Of a DNA stretch of 44,614 nucleotides, positions 1 to 44,614 are shown one piece after another. Every line of letters begins with the position of its first letter. Within the stretch, counting starts at the first letter, position 1. Source of the DNA: Bacillota bacterium (GTDB taxonomy: Bacteria > Bacillota > Clostridia > Acetivibrionales > DUMC01); contig JABUEW010000022.1 of NCBI GenBank assembly GCA_013314855.1, positions 1 through 44,614 of the forward strand, given 5' to 3'. Position numbers and translations under genes: made by a program. The notes under the pieces are model-generated. The model ran no database searches. It was not told the origin of the DNA and saw only the letters and a program-made list of their open reading frames with translations.

Positions 1-202
1 CCTGGAGTGAATGATTGCCTTTGGTATTATAACCCGTTTTCCTCTACGTGTGCTACGTATTTTCCACCTACAAGAACCGGTGTATTTTTTAACAGGATAG
101 GTCAACACTGTTTTTATCAACCAACACTATTATATTCACAAACATAGATTATAGATTAACCAAATAAGATCTAAATTAAGATGTATTAATCGAATGACAT
201 AT
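1..202. other. Leading stretch without a recognisable gene
   Basis: I see no convincing gene here on either strand. The minus strand carries a short open stretch near 42-105 with protein-like composition, but it has no start or ribosome site and I cannot assign it. Confidence 0.4.
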
Positions 203-619
203 GATAAGAAATACAACCTGTAAAGTAAATACAGTCCGGGGCAAATCCTGTTAAGCAGGATGATTCTAATTGGCGGAGTAGATGTATTTATACTGCTGAC
301 TATAGTTCTCTTATTAAATCTGATGCATGCCGAGATTGCTCTTTTGCATTCGCTTTTGCTGACATTTTCATCATTTACTCTGACTGCCTGTATATCAATG
401 CTTATAGTGCGGAAAGTCCGCCTCAGAAACACGGTAATTCTACTTTGTACAGTCTGGGTAATAATCTTAATGATACTTATGACTGCTACGGAAGATATCC
501 GGTTGATATTTACAGATATTTACACCGGAACATGGGCAGCCGTTTTGTGTGCCGGCCTGCTTGTTTTAACCTTTGAAATTCGTAATCTTGTGAAAAACTA
601 TGGCTTTGAAAGGAGATAA
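203..619 (+). pseudogene. Truncated membrane protein of an ABC exporter operon
   Basis: The 119 residues from the ATG at 260 hold three to four hydrophobic helices and end in a charged tail (EIRNLVKNYGFERR). The frame stays open upstream of that ATG to about 203 and reads YSPGQILLSRMILIGG. The ATG lacks a ribosome site and lies inside the first helix, so the 5' end of the gene is probably lost. It is followed after 5 bp by an ABC ATPase and then a permease, the usual layout of small Firmicute exporter operons that also carry a membrane or anti-sigma-like protein. Its exact role cannot be read from the sequence. Confidence 0.55.
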
Positions 620-624
620 TTGAC

Positions 625-1182
625 ATGGAATTATACTTCGATAGAGTAACAAAACAGTATAACGGCAAACTCGCGGTGGACCGTTTTACAGTAAAACTTA
701 ACAACGGAGTATATGGGCTTTTGGGGCCAAATGGAAGTGGTAAAACAACACTCATGCGCATGATAGCAGATGTACTGCGTCCAACATCTGGGGAAATCAG
801 GAATATTATAAGCGACATTTCACAGGGCAGGATTGTACTGTTTTCCACACATATTGTAGCAGACGTTGAACACATTGCCGGGGAAGTTATATTTATGCGG
901 CGCGGACAATTAATTGAAAAAGGCAACCCTCATGCAATTGCAAAAAAACTAGCAGGCAGGGTATGCAGGGTATGGAGTGCTATAACCGACGAAAAAACTG
1001 CAGATTGGCTTAAAAACCATTATGATGTAGCAAATCTTCGCCGTGTGGATAAAGGGATTGAAGTAAGAATAATAGCGGATAATAAGCCAATAGAAAATGC
1101 TGTCAATTTGCCGCCAACTTTAGAAGATGTTTATCTCTTATATTTTAAGGAGGAATTTTATGAAGATGCTACTGTGGTTTGA
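625..1182 (+). pseudogene. ABC transporter ATPase with an internal deletion
   Basis: The N-terminus is a normal ABC ATPase with Walker A GPNGSGKTTL at residues 33-42, and the C-terminus has the H-loop region (LFSTHIVADVEHIAGEVIFM). The sequence jumps from TSGEIR straight into NIISDISQGRIVLFSTH. The Q-loop, the LSGGQ signature and the Walker B Asp/Glu are therefore missing, about 90 residues, without loss of frame. Length is 185 residues against roughly 290 for this family. The protein cannot form a normal hydrolytic ATP sandwich, so I call it a deletion pseudogene. The permease start lies inside its last codons, as in an intact operon. Confidence 0.8.
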
Positions 1183-2040
1183 ATTAAAGAAAATTTATTC
1201 ACATTCTCTTATATATATTACCATGGCTGTTATGATGGGTTTATTTTACCTTTTCTTCTTTTCAAGGTTTCTTTCAAGTCAGGAAGACTGGAGGAATAGA
1301 GCAGAGATTGCCCGCGAGGTTTATACAGAGTTTGGAGGAACATACGCACCCGGCAAAGTAGATGTTCTTGAAAAAGAAATTGAGAGGATCAAAAACAATC
1401 CCGGCAACAATGCATTAGTAAAGCTTGGAGCCATGGAAAGCATTTTAAATGAATATAAAAAAATACGAATAATACAGGAAAGGAAGGACATCCTTTCATC
1501 AGAAATTTTATCCGGAAATTTGTCAAAAAGCGAAATGGCGCTAGCTTCCCTTGAGTTAAAAATGCTTAAAAACCTGCCGCAGATAAGAATAGAATACTAC
1601 CATCCCATAACCGAACTGATCGACTATTTTAAACATTTGGTATAATTCTGCCTGTGGGGATGATTCTTATTGGACTTTCAGGTATTTTCACTGACGAATA
1701 CAAACCAAAAATGGATGGCCTGATATTATCTACCTGTATGGGGAAACTGCAGCTTATTACGGCCAAAATACTTGCGTCCTTCATATATTCGGCAAATGCT
1801 TCTATTATTTTTTCTCTGCCGGCCTTGATTTGTATCGTCAACTCTTTCGGCAGTCTTAATGGATGGAATTCTCCATTGCAAATGATTTATGGGTATAGGC
1901 TTTCTTCGTTTAGGCTTACATCCGGTCAATACCTGCTAACATGTATCCTTTTCAACCTGCTTGGCTGCCTTGAGCGCATGAAAAAGATAATTTTATGTGT
2001 AGATATTATCCAGTTGCATAATTTTATTCAAGAGATTTAG
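1160..2040 (+). pseudogene. ABC-2 type permease, frameshifted and cut short
   Basis: The start ATG at 1160 follows an AAGGAGG site and overlaps the ATPase gene by 23 bp. The protein opens with MKMLLWFELKKIYSHSL and a first membrane helix, then a long extracytoplasmic loop, and stops at 1645 after IDYFKHLV. The homologous reading continues in another frame from about 1645 (ILPVGMILIGLSGIFTDEYK, then two hydrophobic helices). Permease-like sequence ends near 1965, where it runs into the 27-bp repeat and unrelated codons to 2040. A frameshift near 1640 and a lost C-terminus make it a pseudogene. It would have been the membrane half of the exporter above. Confidence 0.75.
1966..1992 (+). repeat. 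Left copy of a 27-bp direct repeat
   Basis: The segment begins TGCCTTGAGCGCATGAAAAA and continues to ATAATT. The same 27 bases with one change (C to T at position 10) occur in the same orientation at 19265-19291. This copy lies exactly where permease similarity ends, which suits an integration or recombination junction. Confidence 0.6.
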
Positions 2041-2052
2041 ATACCCCTACCC

Positions 2053-2641
2053 CTAATTCATTATCTTTTTTATACCACCACTTGTTCGATCTTCATTAAA
2101 ATGAACTTCAAACCCAAACTTTTTATAGAAGTGTTCAGATCTATCAAAGTGTTTTTTATCGACTGATGATAGCCATCCGTCAATATAATCAACATGAAGT
2201 TTCTCTACTGCCTTTAGGAAATACTTCATTAAAATAGAGCCATCACCAATGTCGTCATCTTCATTTATAATATCTTCTATATGTACATAATTCCAGCCAA
2301 ATATTTCACTCTTTTTACTTTTTAATTGTTGCCATTATTCTCGGCAAGTGAGTTATTCCTTGATAAGAACGACCAAATAAATAAATTGTAAGTGCGGATT
2401 CATCCATTCTTTCTACAACCATTAGTTCTTCTTTATTTTTATTTATCTCAACTCCAACTATCTTTGCATCAGGAAAAAGATAAAATATTCTATGTACAAG
2501 ATCATATTGTTTTTTCCCAATTTCAATCTCTGCCTTCATTTCACTAATTTTCTTCTCACATTCCTGCATATTTCGGACAATCGTATTATTATACATAGCA
2601 AACTCTTTCTTAAACAACCACTTAAATAATTTCCACTTCAT
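2053..2641 (-). pseudogene. GNAT-like acetyltransferase broken by a frameshift
   Basis: The start at 2641 is preceded by a good TTGGAGGA site. The first 108 residues end at 2315 (LPRIMATIKK then TAA). In a second frame the sequence continues as KSKKSEIFGWNYVHIEDII and ends DRSEHFYKKFGFEVHFNEDR at 2053. The FYKKFGF motif is the usual C-terminal strand and helix of GNAT acetyltransferases. A one- or two-base slip in the A-rich stretch near 2316-2325 explains the break; repaired length would be about 195 residues. The acetyl acceptor cannot be predicted. Confidence 0.65.
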
Positions 2642-2645
2642 AATC

Positions 2646-2850
2646 TATCTTCCTCCAAGTTTTTTCTTAGTATAATTTAATCGTCTAAAACTTATATATG
2701 GTATCTATCGTCAGTCATCTTCTTATCGTGGCACCTCTTATGAGTACTTGCCATTTATTTTCATTCCTAATAGAGAATCTTATTTCCTCGGTGAGAAACA
2801 AAAACAACCATTATCTACCTTTTATATTTAACTCAACCTCATTTGAAAAA
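2646..2850. other. Intergenic stretch, nothing recognised
   Basis: This AT-rich gap lies between the broken GNAT-like gene and the AbiEi fossil. An 82-codon open frame on the plus strand (2698-2946) has no ribosome site and no protein-like pattern, so it is not called. Confidence 0.4.
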
Positions 2851-3030
2851 TTATTCTTTCCTTTTAAGAATTCGGCTGATATCGACCCCAGAATTTTGAA
2901 AGTCCTGAGAGTTTTCTATTTCCCTCATGTTACCATCCTGATTTAATTTGCATGTGTTGTACCCTCTTGGTACGGTTACTAAATACGCCACCAAGTCACG
3001 ATCCATTAAACCTTTCAGAAGTAATGCCAT
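2851..3030 (-). pseudogene. Fossil fragment of a second AbiEi antitoxin
   Basis: A 59-codon frame starts 2 bp after the AbiEii stop. Residues 2-33 (ALLLKGLMDRDLVAYLVTVP, then RGYNT) align without gaps with the intact AbiEi upstream (ALFLHDLSDRDPLTYSVTVP, then IGYNT), with about half the residues identical. This is the AbiEi central region only. The N-terminal winged helix and C-terminal toxin-binding part are absent, and the rest of the frame is unrelated. I read it as the leftover of a second abiE locus or a partial duplication. Confidence 0.6.
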
Positions 3031-3032
3031 TA

Positions 3033-3869
3033 CTATAATAATCCTATAATCATCAACTTTACTGCCTGCATCACTTCATCCCATCCAATATTCTCAGCAT
3101 AGCTGAACCTAGCCTGATAGCGCTTCCACAAGTCTCTCATTTCAGCATTTTTGCCAATACGCTCAAGAATTTTCTCAGCTTCAGAAAGCAATTCGTAGGT
3201 TCTCCGCCTTTTTACTGTCGCTTTGACTGCCTCATTCAATAAATCTTTGTTTATGTTGTCCTTCTGCAATATTGAAAGAATATATATGTCATAAAAATCT
3301 CTCATCCTTGTGTTCGTTATGCTCCTGGAAAGAATCGTTTCAAGCTTTTCCGCAAGAACAGTTTCAAGGTTATACGCCATAACACTGATGTTTCTTTCCT
3401 CAAACATCAATCTGAAGCTATAGCATATTTCCCTGGGAGTAATATCCTCCCCGGTGGTCATATCTACTTTGAGGGTCTGCCTTATTTTGTCGAACACTGT
3501 TTCTATGGTTGCTCGTATGCCCGTATATTCAGCTTCATCTCGAATTTCTGTAATGTCTTTCATTTTCATTTCCACATTGTCATCAAGCTTAATTGATAAT
3601 ATATTTTCAAACATTTTTTGAACAGCGTCTACAGTGATCGGCCATCCTTTTATTGTCGCATCCATATCAATAGTTGAACGTGCATCAAGCCCGACCATCG
3701 CTGCAACGAGCATTCCACCCTTTAAAATGAAGTTGTTTTTATAGTTCGACAAAGAAATACGTTCAAGCAGTCTTTCGAGCATATAGTTTCTGAGGAGTAT
3801 CTGCGCATCAACATTTTTCTGCTTTGCCAAATTACGAATTAATGCCTTTAACTGAGTAGCCGTCTTCAT
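3033..3869 (-). CDS. abiEii: AbiEii-family nucleotidyltransferase toxin
   Basis: This 278-residue protein belongs to the AbiEii/AbiGii toxin family, DUF1814-type nucleotidyltransferases of type IV toxin-antitoxin pairs that give abortive phage infection. The signature lies near the N-terminus: ILKGG at 48-52, followed by STIDMD at 65-70, which carries the metal-binding acidic residues (D68, D70) of the polymerase-beta-like fold. The C-terminal half (KLETILSRSITNTRMRDFYD) is the conserved helical part. It overlaps the antitoxin gene by 4 bp, so the two are translationally coupled. The reading frame is complete, and family members use nucleotide triphosphates to inhibit growth. Confidence 0.9.
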   Translation of the reverse strand: MKTATQLKALIRNLAKQKNVDAQILLRNYMLERLLERISLSNYKNNFILKGGMLVAAMVGLDARSTIDMDATIKGWPITVDAVQKMFENILSIKLDDNVEMKMKDITEIRDEAEYTGIRATIETVFDKIRQTLKVDMTTGEDITPREICYSFRLMFEERNISVMAYNLETVLAEKLETILSRSITNTRMRDFYDIYILSILQKDNINKDLLNEAVKATVKRRRTYELLSEAEKILERIGKNAEMRDLWKRYQARFSYAENIGWDEVMQAVKLMIIGLL

Positions 3870-4468
3870 AACAGCACCTCCATATAATTTCTGAGAAGCT
3901 TAGTTACTCTGAAGGCTTCTGCATATTCCATAAGTTTAGGAATATTTTTATCCCTGCGCTTGGCATACCGTTTTAAAGCGTCGGTTAAAATTGAAATGTC
4001 CATTTTGCTGCGGCTCCTGATCATATCACAAACCGTTCTTTCCATATTGTAAGCCTTGACGCTTCTGCCGAAAGGTGTGGTCAAAGTTGTCAATCCTACT
4101 TCATAGAGCTCCTTCCTGACTGAAAAAACTGTCAAGCCTTCATCTTTGAGATTCTTTGTGTTGTAGCCAATTGGAACGGTCACGCTGTAGGTCAATGGAT
4201 CCCTGTCAGAGAGGTCATGCAAAAACAGCGCAGTATCATGGGAAAATACAACAGCCGGTTTTCTGCGCTGCAGATAGTACATTTTGTCAGCCAATGCATC
4301 GGGAGTCAAATATACTCCATGGGCTATTCTCTCAAGCTTGCCTTTTTTCACAAGCTGCGACAGATAGATTTTGGGAATGCCTTCTGCCACTACGTCTTTT
4401 GTGCAAATAAGTCCATCACTTTCTTCAATTATCTTTTTTAATTTTTCCATGTAAGTCAATTTTCCCAC
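3866..4468 (-). CDS. abiEi: AbiEi-family antitoxin and repressor
   Basis: This 200-residue protein is the antitoxin of the AbiE pair. It begins with a winged helix-turn-helix (residues about 5-55, LICTKDVVAEGIPKIYLSQL then VKKGKLERIAHGVYL), followed by the AbiEi central domain (VFSHDTALFLHDLSDRDP, YSVTVPIGYNT) and a C-terminal helical domain (RTVCDMIRSRSKMD). In studied systems AbiEi counteracts AbiEii without binding it and represses its own promoter through inverted repeats. Matching inverted repeats are present just upstream at 4481-4520. The start follows a GGTGGG-like site. Both genes are intact, in contrast to almost everything around them. Confidence 0.9.
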   Translation of the reverse strand: MGKLTYMEKLKKIIEESDGLICTKDVVAEGIPKIYLSQLVKKGKLERIAHGVYLTPDALADKMYYLQRRKPAVVFSHDTALFLHDLSDRDPLTYSVTVPIGYNTKNLKDEGLTVFSVRKELYEVGLTTLTTPFGRSVKAYNMERTVCDMIRSRSKMDISILTDALKRYAKRRDKNIPKLMEYAEAFRVTKLLRNYMEVLL

Positions 4469-4480
4469 CTACGCTATTTT

Positions 4481-4520
4481 ACTTTTATGCTAATATTATA
4501 TCCAACTTTAGCATGAAAGT
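4481..4520 (-). promoter_or_regulatory. abiE promoter inside a 13-bp inverted repeat operator
   Basis: Read on the minus strand, a TTTACT -35 and a TATAAT -10 (4495-4500) stand 17 bp apart. The -10 lies in the 14-bp spacer of an inverted repeat, ACTTTTATGCTAA (4481-4493) and TTAGCATGAAAGT (4508-4520), matching at 12 of 13 positions. This is the expected geometry for autorepression by AbiEi. Confidence 0.7.
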
Positions 4521-4696
4521 AAACATTATTGACTAAACAAAAATTGCCACCAAGCCACATTTAACGTGACCTGATGGTTCCATTTTTGTATCTGCTTTTT
4601 CATATCCAATTGTCCATTTATTCTTTATCCGTAACATCCTCTTTGTTTTGAGATAGCACCTGAAAAACCTAAAAAGTTATATTAAAACCCCAACTT

Positions 4697-5657
4697 TCAT
4701 TTCCATTTTAAGGACATAATCTCCAGATACCTTGCTCCGCTGCCGAACTCCTTTTGCGCAATCCTCCAGAGGGAGTCGCCTTTGACAACGGTATAAACGG
4801 TATAGCCTTCATTGTTTGGACTGTCGCCGACTTTCCTTAAGACATCCCTGTCAACCCATGTGTTTATACCTGCAATTTCTGTCCCGCCGGTCTTTTTGAT
4901 CTTTTTGCCCAGCAGAACCACATGCCTTGCCGCCTTTGACCACCGGCTTGCCACAGGATACTGTCTGTGTAACCCTGTGGTAATAGTCGGTCTTTACCCA
5001 TGAAGGAATGGCCGCTCTGCCGGGATAATAGTTACCGGCTCTGTCTTTAAACTCCACCAGATCGCCGACTCCAATATCAGTGCTGTCATCCGCATTGCTT
5101 TCCAGCGTCTTTTTTACGGCATCACAGAAGGTGTCCATGCTCTCCCCATGCTTAGGGAACCAGTGCATCACGTCGGCATGGTTGCTGGCAATACCGAGCT
5201 TGTATCCTTCGCAGTGGCAGATAATATCGTTTTCATCAAAACCGTATTCCCTGCAGAGCATGACGCAGAGTTCAACAGCGTTCTGCCACACCTTTCGGAG
5301 ATAGTCTTCCTGCTTTGCCGCGTCATAGCCGATCATCACCGAGCCGGATTTATATGTAAATCTGGCTGGCTCGCAGATTTCAAAGCTAATGTGGGTGTTG
5401 TTGGCTGATCCGCCTGCGTGCCAGCCGCGATGGTTCCAAGGCAGGTACTGCCAAACCTCCTTGTCGTCCACAAAAGCATGGACGCAGACCTGCCTATTAA
5501 TTTCGCCCGCCTTGTAGGATTTGTTCCAGCGTGAAAACCAGTCGGCCGCCATTACGCCAGGTACGGCAGTCGAATGCACCATGATGCCCTTGGGCGTGAT
5601 TTTCCTGCCCGCCGTATAGCAGTCGTTTCGTGTCATGTACTTTGTGAACAGCTTCAT
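4697..5657 (-). pseudogene. Prophage N-acetylmuramoyl-L-alanine amidase, frameshifted
   Basis: Residues 1-170 form an Amidase_2 (peptidoglycan-recognition) domain: GIMVHSTAVPG with a zinc-type His, HAFVDDKEVWQYLPWNHRGW, and a late HCEGYKLGIASNHADV. An SH3-like linker segment follows (GRAAIPSWVKTDYYHRVTQT). After CGKPVVKGGK near 4925 the frame breaks. The alternative frame gives KKIKKTGGTEIAGINTWVDR and a LysM repeat (GYTVYTVVKGDSLWRIAQKE), which stops about 20 residues early at 4697. As the endolysin of the prophage it would cut the amide bond between muramic acid and stem peptide. It is linked to the holin gene by a 4-bp overlap. Confidence 0.8.
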
Positions 5658-6073
5658 TTTCTTTCGTCCTCCTCATTTGAGCAATCGTGCAGCTGCTCCA
5701 GTACGTTCTTCAGCTTCTCAGGAATCGGCAATCCTATGTGTGCGGCGTTTTCCAGTATTGAAATCCCCTCGTTGCTCAAGTAAAAGAAGATGACCGCCGT
5801 CCGTACTGCGCCGCCGTTGCCAAGCACCTGACTGTCTATTATGTGTCCTACGCCCACCAGTACAAAAATGAGCACCTTCTTGAAGATGCCCTTTGCTCCA
5901 ATTTCACTGGATAGCTTCCTGTCCACAATGGCACACATCACGCCTGTCAGATAGTCGATAGCCACGAAAGCGATAAGTGCATACAGAAATCCGTCCAGCC
6001 TGCCTAGAAACCAGCCTAAAAATGTGCCGATGGCAGTAAAGGCTGCCTGCACCCAGTTCCATACTGTTTTCAT
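5654..6073 (-). CDS. Phage holin of the TcdE/phi29-related family
   Basis: The 139-residue protein starting at the ATG of 6073 (GGAGG site 8 bp upstream) has an N-terminal hydrophobic segment (AAFTAIGTFLGWFLGRLDGF), a second (ALIAFVAIDYLTGVMCAIVD), the conserved GAKGIFKKVLIFVLVGVGHI helix, and a late one with SNEGISILENAAHIGLPIP. This is the pattern of phage_holin_4 (TcdE/UtxA) holins that permeabilise the membrane for the endolysin. The charged C-terminus (CSNEEDERK) overlaps the amidase start. A start 10 codons further upstream is possible but lacks a ribosome site. Confidence 0.88.
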   Translation of the reverse strand: MKTVWNWVQAAFTAIGTFLGWFLGRLDGFLYALIAFVAIDYLTGVMCAIVDRKLSSEIGAKGIFKKVLIFVLVGVGHIIDSQVLGNGGAVRTAVIFFYLSNEGISILENAAHIGLPIPEKLKNVLEQLHDCSNEEDERK

Positions 6074-6161
6074 TGTCAGAACCTCCGTTTCTTGTATTTT
6101 CATAATTAAAAAGCGCCCTACATTTAAGCAAAGCGCTGAGTTTATATATATTTACCTAAAT

Positions 6162-7334
6162 CTACACCTGCTTCGGAAGCGCCTCCCAAAGCCGCATATC
6201 TTCCTGGCCAAGCGACCAGATGGCAATGCCTCTCAGCTTCCAGCGGTAAGCCGCTTCGTTTGCCCAGTAAACAAGGCTGTCCACATCCTGATAATACAGG
6301 ATGGAAAAGCCGTCCGCATCTCCGAGAAACAAGCGGGAGATCCATACATTGCCGTAGGCCGTCAGGTACCGCCGTCTGTTATATGTCTCCCTCTGCAACG
6401 GATACTCTTGTGGCTGGGAAGTATCCCAACCTTCCATATAATCATATACATGTGGCAGCGCCCATGGAACTTTATTGTAATCGTCCCAGTAGGCAACAAT
6501 CGGGATAAACGGCTGCGGCGGTGCATCATCCGTAAAATTATATACTCCATTCATCCAGTATTTCGCCGCATAGTAGGTGTTGGATACTCCGCGGTAGGTA
6601 ACTCCGAGGTTCTCGGGTGTGTCGTGGATCCGCCAGTTCCAGACGTAAGCAGGCAGTCCCATGAATATCTTGTCCGGCGACATCGCAGTGACGGCATAAT
6701 CGTATATGTCCTCCAGCCAGTCCTGGGGAGAAACGAGGCCGGGAGCGGAACCTGCCCACGCCATGCCGTAGCTCATAATGGCAGCGGTATCGCAATAGGC
6801 GTTTAGATCAGCGTATACGCACCAGTTTTCGCCGCCGACCGACCCCTGAACTCCTGTCATCCCGGGCAGGCAGATGTTGACAAGCTTTGTTGAGTCATAT
6901 GACTTTACGGTATTATAGATATCCCGGAACAGGGCATTTGCCGCATCCCTGTTTTCATATCCGCCGCCGCGCTCCAGGTCAATATCCACTCCGGTGCACC
7001 AAGGATATAGTTCCATGATACGGATTATTTCCGTCAGGAACTTATCCTTTGCTCCATTCTCGTTATTGCGAAGCGCAGTAAATATGCTGGCTATTCTATG
7101 ATTCATAATGGTCAGCAGCCACTTGATGTGCGGCCATTTCTGGATGTATGGCAGCATGCTGCTGATGCTGGTGCCGGTCTCGGTAACAGTGCCTGTCGCG
7201 TCTACTTCAAAGGTAAAAATTCCAACTGTATCAAAGCGGTCGCCATAGTCTCTGAGCGCTTCATACATTCTGGCATTGCCCATAAAGCTCCACACCATGC
7301 ACCGCTTGCCTTTCAAATAATCCCTCACCCTCAC
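6162..7334 (-). CDS. Glycoside hydrolase family 18 protein of the prophage tail/lysis region
   Basis: The 390-residue protein starts at GTG 7334, overlapping the upstream gene by 4 bp. The GH18 catalytic motif DxxDxDxE appears as GVDIDLE at 115-121, with E121 as the expected acid and D117/D119 as partners. Other family landmarks are IMSYGMAWAG (about 206-215), the DKIFMGLPAYVW strand and a C-terminal LRGIAIWSLGQED strand that closes the barrel. There is no signal peptide. Between tail genes and holin, it most likely acts on cell-wall glycans, as in SleL-like peptidoglycan N-acetylglucosaminidases, rather than on chitin. The reading frame is intact. Confidence 0.85.
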   Translation of the reverse strand: MRVRDYLKGKRCMVWSFMGNARMYEALRDYGDRFDTVGIFTFEVDATGTVTETGTSISSMLPYIQKWPHIKWLLTIMNHRIASIFTALRNNENGAKDKFLTEIIRIMELYPWCTGVDIDLERGGGYENRDAANALFRDIYNTVKSYDSTKLVNICLPGMTGVQGSVGGENWCVYADLNAYCDTAAIMSYGMAWAGSAPGLVSPQDWLEDIYDYAVTAMSPDKIFMGLPAYVWNWRIHDTPENLGVTYRGVSNTYYAAKYWMNGVYNFTDDAPPQPFIPIVAYWDDYNKVPWALPHVYDYMEGWDTSQPQEYPLQRETYNRRRYLTAYGNVWISRLFLGDADGFSILYYQDVDSLVYWANEAAYRWKLRGIAIWSLGQEDMRLWEALPKQV

Positions 7335-7915
7335 AGGCGTTCACCTCCGTCCTGCATCTCCTGAAACTCAAACAATATGCTTGCCGATTTCCTGTCCTCC
7401 AACTTGACCGTATGCTTGCTGTCCCACGCTGCCGTATATTGATAAAACCCATCCTTATGAACAGGACTGCCGTTTTTCAAGCATTGGCGGGTAGATGCCA
7501 GCAGCGCCAGCTCATCGCCTGCATTCACCGAATCAAGAAACCTCGCCTTGTGCGCGCCCATGCCCTGCGAAAGTTCAATGCTGCCTGCCGCCATATCCTG
7601 TACGGGATATATATAACAGTCGAGTCCTGCAGATGTTTTGCCCAAGTTAAATAAAATGACGGTCTCCGCTGTCCGCACCACGCCGTTATAATGGCTGGGC
7701 GGAGCTACCTCTCCGTTTTCCCGGAATTTCGCCAGCATTTTGCCGGTGTGGACGGTGTACCCCGTCAGCCGGTCGCCTTCCTGAAACTGCAGGTCGGTAA
7801 AATAGATTGTTCCGGTGCAGTCGGAAATCCGCAAAGTCACTGTCACGCTTGCCACATGCTTGTCGCTTTTTATCTGTATGGTTTCCGCAAACCTTGAAAA
7901 CTGCATCAATGTCAC
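7331..7915 (-). CDS. Prophage distal tail protein of unknown function
   Basis: The 194-residue protein starts at GTG 7915 or ATG 7906. I do not recognise a named family. Its first 50 residues contain VASVTVTLRI then DCTGTIYFTDL at 32-42, which repeats almost exactly in the smaller protein encoded just upstream, so the two are paralogous at their N-termini. The rest is beta-rich with short aromatic strands (AGSIELSQGMGAH, FYQYTAAWDSKHTVKLEDRK), suggesting a baseplate or tail appendage. It sits between the tail-tip genes and the GH18 gene with end-to-start contacts on both sides. Confidence 0.6.
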   Translation of the reverse strand: MTLMQFSRFAETIQIKSDKHVASVTVTLRISDCTGTIYFTDLQFQEGDRLTGYTVHTGKMLAKFRENGEVAPPSHYNGVVRTAETVILFNLGKTSAGLDCYIYPVQDMAAGSIELSQGMGAHKARFLDSVNAGDELALLASTRQCLKNGSPVHKDGFYQYTAAWDSKHTVKLEDRKSASILFEFQEMQDGGERL

Positions 7916-8110
7916 CTACCCGTCCAATGTCCACTGTATCTCGCACACATGACCGACCCAGCCGGTGGCCACCGAGCCGCCCTGCAATAATAAGTCAGTG
8001 AAATACACCGTACCGGTGCAGTCGGTGACGCACAGCCGGATGGTAATGGATTTGACTCTGCCTCCACTTTTTGGGGAAATGCTATGTGCAGTCTGATTGA
8101 AATACGCCAT
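7916..8110 (-). CDS. Small prophage tail protein, paralogue of its downstream neighbour
   Basis: From the ATG at 8110 this is a 64-residue protein (MAYFNQTAHSISPKSGG); a TTG at 8128 would add six residues. It carries CVTDCTGTVYFTDLLLQ, nearly the same as ISDCTGTIYFTDLQFQ in the next gene, and ends with GWVGHVCEIQWTLDG where the neighbour has GYTVHTGKML. It looks like one beta-sandwich unit of a tail appendage. Function unknown. Confidence 0.55.
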   Translation of the reverse strand: MAYFNQTAHSISPKSGGRVKSITIRLCVTDCTGTVYFTDLLLQGGSVATGWVGHVCEIQWTLDG

Positions 8111-8124
8111 ACCCGCCACCACCC

Positions 8125-9735
8125 TCAAATCAGGTCTATAAACCTTGTTTCGGTTGTGCCATCTTCATACTCTATGACTACTTCAGCACCCACCTGGCCG
8201 TTTTCGCCTTTTTCGAGGTTTTCAGACGCAATCTGCGCCGAAAAGGTGTAGCTTTTGCGTGTAGCCGGACATACTGTCTGCGACAGGCTCTTTGTCATGC
8301 CTAAAACTCCCTCGGCTTTAAAGGAAGCCGTTCCCGAAACGCCGTTCTCGGTATCCACCTCAAAGCCGGAATTGACCCAATAAGCAAAGCCATCATCTGC
8401 CCGGGAATTGCGCAGATGGTTGAACGGCACCATATCCTTGATCTCCTGCCGGTCGAGCAGGTCGGTGGAGGACAGCGCTTCCGCCGCCTTGTCCCACTGC
8501 GCCGAAGAATCGCCTAATTCTCTAAGTTTTGTTGAAAGCTCGATCACCGTTTTCCACGGCTCCTGAAGGTTGTACTGCCGCCGCACAACGCGGGTCTTGA
8601 TGGACAGTCCCAACTCTTTGTCGTCCACCGTTACGATATCGCCCAGTTTCCACACTTCATGCTCATAGCCGGTCAGCGCCGACAAGTCCATGGCCGACAG
8701 CACATAGGAAACGCGGGGTTTGGCATATTCGGCAAGCCGCATCCGGGCATATTCCAGCATCTGATACGAATTGTTGAATGACGAACAGTCAAGTGTAGAT
8801 ACCCGCACCTCGCTCGAATAGCTGTAATCTTCCACATAATCCTTGCCTTCGTTGATGGAAGCAAAGGTCATGCCGTCCTTTCCGTAGGCATAAAGACGGG
8901 TGACAAGGCTTCGGATATCTACTACCCGCTGAATGCTTTTCAGGTTTTTGCGGTAAGAAAAAAGCGCTCCGCTGTCTGCGCCGCTGAATGCCAACAGATG
9001 CACCATCCGGTTGGCGCTGTCAAAAACAAGGTCGCCGCCATATATGTTCTGCACCATGCGAAGGATGGACAGCGCGTTTTTCTCGGTGCACTGCCATGTC
9101 CGCTTCGCAGTGACGGTGACGTTTCCCACCGACCAGCCGGTGTCCTGAAGCGCATATTGCATTGGAACATCTGCAGTATCGGCGTTGAAGTCCGCCGGTT
9201 CCTTTTCCACGCTGAAGGACAGGTCGTAAAATGCCACCTCGGCGTAGACCTGTGTTATGATGCGTCCGTCCTCGCTCTTGTTGTCTGTCAGAGTGCGGAT
9301 CCGGTAGATGTCGTTTACGATCTGCACCTGTTTTTCGTTTTCCAGCGCGCTTCTTTTCGGGTCATGGAACAGAAGCTTGAACTCCAGCGTATCCGCTCCG
9401 TTTACCTCGCCGGTGACGATAATATCGTAGGCGTTTTCAAGCACAGCCTCCCACGCGCCGTTCTCATCCAGCACAACAGGCCTTGCAAAGCCCAGCTTTT
9501 CATAGGGTGCTTTGGGAATATCGTGAAGCTGGATTTCCAAGAGCTTCGGCGTTTTCGATGTGCCGGCAGTTGCGAGTGTCACCTTGAAGCGGATATACTG
9601 CCGGTCGGGGGAATTCAGTTCTCCGCTTGTGCCGATGGTCTGCCATGCCGACCATTCTTTCAGATCGTCGCTCGTGCTGGTTTCTACCAGGGAAACCGAC
9701 ATCACACCTGCGGCATATTCGCTGGTCACCGCCAC
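8125..9735 (-). CDS. Siphophage tail-tip protein (Tal / Gp37-like), complete
   Basis: This 536-residue protein resembles phage minor structural proteins of the ReqiPepy6 Gp37/Tal type that follow Dit in siphophage tails. The core reads LENAYDIIVTGEVNGADTL, FKLLFHDPKR, then YRIRTLTDNKSEDG and TVTAKRTWQCTEKNALSILR, ending in the conserved YEHEVWKLGDIVTVDDKELG strand. The last 120 residues (FNHLRNSRADDGFAYWVNSG to IEYEDGTTETRFIDLI) look like a carbohydrate-binding beta-sandwich. It overlaps the LamG-like gene by 10 bp. The frame is intact although upstream morphogenesis genes are wrecked. Role: baseplate hub and host wall contact. Confidence 0.75.
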   Translation of the reverse strand: MAVTSEYAAGVMSVSLVETSTSDDLKEWSAWQTIGTSGELNSPDRQYIRFKVTLATAGTSKTPKLLEIQLHDIPKAPYEKLGFARPVVLDENGAWEAVLENAYDIIVTGEVNGADTLEFKLLFHDPKRSALENEKQVQIVNDIYRIRTLTDNKSEDGRIITQVYAEVAFYDLSFSVEKEPADFNADTADVPMQYALQDTGWSVGNVTVTAKRTWQCTEKNALSILRMVQNIYGGDLVFDSANRMVHLLAFSGADSGALFSYRKNLKSIQRVVDIRSLVTRLYAYGKDGMTFASINEGKDYVEDYSYSSEVRVSTLDCSSFNNSYQMLEYARMRLAEYAKPRVSYVLSAMDLSALTGYEHEVWKLGDIVTVDDKELGLSIKTRVVRRQYNLQEPWKTVIELSTKLRELGDSSAQWDKAAEALSSTDLLDRQEIKDMVPFNHLRNSRADDGFAYWVNSGFEVDTENGVSGTASFKAEGVLGMTKSLSQTVCPATRKSYTFSAQIASENLEKGENGQVGAEVVIEYEDGTTETRFIDLI

Positions 9736-10646
9736 ACGCCCATTTCCGGATAATGCACATGGTACTGCTTTCGTATATAGTACACGCTTTCGGGATACAC
9801 GCCGCCGGTCGCTTTAAGCACGACCTTACCCGGTTCGGTCAGAGCGTCCACATCCGCGCTTGTATCGCCGCCGTTGGCATAAAGAGACGCCTTAAAATAC
9901 TCAAGCAAATCGTCTGCCGTAAGCTGGGAACCGGTTTCCAAAAACCAGTCGTCGAAGCCACCGGCAAAATAATATGTATCCGCGTGCATGCCCATGACGA
10001 TGTTGGCGGTGCACTGCCGGTTCAGTTCGCCGGTGAAGGTGCGCAGAGGAGATACCCACGTCGCGCCGTCGCTGCGGTCACAGAGGATGTTCTGCACCTT
10101 TTTGCTGTTTACTTCGATAATGGAGGCGATAAAATACCAGCCACCGTTTTTCATGGTGATGGCGGCCGTTTCGCTCTGGTCATAAATAAGGGTGCCGGAG
10201 GAATTGTACAGCATCAGCCTGAGCCTTCCCTGATACAATGACACATAGAAAATCGGCTGGCCGGGTCCCTGGCGAGTGTTAAAGATAGGGCAATATGTCT
10301 GCCCGACCGAATAGGTGGTGGGATTGAGCCAGCCGCCTACGACAATCCTCTCGCCTAAATTGCTGAAAAAACTCCCGTCGTTCGTCGCTATAAGATGGGT
10401 CTTTTCCGAAGTTGGGTTAACGATGTTTTGCCGGAAGTATCGTCCGAATCTTCCGGCAATCAGATTCGCCGAAGTGCCTGACCAGCCGGAAACGGTAAAA
10501 TGCCTGCCATGTCCCGACGAATCCATAAGCCGCAGATTGCTGTCCGAAGCGCTTTCGTTGAAACGCCATAAAGCAGATGTCCGTGTGGTTACAGGAAACT
10601 CGCCGGTAAAATCCTCTTGTTTCGTTAGAATAGACTTGACCGCCAT
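9726..10646 (-). CDS. Phage tail protein with a LamG-like jellyroll domain
   Basis: The 306-residue protein starts at ATG 10646 after a GGAGGT site. Its centre is a concanavalin/LamG fold: TSALWRFNESASDSNLRLMD at the N-terminus, GWLNPTTYSVGQTYCPIFNT, FYVSLYQGRLRLMLYNSSG, GWYFIASIIEVNSKKVQNIL and FAGGFDDWFLETGSQLTADD. Such domains bind glycans. The position, after Dit and before the tail-tip protein, suggests a receptor-binding or wall-binding structural part. The C-terminal 45 residues (VDALTEPGKVVLKATGGVYP) may dock it to the tail. The frame is intact. Confidence 0.75.
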   Translation of the reverse strand: MAVKSILTKQEDFTGEFPVTTRTSALWRFNESASDSNLRLMDSSGHGRHFTVSGWSGTSANLIAGRFGRYFRQNIVNPTSEKTHLIATNDGSFFSNLGERIVVGGWLNPTTYSVGQTYCPIFNTRQGPGQPIFYVSLYQGRLRLMLYNSSGTLIYDQSETAAITMKNGGWYFIASIIEVNSKKVQNILCDRSDGATWVSPLRTFTGELNRQCTANIVMGMHADTYYFAGGFDDWFLETGSQLTADDLLEYFKASLYANGGDTSADVDALTEPGKVVLKATGGVYPESVYYIRKQYHVHYPEMGVWR

Positions 10647-10652
10647 TAAATC

Positions 10653-11085
10653 TCACCTCCATCTGCTTTTTGCCTGTATTTTAAGCTGTGTAAAAGTTGC
10701 GTCTGCCGCAGTAATCTCAATGTTGTTCACGCCCTTTCTGAGAATCGGGAAGTTCAGATCCTGCAGGCAGGGCAGTCCGTTACGCAAGGTGCCGCCTGTT
10801 TCATCAATAACCTTGGCAGTTACCATGCCGGTATCAATAACCAGCGTCTCACCCTCTGATAAAGCCCCGACAATCCGCAATTCCTCACCGTTTGTAATGA
10901 GCGAAATATAGCTTGAAGACGATGCTGAGATTATGCCTTTGAGAAAATACACAGGCTCGGAATCGGCGTTTCCTGTAAGCCTCTCTACCACATGCTTTCC
11001 TGTTTCGGAAAGAACGAATACTTCATCCTCCAGCGCATAGGCATGCGGGTCAGGGCAGATGAACCGCAGGTCGAACGCACCTGCC
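10653..11085 (-). pseudogene. Distal tail (Dit) protein, C-terminal part fused to tape measure remnant
   Basis: The frame reads FDLRFICPDPHAYALEDEVF, then VVERLTGNADSEPVYFLKG, IVGALSEGETLVIDTGMVTA and LNFPILRKGVNNIEITAAD. These are the hallmarks of the C-terminal half of siphophage Dit/phage tail family proteins. The N-terminal ring-forming half is gone: homology begins at about 11085 directly against tape measure codons that are in another frame. An internal start (GTG 10991) could express 112 residues, but a working hub is unlikely. It is followed by the intact LamG-like gene after 6 bp. Confidence 0.75.
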
Positions 11086-11794
11086 TCGCCATGCTGCCGG
11101 TCAGAGTTTCCAATGAAACGTCCACAAGCTCTGCGGCGTATTTATACGCCTGCAGGCTGTCGGTGGACATGCCGGTTACGGTTGAAGCGGTTATAATCTC
11201 ATCGGCATAGGCTGCCGAATTTACCGACATATCCACCAGCGCCTTACCTGCGCCGACCGCCGCCGTACCGATAGCGGCCATAGCCGCGCCCATGGCCACG
11301 CCGATCCCTTTCAAAACACCGCTTAATTTTTCAAAACGCCCTCCTGCGTCGTCCGCCTGATCCGCGGCTTTTTTCACCTCATTGCCGAATTCATCCGCCT
11401 GTTTTTCCGCTTCATTAAACTCTTTTCCCGCATTGTCCAGTGCTTTGTTGTTGGCCTCCATCTCGCGCTCCATTTTGTTCAGTTCAGCTTTGGCGTTGTT
11501 AAGCTGGATCTGCCAGGACTGAGTACGCCGGTCGGTTTCCCCGAAGGATGAGGCGGCATTGGCAAGCGCTTTCTCCAAGGTGGCAATCTTTTCTTTCTGC
11601 GTGTCGATCTCCTTATTCAGCACCCGGTTGCGCGCGGTGATAGCCTCTACAGACTGATCCTGCTTGTCAAACTGGGATGCGACAAGGTTCATTTCACTGC
11701 CCAGCACCTTGAAGCTCTGGTTGATTTCAGATAAAGCCTTCTTAAACCCCTTTTCGCCTTCAATGCCGATCTTCAGGCCAAAATCGTCTGCCAC
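11085..11794 (-). pseudogene. Tail tape measure protein, N-terminal remnant
   Basis: About 237 residues remain of a protein that is normally 700-1500 residues. It begins MADDFGLKIGIEGEKGFKKA (phage tape measure N-terminus), has a long heptad coiled coil (about residues 40-145, KEIDTQKEKIATLEKALANA onward), then an Ala/Gly-rich membrane-like helix (GIGVAMGAAMAAIGTAAVGA) and TASTVTGMSTDSLQAYKYAA, the usual start of the second domain. After SMARQV it is joined to Dit and runs out of frame to 10985. The start follows AGGAGG. Confidence 0.85.
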
Positions 11795-11849
11795 AAAACC
11801 GCCTCCTTCCTGTGAACTGTAAATTTAATCTTAAAAATACGAAAAGCTA

Positions 11850-11911
11850 TTGTATTTTATCGCGATTTGGCATATACTAATGGTAGGAAAAGTAGGGTTT
11901 ACCCTGCTTTT
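11850..11911 (+). promoter_or_regulatory. Promoter and operator of the AbrB/PIN pair
   Basis: TTGTAT (11850-11855) and TATACT (11873-11878) are 17 bp apart on the plus strand. Just downstream an 11-bp inverted repeat, AAAAGTAGGGT and ACCCTGCTTTT (11888-11911, one mismatch), lies where an AbrB-type antitoxin could bind to block transcription. Confidence 0.6.
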
Positions 11912-11935
11912 ATATCCAATAAAGGAGGGTTCACT

Positions 11936-12208
11936 ATGAGTGTTCCAATTGTTGATAATGCAAAGGTAATGTCCAAAGGCCAAATCACGCTTCCTAAAGA
12001 TATACGCTCCAAGCTTCGCCTTTCCACAGGAGACCGTGTCACCCTCATTTGCGAGGAAGATCGGGTCATTCTTATGAATTCCGCTGTCTATGCCATGAAA
12101 ATGCTGCAGAAGGAAATGGAGGGCGAAGCGGAAAAAGCCGGGATCCAGACCGATGACGACGTCATGGATCTGGTAAAGGACGTCCGCGCGGAGATTGAAG
12201 GACTATGA
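11936..12208 (+). CDS. AbrB/MazE-type antitoxin
   Basis: The start ATG at 11936 has an AAGGAGGG site 8 bp upstream. The 90-residue protein opens with the swapped-hairpin AbrB/SpoVT DNA-binding fold (KVMSKGQITLPKDIRSKLRL then STGDRVTLICEEDRVILMN, residues about 9-50). It ends in an acidic tail, the usual toxin-binding part. It overlaps the PIN gene by 4 bp, giving a VapBC-like type II module transcribed against the prophage genes. Both genes are intact and have their own promoter and terminator, so this is a self-contained cassette inserted between tail chaperone and tape measure remnants. Confidence 0.85.
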   Translation: MSVPIVDNAKVMSKGQITLPKDIRSKLRLSTGDRVTLICEEDRVILMNSAVYAMKMLQKEMEGEAEKAGIQTDDDVMDLVKDVRAEIEGL

Positions 12209-12609
12209 GAGTATTGATCGATACCAACATCCTCATCTCCGCATCCTTAAGCTGTGAAGGAACGCCTTATCAGGCTTATGTGAAAGCCGTTACACACCCC
12301 AACCATGGTATAGTCTGCGATCAAAACATTGACGAGCTTCGCCGGGTATACAACCGGAAATTCCCTCACAAAATCCAGGCGCTTGAACGCTTTTTGGCGC
12401 TTGCGCTTACCGTTCTTGAAGTTGTTCCGACTCCTGCCGTTGATATATCCGATGAAGCGCTTGTCAGGGACGTATCAGACAGGCCGATCCTCAGGGCCGC
12501 CATTACGGCCAAAGCCGACATACTTGTAACAGGTGACAAGGATTTTCTTGAATCCGGCATCACAAGCCTAAAGATCGTAACAGCGGCAGAGTTTCTGCAA
12601 ATGGAATAA
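12205..12609 (+). CDS. PIN-domain toxin (putative RNase)
   Basis: The 134-residue protein has the PIN nuclease layout: RVLIDTNILISASLS at the N-terminus supplies the first Asp, DQNIDELRRVY the conserved Glu, and the C-terminal part gives VRDVSDRPILRAAITAKADI and LVTGDKDFLE with the remaining acidic metal ligands. It belongs to the 'putative toxin-antitoxin toxin component, PIN family' group. Such proteins cleave RNA when their antitoxin is lost. It is translationally coupled to the AbrB-type antitoxin and followed after 12 bp by a strong terminator. Confidence 0.85.
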   Translation: MRVLIDTNILISASLSCEGTPYQAYVKAVTHPNHGIVCDQNIDELRRVYNRKFPHKIQALERFLALALTVLEVVPTPAVDISDEALVRDVSDRPILRAAITAKADILVTGDKDFLESGITSLKIVTAAEFLQME

Positions 12610-12621
12610 CAGCAGCTTTTT

Positions 12622-12650
12622 AAAGCAGGGACTGGATTCCCTGCTTTTTT
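12622..12650 (+). terminator. Rho-independent terminator of the AbrB/PIN cassette
   Basis: AAAGCAGGGA (12622-12631), a 6-base loop and TCCCTGCTTT followed by further Ts form a 10-bp perfect stem with a T tract just after the PIN stop codon. Confidence 0.85.
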
Positions 12651-12655
12651 GATGC

Positions 12656-12950
12656 TTATATTCCATAAGGAATCACATCATCTATGCTCAGCTCCCGTTT
12701 CGGTTTGGAAATACCTAAGAACTGCTTGTGGCACTCCCATAAATCCAGCAGGTTCCCGATGGGCATGAGCCATACTTCCTCCTCCGAGCGATGAAGCTGG
12801 ACAGTGCCGTAATATAAAAGCCGGGTAAACAATTCCTCATCGCTCACCCGGCCGGTGTGTTTTTTAAGTCATCCTCGCTTTGAATGTTTCTTTTGGTACC
12901 TTTGAACATCGCTTCCATTATTGCGTTCTTGTATGCCGCTTCCCAAAACT
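12656..12950 (-). pseudogene. Tail assembly chaperone (gpG/gpGT type) remnant with -1 frameshift site
   Basis: Zero-frame codons from about 12925 read NAIMEAMFKGTKRNIQSEDD, then LKNTPAG and stop at 12844. A second frame, -1 relative, reads GRVSDEELFTRLLYYGTVQL, EEEVWLMPIGNLLDLWECHK and ends at 12656. This two-frame layout, short G product plus G-T fusion, is the conserved arrangement of siphophage tail chaperones immediately before the tape measure. The slippery heptamer A AAA AAC lies in the overlap (12859-12865). The 5' part of G is lost to a deletion that joined it to the gene after the connector. Confidence 0.7.
12859..12865 (-). promoter_or_regulatory. Probable -1 ribosomal frameshift slippery site
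   Basis: On the minus strand the codons TTA AAA AAC contain the heptamer A AAA AAC in the X XXY YYZ register of the upstream frame. A -1 slip moves ribosomes into the long downstream frame 12 nt before the upstream stop region. This fits gpG/gpGT synthesis. Confidence 0.65.
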
Positions 12951-12956
12951 CATCTC

Positions 12957-13265
12957 TCAAACCCTCCAATCCTTGTCCAGCCGGAGCAGCAGATTTACCG
13001 TATTCCACACCTGCTGCCCTGCCTGCACGTTATCGGCAAAAAAACCGCCTGCGCTGCCGTCCCGGCTTTCATAAAAGTGGGACGACAGCATGATAACGGC
13101 CTGTTCGGTGGTGGGTGGCATGGGATTGTCGGCATAATACCCCTCCGACTTTTTCTGATAGCTCTCCGCATAGGCGACTGCGGCTTTGATGTATTCCTGC
13201 AAAAGCGCATCGTCTTCGCTGTGCTGCAGTATGAGGTTGGCTTTGACTTTCTCTATAAGCTCCAT
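12957..13265 (-). CDS. Phage head-tail connector (gp6-like)
   Basis: The 102-residue protein (MELIEKVKANLILQHSEDDA, LLQEYIKAAVAYAESYQKKS, then PTTEQAVIMLSSHFYESRDG) is a gp6-like head-tail connector that forms the ring under the portal in HK97-type phages. It is nearly full length for the family, ending LLLRLDKDWRV. Directly overlapping its stop, an ATG at 12953 starts MSFGKRHTRTQ, which looks like the first codons of the next gene (head-tail adaptor) before a stop. A deletion from there into the tail chaperone followed. Confidence 0.8.
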   Translation of the reverse strand: MELIEKVKANLILQHSEDDALLQEYIKAAVAYAESYQKKSEGYYADNPMPPTTEQAVIMLSSHFYESRDGSAGGFFADNVQAGQQVWNTVNLLLRLDKDWRV

Positions 13266-13286
13266 ACCGCCGTCCCCCGTTTCTCA

Positions 13287-14105
13287 TTAGGATGCCTTCT
13301 GCTGAAGAATTTTGACGGCCTCGGCCAGCACCAGCTTGCCGTCCACGCGCTGGGTAGCCATGAATCCTACCTGTCCGGTAGCGGCATACAGCTCGTTAAG
13401 CCGCTTGAAGACCCTGCCCTGGCGGTCTGCCACCCAATAGTAGCTGAAGTCACCAAACACAATGGTCTTAGCTCCGGCGGCAATAGCAGGCATGTAGGCC
13501 GAAGTCTTGACAGGGCGGTTGAGGATGATATCCGGCGTTCCGGCAGTAACGGAAGGCTGCCAGAGATACTGGCCGTTATTGTCCTTGAGCTTTCGTATGG
13601 CCTTGACTGTTGAGTCGTTCATGATAAATACCGCGTTCCTGCGGTAGGGAGACTTAAGGCTGTAAAACAAGTCCATTACCTCGTCGAGGGTAATGGCTGT
13701 CGCGCTTGCTGCAGTCACTCCTACCTCGCCGCCGCCCGTATCCGCTAAGATGCCGGTGGGTTTGCCGGAGCCGTCCCCGATAAAGAAAGCTTCCTCCTCT
13801 TTCGCACCGATACGGCGGGCAAACTCTTTGGCGATATACTGCTCCAGATTGAATACACTGTCGTTTAAGAGCTCCTCAGACACTTTGATCATTGTTGCCA
13901 ACTTGTAGGCTCCTATGGATACCTGCGCAAAGGAGTTGTCGCTTTCCGGGATCTGGCCTTCCTCATCCACCCAGGATGCAGTGCCCTTGCTTGCCACCAC
14001 CGGAATTTTCTTGTCGCCGCTGGAAGTTGTAATGACATTGGCAATCTGGCGGAAGATATTTTCCTCTTCCAGCGCTTCTACAAGAGTACGTTCAAACTCG
14101 TCGGG
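13287..14105 (-). pseudogene. Major capsid protein (HK97 family), C-terminal part
   Basis: The readable part begins at PDEFERTLVEALEEENIFRQ (14105) and runs through the capsid core: TSSGDKKIPVVASKGTASWV, EELLNDSVFNLEQYIAKEF, FFIGDGSGKPTGIL, AVFIMNDSTVKAIRKLKDNN, then FGDFSYYWVADRQG and KILQQKAS. This is the HK97-fold capsid with the P-domain and A-domain present. The delta domain, the head protease and the portal C-terminus that normally precede it are missing: the frame meets portal codons at 14105. An internal GTG at 14000 gives 237 residues. Confidence 0.85.
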
Positions 14106-14397
14106 ACAATGAAGTCATCTCAGGGTTTGGCTCGTCATGGAGCAGATAATATAACGGGTAGGTGAGCGCTTTTTCTTTGTCGCCGTCTTCCTTATAACGG
14201 TACACGTGAAGCGGAAGCCCTGCGATGGCCTCGGCCAGTATCCTTACACAGGCATACACTGCCGTTGTCTGCATGGCAGTCCGCTCGTTGACCGTCTTGC
14301 CGCTGCTGGTACCACCGAAGAAAAAGCTGTAGGCATTGCCGAACAGGCTGTTTTTCGGCTTGTCTCTTGCTTTGAACAGACGAGAGAATATTCTCAT
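14092..14397 (-). pseudogene. Portal protein, N-terminal fragment
   Basis: MRIFSRLFKARDKPKNSLFG, then KTVNERTAMQTTAVYACVRI, LAEAIAGLPLHVYRYKEDGD and YPLYYLLHDEPNPEMTS is a typical HK97-family portal N-terminus of about 95 residues out of about 400. After EMTS the sequence is capsid DNA read out of frame (LSRRV, stop). A deletion of roughly 1.5-2 kb removed the rest of portal, the protease and the capsid N-terminus. The start at 14397 or 14403 follows AAGGAGA. Confidence 0.85.
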
Positions 14398-14477
14398 AGG
14401 CATCACTCTCCTTAAAATGGGCATGAAAAAAAGCACCGCCATAGCGATGCTCTTCGTTATTTTTGGATTACATCAAT

Positions 14478-14786
14478 TTATATCAGTTTAGCGTAATCCC
14501 GCGCTCCGTAGAAGAAACGCAGAATACTTACTGTTTTATTGCTTTCATCCACTTTATAAACAAGGATGTAGTTTTTAATAACGGCCTTGCGATAACCCTC
14601 TTTTTCCAAACGGTTATCGTTACATTTGGAATACATCATCGGATTGCTTTTCAGATAGCCATAGCACTTGTCAACCTCGTCAAGAAAATCCGACGCAGCC
14701 GTTGGATTCGCCAATTGGACGGCAATGTACGATACAATACTGTCCAAATCCTGGTGAGCAAGTTCTGTAACAACCAGCTTATACAT
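14478..14786 (-). CDS. RelE/ParE-family toxin
   Basis: This 102-residue protein has the compact RelE/ParE fold: LVVTELAHQDLDSIVSYIAV helix pair, DEVDKCYGYLKSNPMMYSKC, then YRKAVIKNYILVYKVDESN and VSILRFFYGARDYAKLI, the last being the conserved C-terminal strand. It overlaps the Phd/YefM-type antitoxin by 8 bp. Members either cleave ribosome-bound mRNA or poison gyrase; the RFFYGARDY ending is closer to ribosome-dependent RelE-type RNases, but this is inference. The pair sits between the terminase and portal remnants in the same orientation. Confidence 0.85.
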   Translation of the reverse strand: MYKLVVTELAHQDLDSIVSYIAVQLANPTAASDFLDEVDKCYGYLKSNPMMYSKCNDNRLEKEGYRKAVIKNYILVYKVDESNKTVSILRFFYGARDYAKLI

Positions 14787-15039
14787 TGTACTTTTCTCTT
14801 ATACTTTTCAGAGATTCATCTCCGTCAAGTATTTTCACCTCCGTCAATTGTTCCTCGGCAGCATTCAGTTTACGGTATACATCGGACATGAACATCTTTT
14901 CCTCATACATTTTCATACTCATGATGACCATATCCCCGTATCCGTTTTTCGTTACAAAAATAGGCTCATCTGATTCATGGCACATCTGAGAAATCTTACT
15001 TGTATTTTTTAACTCGCGAATTGGAATAATTTTAGGCAT
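14779..15039 (-). CDS. Phd/YefM-family antitoxin
   Basis: The 86-residue protein begins MPKIIPIRELKNTSKISQMC, then HESDEPIFVTKNGYGDMVIM, the standard Phd/YefM DNA-binding N-terminus. It ends in an acidic helix (AAEEQLTEVKILDGDESLKS) that would wrap the toxin. The start follows AAGGAGCCG. It is transcribed from a strong promoter with a palindrome in the spacer (15066-15094), as expected for conditional autoregulation of a type II toxin-antitoxin pair. Intact. Confidence 0.85.
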   Translation of the reverse strand: MPKIIPIRELKNTSKISQMCHESDEPIFVTKNGYGDMVIMSMKMYEEKMFMSDVYRKLNAAEEQLTEVKILDGDESLKSIREKYNV

Positions 15040-15065
15040 AATATTCGGCTCCTTTCTGTGGCTTT

Positions 15066-15094
15066 ATTGTACCATAATTATGCCCCAATATCAA
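15066..15094 (-). promoter_or_regulatory. Promoter of the Phd/RelE pair with palindromic operator
   Basis: On the minus strand TTGATA (15089-15094) and TACAAT (15066-15071) are separated by 17 bp. The perfect palindrome CATAATTATG (15073-15082) lies in the spacer, a good site for antitoxin binding. Confidence 0.65.
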
Positions 15095-15113
15095 TTATTT
15101 ATTCGCTATAAAT

Positions 15114-15715
15114 TTATATGAACAAAAGCCCTCGCTCATCATAAACTGAGCCGACATTCTCCCCGCCATGCCTTAAAGCGCGGTCAAGCGCCATAATGAG
15201 TGCGACCGCGCCGTCTATCCGCTCTGTGGACTTTTCCTTATCAGGCTTTATATTTCCGGCAGGATCGGTTTTGACAAAGATATTGTCCATCATCCAGCGA
15301 AGCACCAGATGACCGCCATGGGCTATGCGCTCCTCCAAAGTCAGCTTCATCAGTTCTTTAGTAGGTGGCGACATGTCTTTGAAACCCTGACCGAACGGGA
15401 CAACAGTAAAGCCCAAAGCTTCAAGGTTCTGTGTCATTTGCACCGCTCCCTAGCGATCAAAGGCAATCTCCTTAATGTTATATTTCATACCAAGCTCCTC
15501 AATGAAACTCTCAATGAATCCGTAATGTACCACGTTGCCTTCGGTCGTGTATAATAAGCCCTGCCGCTCCCATATGTCATACGGCACATGTTCCCGCCGC
15601 ACACGCTGGTCAATATTGTCCTCCGGAATCCAGAAAAACGGCAGGATCTGATATTTATCCGCTTCATCCAGCGGCGGGAACACCAGCACAAAAGCTGTGA
15701 TGTCAGTGGTGGAGG
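15114..15715 (-). pseudogene. terL: Phage terminase large subunit, C-terminal half with an amber codon
   Basis: From about 15715 the frame reads STTDITAFVLVFPPLDEADK, YQILPFFWIPEDNIDQRVRR and KEIAFDR, then TAG at 15450-15452, and continues in the same frame as GAVQMTQNLEALGFTVVPFG and STERIDGAVALIMALDRALR. This is the RNase H-like nuclease half of an HK97-type TerL. At the stop, FDRWG is expected, so TGG has become TAG. The ATPase half is missing and the 5' edge is joined to a GNAT gene in another frame. Confidence 0.85.
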
Positions 15716-16150
15716 AACAGTACCGTCTGAAGCTAACTTTTGTCCTTCGCCAAAAATTCTGAAACTACATTTTTCATAGCAGTGTATTGCTCTCAAATTG
15801 CTTTTTCGAACATTCAGGCTTACTTTTTCAAAAGCAATTCTCTGTTTTGAAATCCGGATTGCTTCTTCTATCGCTTTGCTTCCTATTCCCTTACCTCTGT
15901 ACTGCTCTCCGGAAATGAAAATACCCAAGATCATAGTATCAGGTTGTGATCTGTCTTTTTCAAGCCAGACGGATCCAATATCACATGCTTCTTCTTCGAT
16001 GATAAACCAGCATACTGTTGATGTATCATAATCTCCCACACTACTATTGTATGGACACAGTCTGCTTAAGTAGCCGGTTATTTCTTTATCATTTTGCCAA
16101 ACTGCATATATGCTTTCATCGGATTTTGTGACATCTCTCAAAAGCATCAT
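15716..16150 (-). CDS. GNAT acetyltransferase whose 3' end runs into terminase DNA
   Basis: The start ATG at 16150 follows GGGGTGA. The protein reads MMLLRDVTKSDESIYAVWQN, CWFIIEEEACDIGSVWLEKD and the acetyl-CoA-binding stretch ISGEQYRGKGIGSKAIEEAI, then IHCYEKCSFRIFGEGQKL. This is a nearly complete GNAT domain of about 145 residues. The frame does not stop at the end of the domain but continues 75 residues through terminase DNA out of frame to 15485. The acetylated substrate is unknown. The fused tail suggests the gene was cut at its last codons by the same deletion that removed the TerL N-terminus. Confidence 0.65.
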
Positions 16151-16344
16151 TAAATTCACCCCAAATAAAAGTGGTACATAGAAAAACTTTCCATGTGCCA
16201 TCTATTATATATTACTAGATTACTGCTTTCCACATGAAATTATTTATAAGAATAACGGACATCCGGCTAAATATACTTTATGTTTTAAGTATATCCCCTT
16301 GCTACATATTAACTATAATTACATATTTCTTATAATAAGAAAAA
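16151..16344. other. AT-rich gap, no gene seen
   Basis: This is a noncoding AT-rich stretch between the GNAT gene and the methyltransferase remnant. I see no gene or clear terminator. Confidence 0.4.
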
Positions 16345-17440
16345 TTATTTCTTGGCAATCAAAACAGCTCCACTACCGGAAGGCTTAATATCCTCATGGA
16401 ATACAGATACCTCAGAAAAACCAGCCTTTAAAAGCAGTTCCTTCTGCAGTTCAATAGTAAAAGGAATATCAATATAGAATATTTCTGTATATCCCGACTT
16501 TTATATCCTGCATGAAATGATGCATCGTGCAACTGGAAATAACATAGTCAAAGAACTCTTTAGGGTACTCCCAATCAATGTATGAACCACATATGGTCTT
16601 AATCTGCTGCGATTTCGACAGGTACTTGTTTTTCAATATCTCCAGCATTTTTTCTGATAAATCAATGCAAGTAACCCTGGCATTCGGTACACGTTCAAAC
16701 AGATGCTCCAGTTCAATTCCGGTGCCACAGCCAAGGTCAAGTATATTGATTTCATTGCTGCTAACCGATATGGGTAAAACCGCACGCTTATAGTCTTCAA
16801 TATCAGTAGCACTTCTAAGCATGTGCGAATCATAACCACCTGCACGAACATCGAAAAACCCGGCCATTTCTTCCACATTGCAATTAAAGTTCCACTCAGG
16901 GTCCGGAATATGCTCAATATGGTATAAACGGTAATATTCAAAATCTGCCATCTTACCGTTATAATGCAGCTTGCGTGTATCGCCATATATGAATCCCAAT
17001 TTCTCAATCACTTTTCGCGATGCAGTGTTTTCAGGCTTAATAACAGCTGACAGCATATTCAGTCCTTTCTCCTCAAAAGCGTACCATATAAGTGCTTTTG
17101 CCGCTTCAGTGGCATAGCCGTAACCCTGGTATGGATCGGTAATTGCATAAAGAATTTCAATCTCATTATTTATCTCCGTTTTTGGAGCGTATCCTACCAG
17201 CCCAATGCATATATCATCTTCCTTGCGTTCAATGGCAAAAAACATGAATAGTTCAGATGCCAGGCACTTTTCATTAATCCAGTCAATCCACTTCGCTGCA
17301 GTTGCTTCATCTTCCAATATCATATCCGGCATCCAGTAAGCTACATTGGGCTGCTGGCTATTTATTGCTGCCACACCAGCATCTTTTTGTGTGAAAGGTC
17401 GAAGTGTCAATCTTTTGGTTTCAATTTTTGTTATCGACAT
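16345..17440 (-). pseudogene. GNAT acetyltransferase fused to a class I methyltransferase, broken near the 3' end
   Basis: Residues 1-175 are a RimJ/RimL-type GNAT (TKRLTLRPFTQKDAGVAAIN, acetyl-CoA loop QGYGYATEA at 105-113, RKVIEKLGFIYGD). Residues about 190-320 are a class I SAM methyltransferase with motif I ILDLGCGTG at 233-241 and VTCIDLSEKMLEIL. After FMQDIKVGIYRN the frame ends at 16469. The true C-terminus appears in another frame as DIPFTIELQKELLLKAGFSE, ending SGAVLIAKK at 16345. An internal deletion plus a frameshift near 16490 removed about 30 codons. The start lies 2 bp after the phosphotransferase stop, so the two were co-transcribed. Confidence 0.8.
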
Positions 17441-17442
17441 AT

Positions 17443-18378
17443 TTATAATACCTCCAATCTGTTCCTGTTTTCATAAATCCAATTCAGCATTCTGATATTT
17501 GTTTCAGCTAACTGTGGGTATCCATTTTCAACAAAATAGGCAATGAAGATGAACTGAATAGAATATAGCACATAAATGAGGGCTCTCTTTTCTTCATGAC
17601 TCAGAATACAAACAGCATCATATCCTTCTATAATATTTTTAAATATTGATATCCAATGCTGACGTTTATCGGCATCTTCAAAACAGCCTGACAAAATTCC
17701 GGTAGACATATAGCATGGGTCAAAAATCCGGACATTCCACTGGCTCAGGTCAAAATCCACATATCCAGTAAACCTCCCATTCTCGAAAAGAAGATTTTCG
17801 CCATGGCTGTCCCTGTGAATGATCTGACGAGTGAGTTCTTTATAAATACCCTCAAACCCACTTTTATAATTGTTGATAAGTTCATCGCAAATCAAAACAC
17901 CTCTTTTTTCTGCAAACTCTTTTGCAATAGGAATTGCCCAATTTGCCACATCTTCAAACAGATTATTCTCATGGAATGTAATAATGCTCCCGCACTTTAC
18001 AAAAGCACGATGCAAATTTCCAATTATTTGTCCGAGATATGTGGCACGGTTCAGGTAATTTCCTTCAAAGTGATCTCTCAGGCCTTTTCCTGCAAGCCTT
18101 GGATATAAGCAGAAATACTCATTATCTATCATACAATAGTCTGTTTGTGCTTTTGTTTTAACAGGTACTGCTACAGGCACCCATTCACCAGCTAATGCCT
18201 TGGTAATTTCTATACCCTGTTTCATGTAATCCGGATTTACAAACCTTTTTAACACATATATTTCATTGACTATCCATGCATTAGGCTTTCCATTCTCATA
18301 TTTTGTTACATCAACCTCTGATACCTTATAGGGTTTTGCAATATTCCAGTTCTCAAGTATCTCTTCCAACATATACAT
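17443..18378 (-). CDS. Aminoglycoside phosphotransferase (APH)-family kinase
   Basis: From the ATG at 18378 (GAGG site 8 bp upstream) this is a 311-residue APH/choline-kinase-fold protein. The catalytic loop is IIHRDSHGENLL with D190 and N195, and the metal-binding motif is VDFD (D208, D210). The N-lobe has AWIVNEIYVLKRFVNPDYMK with a likely ATP-binding Lys. The family phosphorylates small hydroxyl substrates such as aminoglycosides, homoserine or sugars. Coupling to an acetyltransferase-methyltransferase suggests small-molecule or antibiotic modification, but no substrate is proven. The frame stays open upstream to 18471, inside the AAA gene remnant. Intact. Confidence 0.8.
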   Translation of the reverse strand: MYMLEEILENWNIAKPYKVSEVDVTKYENGKPNAWIVNEIYVLKRFVNPDYMKQGIEITKALAGEWVPVAVPVKTKAQTDYCMIDNEYFCLYPRLAGKGLRDHFEGNYLNRATYLGQIIGNLHRAFVKCGSIITFHENNLFEDVANWAIPIAKEFAEKRGVLICDELINNYKSGFEGIYKELTRQIIHRDSHGENLLFENGRFTGYVDFDLSQWNVRIFDPCYMSTGILSGCFEDADKRQHWISIFKNIIEGYDAVCILSHEEKRALIYVLYSIQFIFIAYFVENGYPQLAETNIRMLNWIYENRNRLEVL

Positions 18379-18449
18379 TGAATCATCCTCTTTTCTTTCC
18401 ATAATTTTTATTTCTTCTTTCTGCTTCGAATACAAAATATCCATCAATT

Positions 18450-19160
18450 TCATGGATAATAACGCCGCCAAAAATTGATATAAACTTGTTTTTGTACCAT
18501 TCTTTCCGTTTTGTCACCATGAGCATTTTTCCTCCGATTTTCTATATGAAGCAGCAGTGAACTGACAACCCTTTTAATTTCACCTGTTTCGTGAACATCA
18601 CCACGTTCTTTGCCCAGTGTTTCAAATTCGTCAAAAAAGAGCACACATTTTCTGGTCTTCACATATTCAAAAAGCTTGGAAAGTCGGCTGGCTGTCTCTC
18701 CAAGATATGCTCCAACTATACCCTCATACCTAACAATAAGGAAGGGCAACATCAGCGATTCGGCAATTGCTTCAGCTAGAGAGGTTTTTCCGTTCCCTGG
18801 AGGCCCAAAATCAATAAAAGTTTGTTTCTCGGTTCTACACCATATGAACGCAATAAATTTGCACGTGTTTGCTCTTCAATTAAACCTTTACATAATTCAA
18901 TCACATTTAAAGGCAAAACTAAGCGGTCTAGCCTTTTTCGAGGAGTTTTCTTCCAAAATAAAGACTGTTCATTCACCCCGTTTTTCATAATAACAGGCGA
19001 AGTACTTTCTTTTACTGTTGGGCAGCTAGACATTTTTAATAATTCTTCAATTTTATCTGCTAAAACACCATGTTATTTCGCTCGTTCTTCAGCGCAAATA
19101 GCTTCAGCTGCTTTTCTAAAATTTACATTATCACCAATAAGACCGTATGTTTACACCTCA
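18450..19160 (-). pseudogene. AAA family ATPase with several lesions
   Basis: Pieces in two frames reconstruct an AAA ATPase: NFRKAAEAICAEERAK, a stop TAA (19073-19075) where Gln is expected, HGVLADKIEELL, RLVLPLNVIELCKGLIEEQT, then a frameshift near 18808, the Walker A GPPGNGKTSLAEAIAESLML, YEGIVGAYLGETASRLSKLF and Walker B KCVLFFDEFETLGKERGD. The C-terminus after SSLLLHIEN is lost. This ATPase type is often encoded beside subtilisin-like proteases in bacteria; no protease is left here. The N-terminus is also cut at about 19160. Confidence 0.75.
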
Positions 19161-19264
19161 AATTATAGCATATATTATAAAAAATATAACATATGCTATA
19201 ATTAATTACAAGTTTTGTTTAAATATTAATACCTAATTAATAAATCCTCGCGACGCTTTCTATA

Positions 19265-19291
19265 TGCCTTGAGTGCATGAAAAAGATAATT
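19265..19291 (+). repeat. Right copy of the 27-bp direct repeat
   Basis: It starts TGCCTTGAGTGCATGAAAAA and matches 1966-1992 at 26 of 27 positions in the same orientation. The flanks differ on both sides. The two copies bracket 17.3 kb of AbiE, prophage and acetyltransferase/kinase genes, so they may be attachment-site remnants. Confidence 0.6.
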
Positions 19292-19360
19292 AGAAGGCCT
19301 AAATCAATTTATTTCATCCTGTATATATTGAGAAAGCCGCTACATATTCGACGGCTAAAC

Positions 19361-19430
19361 ATTAATCTTATTTCAGTCATCAGTCATTTAACGGCATATC
19401 ATATTTTGTAAATTAATCTTTTTTCAGTCA
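19361..19430 (+). repeat. Pair of 19-bp direct repeats
   Basis: ATTAATCTTATTTCAGTCA at 19361-19379 recurs with one change at 19412-19430, a period of 51 bp. The purpose is unknown; the repeats lie just beyond the end of the defence operon. Confidence 0.5.
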
Positions 19431-19558
19431 AAGATCTTTTAAAACAAGTAAATCATAATAGTGCTTAAAAAAGCTAAAGAATTTATTATCTACGAAAAAT
19501 CAAAAATTAAGGAACAAAATTCTCCCCTAATTATATTCCAGAAAAGGTAATAGCCATT

Positions 19559-22047
19559 CTAAATGGAATAACATTCAACAAAATCGAGAAAATGAACTAG
19601 GAACATGCCAGCTTCCTCAATAAACAAAGCACCTTCATATTTTCTTATATCCTGAAAAGCCTGGCTGTTCTCGATTTTCCCTTCTTCCTTAATACTGCAA
19701 ATTACAAAGTTATGTTCATTCCCAGCTACCCATAAAAATATACTTTTTTCTTTAATCCAACTGGCTTGATTTTCATAAGAATTGGGCGGTGCAGAAAGCC
19801 GCCATTTTATGACCCCGTCAAGATCGACAAAAGCAATCTCCTCTTTGCTCACGAGTAAGATGCCATTTTCTCCTAGTACAAGGGAGGATATATTATGCTT
19901 TGTTTTAAGCTCCCATTCTTTCTGAAAGTCTGGTCCAAGGCAGCGAATGGTTTTATTACCTATTCTTAAAACCAATTTTTCGTTAGTTAGTTCTAAGGCT
20001 TCGTAAATTGCAGCCAGTAGTCTGATTTCCTCACTTATGGTTCCGTGCGAAATCTGGTACTGTTTTTTATCAGTTCGCTTGATTGTGTAATCTGCTAGAT
20101 TCAGATCATTAAGCCCGGCTCCAAACTCCCCTTTCGCCAGTGATTCCTTAATTTGTTTTCCTTGATGCCATACACCTTTTTCATCTTTGGAGTATTCGTA
20201 ATGCAAAGTACCGTTTTCTTGACTAAACATAAAAATGGCCCGATCATCAGTAATAAAGTCTATGGAAAAACCTATAGCCGGTATCTTCCTTTTAGCAATC
20301 TCTTTTCCTTTGGAATCTATCATTAATAAATAACCCGGGTCATAGGCCACATCACTACCATCCCCTTTACCTAAACCTATAAAGAGGGTTTCACCATCGG
20401 GAGCTAAGTATACACTAAAAGGGTAGGTTTTTACCTCTTTACTCCATTGCAAGTGCAGGTCAAAATCAAAGCACAGTATCTCGACTATATCCTGTAGTCT
20501 ACCTGTTTTGGATTGAGAATCAATCCGTTTTAGTGTAATAAAATGCTTGTATTGTTTATCTATTAGCCTTATCCCATAACCCTTTGCATCTTCGTATTTC
20601 CACCTTAGTTTAAACGGCTTGTCCGCTTTAACTTCAGGTACTACTGAATTCAAATCATCCGTACCTTGGGCGGAATTTGTAACATGCTGAACCCTTTTGA
20701 TTTGCCAGGATTGCCCCGCCGGTGCCAACCACAGGTAACCCATGGCTGAATTCTTACCATCATAAAAAATGTTGTGTCCTTCTATTTGGAATAGCTGCAT
20801 TCCAGGGTGGCCTTCCATTCCTGCCACCAGCTCACCGGTGATTTTGTCCAACTCATATAACCTGTTGTCTTCACAAACAATCAGTTGTTTTTCTTGGCCA
20901 GGTATAGGCAAAACAGTACTGGCTTGTTTGGGAAGTTTGGCAGCATATGTAAATTCTCCCCTGTGATTGAGCCAGAAAGTCTGCCCGGATTCTAAAGATA
21001 TTATAAGGTTTTCATCCAACCACTTAAGATAACGCCCACCCTCTTTAAAGGTAACGCTCCAGGCTAAAAATCCTTTCTTATCCCAGCCTGTTAACCGTCC
21101 TTCATTTTCTAGAATAAAAACCATATCGGTACTGGGGTCATGGGTAAAAGCTGTAAAGGGAGAGTTAAAAGTAAGCCTGGTAAAGCCGCTGATAAAATTC
21201 TGGGCCATCTTATTAGCGATCATTTCAATTGCTTCTTTTTCTGTTTTAGGTTTAGACGAGTATTTGGCCTGTCGTTTTCTCTCTTTCTCTTGTAGTTCAG
21301 TCTCTTTCAGTTCAGAAATAGCCACTCGCATAGCTAGAGAACCATCAGGATTTATACGGTATAGTCGATCCATACTGGAGACAAAAATATCGCTTGAATC
21401 ACTGGAAACTTTAAGATGATAAGGCGTAACCTCTATAGTGCCGAACATGGTATCCATCTTTTCAGTAAAGCGAATACCCCACTGATGTTCCCCAGAAAAA
21501 GAAAAACAATACAGCTCCCCAGGCCCGTAATAGGTCTCCCGGGTACCGACAAGCCAGTAGTCTTTAGCCAGTGCCTGGCTGAATGGCTGCCACTGGAACT
21601 CATAGATCATCCCTTCCAACGAACGAAAGTTAATAAAACCGATGCGTTCTTTATCCCCTAAAATTGCCCCATTGGCATTCACCTCAAGCACGTTCATTCC
21701 TTCAAAAGGGGTGTCTTTTAAGAGAATCCTTTTTAGACTTGATTTGCTTACTATTTCTATACGGCTACTGTGTTCAGCCACCAGCGAGTTAGTCCCATAA
21801 TAGTGAAGGCGTACTTTTTTTCCTGTCTGCCGAATAAAGCCTTCCAACTTTTCGTTCGTTTTGCTACTGGAAAAGAAACTGTCCCAGGTGTCTTCAATTT
21901 CACTCGCTAGCTGTACTTTTAAAACTTGTTTAAATAACGGCTTTGTAATGTTTTGATAGTAAGGTTTGCCCCCGAAACAGCTGGCAAATTAGTTTCCTGG
22001 AGCTTAGCCCCTAAAAATAGCTTTTTTATTCCGTCAAATAAACCCAT
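19559..22047 (-). pseudogene. Large probable beta-propeller protein of the defence operon, frame broken in a G run
   Basis: A start at 22047 with a strong GGAGGG site opens MGLFDGIKKLFLGAKLQETN but stops after about 40 codons. The G run at 21969-21973 has five Gs; with six, the frame joins KPYYQNITKPLFKQVLKVQL and IEDTWDSFFSSSKTNEKLEG and continues for 760 residues to 19559, about 829 in all. The main part consists of repeated short beta-blade units (GELYCFSFSGEHQWGIRFTE, DPSTDMVFILENEGRLTGWD, RLYELDKITGELVAGMEG, GNKTIRCLGPDFQKEWEL), typical of WD40/PQQ-like propellers. There is no signal peptide. It is the last gene of the operon, 54 bp after the TatD gene, and perhaps the sensor or scaffold. 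Frame loss could be real, phase-variable or a sequencing error. Confidence 0.7.
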
Positions 22048-22101
22048 CTGATTCCCCTCCCTCCTAAAAAATTAGATAAGTTCGTTGCCTTTTAACTGGG
22101 T

Positions 22102-22869
22102 TTATATAGGATTCATATGTGTAAAACCTATAGCCTTCAAATAATTTTCATACACACGAGCCTTTGCTTCCTTTACATCACAATTCCAGGCATTAGCTAG
22201 AAAATGAATCACATTAATTACATCAGCAGGAACGGCTGGTACTTTTCCGACACGAACAAAAGGACCGTCAGTCTCAGTAAGCACCAAATCAGGGTTCATA
22301 TGCTTTATTAGGCTTTGACCTTTAGCCGATCTTACCATGGAAATATTGATTGATATATACATACCATAATCCATTGCTTTTTTGAGGTCTTTTACTGATC
22401 CGCTAAACCAGTGAAGAATAACTCGTCCCGGATAGTCAGGCCCAATCATGGCAATAACATCACTGGCTGCCTGGCGTGAATGAACCGTTAGGATTTTATT
22501 TCCTTCTGTTGCGCATTTCTTTAAAATCTCTTCGAAGACCTTTCGCTGGAGCTTAATTTCCTGTTCGTTGCCAGTAGTGTAATCTAGGCCTACTTCCCCA
22601 ATAAAACGGGTTTCCTTCAATAGATTCTCCATGAGTGCAAGTTCCTGGCTCCGCGTTCCTACAAGTTGGGGATGTAAACCCAGAGCAGCGTGGATATATT
22701 TATAACAACCCACAAGGTTCTGAGTGGCTTTAAAAACAGAGGGCGTATTTGTAACAGCTATTACCTCAACCCCTGAAGCCTCAATTTCAGTTGCGATCTT
22801 TACTGGATTCTCAAACAGGTCCAAATGAAAATGACAGTCTACCAGCCGACTCGTATTCAGACTATTCAT
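22102..22869 (-). CDS. qatD: TatD-family nuclease (QatD-like)
   Basis: From the ATG at 22869, which overlaps the QatC-like stop as ATGA, this is a 255-residue TatD-type metal-dependent hydrolase. The metal ligands are visible: DCHFHLDLF (H13, H15), FIGEVGLDYT, LTVHSRQAASD, VILHWFSGS and LTETDGPFV. TatD enzymes are 3'-5' exonucleases or AP-type nucleases on a TIM barrel. Next to a QueC-like and a KAP ATPase gene it corresponds to QatD, the effector nuclease of the Qat anti-phage system. A longer reading from 22917 is possible, but the overlap start has an AAAGG site. Confidence 0.85.
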   Translation of the reverse strand: MNSLNTSRLVDCHFHLDLFENPVKIATEIEASGVEVIAVTNTPSVFKATQNLVGCYKYIHAALGLHPQLVGTRSQELALMENLLKETRFIGEVGLDYTTGNEQEIKLQRKVFEEILKKCATEGNKILTVHSRQAASDVIAMIGPDYPGRVILHWFSGSVKDLKKAMDYGMYISINISMVRSAKGQSLIKHMNPDLVLTETDGPFVRVGKVPAVPADVINVIHFLANAWNCDVKEAKARVYENYLKAIGFTHMNPI

Positions 22870-24191
22870 CCTTTGTTTCTCCCTAAAAATTTTGCTATTT
22901 CTTTCATACCGCGGCAATATACCTCGATATACTGGGATAATTCATCAGGGGGAATAGGCCCAGAACTGAGCACGTCAAAAACAGCCTTCTCCTCTCCCCG
23001 TTGACTAAACCTTTCTAGAGCAATTTCCATTGCCCGTAGATCTTTCCCTTTATCCGATCCTGAGAGTGGCGGAAGATTAAAAATATCATGGTCATATTCT
23101 GCATCATGCATGCCACTTTCAAAGACTGCTGCCTGGCGGATGATGCAGGGAAAACAATAACCGCAGTGACCGCCAGGCGGCAGGTATTCAAGGCGGCGAT
23201 TATCCGGATGTGCGCAAGACATGATGAGAGGAAGGGTTCTTCTGAGCAGATCCTGATTCTTACTTTCCCTAATCATCTCACCTTTTGTCTTAAAACGGTA
23301 ATTGAGATTAAGAGAATGAGTCAAATTTAGAGCCTGTAATACTTCCCTATATAAAGCAACGTAGTATGGATGGGTTGTACGGGTGCTGCAGCTGCCAAGC
23401 CGGGCTGGTGTCAGCGGAACATTAAGTGAGATAAGCCCGTTTTCAGCCACATATAGCGGAATACCTGTACCAAGAGCATCTGCCACTGCAATACCTAGTG
23501 CAAAAAACAGAAAAGATCTCGTGCGTGTAGTATCTTCGTTGTCTGGGTCCGAATCTATTCTGGGAACTTGCGGGGGAAGAACATAGAACTGGAGTGGCAC
23601 TAACTGTTCACCATATTCGTCTTTTAAACACTTAAATAGGTCATTCTGGAATTTTGGCGTGCTGCCCCCTCCATGGTGTGACACAAGTGCTACCTTTTTA
23701 CCTTCCGATAGCAGGTCAATAGCACCAATAAGGGAGTCGAGACCCCCGGAAAATAAAGATACTGCCTCAGGCAGATTTTCAGGCAGTTTTTTATAACCTT
23801 CCCGTTCTGCTGAAAACTCCCGGAAGTAAAATTGCCAGCGGTCCCCACTAAGAAAGGTCAATAATTCGGTAAGTAACGGCCCTGCCTGCTGCCAAACTGC
23901 TAACGAAGTGACAGGGAGATAGATATTAATATCCCTTGTCCACCCATCTGATGCATATCTGCGGGAGATTAATAGATCAGCAGAATAGACAGCAATTGCA
24001 GCACGCAAAAGATCGCAGGCAGTATTTCCTGGGACAGAACCAAGAACATCTGCGATTTTATTAAGAACACTTTCCCGAGCCAAAAACGGATCTTCCGGCC
24101 TGTCAAAGGAGACGCCTAATACTGGCCCACCTTGGCTTATAGGAGCAAAAATATCACTATTCCCAATTATGATAACTACATCCCAACTCAT
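22866..24191 (-). CDS. qatC: QueC-like PP-loop ATPase (QatC-like)
   Basis: The 441-residue protein carries the PP-loop SGGLDS at 148-153 (LFSGGLDSLIGAIDLLSEGK), AENGLISLNVPL (about 250), and a Cys cluster GGHCGYCFPC near 335-345 of the kind that binds zinc in QueC (7-cyano-7-deazaguanine synthase). The N-terminal 140 residues are an extension absent from housekeeping QueC. No other queuosine or deazaguanine genes are nearby. This architecture matches QatC of Qat defence systems. It overlaps the KAP ATPase gene by 4 bp and the TatD gene by 4 bp, so all three are translationally coupled. Confidence 0.85.
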   Translation of the reverse strand: MSWDVVIIIGNSDIFAPISQGGPVLGVSFDRPEDPFLARESVLNKIADVLGSVPGNTACDLLRAAIAVYSADLLISRRYASDGWTRDINIYLPVTSLAVWQQAGPLLTELLTFLSGDRWQFYFREFSAEREGYKKLPENLPEAVSLFSGGLDSLIGAIDLLSEGKKVALVSHHGGGSTPKFQNDLFKCLKDEYGEQLVPLQFYVLPPQVPRIDSDPDNEDTTRTRSFLFFALGIAVADALGTGIPLYVAENGLISLNVPLTPARLGSCSTRTTHPYYVALYREVLQALNLTHSLNLNYRFKTKGEMIRESKNQDLLRRTLPLIMSCAHPDNRRLEYLPPGGHCGYCFPCIIRQAAVFESGMHDAEYDHDIFNLPPLSGSDKGKDLRAMEIALERFSQRGEEKAVFDVLSSGPIPPDELSQYIEVYCRGMKEIAKFLGRNKG

Positions 24192-25645
24192 TGTTCCACC
24201 TCCAAAAAGCCATACGCCTCCTGAAAAACTGTATCAATGATATTACGCCCAGCAGGACCATTCCAGTCAATCGACACCGGGTCTTGTTCTCCGAGTTCAA
24301 GCCTTACACGTTCCCTGACATATACCCTGACATCACGTTCTAAACCTACTGCTTGTAATGGTGAAATTGCCTTATTTTTTAGTTGTTGTGGCCGCCCCCC
24401 CTGGGCAGCCTGCCAGCGAGCAAGTTGTTTAAAAGATTCCGGCCTGAATCGCTCAAGCAACATCAGTTTTACCAGGACGCGCTGCTCAAGGGTAATTCCA
24501 CGCAGTCTAGCCATTTCTAAACGGAGAACAAATGTGTTTAGGAATCGCTTGCACTGACGTGGATTCCCATTGAGTCCCCTCGCTAAAAGCGGCGCAATCC
24601 GAGCAGAGATGGCCAGGCTCTCCTGTAATTCTTTAGATAGTTCCCCAATCACTCCCTGGGCTTCCTCAATGCCAAAGCTTAGTTCAAGGTCCGTGCCTAT
24701 ACACTCTAAAGCTTTGGTGCGTGTTTTCGTTATTAAGTCACTGTCTAAACCAGAGGCTTCGGTAAAAAGTAGTGAGATATAGGTTTCCATTTCTGCCCTG
24801 CCAAGAGGGGGTACCCTTACCGGATATTGAATTAGCTTTTCCAGGTAGTCCTTGCTTACCTCTGATTTGTTGCCCTGAAACTCTGGGAAACGCTGTTTTA
24901 CAGCGTATTCTACCAGCCTCTCATCCGCTCCTATTATAAAGGCTGTCCGGGGTACAAAGAGAAAAAGCTTAATGGCTTCAAGAGTTTCTATAATTGTGTC
25001 AGGCAGGCACCTATCAAGATCATCAATGATAACTACTAGTTTTTCTATGTTACTCTCACTGAGTAAGAACTCAAAATCCTTCCGGAATTCACGTATGCCC
25101 CGCCTTAGATTGTGTGCCGTCTCGCTCTCAAACAGCTTGTTTAACTCTTCCTCTTTTACATCATTAATTTTCTCTGAGGCCTTTTCCAGAGCCTGTTTGG
25201 CATCAAGGCCTGCAATCAGCCCCACACCTGCTGGACCTCCGGTAAATAATGCTGTCCCATATTTAACACTGTGGCGCATCAGCGTACCTGCCACCCGGAA
25301 CCAATTTACCCGGCGCAACAAATTCACCGCAAGAGTTTTTACCTTTTTACTTGGTGTTTGATGACTTAAAATCTCATCGATAATTGTACCCATAAGCGCG
25401 GACTTTGCGTCATCATATCCCTCAAAGAGCCAGCCATTAAAATCTAGCACTAATGTTCTTTCGTTTTTTTCAAGCTTTTGTCGAACCATTGAAATCAGGC
25501 TTGACTTGCCACTACCCCAGTCACCAAAAACGCCAATGGTAGCCGGAAGCAAATGATCTGCGGAAGCCAGATTTGCAACAACATCAGCAATGTAGGAAAA
25601 GCCAAGAAGGTCGATATTTGTTTCATGATCTGGCCATAAATTCAT
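24188..25645 (-). CDS. qatA: KAP-family P-loop ATPase (QatA-like)
   Basis: This is a 485-residue KAP NTPase: Walker A GDWGSGKSS at 41-49, FNGWLFEGYDDAKSAL (the KAP 'W' motif, 69-84), and Walker B VVIIDDLDRCLPDTIIETLE at 204-223, with TAFIIGADERLVEYAV sensor sequence and a C-terminal LLARGLNGNPRQCKRFLNTF helix typical of the family. A weakly hydrophobic segment (LFTGGPAGVGLIAGL, 133-147) lies where KAP proteins often insert membrane helices. It matches QatA. The start follows a GGGGGGATAG stretch 33 bp after the helicase stop. Canonical Qat has a qatB between A and C; here A and C overlap by 4 bp, so qatB is absent. Confidence 0.85.
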   Translation of the reverse strand: MNLWPDHETNIDLLGFSYIADVVANLASADHLLPATIGVFGDWGSGKSSLISMVRQKLEKNERTLVLDFNGWLFEGYDDAKSALMGTIIDEILSHQTPSKKVKTLAVNLLRRVNWFRVAGTLMRHSVKYGTALFTGGPAGVGLIAGLDAKQALEKASEKINDVKEEELNKLFESETAHNLRRGIREFRKDFEFLLSESNIEKLVVIIDDLDRCLPDTIIETLEAIKLFLFVPRTAFIIGADERLVEYAVKQRFPEFQGNKSEVSKDYLEKLIQYPVRVPPLGRAEMETYISLLFTEASGLDSDLITKTRTKALECIGTDLELSFGIEEAQGVIGELSKELQESLAISARIAPLLARGLNGNPRQCKRFLNTFVLRLEMARLRGITLEQRVLVKLMLLERFRPESFKQLARWQAAQGGRPQQLKNKAISPLQAVGLERDVRVYVRERVRLELGEQDPVSIDWNGPAGRNIIDTVFQEAYGFLEVEQ

Positions 25646-25678
25646 TTCTATCCCCCCGCAATAATTTAAAACTCTTTA

Positions 25679-27436
25679 CTAAATTTGCGTATATATCCAT
25701 TTATCTGGTGGTAACCTTTTAAACGACTTCTTATTTTTCATTACCGGAAGTGCTACGACAAGAAGCTTTCGTGGTCTTGTCATAGCTACATATGCTATAC
25801 GAATTAACTCACTATCTAAAGGAGCTGTATCTATCATGGTAGGCGTTAACGTATTGCCTTTTATCCCTTCAATAATTAACATAATTGCATCATAGGTTTC
25901 TCCCTTTACTCCATGTACAGAAGATAAGGTAATATCATTTTCGTCCCTTTTTTCAATATAATTACGTAATGGTATTGACTGAAAACCTGGGTTTTTAGTA
26001 TCCCGTAACTTAATTTTTATTTTATCTTGCAATGATATAGCTGGTATCAGAGAAATATCTTCCGCAGACTGAATTATATTAGTAATTATTGATAACATAC
26101 TTTTAAGCCAGTCTGATAATTTGATGTTTGGATCAGGGAGTGAAACAAGTAGTTTTACTACATGTTTTCTCCAGTTTTCGTAAGGCATAATTTGTTCGAT
26201 ATATTGCCTAATCTCATGTTTGATATCACCTATGTCTCCAATTGTAAGGCTGTACAGTACTTTTTCACAAAGACTAAATGCTTTACGGCGTGAACCCATA
26301 TACCATTCGTAAGATGCTTTAGCTAAAGATTCAACCTCTGGGCTCTTCCAAAGCCCATCAATATCAATACCTTTATGGATTTTACCTCTAGTCAAAACTG
26401 CAACTTTGCTTGGAGTCCAGTCAATTCCGTTTTCTTGGCAGAGTTCCTTAAATTTATTAATAATATGACTCTTATCAGTTTGATTGCTATAATTCAATAA
26501 AATCGGTTTCTGTTGATATTGGGCAAACTCTCCCTCAGCCTTGCTTGGTTCCCTTGAAGCCAATGAGTGTGAAAACAAATGTGTTGCATTACATATTAAC
26601 TGTGAGCTCCTAAAATTGGAAGTCAGCCACATTGTTTTCCAGTTGTCATCCTCCACTTTGGCAATAAAAAATTCTGGAGTAGCATTACGCCATTCATATA
26701 TTGACTGGTCTGGGTCTCCAACGAGAATAATAGTTTTTATGCCTGCATCAGTTAACAAATCAATAATTGCCATTTGTTCCTCTGATGTATCTTGCGCTTC
26801 ATCAATCATTATAATAGGGAAGCGCCGTACAATAGCATCCACAATTTGAGGATATTTTTTAAGAAGTATATATGATAACGCAGTTGCTTCATTTTGTGTT
26901 ACAAAGCCTTTTTTAATCATTGCCTGTTTAAACGCAACACATGGTTTTTTGGTCGTAATGGAGCAATCGACTTTTTTACCATTTCTCAACAACTTCCCAT
27001 CTGAAGACCAATGAAATTCAAAAGGATTGGATATACAACCTCGAGCATGGCATTCCTTATTTTTGGTATAAAACCTTATCTCACCATAGTTTTCATGTAA
27101 TATTACTGGTCTTCTCCTACTTCCTTCTTGCATCAGATACCCAAACCTTAATAGAATAAAGCTGTCAATAAAGCTATCTATTGTTCCAATAAAATGAGGG
27201 TATTCTATACGATACCCCTCTGGCATCAGTTCTTTAGTTTGTTTATCTATTTCTTGACTTGCAACATTAGTAAACGACAGTACAGCTACACCTCTATGTG
27301 CATACTCCCAATTCTCAACGTATTTTAGCAATTTCCTTGCAACGATAAATGTTTTGCCACTTCCGGGGCACGCACAAAGAACAATTTTACCCTCTGCTTC
27401 TAAAAAGGCTTCTTGCTCAGGTGTTAATTTCTTCAT
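25679..27436 (-). CDS. gajB: UvrD/Rep-type helicase (Gabija GajB-like)
   Basis: From the ATG at 27436 (GGAGGA 9 bp upstream) the protein has 585 residues. Superfamily 1 motifs are in order: Q-motif LTPEQEAFLEAEGKIVLCAC, Walker A ACPGSGKT (22-29), Ia VLSFTNVASQEI, GTIDSFIDSF, II IIMIDEAQDTSEEQM, III LVGDPDQSIYEWRNATP, IV WLTSNFRSSQLI, V TLSSVHGVKGETYDAIML and VI RIAYVAMTRPRKLLVVALP. It overlaps the OLD nuclease gene by 20 bp. The pair OLD nuclease plus short UvrD helicase is the gene pair of Gabija, in which GajB senses DNA ends and GajA cuts. The frame is complete. Confidence 0.85.
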   Translation of the reverse strand: MKKLTPEQEAFLEAEGKIVLCACPGSGKTFIVARKLLKYVENWEYAHRGVAVLSFTNVASQEIDKQTKELMPEGYRIEYPHFIGTIDSFIDSFILLRFGYLMQEGSRRRPVILHENYGEIRFYTKNKECHARGCISNPFEFHWSSDGKLLRNGKKVDCSITTKKPCVAFKQAMIKKGFVTQNEATALSYILLKKYPQIVDAIVRRFPIIMIDEAQDTSEEQMAIIDLLTDAGIKTIILVGDPDQSIYEWRNATPEFFIAKVEDDNWKTMWLTSNFRSSQLICNATHLFSHSLASREPSKAEGEFAQYQQKPILLNYSNQTDKSHIINKFKELCQENGIDWTPSKVAVLTRGKIHKGIDIDGLWKSPEVESLAKASYEWYMGSRRKAFSLCEKVLYSLTIGDIGDIKHEIRQYIEQIMPYENWRKHVVKLLVSLPDPNIKLSDWLKSMLSIITNIIQSAEDISLIPAISLQDKIKIKLRDTKNPGFQSIPLRNYIEKRDENDITLSSVHGVKGETYDAIMLIIEGIKGNTLTPTMIDTAPLDSELIRIAYVAMTRPRKLLVVALPVMKNKKSFKRLPPDKWIYTQI

Positions 27437-29444
27437 CAACGGAGTCCTCCTCTTCAGTAACAGCATAGATAGCCTTTTTAATGTACAATGGAACACAAAA
27501 TTTCTTTTCTACTTCTATGTTTTCTGCTAGTTTTTCAACCTGGTCTCTTATAATTTTTGACAATGCTTGAGCAAAACTACCTTTGCTTTTATTTCTGGTT
27601 TGAATAAAGAGCCATATGCATGCAGCCCTTTCTTCATCGGTATTTAAGGATGCAACTCTTTCTGATAGTTTTGGTCCTACCTGTGGGTATGCTTCAATTA
27701 TAGCGTTAAGAATAAACGGCACATTATTAGGTGATAGTGCCAGTTCGTACTCTAAAGTCTTTTTAGCGGTAAATGGCTGTATATGAGTAGCTTCACATAC
27801 AGAACATATTTCTGTGCACCTTGATGATGGTTTTCCTATAGAAAGTTTTTTAATTACCTCGTCCAGCTTGTCCGTATCATAGTCGTAATCCTTAGATATA
27901 TAAGTATCTTTATCCTCTTTATCAGTGCATCTATCGTCATCAGTTATCAGTGCCGTTTTCGCGAACGCACAAACTGAGGAATCCGACTTAGTGAATAGAT
28001 GTGCAAATGGTTTAAAAGAAACGCCGTCAACATTTACTACCTCGACAGCATATTTATCTAATGGTCGTGATAAGAGTTTCGCCATCTCCGGTAATAGTAA
28101 GGCTTCACAAATTCCTTCAACGAATATAATGCCTTTTGCAAAAAACATTTGTGATTTAGTTACATCAAGGTAACGTTCAAGATACTCCTTTTCGTTGCCC
28201 CTTAAATTAGCTTCAGCTAATGGAGTGCATTGTATCCTATGGTCTTTTTCAAAAAGTAAATTGATTTTATCTATTCCAATACGTGAAACAAGAGTCGGCG
28301 AATGTGATGTGTAAAAAACTTGTATGCTGGGCGAAGGTTGCTGCTTATTTTCGAAAAAGCTATGTACTAACTCTTGTAACTGAGGATGAAGATGGGCTTC
28401 TGGTTCTTCTACTATAAGAAGATTATAAACTATATTGCCTTTTGAATATCCCATATCCCCTAAGACTGCCGACATAAACAAAATGTTGTTATACCCAAGT
28501 CCGTTTTGATATAATTCCAATGAGTGAGATGCTAAATTGGTAAGTGCTTCTTTAGTTTTTGTTTCAATAGGCTCATCTAGCCTCAAAAAACCCTGAATAT
28601 CAAGGTAAACTCCTTCCACACATTGTTCAATTAATTTCTGATTCCCTTCTTTAGAGCATATCTCAATTATATTTGTGTATATATCATTGTCCTTATCAAT
28701 AAAAAACCAGCGGGGTTTTAGCCATGTTCTTAAAGATGATGCAATAGATTCAAACCTTGGTTCAATTAAACCTATATCGATTCTTTGCTGCATAACTTCT
28801 TGTTCAATCATTGCAAGGTTAGTATTAATAATTTCTCGTGTTTTTGTTATAGCTGTCTTTTTTAGTAATTCTGCATTTGCTTTGATAAGTATATCGATAA
28901 GCTCTTGTCGTGCAATATCACTATCTGCCACTGTCCCAAGTAAGTTCGCAAGTTTGCTAGAACGTGAAGGCTTCAATTCACTTTCAGCATCCCTTAAGGC
29001 CCCTAAAAATACCACTTCAAGGGCATCAAAAGTTTCTACTGATAATGTGTTACCTTCAACAGGCCCACCCCAAGCCGTATAGCGAATCTTCTCTAAACCA
29101 TTTTTTCCGGGCACAGTATAATACCGAACATGAAACTCACCCTTGGTTGGATTTTCCGGGTCCCATATTTCAAAAAGATCTTCTGACACTTCATCAAAAT
29201 ATACATCTATTTGTGCAGTCTTCGCAACTTCTCCCTTAGTATTAATATGGAAATCTGATTTATTAAAGTAAATGTCTTTTTTATAAGGGACACTGGAGAA
29301 AGCGATTCTAATAGCATCAATCAGGGCTGTTTTTCCGCTATTGTTTTCTCCAATAATAGCATTAACACCCTTTTTGAAAGTGGCAACAATTCCAATATCG
29401 TCAAATACTCTAAAATTTCTAATCGCAACTTTACTGATATACAT
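27417..29444 (-). CDS. gajA: OLD-family ATPase/TOPRIM nuclease (Gabija GajA-like)
   Basis: The 675-residue protein starts one base after the HTH gene stop, with AGGAGG inside that gene. It has an N-terminal SMC/OLD-type ATPase (MYISKVAIRNFRVFDDIGIV; Walker A GENNSGKT at 32-39; signature-like LGYNNILFMS at 316; Walker B LLIVEEPEAHLHP at 342-354; H-loop TSHSPTLV). A TOPRIM domain follows (IIFVEGICEALLLPEMAKLL with E443, ALITDDDR with D502-D504) and a helical C-terminus. This is the class 2 OLD layout of GajA, which nicks phage DNA when nucleotide pools fall. It is longer than the typical GajA of about 580 residues. Confidence 0.85.
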   Translation of the reverse strand: MYISKVAIRNFRVFDDIGIVATFKKGVNAIIGENNSGKTALIDAIRIAFSSVPYKKDIYFNKSDFHINTKGEVAKTAQIDVYFDEVSEDLFEIWDPENPTKGEFHVRYYTVPGKNGLEKIRYTAWGGPVEGNTLSVETFDALEVVFLGALRDAESELKPSRSSKLANLLGTVADSDIARQELIDILIKANAELLKKTAITKTREIINTNLAMIEQEVMQQRIDIGLIEPRFESIASSLRTWLKPRWFFIDKDNDIYTNIIEICSKEGNQKLIEQCVEGVYLDIQGFLRLDEPIETKTKEALTNLASHSLELYQNGLGYNNILFMSAVLGDMGYSKGNIVYNLLIVEEPEAHLHPQLQELVHSFFENKQQPSPSIQVFYTSHSPTLVSRIGIDKINLLFEKDHRIQCTPLAEANLRGNEKEYLERYLDVTKSQMFFAKGIIFVEGICEALLLPEMAKLLSRPLDKYAVEVVNVDGVSFKPFAHLFTKSDSSVCAFAKTALITDDDRCTDKEDKDTYISKDYDYDTDKLDEVIKKLSIGKPSSRCTEICSVCEATHIQPFTAKKTLEYELALSPNNVPFILNAIIEAYPQVGPKLSERVASLNTDEERAACIWLFIQTRNKSKGSFAQALSKIIRDQVEKLAENIEVEKKFCVPLYIKKAIYAVTEEEDSVDEEINT

Positions 29445-29615
29445 TTATTTCCTCCTTGTACGGGCATCTGCAGGCTTGTCCGCCTCTTTTGGAATTGCCC
29501 ATGCCCAGCCTAACCGAACCGCCCCAGCCACTCGTCCTTGCTCACATAGAAGCTGAACCCTGCGCTGGGATATTCCCCATTTTTCTGCTGCTTCTTTTGC
29601 CGTAATATAATCCAT
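29445..29615 (-). CDS. Small excisionase-like HTH protein heading the defence operon
   Basis: A 56-residue protein starts at ATG 29615 and ends in a TAA directly abutting the OLD nuclease ATG. It reads MDYITAKEAAEKWGISQRRV, QLLCEQGRVAGAVRLGWAWA, IPKEADKPADARTRRK. This is a MerR/excisionase-type winged helix (ITAKEAAEKWGISQRRVQ, then RLGWAWAIPKEADKP), a family common at the head of accessory and defence operons. As first gene behind the promoter at 29649-29677, where two direct repeats lie, it is a good candidate for an operon regulator. Confidence 0.8.
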   Translation of the reverse strand: MDYITAKEAAEKWGISQRRVQLLCEQGRVAGAVRLGWAWAIPKEADKPADARTRRK

Positions 29616-29648
29616 TCCTTATACCTCGCAGAAATATTTTCCAATAGT

Positions 29649-29703
29649 ATTATATACGAAGAAACGAATGAAAACAATGAATTCTGTGAATTATTTCTGT
29701 GAA
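29649..29703 (-). promoter_or_regulatory. Defence operon promoter with tandem 9-bp direct repeats
   Basis: On the minus strand TTGTTT (29672-29677) and TATAAT (29649-29654) are 17 bp apart. Immediately upstream of the -35, TTCACAGAA occurs twice in direct orientation (29682-29690 and 29695-29703, period 13). This arrangement suits binding by the excisionase-like HTH protein or another activator/repressor. Confidence 0.6.
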
Positions 29704-29734
29704 GAAACTATTCAAGCAAGTAACATGCGTGAAT

Positions 29735-29773
29735 AAAACAGCCGCCGTTATGCTTTCCACAGTTTGGCGGTTG
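29735..29773 (-). terminator. Terminator after the serine recombinase genes
   Basis: On the minus strand CAACCGCC (29766-29773) pairs with GGCGGCTG (29739-29746, one G-T pair), followed by TTTTATT. It lies 17 bp beyond the recombinase stop and separates that operon from the defence operon promoter. Confidence 0.65.
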
Positions 29774-29789
29774 TCTCTTCTCGGTAATG

Positions 29790-31440
29790 TTATTTTGCCC
29801 CCAGCTCCTGCTCCATCTCCAAACCCGACTTGAATTTAATGATAATCTTGTCCTTCGACACGACCTTGATGCTATATACAAGCTGCCTGACAAGCTGGTT
29901 ATCAAACTCCGATAATTTGCAGTCTGCGGCGTTCAGAAACTTCTTCATATCCTCGATTCTTCGTTGGAAGCTGTCTTGCCTGGCTTCCTGTTCAGTATAT
30001 TGCGTTTTCTTCTTCTGGAGTTCTTTCAACTCGGAGGAGATTTTAGCATAGTGCTCGTCAAAGTCCGTATTATCTGCTCCACGTCTTGCATTTCCCTCTA
30101 CGAAGCCTATCATCTCATTTTTTAATTCCGCGATCCGTTCCTCTATTCTTGCTATGTCCATCTGCTTGGCCCGGTTGCCCATCACCAGCTGAATATTTGA
30201 CTGGAGCGTGTCCATAAAATCTCCCTTATCATGTATAAGTGAATTAAAAGCATCCATAATGGCTCTATGCAAAACATCTTCATCAATGGTTGGAGACTTT
30301 TGACAGTATTTCTTCCCATGCTCCAGCCTGTTAAAGCACCGCCAGACAATCCTTTTCTCGCTGTATGCTGTCCAGGATGCCCGTCTGTAGGGCTTGCCGC
30401 ACTCCCCGCATATCAATAATTCGGTAAGAGCATATTTTGAGCTGTATTTTCCGCTGTCGGTTTTGACTCTTTTATCGGCAGACTTTCTGATGTTAGCCCG
30501 GCGTGCTTTTTCTTCCTGTATCCGATGAAACAAGTCTTTGGAAATGATGGCTTGATGGCTGTCCTCCACATAATACTGCGGAACAATTCCATTGTTTTTA
30601 ACTCTTTTCTTAGTGAGATAATCCACAGTGTAGCTTTTTTGCAGCAGGGCATCTCCCATGTACTTCTCATTGGAGAGCATCCTGTTGATGGTGGTAGTAG
30701 ACCATTCGTTTTTTCCGGTAACGGTTTTTATGCCGTTTTCTTCTAGGTACTTTTTGATTTGGGTAATGCTTTGACCCTCTAGGTACAGTCTGAAAATCAA
30801 CTTCACAATTTCTGCTTCTTCGGGTACAATCATCAGCTCTCCGGCCTCATTCTTCGTGTAGCCCAAAAACCGGTTGTGGTTGACCATAACCTGTCCTTTC
30901 TCGAACCGGCGGACGACACCCCACCTTGTGTTTGTGCTTAAGGAACGGCTTTCTTCCTGGGCGGCTTTCTTCCTGGGCGAGGCTTCCGAGGATGGTGATG
31001 AGAAATTCTCCGGTGCTGTCCAGGGTGTTGACGTTTTCTTTCTCGAAGAACACGCCGATGTTTTTTTCTTTCAGTTTCCGTATGTATTGAATGCAGTCAA
31101 GGGTGTTTCTTGCAAAACGGCTGATGGATTTTGTCAGCACCAGATCGATCTTGCCTGCCATGCAGTCTTCAATCAATTTATTGAACCCTGTTCTGTTTTT
31201 TGTGCTGGTGCCGGATATCCCCTCATCGGCATAGATGCCTGCAAACTTCCAGCCTGGGTTTTTCATAATCTCCGCCGTGTAATAATCCACCTGTGCCTGG
31301 TAGCTGGACTGCTGTTCCTCCAGTTCCGTGCTGACCCGGCAGTAGGCAGCCACTCTCAATTTTTTTATCTTTGCTTTTTCCTTAAAATCATAAATCGGAT
31401 TTGCAGGGATTACCGATACCGTTCTTTGTCCCATCGCCAT
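29790..31440 (-). pseudogene. Large serine recombinase disrupted by a 16-bp tandem duplication
   Basis: The start at 31440 has AAAGGAGG. The N-terminal resolvase domain reads [20 protein letters not shown] (catalytic Ser), [40 protein letters not shown] and [12 protein letters not shown]. Then the 16 bp at 30963-30978 repeat 30947-30962 exactly and shift the frame, giving about 33 wrong residues. Removing one copy restores [14 protein letters not shown], then [20 protein letters not shown], the recombinase domain, a zinc ribbon (LICGECGKPYRR, WRCFNRLEHGKKYC), a coiled coil and the C-terminus, 544 residues. It is the third of three tandem recombinases. Confidence 0.88.
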
Positions 31441-32368
31441 GGGCCTTTCCTCCTTTTCTCCGTAGTGTATATGAAGTGCTCAGCACCACTCCGTTGATCA
31501 GTTCAAACCGGAGTTGCCCGGTGATTTCCACCGTAATGCTTTTGATGGTTGCTTTGAATAAAGCCTCATCAAATGCTTTAATGGGCTTGCAGCTCTCAAT
31601 CGCCGTTTTCAATTTCCTGGTTTTGTATTCAAAATCATCCACCCGGGAGATTCGATATTGTTCTGCAGCTCTTTTGAATAGCATCTGTGCCATTTCCGAT
31701 GGTTTCAAGCTGTTTTGATCAAATCCGTTGGATATTTGCAATTTTATTTTTCTTAATTCAACACTCTCTGTCACCGCACGAGCTGCCGGACGTTTTTCTA
31801 TAATTTTAGGGTACTCCATCACCCGGTTGATAATCTGCATAAAAGCCATTTCAAGCTGCCTGTCGTCAACTACGCCGCTTTTGCAGCAGACCCTGTTGTC
31901 AACGATATACCGTTTGCATTTCCAGTTGCATTTTTTGTTTTTGTCATGGTGTTCAGTATACCTTTTGAAAACACTCCCGCATTCCCCGCATATCAACCTG
32001 CCGCTGAAGGGATAAGTGCTGGAAATGCTGTTGGCATAATAATTGACATTTCTGCCAAGCTGGGAGTTCTTTTCTTCCCTGAGCCTGTTGGCAACATTGA
32101 ATACTTCCTCCGGGATAATGGCAGGATAGAAGTCGCTTCCGGTGTATTTACAGTTGCTTAAAATTTTTCCGATGGAGCCGTGATTCCGGGAGGGCTTTCC
32201 GTTGGCATTGGGAACCTTCATTTCAGTAAGAGCCTTTGCCATCCGGTTTAAAGATATGCCCGATATAAAATCATTGAACATTTTCCTGACCAGGTCCGCT
32301 TTTTCCGGTTCGATGACTACGGCTCCATCTATGATTTTATAGCCGAAGGGCATATGTCTTTGCGCCAT
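31388..32368 (-). CDS. Serine-recombinase-like protein without the catalytic domain
   Basis: The 326-residue protein starts at ATG 32368, immediately after the stop of the upstream recombinase. It begins [20 protein letters not shown], which is already the recombinase (DNA-binding) domain, followed by [20 protein letters not shown], the zinc ribbon ([35 protein letters not shown]) and the C-terminal region ending [18 protein letters not shown]. No resolvase domain exists upstream in any frame, so it was made without one. It probably binds DNA as an accessory or directionality partner of the two full-length recombinases. Its end overlaps the next gene by 53 bp. Confidence 0.8.
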
Positions 32369-33970
32369 TTAGTTCACTTCCTCTCCGATGATTTCTGGAA
32401 GCTCCAGTCCGTTGATCAGGCGGAAGGCGATTTCAAGCTTAGATTTTACGATGATCTTTTCTACCATCAGCGAAAATATGTTTTCATCAAAGCTCTCCAT
32501 TAGCTCATCCTGCTTTTTGAGAAAAGCGATCAGTTCCTTCGTCTTGGCGGCCTCGTCATTAAATCCGTTATATTCGAACAGCTTGCTTCGCTGCTTTTTG
32601 GCTTCGTAGAGTTGCTTGGTGATCAGATTGCTTTGCTCTATAAAAAGAACAGAGTCAAGATATCCTTTCGACCTCAGTCTACTTAATACATGACTCTGTT
32701 CCGTAAGTTCCGTTATTTTTTTATTGATTTCCCTGACCTGGGATTCATACTCCCTGCCGCAGTGAAGCTTTTTCAAATCCTCGGCCAGGGGAGTCAATAT
32801 TTTGTCATAATTGCTTTTCAGCTTGTTATATAGATTGATGAATGCAGCTTTGATGTGATTGTCCTTGATGGCCGTCATGCCGCATTCCGCCCAGTTCCTG
32901 ATATGCTTGGTACAGCACCACTGCTCTGTCTCGTAAGGTTTGCCCTTGTATATGATTTGCCTTTTGAAAGTGCTTCCGCATCCACCGCATTGGATTTTGC
33001 TGCTGAACGGGTACTGTTGGTTATATTTTCGGGGGTCGGTATCCACCATGGCTTTTTCTGTTTTTCGCTGCTCCATGATTTCCCTGACTCGTTCAGCCTG
33101 CTCTTTTGCAATAATGGGTTCGTGGTCGTTGGCGATGTAGCAGCACTGTTTTTGTCCCCGGTTCCGCTTTCGCCGGAAGGGCAATGTGTCGGTGGTGAAG
33201 GTCTTCTGAAGGAGTATGTCGCCGTAGTATTTTTCATTGGTCAGGATTTCCTTCACCACATTTTCTCCCCAGGCTTCCGCCTCTTTTCTTGTTGGAACTC
33301 CTTCTTCCGTTAGCTCCTTTGCGATGATGTATGTTCCTTTCCCGTTCAGGTAATCGGTATAAATCCTTCGGACAACAACGGCTTCTTCTTCATTCGTGAT
33401 GATTCTTCCGTCCTTGTCCTTCTTATAACCGTAGGGAATGGAGGAAGGCTTCCATTCGCCTTTCATGAACCTTTTTTGTATCGCTCACCGGTTGTTTTTT
33501 GATATGGATATGGATTCCTCCTGGGCAATGGAGCTTAAAACCGTCATCAGCAGCTCGCTTTCAGCGGACAGGGTGTTGATGTTTTCTTTTTCAAAATAAA
33601 CGGCAATCCCAAGCATTTTCAGCTTTCTCACCGTCTCAATGCAGTCGGCGGTGTTTCTTGCAAACCTGGATATGGACTTGGTAATGACCATGTCCACCTT
33701 TTTGGCTTCACAGTCGGCAATGAGCCTTAGAAACTCATCCCGCTTGTCTTTGGCGGTGCCGCTGATGCCTTCGTCTGCATAAATTCCCGCAAAAGTCCAA
33801 GCATTGTTGCTTTCTATCAGCCGGGTGTAGTACTCCACCTGTGCTGAAAAGGATTGCAGCTGTCCGGTGTGATCCGAGCTGACCCGGCAGTATGCGCACA
33901 CCCGCAGTTTTGGAGCTTCAACTTCCGCTTCCATGCAATTGATTGGCTTGATAACTCTTACTTTTGGCAT
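32369..33970 (-). pseudogene. Large serine recombinase with an in-frame TGA
   Basis: The start ATG at 33970 follows AAAGGAGG. The resolvase domain reads LRVCAYCRVSSDHTGQLQSF (catalytic Ser), [20 protein letters not shown] and [20 protein letters not shown], ending SISISKNNR, then TGA at 33485-33487, then in the same frame AIQKRFMKGEWKPSSIPYGY. Relatives have Trp here, so TGG has become TGA. The second half holds the recombinase domain, a zinc ribbon (KIQCGGCGSTFKRQIIYKGK, WCCTKHIRNWAECG), a coiled coil and the C-terminus. With Trp it would be 533 residues. First of the three tandem genes. Confidence 0.88.
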
Positions 33971-34053
33971 ACGCTTCCTCCTTTCGCTTTTCAGTACATG
34001 ATGCTTTATCAGCAACACACAGTACCACACAACCCCGGCCATATCAAGTGTTT

Positions 34054-34215
34054 TTACACATATACCTCCGCCAGGGATGGAGCGAATGAATTCCGATTTA
34101 ATCTGTCAATTTCTTTCAATTCATAAAGAGTAATAAGACCTCTTTCAAGCAGGCTATTCAGCAGCAAAAGCGCCACCTTATACTTCACCTCATTGGCTAT
34201 TTGCATCTGTAACAC
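34054..34215 (-). CDS. Small SHOCT-like protein
   Basis: A 53-residue protein from GTG 34215, with GGAGGGG 5 bp upstream, reads MLQMQIANEVKYKVALLLLN, SLLERGLITLYELKEIDRLN, RNSFAPSLAEVYV. The LLERGLITLYELKEID core resembles SHOCT domains, short two-helix modules often found at the ends of other proteins or alone beside recombinases. It lies 12 bp after the resolvase-like gene and 83 bp before the recombinases, in one transcription unit. Function unknown. Confidence 0.65.
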   Translation of the reverse strand: MLQMQIANEVKYKVALLLLNSLLERGLITLYELKEIDRLNRNSFAPSLAEVYV

Positions 34216-34227
34216 GTTTTCCCCTCC

Positions 34228-34617
34228 TTATAATTCCAGCATGCTGATGATCTGCGAACAGGTCTCATCATGCATTTTCAGCCTGATCTCGCCCTCCATG
34301 GGGGAGTAGACCTTGATGCCCCGTTCGTTCAGTCCCCGTATGAAATCCAATGTTTTTACGGTATCCCTGCCCAGGCGGGAGAGATTGACGATCAGCAGCG
34401 CGTCCATCTTGCCTTCAGCCGCGGCCTCGATTACCTCGACAAGGCCGTTTCTCTCAAAGTTCAGGCCGCTGCCGGTGTCCTGGGAGACTCCGACCACTTC
34501 AAACCCCATCTGCTCGGCGTAGTCCGAGAGTTCCTTCTGCTGCCCTTTAAGGCGGCCATGCTCGTCCTCCGGGGCGTCGATGCGGCAGTAAAGCCATGCT
34601 CTTTTGCTTTGATTCAT
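34228..34617 (-). CDS. Resolvase-domain protein lacking the catalytic serine
   Basis: From the ATG at 34617 (GGAGGG 9 bp upstream) this is a 129-residue protein made of one resolvase/invertase N-terminal domain: MNQSKRAWLYCRIDAPEDEH, QQKELSDYAEQMGFEVVGVS, GKMDALLIVNLSRLGRDTVK, TLDFIRGLNERGIKVYSPME. In active enzymes the motif is YCRVS; here it is YCRID, so the nucleophilic Ser is replaced. The LSRLGRD arginines are kept. No DNA-binding domain follows. It may be a regulatory partner of the recombinases or a non-catalytic relic. In-frame codons upstream of 34617 have no ribosome site. Confidence 0.75.
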   Translation of the reverse strand: MNQSKRAWLYCRIDAPEDEHGRLKGQQKELSDYAEQMGFEVVGVSQDTGSGLNFERNGLVEVIEAAAEGKMDALLIVNLSRLGRDTVKTLDFIRGLNERGIKVYSPMEGEIRLKMHDETCSQIISMLEL

Positions 34618-34666
34618 GATTTTCATCCCTCCTGTTATTTGAATTGATGTTTGATGCCAAAAGGAT

Positions 34667-34693
34667 GCGGCAGGGCTTTGACGGCTCTGCCGC
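34667..34693. repeat. Stem-loop upstream of the resolvase-like gene
   Basis: GCGGCAGGGC and GCTCTGCCGC form a 10-bp stem with one mismatch and a 7-base loop. The T tract on the minus strand is weak, so it may be an attenuator, a recombination site or a weak terminator. Confidence 0.4.
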
Positions 34694-34889
34694 ATAGTTT
34701 TTGGTATCAAAAGAAGGCGGTTGCGCCTGTTCTTCATTTTCGTTCCGGCGCTTAATTCGGCACTGCTCCCCAAGCGCCAATGGCAGCAGCGCAAACTATC
34801 CGTGGTCAACGGATATCACAGGAATTCCACCTCCCCGAGAGCCTCCGGGCCGCACTCTGGGACCTAACCTCAACTATGCGGGAGTATCA

Positions 34890-35423
34890 TTATAGGCCGT
34901 TCAGGTCATTGCGATACAGTCCACCACAGACTGTTTTATGGCCAGGCATTTCTCGCTCGTCGCCTTTGATGCCATCGTTTTTACGGGTCGCCTTGACCGA
35001 TCCGCAGGCGGTCTTCGCGTGTTTACCAATTCCGAATACCTGTATTTTTACAATGTACTGCTTGTAAAGAATATTGAAATACAAGTCCCCATAATCAGGA
35101 TAATTCTTTATTTTTAACAATGCCTTGTCCACAATTTCAATAAGCCACTTGCTTTTCAATAATGAGCACAGCTTTTCTTCAAGGTCTTTCTTATTGATAT
35201 TTGGGTCATAGTCATCCAGGTAATCCAAGGCTTCAGCCAGACGATTGCTTCCCATGGCATAATACTCTGCTTCAATCTCGCATACCCTGTCTTCAATACA
35301 CCAAACCACATCCCTGTATATTTTCAGTAACAATTTTGTTTTATGATATACCCGTTCTTCATCAATGTGCATGGAAGCTAATCCTCTTTTCAACACAGCT
35401 AACGCCATTTTTTCAGTACTCAT
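34890..35423 (-). CDS. ArpU/sigma-like phage-type regulator, C-terminus altered
   Basis: The 177-residue reading begins MSTEKMALAVLKRGLASMHI. Residues 30-130 (LKIYRDVVWCIEDRVCEIEA, NRLAEALDYLDDYDPNINKK, WLIEIVDKALLKIKNYPDYG, DLYFNILYKQYI) are the helical body of ArpU-like late transcription regulators found in phages and integrative elements. In relatives a sigma-region-4-like HTH follows; here, after KQYIVK, the residues (VFGIGKHAKTACGSVKATRK and beyond) are basic and unrelated, so the DNA-binding end is probably lost by a junction near 35030. Transcribed away from the XRE repressor, from the divergent promoter region. Confidence 0.55.
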   Translation of the reverse strand: MSTEKMALAVLKRGLASMHIDEERVYHKTKLLLKIYRDVVWCIEDRVCEIEAEYYAMGSNRLAEALDYLDDYDPNINKKDLEEKLCSLLKSKWLIEIVDKALLKIKNYPDYGDLYFNILYKQYIVKIQVFGIGKHAKTACGSVKATRKNDGIKGDEREMPGHKTVCGGLYRNDLNGL

Positions 35424-35450
35424 CTGTTTTTCACCTTCTTTTCAAAATCA

Positions 35451-35550
35451 TTGACATATTTTTTGTTCTCTTGTATTATAATATGTGAACAATATTTTTG
35501 TCAATAAATTTGTCAAACATTTGTTCTCTTAATGCATAATGAGTGAACAA
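35451..35550. promoter_or_regulatory. Divergent promoters with two identical-spacing operators
   Basis: TTGTTC-N18-GAACAA occurs twice: 35463-35492 and 35521-35550. The first covers the -10 of a minus-strand promoter (TTGACA 35499-35504, TATAAT 35475-35480, 18-bp spacer). The second covers the -10 of a plus-strand promoter (TTGTCA 35510-35515, CATAAT 35534-35539) for the XRE gene. This is a repressor switch reminiscent of phage immunity regions. Confidence 0.6.
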
Positions 35551-35584
35551 TTTGGGCATAATATTACCGGAGGTGTCTTTTCAA

Positions 35585-36034
35585 ATGCAGTTTGGCGAAA
35601 AAATCAGGTTATTACGCAAAAGGGCAGGCATTTCTCAGAAAGATTTTGCAGAGCAGCTTGGGATTACAAGGCGGGCTTTGGTCTATTATGAAAACGGAGA
35701 GCGTTTTCCACGGGAGGCAGGACTTATTGATAAAATCGCCGATTTCTTTAACGTATCTTCAGATTTTCTGACAGACGATAGCGAAAGCATCGCAATGACA
35801 AAGGAAGAAATATTTTTAGAGGAAGCAAAAGCAGAAGATAAGTTCAGAGGAAAAAGCGAAGCAAAAAAGTTCATCGAAACTACAAAATGTTTATTTGCCG
35901 GTGGAGAATTATCAGATGAAGATAAAGATGCGCTTTTTGAGGTATTAACCGAAATATACTTTGACTCAAAGAAAAAAGCCAAAAAGTATGGTGTCCGTAA
36001 AAGTAAAGGAAACAAAAATCCACCAACTGATTAG
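35585..36034 (+). CDS. XRE-family transcriptional repressor
   Basis: The start at 35585 follows GGAGGTG; the longer frame from 35543 lacks a site. The 149-residue protein has an N-terminal lambda-repressor-like HTH (GEKIRLLRKRAGISQKDFAE, QLGITRRALVYYENGERFPR, then LIDKIADFFNVSSDFLTDDS, residues 3-65). An acidic/basic C-terminal helical domain (KKFIETTKCLFAGGELSDED) is of the kind that is cleaved or bound by ImmA-type peptidases. The two palindromes just upstream are its likely operators. It is followed after 16 bp by the ImmA gene, the usual ICE/prophage immunity pair. Confidence 0.88.
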   Translation: MQFGEKIRLLRKRAGISQKDFAEQLGITRRALVYYENGERFPREAGLIDKIADFFNVSSDFLTDDSESIAMTKEEIFLEEAKAEDKFRGKSEAKKFIETTKCLFAGGELSDEDKDALFEVLTEIYFDSKKKAKKYGVRKSKGNKNPPTD

Positions 36035-36050
36035 CTGCGGGGTGAAAAGT

Positions 36051-36565
36051 ATGGAATTTATTTTAAGAGAAGCCGAGAGGTTGATCCAAACGCATAAAAC
36101 CCGAAACCCCTTTGAGATTGCCGATTGTCTTAATATTAATGTTCTCTACAGGCCACTCGGCAAGCTTAAAGGGAAGGGATTTACATATGCACAAGGCGGA
36201 GCCGATATATCTGCATTAACAATGAATTGGACAGTCCTGCCAAACGATTAGTATGTGCTCACGAAATTGGCCATGACCGCTTCCACAGGCACTTGGCCAT
36301 AATGAATCCCCAGGCCCAGGAGCTTATCAGCTATGATATGTCATCAAAACCGGAAAGGGAAGCAAACATTTTCGCCGCTGAAGTCCTTTTGCCTGATGTT
36401 GATGTTATTAAACTGATAAATGACGCGGAAATGAATTTTTTCAGAGCCGCAAGGGAACTTTATATCCCACCGGAACTAATGGATTTCAAATTTCAGATAT
36501 TAAAAAACAAAGGTTACAGGCTTGAAGCTCCATTAAATGCGACAGGAGATTTCCTGAAAAAATAG
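36051..36565 (+). pseudogene. ImmA/IrrE metallopeptidase, frameshifted
   Basis: From ATG 36051 the protein reads MEFILREAERLIQTHKTRNP, EIADCLNINVLYRPLGKLKG and KGF. Then the frame should continue TRRSRYICINNELDSPAKRL, VCAHEIGHDRFH (HEXXH zinc motif), EREANIFAAEVLLPD (the distal Glu ligand) and LMDFKFQILKNKGYRL. A single base is missing in the T run at 36180-36182, so the annotated frame ends early at 36251. In ICE/phage immunity pairs this peptidase cleaves the adjacent XRE repressor to induce the element. Its loss would lock the repressor on. Confidence 0.85.
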
Positions 36566-36566
36566 C

Positions 36567-36612
36567 CCCCTGAAACATTCACATGTTTTAAAGATGTAAG
36601 GGGTATTTTTGT
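36567..36612 (+). terminator. Possible terminator after the ImmA gene
   Basis: CCCC and GGGG bracket a hairpin with arms AAACAT and ATGTTT, followed by TATTTTTGTTTTG, directly behind the ImmA stop. The stem is imperfect. Confidence 0.4.
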
Positions 36613-36617
36613 TTTGT

Positions 36618-36899
36618 TTATTCTATCGCCAACTGCCTAATATCGAGCTGATGCAAAATAATCAGCGTGATGCTCTCTCCATTCCTCTGCTGTTCGAAAA
36701 CTCTTTTTCTGCCAAAGCTTTCGATATGTTCTTTCCTGCAGCATACTACGGGCTTTATTTCAGGCACATCGAAAAATGACAACTGTTCACTGTATTCAAT
36801 ATATACATCTGGATACAACCATAAATGCCCGACCTCATGAAGCCCGGTAAACAGAATTGATATGAATGGCCGGATCCTAATTTGTTCGATATGCTCAAA
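36618..36899 (-). pseudogene. Fragment of an HEXXH metallopeptidase
   Basis: A frame open from 36899 to 36618 reads EQIRIRPFISILFTGLHEVG, HLWLYPDVYIEYSEQLSFFD, VPEIKPVVCCRKEHIESFGR and so on, 93 residues without a start codon. LHEVGH is a zinc-protease HEXXH motif in a helix, preceded by a hydrophobic strand. Length and context suggest the middle and end of an ImmA-like or other small phage-type peptidase. The N-terminus is cut at about 36900 where a TGA precedes it. It is transcribed opposite to the intact-looking neighbours. Confidence 0.5.
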
Positions 36900-37411
36900 T
36901 CATGAGTTTTCAGAAGGAGCCTTATTTTGTAAAATATGCGGCACTCCACTATATAATAAATGCCTTAATGAGACCGGATTTTCCCGCAAGCAGCATTTAT
37001 TAGATACTACATCAAGATTTTGCTCCCGATGCGGAAGCCTCTCACTGTTTAATACAAGGGTGTTATTAAACCCTGGTACAGTGTAAAAAACCAGCTGCAA
37101 AACGGCAATACGCATGCAGTTCCTGATTTCCTTCCCGGTTTTGAACCTTATGAACATTGGAATTATCATATAGAGTGGAGGATAATCCTGAACTTTATAT
37201 TGCTCTTATGAATACTACTGCTTATATTTCAGACACAGCTCTCGTAATATGCTGCAATGATGTTTATAGCGTAGCTACTCTGAATAAAGAATATATCCGT
37301 ACACACCTTGCCTATCTGCTTAACAAGTATTGCTGTCTGAACGGTTGCAAAATAACGGTGGTGCTTATTAGACAAATATATAATAAAAACAGCCAAAGTA
37401 CACTTTTGTAA
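36862..37411 (+). pseudogene. Zinc-ribbon protein of the element, several frameshifts
   Basis: The first frame gives LICSICSNHEFSEGALFCKI, CGTPLYNKC and RFCSRCGSLSLFN (two CxxC pairs). A second frame gives GVIKPWYSVKNQLQNGNTHA and PDFLPGFEPYEHWNYH. A third, from about 37157, gives EDNPELYIALMNTTAYISDT, ALVICCNDVYSVATLNKEYI and GCKITVVLIRQI to 37411. Together they look like one protein with an N-terminal zinc ribbon and a C-terminal alpha/beta domain, broken near 37060 and 37160. A paralogue of the ribbon follows directly. The last domain has a vague resemblance to the DnaA N-terminal domain, which I do not claim. Confidence 0.5.
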
Positions 37412-37751
37412 GAGGAGGTCGACGAGCAGAGATATACAGATGGTTTTGAATTTGATGAGAATTATCGTGTAAAAATCTGTCCTCGGTGTGAAAATAAGGA
37501 ATTCAGTCACGATGCCATTTATTGCCGCATTTGTAGTGCAATGTTGTTTAACCGCTGTAAAGGGGAATGGAATGACTATAACCAAGAATGGTGCCGGGAA
37601 TATGAAAATCCAGGTAACGCACGTTTTTTGTGAAAAATGTGGAAAACCTACATATTTCAGTATTGAAAAGTTTCCGTTGGATTGGAAAGAAGTAAAAGCC
37701 AAACTTGAAGAAGACTTTTATCCAAACTTTAACAGCCGGTTAGCCACGTAG
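37412..37751 (+). pseudogene. Second zinc-ribbon protein, frameshifted in a T run
   Basis: The reading YTDGFEFDENYRVKICPRCE, NKEFSHDAIYCRICSAMLFN, RCKGEWNDYNQEWCREYENP and GNARF runs into a stop. One T fewer in the six-T run at 37624-37629 restores CEKCGKPTYFSIEKFPLDWK and EEDFYPNFNSRLAT to 37751. Four CxxC pairs make two zinc ribbons. The N-terminal ribbon matches that of the preceding gene (CxxC-N-EFS-CxIC), so the two are tandem paralogues. No start codon with a good site is visible; GAGGAGG at 37412 may be the ribosome site of a lost start. Confidence 0.55.
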
Positions 37752-37800
37752 TATCGCTGAACATGCTCTCAATTGATAATGTGTTTGTTTCCTAGACAAA

Positions 37801-37832
37801 TTAAAAAAGCACCATGGGAATCCCCCTGGTGC
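37801..37832 (-). terminator. Terminator of the oxygen-defence operon
   Basis: On the minus strand GCACCAGGGGG and CCCATGGTGC pair around a short loop and are followed by TTTTTT (37803-37808). This is the expected end of the transcript carrying desulfoferrodoxin, FprA and Hrb. Confidence 0.75.
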
Positions 37833-37852
37833 CACTTATTATAAATCTCTTT

Positions 37853-37930
37853 TTATATCTTACTGAATGCATCCTTACCCAACCCACATACTGGACAGAA
37901 CCGGTCCGCAAGTAAATCAGCAAAAGAAGC
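37853..37930 (-). pseudogene. Rubredoxin C-terminal fossil downstream of desulfoferrodoxin
   Basis: Directly after the desulfoferrodoxin stop and in the same frame come 25 codons, ASFADLLADRFCPVCGLGKD then AFSKI and stop. CPVCGxGKDxF is the second iron-binding knuckle of rubredoxin; the first CxxCG knuckle is missing. It is the end of a lost rubredoxin gene or domain. Confidence 0.6.
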
Positions 37931-38308
37931 TTAGATACTGCTTTTCCATAAACCATGGAGATTACAGTAGGCATATACCTCAGCATTTGGTTTATCGCAA
38001 AAGATTGCTTTTGGCTCATCCGCAGGAGAGAGGGAAATTCTCTCGGTACCGCCCTCGGAAACCACTGCAATCCACTCTATGTAATGCTTTTCTGTCATCG
38101 GGTGGGCTGTAGAACCTACCTCGACATATATTTTACCCTCTTTCCTGGAAGCGACAGGTACATGTTTTTCCTTTGCGGCATCAATAGTATTGGCTTCCAG
38201 TTTGACCATAGGTTTGCCGCAGCAGACCAGTTCTCCCCCTCCATTCTTAATGAGACCTATAATATTGCCACATATTTCACAACGATAGAATGCTACTTTA
38301 GCTTTCAT
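37931..38308 (-). CDS. dfx: Desulfoferrodoxin (superoxide reductase)
   Basis: The 125-residue protein has the two-domain desulfoferrodoxin layout. A desulforedoxin-like FeCys4 centre (FYRCEICGNIIGLI with C10/C13, and VCCGKP) is followed by a neelaredoxin domain whose Fe(His)4Cys site is formed by EKHVPVASR, HPMTEKHYIEWI and CNLHGLW. It reduces superoxide to peroxide using rubredoxin electrons. It is the last gene of the operon, 21 bp after FprA. A second copy (40621-41001) is about 70% identical by eye. Start codon ATG 38308 after GAGGTGGG. Confidence 0.93.
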   Translation of the reverse strand: MKAKVAFYRCEICGNIIGLIKNGGGELVCCGKPMVKLEANTIDAAKEKHVPVASRKEGKIYVEVGSTAHPMTEKHYIEWIAVVSEGGTERISLSPADEPKAIFCDKPNAEVYAYCNLHGLWKSSI

Positions 38309-38329
38309 TTTTAACCCACCTCTTTAAAT

Positions 38330-39508
38330 TTAATTACTTGTATTTTGTGCGATACTTTCCGAGATTTTCGCAGACGCTTCTGTTAATTGTTTGGCATCCG
38401 GTATGTACTGTATACGTATCTGCTCCATAAGATCAAATCCACAGCTTTTTAATATCTCCTCGATCTGCTCCACACTTTGTCCACCCCAACCATAGGAACC
38501 AAAAGCTAATCCTATACGTTTTTTGGGAGCCAGACCTTTTAAGTAATATAAAAATGCAGCTACCGTAGGTAACATATTATTATTGAGAGTAGGTGAACCC
38601 ACGCAGATATATTTCGCGGTAAGGATGTGTGTCATCACGTCGGAAATATCATTAACTTTAAGATTAAGCATTCTGGTAGATACATCCTTATTCTCAAAGG
38701 CCTCCTGAATAGCATAAGCAATCTTCTCTGTCGAACCCCACATTGAATCATAGACTATCACCGCTTTGTTCTCAATGGCATTAGCAGACCATTTCCGGTA
38801 CTCCCGGGCAATATCCTTAATATGGGAGCGCCAGATTATCCCGTGACTAGGTGCTATGATACCGATATCCAAATCAGATGTAGCTTCCAGTGCTTTTTGA
38901 ACATTACTGCCATAAGGGAAAACAATATTGGCATAGTATTTAGCGGCCTCTTCCAGTATGATATCCAAAGGAATCTGGTCGTCAAAGCGTTCTGATGTTG
39001 CAATATGCTGACCAAAAGCATCGTTGGAAAACAGTATCTTATCCTCCGGCAAATAACTTATCATGTTATCGGGCCAGTGCACCATAGGAGTATGGATAAA
39101 GGTTAAACTCCTTTTTCCCAGACTTAAAGTTTCTCCAGATTTCATGATGTTAAAATCCCAATTTCCCTTGTAATGGGCTTTAAGACCTTTTTCTCCATTC
39201 ACTGAGGTGAAAACTTTAGCTTTTGGTACCAAAGCCATTAGTCGGGGGAGTCCACCGGAATGATCCATTTCCACGTGATTAGATATCACATAATCAATTT
39301 TTGCGGGATCAATTAGAGAAGAGATCCGCGCCACCATTTCATCAAATAAGTAATGTTTTACTGTATCTACAAGGGTTATTTTTTCGTCGATGATAAGATA
39401 GGCATTATAAGTAGTTCCTCTGGGAGTTGAGTAACCGTGAAAACTGCGGATATCCCAATCTATTGCCCCAACCCAATAAATGTTTTCTTTAATTTGTACA
39501 GGTTTCAT
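38330..39508 (-). CDS. fprA: A-type flavoprotein FprA (flavodiiron oxygen/NO reductase)
   Basis: The 392-residue protein has a metallo-beta-lactamase-like diiron domain with NHVEMDHSGG at 77-86 (H78, E80, D82, H83), MVHWPDNMISYLPEDKILFS and an IIAPSHGIIW His ligand. A flavodoxin domain starts at about 247 (KAVIVYDSMWGSTEKIAYAI, VGSPTLNNNMLPTVAAFLYY, FGSYGWGGQSVEQI). FprA reduces O2 to water, or NO, with electrons from Hrb or rubredoxin. It sits 20 bp after hrb, the arrangement known from Moorella. Intact. Confidence 0.93.
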   Translation of the reverse strand: MKPVQIKENIYWVGAIDWDIRSFHGYSTPRGTTYNAYLIIDEKITLVDTVKHYLFDEMVARISSLIDPAKIDYVISNHVEMDHSGGLPRLMALVPKAKVFTSVNGEKGLKAHYKGNWDFNIMKSGETLSLGKRSLTFIHTPMVHWPDNMISYLPEDKILFSNDAFGQHIATSERFDDQIPLDIILEEAAKYYANIVFPYGSNVQKALEATSDLDIGIIAPSHGIIWRSHIKDIAREYRKWSANAIENKAVIVYDSMWGSTEKIAYAIQEAFENKDVSTRMLNLKVNDISDVMTHILTAKYICVGSPTLNNNMLPTVAAFLYYLKGLAPKKRIGLAFGSYGWGGQSVEQIEEILKSCGFDLMEQIRIQYIPDAKQLTEASAKISESIAQNTSN

Positions 39509-39528
39509 TTAGCACCTCAATTAAAATT

Positions 39529-40251
39529 TTATTTTACAGCCACAAATTGATCTTTCGTCACGCCGCACACAGGGCACACCCAATCAGCCGGGATATCCTC
39601 AAAAGCTGTTCCGGGGGCAATACCGGAATTCGGATCACCAAGATCTGGGTCATAAACGTATCCACACACCGCACACTGATATTTTTTCATCTTATTATCC
39701 ACCTTTCCTTTTAAAATACTTATTTTTTCTTTTACTTGAATTGGCGCTGTTGGAGGTACCGTCCCTCTTTTTACCTGTTGGTAATATGCATAGGTAAGTA
39801 CCTCATCGTTACTAAATACCTCAGCGTTTATAACTTTCCCTATGAAGATGGTATGTGTCTCCACTTCAATACTGTCAATTACCACAACCTCTAAAGAACT
39901 AACAGTTCGTTCCAATAGAACAGGCGTGCCGTTTAAGCCCAATTTGAAAGAAACATTTTTGTACTTGTCAATTTCCCGGCCTGATCTAAAACCAAAGTGA
40001 CCGATAAAATCTAAAGGCGTTTCTTTGGCTAAAACGGATACCGAAAAAACTTTACTGTCTTTAATAAATTCGTTGGTAAGATTTTTTCTGTTAATGCTTA
40101 TTGCCACTGTGGCGGGATTTGAAGAAATTTGAAATACTGTATTGGCTATCTGTCCATTTAGTCTCCCTTCCCTGGTGGAACCAATAACATAAAGGCCGTA
40201 GCTTAACTTATGAAAAGCTTTGGTATCGACTTGTTTCGACCTCCTTTTCAA
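39529..40251 (-). CDS. hrb: Hrb: flavin reductase fused to rubredoxin
   Basis: Residues about 10-165 are a flavin-reductase-like FMN domain ([57 protein letters not shown]). Residues 187-240 are a rubredoxin ([34 protein letters not shown]). Such high-molecular-weight rubredoxins pass NAD(P)H electrons to FprA. The start is odd: AAAGGAGG lies inside the reading, and the expected start 10-15 bp behind it has no ATG, GTG or TTG (it reads GTC at VDTKAFHKL). The only in-frame start is TTG 40251, which overlaps the ribosome site. Confidence 0.88.
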
Positions 40252-40306
40252 TAAATTATTTTATATTTATAAAAAAACTGCGGTTGTCAGAACTTTCAAC
40301 GAGTCT

Positions 40307-40619
40307 TTATACTCTGCCAGTAATATGTGCCCTTATAGGGCTGCTACCAGCAGCACCGCAAAATGCACGTTGGTTTAGCCAACCGCAATTGTCACTCTGG
40401 CGACCCTTAAAAGGGTCCTCGTGTTCTCTTACACTTGTCTTGTCGATCATTAAATCGTCATTTTCCTGATCCCTTATGTATTTTTGTATAATAGCCTTAT
40501 TTAGTCCTACAATACTTACATAGTAACCTTCAGCCGAAAAATGACGATCTTCGTACTTATACCTCAAATTTGCATGTTTAATAAACAGTTGTGCTGCTGA
40601 TTCTTTTCTATTTCTTGAG
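40307..40619 (-). mobile_element. IS200/IS605 TnpA-type transposase remnant with end hairpins
   Basis: The frame from 40619 down to about 40430 reads KHANLRYKYEDRHFSAEGYY, VSIVGLNKAIIQKYIRDQEN and LMIDKTSVREHEDPFKG, the C-terminal third of an IS200/IS605 (Y1) transposase including the helix with the catalytic Tyr (QKYIRDQE). The HUH half is missing, cut at the end of the desulfoferrodoxin gene. Beyond it, GCCCTTATAGGGC (40329-40341) and GCTGC-N5-GCAGC (40340-40354) are hairpins of the kind found at the right ends of such elements. Confidence 0.7.
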
Positions 40620-40620
40620 T

Positions 40621-41001
40621 CTATTTTACTTCTGCTTTCCATAAACCATGAAGGTTGCAGTAAGCGTATACCTCCGCATTTTTCTTATTACAGAATACGG
40701 CTTTAGGATCGTCAACTGGAGACAGTGAAATCCTTTCAGTCCCATCGTTACTAACTACAGCAATCCATTCTATATAGTGCTCTTCTGTCATGGGATGGAG
40801 GACTGACCCGACCTGGACGGTTATCTTCCCATTATCCCTTGTTGCAACAGGAATATGCTTTTCAAAGGACGCTTCCGTAGTGTTTGCCTTCAGCTCTGTC
40901 ATTGGTTTGCCACAACAAACAAGCTGACCGCCTCCACGTTTTATCAAACCTACCAAGTTCCCACACAATTCGCATTTGTAAAAAGATACAGGTGCTTTCA
41001 T
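40621..41001 (-). CDS. dfx: Second desulfoferrodoxin (superoxide reductase)
   Basis: This 126-residue paralogue of the other copy keeps every metal ligand: FYKCELCGNLVGLI, VCCGKPM, FEKHIPVATR, HPMTEEHYIEWI and CNLHGLWKAEVK. The start follows AAGGGGGATATC. It lies 70 bp after rubrerythrin in the same direction, so the rubrerythrin promoter probably drives both. The IS remnant follows its stop by one base, separating it from hrb-fprA-dfx. Two nearly full-strength superoxide reductases in one cluster suggest dosage rather than specialisation. Confidence 0.93.
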   Translation of the reverse strand: MKAPVSFYKCELCGNLVGLIKRGGGQLVCCGKPMTELKANTTEASFEKHIPVATRDNGKITVQVGSVLHPMTEEHYIEWIAVVSNDGTERISLSPVDDPKAVFCNKKNAEVYAYCNLHGLWKAEVK

Positions 41002-41071
41002 CTTGATATCCCCCTTCTTTTATAAATAGGATCATTGCCTTTTACTTTTAATAAGTATTAGTAAGTAAGTA

Positions 41072-41665
41072 TTAGTAAGCTTCTGCAAACAGTTCAAAAT
41101 ATGCTTGTGGATGAACACATGCCGGACATTTCTCGGGTGCTTCCGTTCCTTCATGTACATAGCCGCAGTTTCCACATTTCCACAAAACCTTTTCATCCTT
41201 TTTGAAAACCTTGCCATTTTCGATATTTGTAGCAAGCTTATTGAACCTTGTTTCATGCCTTTTTTCAGCTGAAGCGATCATTTTAAAGGCTGCTGCAATT
41301 TCAGGGAAGCCTTCTTCCTCTGCTGCCTTTGCAAATGCCGGGTAAAGGTCTGCCCACTCCTCGTTTTCACCACTTGCCGCTGCCTTCAGGTTATCAAGGG
41401 TGGCTCCTTGCGCAACAGGGTAAGCAGCATTAATTTCTATTGTTGTCGGCAGTTCCCCTTGAAATGCTTCAAGCAGGAATATATAAAACCTTTTCGCATG
41501 CTCTTTTTCATTGTCAGCTGTTTCAATAAAGATATTCTTGATCTGCTTGTAGCCTTCCTTGTCGGCTACCGATGCATAATAAGTGTAGCGGTTGCGTGCC
41601 TGAGACTCCCCGGCAAACGCCTTTAAAAGATTTTCAGCAGTTTTAGTTCCTTTTAAGTTCTTCAT
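41072..41665 (-). CDS. rbr: Rubrerythrin
   Basis: The 197-residue protein is a classical rubrerythrin: an N-terminal four-helix diiron domain (LLKAFAGESQARNRYTYYAS, TADNEKEHAKRFYIFLLEAF, ENEEWADLYPAFAKAAEEEG, MIASAEKRHETRF) and a C-terminal rubredoxin-like FeCys4 domain (VLWKCGNCGYVHEGTEAPEK, CPACVHPQAYFE). It reduces hydrogen peroxide in anaerobes, the step after superoxide reductase. A promoter with an 18-bp spacer lies at 41716-41745 and the ribosome site is GGGAGG. Complete. Confidence 0.95.
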   Translation of the reverse strand: MKNLKGTKTAENLLKAFAGESQARNRYTYYASVADKEGYKQIKNIFIETADNEKEHAKRFYIFLLEAFQGELPTTIEINAAYPVAQGATLDNLKAAASGENEEWADLYPAFAKAAEEEGFPEIAAAFKMIASAEKRHETRFNKLATNIENGKVFKKDEKVLWKCGNCGYVHEGTEAPEKCPACVHPQAYFELFAEAY

Positions 41666-41715
41666 GAATTACCTCCCTGTCTTTTTTTTACATTTTTCTT
41701 TTATTTGCCAAGAAT

Positions 41716-41745
41716 ATTATACCATTTCATGTGTTATTCTGTCAT
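41716..41745 (-). promoter_or_regulatory. Rubrerythrin promoter
   Basis: On the minus strand ATGACA (41740-41745) and TATAAT (41716-41721) are 18 bp apart, about 50 bp before the rubrerythrin start. A clear PerR box was not recognised. Confidence 0.6.
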
Positions 41746-41887
41746 TATTTTTAAGATTCCAAATTGCTGGTTTATATTTCTTAAAGAAAGTGATCTATTT
41801 GTTACAAAACTGCATCAGGATCCTTTATATTAATGTTTGGAGTGCGCTTTAAGTCTACAGGAAGAGCACAACGACCTAACTGTTTAA

Positions 41888-42394
41888 CTATTCTAAAATT
41901 GCCCTTATATCTCTCCAGTTCTTATCCAATAGTGCAAGGTACTTTTGGTAAAACATATCACTATGCTGTTTTTCCCATCCGGCCAGCTCGGAAAGCAGTT
42001 TTTTAATTTCAGGTGTCTCCACAGCTGCTGCTGCTTTACTATAGAAATGCGCAAAATCAGTTTCAATCAAATAAGCCATTCGAATTACAGAAATATCTAA
42101 CACATCCGCATTTAATTCAGGCAATAAATCAGAGTTGTCAGCCAATATGTGAGGATCTTTCTCTTTGAAATTCTCATCCACCACCCATGAAATTTCAATT
42201 AGCGGTTCGGAAGACCCAAGTTCATCATATTTTTCTTTTAGAACATTGAAATGCTGTTTTTCAATCTCGACAAGCTCTTCAAAAAGCTTTCTTATTTCTT
42301 CTGAAACGGCTTTATCCATATAAAAATCGTAAAAGTCTCCTGTATTTTTTTCCATTCTCATGGCAAATTTCAAAATATGCTTGATTTTATCCAT
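41888..42394 (-). CDS. Ferritin-like diiron protein
   Basis: From the ATG at 42394 (AAGGAGTG site) this is a 168-residue protein with four helices carrying the ferritin/rubrerythrin ligands: RMEKNTGDFYDFY, LVEIEKQHFNVLKEKY, AYLIETDFAHFYSKAAAAVE and LAGWEKQHSDMFYQKYLALL. There are thus two ExxH pairs and two further Glu. It has no rubredoxin domain. It is likely a rubrerythrin-type peroxidase or iron-handling protein. Upstream-extended residues (MTKTRSDS) lie before the ribosome site and are not translated in my reading. Confidence 0.82.
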   Translation of the reverse strand: MDKIKHILKFAMRMEKNTGDFYDFYMDKAVSEEIRKLFEELVEIEKQHFNVLKEKYDELGSSEPLIEISWVVDENFKEKDPHILADNSDLLPELNADVLDISVIRMAYLIETDFAHFYSKAAAAVETPEIKKLLSELAGWEKQHSDMFYQKYLALLDKNWRDIRAILE

Positions 42395-42526
42395 ACTATC
42401 ACTCCTTGTTTTCGTCATTTGATTAATAAATACCCTCCCGGGTCAAATCATAATCAGTTTTTATTTATTGCAATTAGGATTTAATCTGATATTATATAAA
42501 ATCTTCAATATAACTCCTGAACTTTT

Positions 42527-42937
42527 TCATGTTGGTATTTCTTGCTTAATACTAATATTCAAACTTCTGTTTTCATAAATCAAAACATAAATATAGCTTG
42601 CCAAAAGCATTATGTTCAACACTGAAACAATAATCCCTATCATCCATAAAACAGTTTTGTCCGCCAATGAATTCTTATATTGCCTCATTACCTTAAACAT
42701 CCCGGCAATTATGCTGCCTCCAGCCATACCTGCAGTTGTAGTGGAAGATATTCCTGAGAACAAGAGAGCAATGCCAAAAACAATAGCTGCATTCTTCCCC
42801 AGTATAGGTTCAAGAAGGTGCTGTGCCTGTCCCAATTCGCCTACCTGTATATGTTTCATGAAAAACGTGGCTGCTGCTAGCGTAAATTTCCTGAGATTAT
42901 CTATATAAATGCCCCTCAAACTGATAGAAATAAGGTA
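42527..42937 (-). pseudogene. Nramp-family metal transporter, internal-to-C-terminal fragment
   Basis: The sequence KFTLAAATFFMKHIQVGELG, QAQHLLEPILGKNAAIVFGI, ALLFSGISSTTTAGMAGGSI and IAGMF is the transmembrane 7-8 region of Nramp/MntH manganese-iron transporters. A further hydrophobic helix follows (TVLWMIGIIVSVLNIMLLAS). The protein would need about 400 residues; only about 130 remain. The first 20 residues of the open frame (MYYTTPIPLKYLISISLRGI) are unrelated, so the gene is truncated at both ends. Confidence 0.75.
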
Positions 42938-43054
42938 TTTGAGGGGAATTGGTGTTGTATAGTACAAATCAAATTATCTCCTGCAACTTATCCCAAATAG
43001 ACTTTTGGTATTCTGTCATTTCTTCAAGAACTTTTTTAACCTCTATCAAAAACA

Positions 43055-43375
43055 ATGAAGCTTTCCGTAAACCTGCCTATGAAACAGAGAATCAATATGG
43101 TTGTTGAACTTGAATCTATGTCTCCTGAACAATCCATAAAGTACATAAATCATCAACTGGATTATGCCAAATCAAAAACATCTGTTTTTGATGATAAATA
43201 CTATCCATTAATACATTCGATAAGCTTTGGAATACCAAGACGTATAAACCAGTTATGCTATAGGGTTATAATAGGAGCATATATTGATAAGATGCCTATT
43301 ATTACAGCAGACTATATTAAAAACATAGTTGAAAGCAGAGGCTTTTTTAACTTTTTGTATATGATACCATATTAG
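43055..43375 (+). pseudogene. ExeA/TniB-like AAA ATPase, C-terminal fragment
   Basis: The 106 residues read LPMKQRINMVVELESMSPEQ, SIKYINHQLDYAKSKTSVFD and LIHSISFGIPRRINQLCYRV, the C-terminal lid region of ExeA-like AAA ATPases that accompany DDE transposases in Clostridia. GIPRRIN corresponds to the sensor-2 arginine motif. Walker A and B are absent; the gene is cut at about 43040. No transposase gene remains beside it. Confidence 0.65.
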
Positions 43376-43622
43376 ATCTTATTAATTTGAACTGAGGTCT
43401 GGCTCTGTGTCGATAAAGTGCTCTGCAGGAATGCAACACCTAACTCCACAACCAGGCTAAAGGATTTCATCCTTTCAGGATATAGTAGAAAATTCTATAT
43501 TAATTTCTATAGACCAGTAAAGTAGCATATGTTTATTTTCTGTCCTTATTATTTACATTATAAAATTTGTACAATTTGTTCCTGAAGTTTACTTTGTCCA
43601 AACCACTGTAAATTAGCTTGTC
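43376..43622. other. Noncoding gap with a short palindrome
   Basis: I see no gene here. AAAGGATTTCATCCTTT at about 43460-43477 is a perfect 7-bp inverted repeat with a 3-base loop, without a T tract. Confidence 0.35.
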
Positions 43623-43862
43623 TCATAACACTAATTCCTCAATGGACCGTTTTAACTTTTCGTATTCCTTATCACCCGGCTTCAAATCTTTCCTTGGGTT
43701 GTATTTTGCAGGCTTTAGTTTGTCTATGGCAACCTTTTGAATCTCCAACGTTTCCACCCTCCCGTCGTAATGCTTTAAAAATGCCTGAAAACAAGCACTT
43801 TTTTGCGGTTTTTTAAACAAGCCCGTTTTCCTGTATTCTGCTTCCTGTGCGGATTCCGGCAT
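43623..43862 (-). pseudogene. ParB-like domain of a phage DNA methylase gene, 5' fragment
   Basis: The end of the frame reads LEIQKVAIDKLKPAKYNPRK, DLKPGDKEYEKLKRSIEELV and stops. KYNPRK and KLKRSIEEFG are the start of the ParB/Srx-type nuclease fold that opens many phage adenine methylases. A TTG near 43749 with GGGAGGG 8 bp upstream is a likely start. The preceding codons (MPESAQEAEYRKTGLFKKPQ) seem to belong to another gene. Only about 40 residues of the domain are left. Confidence 0.55.
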
Positions 43863-43968
43863 TTTGCGCCCGTTTTAATCCCCACCCTTGAATTTTGCGG
43901 TTTTTCACGCGTGACCAGCCACCCGCTCTCGGTGCGTAGCCTGTGAGGATTTCACCCCCCCTTGCCGC

Positions 43969-44325
43969 CTATACCATGCCTCTATCCTTCAAGCCCTTGA
44001 CATCATCGTGATACCTGCACAAGCTCTACAGGTTGTTTATATCCAAGGCAGCGCCGCCTTCCTTGATAGGTACAATATGGTCTACAACCGTTGCCGGTGT
44101 TACCTTGCCTTCTCTTTCGCAGTGCTCGCACAGGGGGTTTATGGCAAGCTTCTGTTTTCGAAGCCGCTGCCATTCGTGTGAGTTATAGAACCGCTTGCTA
44201 AACTCGTCCCTTCTGAAACGGTTATATTTTTTATATTCCTCCCTACTGTGCCGGTCACAATACTGTTCATCGGTCAACGCAGGACAACCAGGATAACCGC
44301 AAGGTTTTTCAGGCTTTCTTGGCAT
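43969..44325 (-). pseudogene. Phage HNH endonuclease with an amber codon near the end
   Basis: The protein begins MPRKPEKPCGYPGCPALTDE, then YNRFRRDEFSKRFYNSHEWQ, RLRKQKLAINPLCEHCEREG and TPATVVDHIVPIKEGGAALD (the HNH core with DH and two CxxC zinc pairs). It stops at TAG 44026-44028 after INNL. In frame it goes on SLCRYHDDVKGLKDRGMV to 43969; relatives read NLQSLC, so CAG has become TAG and the third catalytic residue region is cut off. Such HNH proteins stand before the small terminase gene and help DNA packaging. Confidence 0.85.
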
Positions 44326-44431
44326 CAGGCTTCACCAGCTTATCCTTTTCTTTGAAACAAAAGGGAAACATGAACAACACCTTGCGGCGTGTCAGCCATG
44401 TTCCCCAGATACAGCCTTTGCACTTGCACAT
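44309..44431 (-). CDS. Small Cys-rich phage protein upstream of the HNH gene
   Basis: A 40-residue frame from ATG 44431 reads MCKCKGCIWGTWLTRRKVLF, MFPFCFKEKDKLVKPDAKKA, overlapping the HNH start. The pattern CKGCIWG near the start and FPFC later is that of small Cys-rich proteins found before HNH/terminase genes in Firmicute phages. The ribosome site AGAGGT is modest. Function unknown; probably a small zinc-binding protein. Confidence 0.5.
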   Translation of the reverse strand: MCKCKGCIWGTWLTRRKVLFMFPFCFKEKDKLVKPDAKKA

Positions 44432-44614
44432 AAAATACCTCTATTTATGAAGTCTTTATTAGTCTGATAAAATATGCACTATATATAAAGCTAACTGCGA
44501 AGTTGAAAACAACTGTTATAGTAATATTACAGGGTACTAAAAAAAGACTTTACCCCAAAATTTAACGAAGGAATGCATATTAGAAGGAGATTGATAAAAT
44601 AATAACGAATTTTC
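44432..44614. other. Window end without a recognised gene
   Basis: This is AT-rich sequence; I see no gene on either strand before the window ends. Confidence 0.35.

What the first reader, a model, noticed from the sequence alone, without database searches (positions are those of the whole stretch)
21965..22047. G-run frameshift near the start of the propeller gene: decay, phase switch or error
Seen: GGGGG at 21969-21973; adding one G joins MGLFDGIKKLFLGAKLQETN to the remaining 760 codons with sensible sequence on both sides. The rest of the 2.4-kb frame is clean, unlike true old pseudogenes nearby. A recent or reversible change in a homopolymer is likely, which could switch the last operon gene on and off.
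Basis: seen in the sequence. Interest (0 to 1): 0.55.

Follow-up and report, generated by a model that had tools for sequence, protein, structure and literature searches.

The report
Recently broken propeller gene in decaying operon
A gene at the end of a bacterial anti-virus operon carries a one-base frame break near its start; relatives and its neighbours suggest an ordinary, recent loss of the gene rather than a genetic on/off switch.

Summary
The frame break is really in the sequence. An ATG with a strong ribosome-binding site (22047, minus strand) opens a frame that ends after 42 codons; the conserved 2.4-kb frame continues in another register. The two other copies found of this rare gene read straight through the site. 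Placement in the G5 run is not established: summed over both relatives, a gap at 21962-21965 scores 308 matches, one in the run 307. Five Gs is below the length used to call phase variation (7), the relatives have three, and the window holds 21 G/C runs of 5 or more. I reject the switch. The window lineage shows purifying selection (dN/dS 0.11), so the break is recent, or an error (0 of 135 conserved places in the same assembly show a frame switch; the detector found 80 of 135 planted ones). The operon decays elsewhere too: qatA ends in what looks like the last 50 codons of qatB, so the QatB parts essential for Qat defence are gone. All three copies found of the propeller gene are broken, each differently. 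Ordinary loss of a gene, with a mildly interesting pattern of repeated loss.

The parts
19559..22047 (-). propeller-like gene, about 830 codons, with one frame break; function unknown
   Evidence: ATG 22047 with AGGAGGGAGGGG upstream; two relatives collinear from the ATG; weak PQQ/BamB-type Pfam matches below cut-off; matches to designed beta-propellers
21959..21973 (-). stretch in which the one-base length difference most likely lies (exact base not resolvable); includes the G5 run 21969-21973
   Evidence: gap-placement scores against L002 and L156
21919..22047 (-). 42-codon frame from the native ATG with its stop, which lies past the lesion
   Evidence: frame 0 translation
19559..21847 (-). 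downstream frame from the first in-frame ATG/GTG/TTG (a TTG), 762 aa; no ribosome-binding site evident by eye
22102..22917 (-). qatD (TatD-family nuclease)
   Evidence: NF041926 278.5 bits, cut-off 230; PDLC02215
22866..24191 (-). qatC (QueC-like)
   Evidence: NF041925 438.9 bits, cut-off 280; PDLC02214
24188..25645 (-). probable qatA-qatB deletion fusion: QatA residues 1-423, then about the last 50 residues of QatB; its stop overlaps the qatC start by 4 bases
   Evidence: NF041923 covers 2-431/628, below cut-off; tail matches QatB profiles, but no PADLOC model at E 0.001; open frames of four strong relatives 608-643 codons
25679..27496 (-). gajB (Gabija helicase)
   Evidence: PDLC00138 566 bits
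27417..29444 (-). gajA (Gabija nuclease)
   Evidence: PDLC00071 588.7 bits

Best explanation
The gene is a recently inactivated accessory gene (a young pseudogene). It arrived by horizontal transfer, was under purifying selection for nearly all of its history on this lineage, and then suffered a one-base frame break near codon 28. Ribosomes that start at the native ATG end after 42 codons, and there is no good restart, so no full protein is expected. The loss happened in an operon that is decaying: a deletion appears to have fused qatA to the end of qatB and removed the QatB parts that Qat defence needs. Shown: the frame break, the collinear relatives, the selection signature, the short QatA with a QatB-like tail. 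Inferred: that the break is a real mutation, that the tail came by deletion, and that no product is made.
For: Two relatives read through the site in one frame and align to each other without a gap over the first 202 bases (177 of 202 identical). Window-branch dN/dS 0.108 over 255 codons, 58 of 94 unique changes at third positions; pairwise with L002 0.124 over 789 codons at dS about 1.0, and 0.19 over codons 1-28. A strong SD lies before ATG 22047, none is evident before TTG 21847. The QatA tail scores 14.9 bits on a QatB profile; 0 of 2000 shuffles reach it (best 4.8) nor do six QatA tails (best 3.0, one unscored); NF041924 positions 129-179/179, E 0.0018, 18.3 bits against a cut-off of 100. 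[quoted passage not shown]). 0 of 135 conserved places in 1.18 Mb of the 4.43-Mb genome show a frame switch; 80 of 135 planted ones were found.
Against: No reads can be seen, so an error at this one base is not excluded; the zero of 135, corrected for sensitivity, allows up to about one per 25 kb at 95% (my arithmetic). A clean, constrained rest of the gene is also what an error in an intact gene would look like. The QatB-like tail is short, and PADLOC gives no match for it at E 0.001.
Confidence: 0.62

Rival explanations
1. Sequencing or assembly error: the gene is intact in the organism.
For: Draft assembly of 252 contigs; the remaining frame is clean and the window lineage shows strong purifying selection.
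Against: 0 of 135 conserved places in the same assembly are frame-switched, though the detector's sensitivity was only 80 of 135. A second lesion of another kind seems to sit in the same operon.
Confidence: 0.27
2. Phase variation: slippage in the G run switches the gene on and off.
For: A G run lies at or within a few bases of the break; a placement in the run scores only one match less than the best. Phase-variable defence genes exist (recalled).
Against: Five Gs, against a cut-off of 7 and shown switching at 8 or more in Campylobacter (PMC6321876, passages); three Gs in both relatives; 21 such runs in the window.
Confidence: 0.04
3. Recoding or restart: -1 ribosomal frameshifting, transcript slippage, or initiation at TTG 21847 still gives a product.
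For: The downstream frame follows directly and is open; TTG is an allowed start.
Against: Neither relative needs a shift there; no SD is evident before TTG 21847 and the codons before it are conserved.
Confidence: 0.06

Closest known systems
Pseudogenes in defence systems (PADLOC web server paper PMC9252829, passages seen)
   Same: A frameshift that inactivates a member of a defence locus; that paper shows a frameshift in jetC and says that such pseudogenes may be sequencing errors or remnants of inactivated systems.
   Different: Here the broken gene is an uncharacterised propeller-like gene that matched no PADLOC, NCBIfam or PHROGs model at the thresholds used.
qatABCD anti-phage system (PMC13279940)
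   Same: qatC and qatD are above the NCBIfam cut-offs and the N-terminal two thirds of QatA is conserved; gene order kept.
   Different: qatA ends in a QatB-like tail, so the QatB N-terminus and most of QatB are missing; a propeller-like gene follows qatD.
Phase-variable poly-G genes (Campylobacter, PhasomeIt PMC6321876)
   Same: A G run at or near a frame break.
   Different: The run is shorter than the cut-off, is not kept in relatives, and the lesion is not tied to it.

Membership tests
Phase-variable homopolymer gene | Tract of 7 or more G/C in the coding frame (cut-off for Campylobacter) | tested here: not met
   5 Gs at 21969-21973; cut-off from PMC6321876
Phase-variable homopolymer gene | Tract kept in relatives, or length variants among them | tested here: not met
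   Three Gs in both L002 and L156; only two relatives
Phase-variable homopolymer gene | Mixed tract lengths among reads or isolates | not testable with these tools
   No reads held
Pseudogene | Frame broken relative to homologues that are collinear at the site | tested here: met
   2 of 2 other copies collinear there
Pseudogene | No functional product | not testable with these tools
   Needs expression data; only the SD context was looked at
qatABCD | QatC and QatD | tested here: met
   NF041925 and NF041926 above cut-off
qatABCD | Full-length QatA | tested here: not met
   462.4 bits, cut-off 600, profile 2-431/628; six plasmid QatA are 609-652 aa
qatABCD | QatB with its N-terminal glycine motif | tested here: not met
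   Only a QatB-like tail of about 50 residues at the end of qatA; no match to NF041924 in the genome at E 0.001, a search that also missed this tail
Gabija | Adjacent GajA and GajB | tested here: met
Beta-propeller | Repeated blade motif / propeller fold | tested here: inconclusive
   PQQ_2 E 0.0094 and DUF5711 E 0.0069, both below cut-off; profile match to designed propeller Cake10, E 1.5e-9; AlphaFold mean pLDDT 40.4, residues about 231-340 best with block means 54-80

The most novel reading that the evidence does not exclude
The propeller-like gene is an uncharacterised, horizontally moving accessory gene, often next to defence operons, that is useful while it spreads but costly once resident, so that it is repeatedly and independently inactivated: every copy found is broken at a different place, after long purifying selection.
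Probability: 0.22. Interest if true: 0.5.

Novelty: new member of a known kind. Interest (0 to 1): 0.22.

Why it matters
It replaces a tempting reading (an on/off switch) by an ordinary one, and indicates that the neighbouring Qat system is probably dead, which an annotation by gene presence could miss. If the pattern of three broken copies out of three holds with more copies, it would be a small, testable case of a gene that is selected in transit and lost on arrival.

Tried and rejected
Looked for more copies. The genome contigs pattern scan gave 1 relative from 7 pattern matches; it reaches close relatives only. Viral contigs: 2 pattern matches, 0 relatives. Plasmids and phages: no match. 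Whole-genome searches, with overlapping sets: 1 of 60, 1 of 391 and 1 of 398, the one being the own genome; 2 of 198 and 2 of 46 around G813. The metagenome collection could not be scanned.

Against L002 alone the missing base seemed to lie outside the G run; with L156 the difference fell to one match in the sum, so I dropped that claim.

Considered the propeller as a stand-in for QatB in a new Qat variant. I think it unlikely, because a QatB-like tail is still present at the end of qatA and no Qat gene was seen beside the other two copies in the ORFs searched. It is not excluded.

The structure prediction was poor (mean pLDDT 40.4), so no fold search was run. A viral scan with QatC found no relative. 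The frame-switch control first had no sensitivity figure; it was then measured as 80 of 135. Median best identity of proteins was dropped as evidence of transfer, because it is low for the same-family genome G002 too.

Full report
OBSERVATION. The gene lies on the minus strand. From ATG 22047, preceded by AGGAGGGAGGGGAATCAG, the frame reads MGLFDGIKKLFLGAKLQETNLPAVSGAN... and stops after 42 codons; another frame is open for 809 codons between stops, down to 19559. The two frames differ by one base. It is not unusual: 21 runs of five or more G or C in the window, about 50 expected from a first-order Markov model.

RELATIVES. The gene is rare in what I could search. A scan of genome contigs found one relative, L002, in the MAG Clostridiaceae bacterium BRH_c20a, from Opalinus Clay (PMC5067608, passages seen). 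Both copies read in one frame through the place that is broken in the window. Each is broken elsewhere: L002 lacks 28 bases after codon 424, and L156 stops resembling the family after about codon 285, far from a contig end; the rest was not found in 14 kb of that contig, and the genome search reported only residues 1-224 of the query in G843. All 3 of 3 copies found are thus damaged, at three places. All are in draft genomes or MAGs.

WHERE THE BASE IS MISSING. Against L002 the best single gap is between 21963 and 21964 (150 matches; 147-148 inside the run). Against L156 ten positions tie at 159, some in or at the edge of the run. Summed, 308 at 21962-21965 and 307 in the run. The run can be neither blamed nor cleared. 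The relatives have three Gs at the homologous place.

AGE OF THE LESION. Between window and L002 dN/dS is 0.124 over 789 codons at dS about 1.0; it is 0.19 in the 28 codons before the lesion and 0.13 in the 38 codons between lesion and first TTG, so the native start is most likely the ATG. With three copies over 255 codons the window branch has dN/dS 0.108, and 17, 19 and 58 unique changes at codon positions 1, 2 and 3. The L156 branch is high (0.685) but rests on dS 0.042. The L002 branch gives 0.16, but its unique changes are 22, 11 and 21 by codon position, which does not look like clean constraint. For the window, constraint along nearly the whole branch means that the lesion is young, or is an error.

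ERROR RATE. With 560 reference proteins from sampled stretches of G002, G813 and G005 against 1,180,600 bases of the own genome (of 4,427,354), 135 conserved places (E below 1e-20, identity 35% or more; 124,866 bases; 122 with at least half of the reference covered) were examined and none showed a frame switch; two further checks for short matches flagged 2 places that cover 18% and 23% of their references, not followed up. When one base was removed at random from each of the 135, 80 were detected. The assembly is not error-ridden, but one error in this gene remains possible.

OPERON. Upstream lie gajA and gajB (Gabija), then qatA, qatC and qatD. QatA is too short: NF041923 matches 2-431 of 628 and stays below its cut-off (462.4 of 600 bits), while the open frames of the four other strong relatives found in 391 genomes are 608-643 codons long against 495 here, and six plasmid QatA are 609-652 aa. 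Its last residues resemble the end of QatB: 8.8 bits on a profile of nine QatB; tail alone 14.9 bits, none of 2000 shuffles above 4.8, six true QatA tails at most 3.0 with one unscored; NF041924 positions 129-179 of 179, E 0.0018, well below the cut-off. Against this, PADLOC gives no match for the tail at E 0.001, and one of the nine proteins in my profile (G032) is itself not matched by NF041924 and two others are below its cut-off. The stop overlaps the qatC start by four bases, as the qatB stop does in L011 and L012. A deletion of roughly 1.2 kb (my estimate from profile positions), removing the end of qatA and most of qatB, would explain this. NF041924 finds no QatB in the genome at E 0.001; the control E. 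coli genome rang, below the cut-off. In P. aeruginosa Qat, the QatB-QatC complex is the minimal defence unit and the QatB N-terminal glycine motif is essential (PMC13279940: abstract, passages and section on QatBC seen). The Qat operon here is therefore probably inactive.

MOBILITY. A DNA comparison of L002 and two further 20-kb stretches of its contig with the window matches the gene and 13 bases upstream only (7787-10261 to 22060-19559), nothing else at E 1e-5. In L002 the gene follows pglZ and brxL of a BREX system and a restriction-endonuclease-like gene, and precedes a phosphoesterase and an AAA gene. Around L156, among 11 neighbouring ORFs searched, Pfam shows serpin, RadC and ABC-transporter domains (10 ORFs), and PADLOC (10 ORFs) shows candidate-defence and metallopeptidase-regulator models about 8 kb away and generic ATPase matches for the ABC protein, no established system. 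So 2 of 3 copies sit directly beside defence operons. The own genome does not appear among the 46 genomes held for the class of BRH_c20a, so 78% DNA identity of a gene missing from the rest of the searched genomes points to horizontal transfer. Protein identities between the sampled genomes were too low throughout to serve as a yardstick (medians 32% for G813, 40% for the same-family G002).

WHAT THE PROTEIN IS. Probably a beta-propeller: weak Pfam matches to PQQ/BamB-type repeats and a profile match to designed propellers (Cake10, E 1.5e-9). The model is too poor to say more. Function is unknown; an accessory sensor or scaffold role is a guess.

VERDICT. The switch is rejected on tract length, lack of conservation, uncertain placement and the decay of the operon. 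A recent inactivating mutation is most likely (0.62), a sequence error second (0.27). The unusual part is that all three copies found of a long-constrained gene are broken; with n of 3 that is a lead only. Paper searches on Qat, defence pseudogenes, BREX phase variation, propellers in defence islands and poly-G tracts listed none that by title is about this gene; only listed rows were seen (12 of 79, whose top paper PMC9519451 mentions beta-propellers and was not read).

Noticed in passing
24395-24401: A run of seven Gs (minus strand) inside the short qatA, just before the point where QatA similarity ends; it meets the Campylobacter cut-off for a phase-variable tract, but the frame is open through it.
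   Followed up: partly
29790-34809: Serine recombinases on the minus strand split into separate Resolvase-domain and Recombinase/zinc-ribbon ORFs, in two adjacent pairs; a similar 345-aa C-terminal-type ORF exists in G005, so the split may be natural.
   Followed up: no
8125-14442: Prophage remnants: tail-spike-like protein, HK97-type capsid protein lacking its first part, portal fragment.
   Followed up: no
L157:3994-4936: A bacterial serpin gene split into two ORFs near the truncated propeller copy.
   Followed up: no
22021-22047: The N-terminus MGLFDGIKK is identical in all three copies; it looks like a short amphipathic leader (recalled impression, not tested).
   Followed up: no
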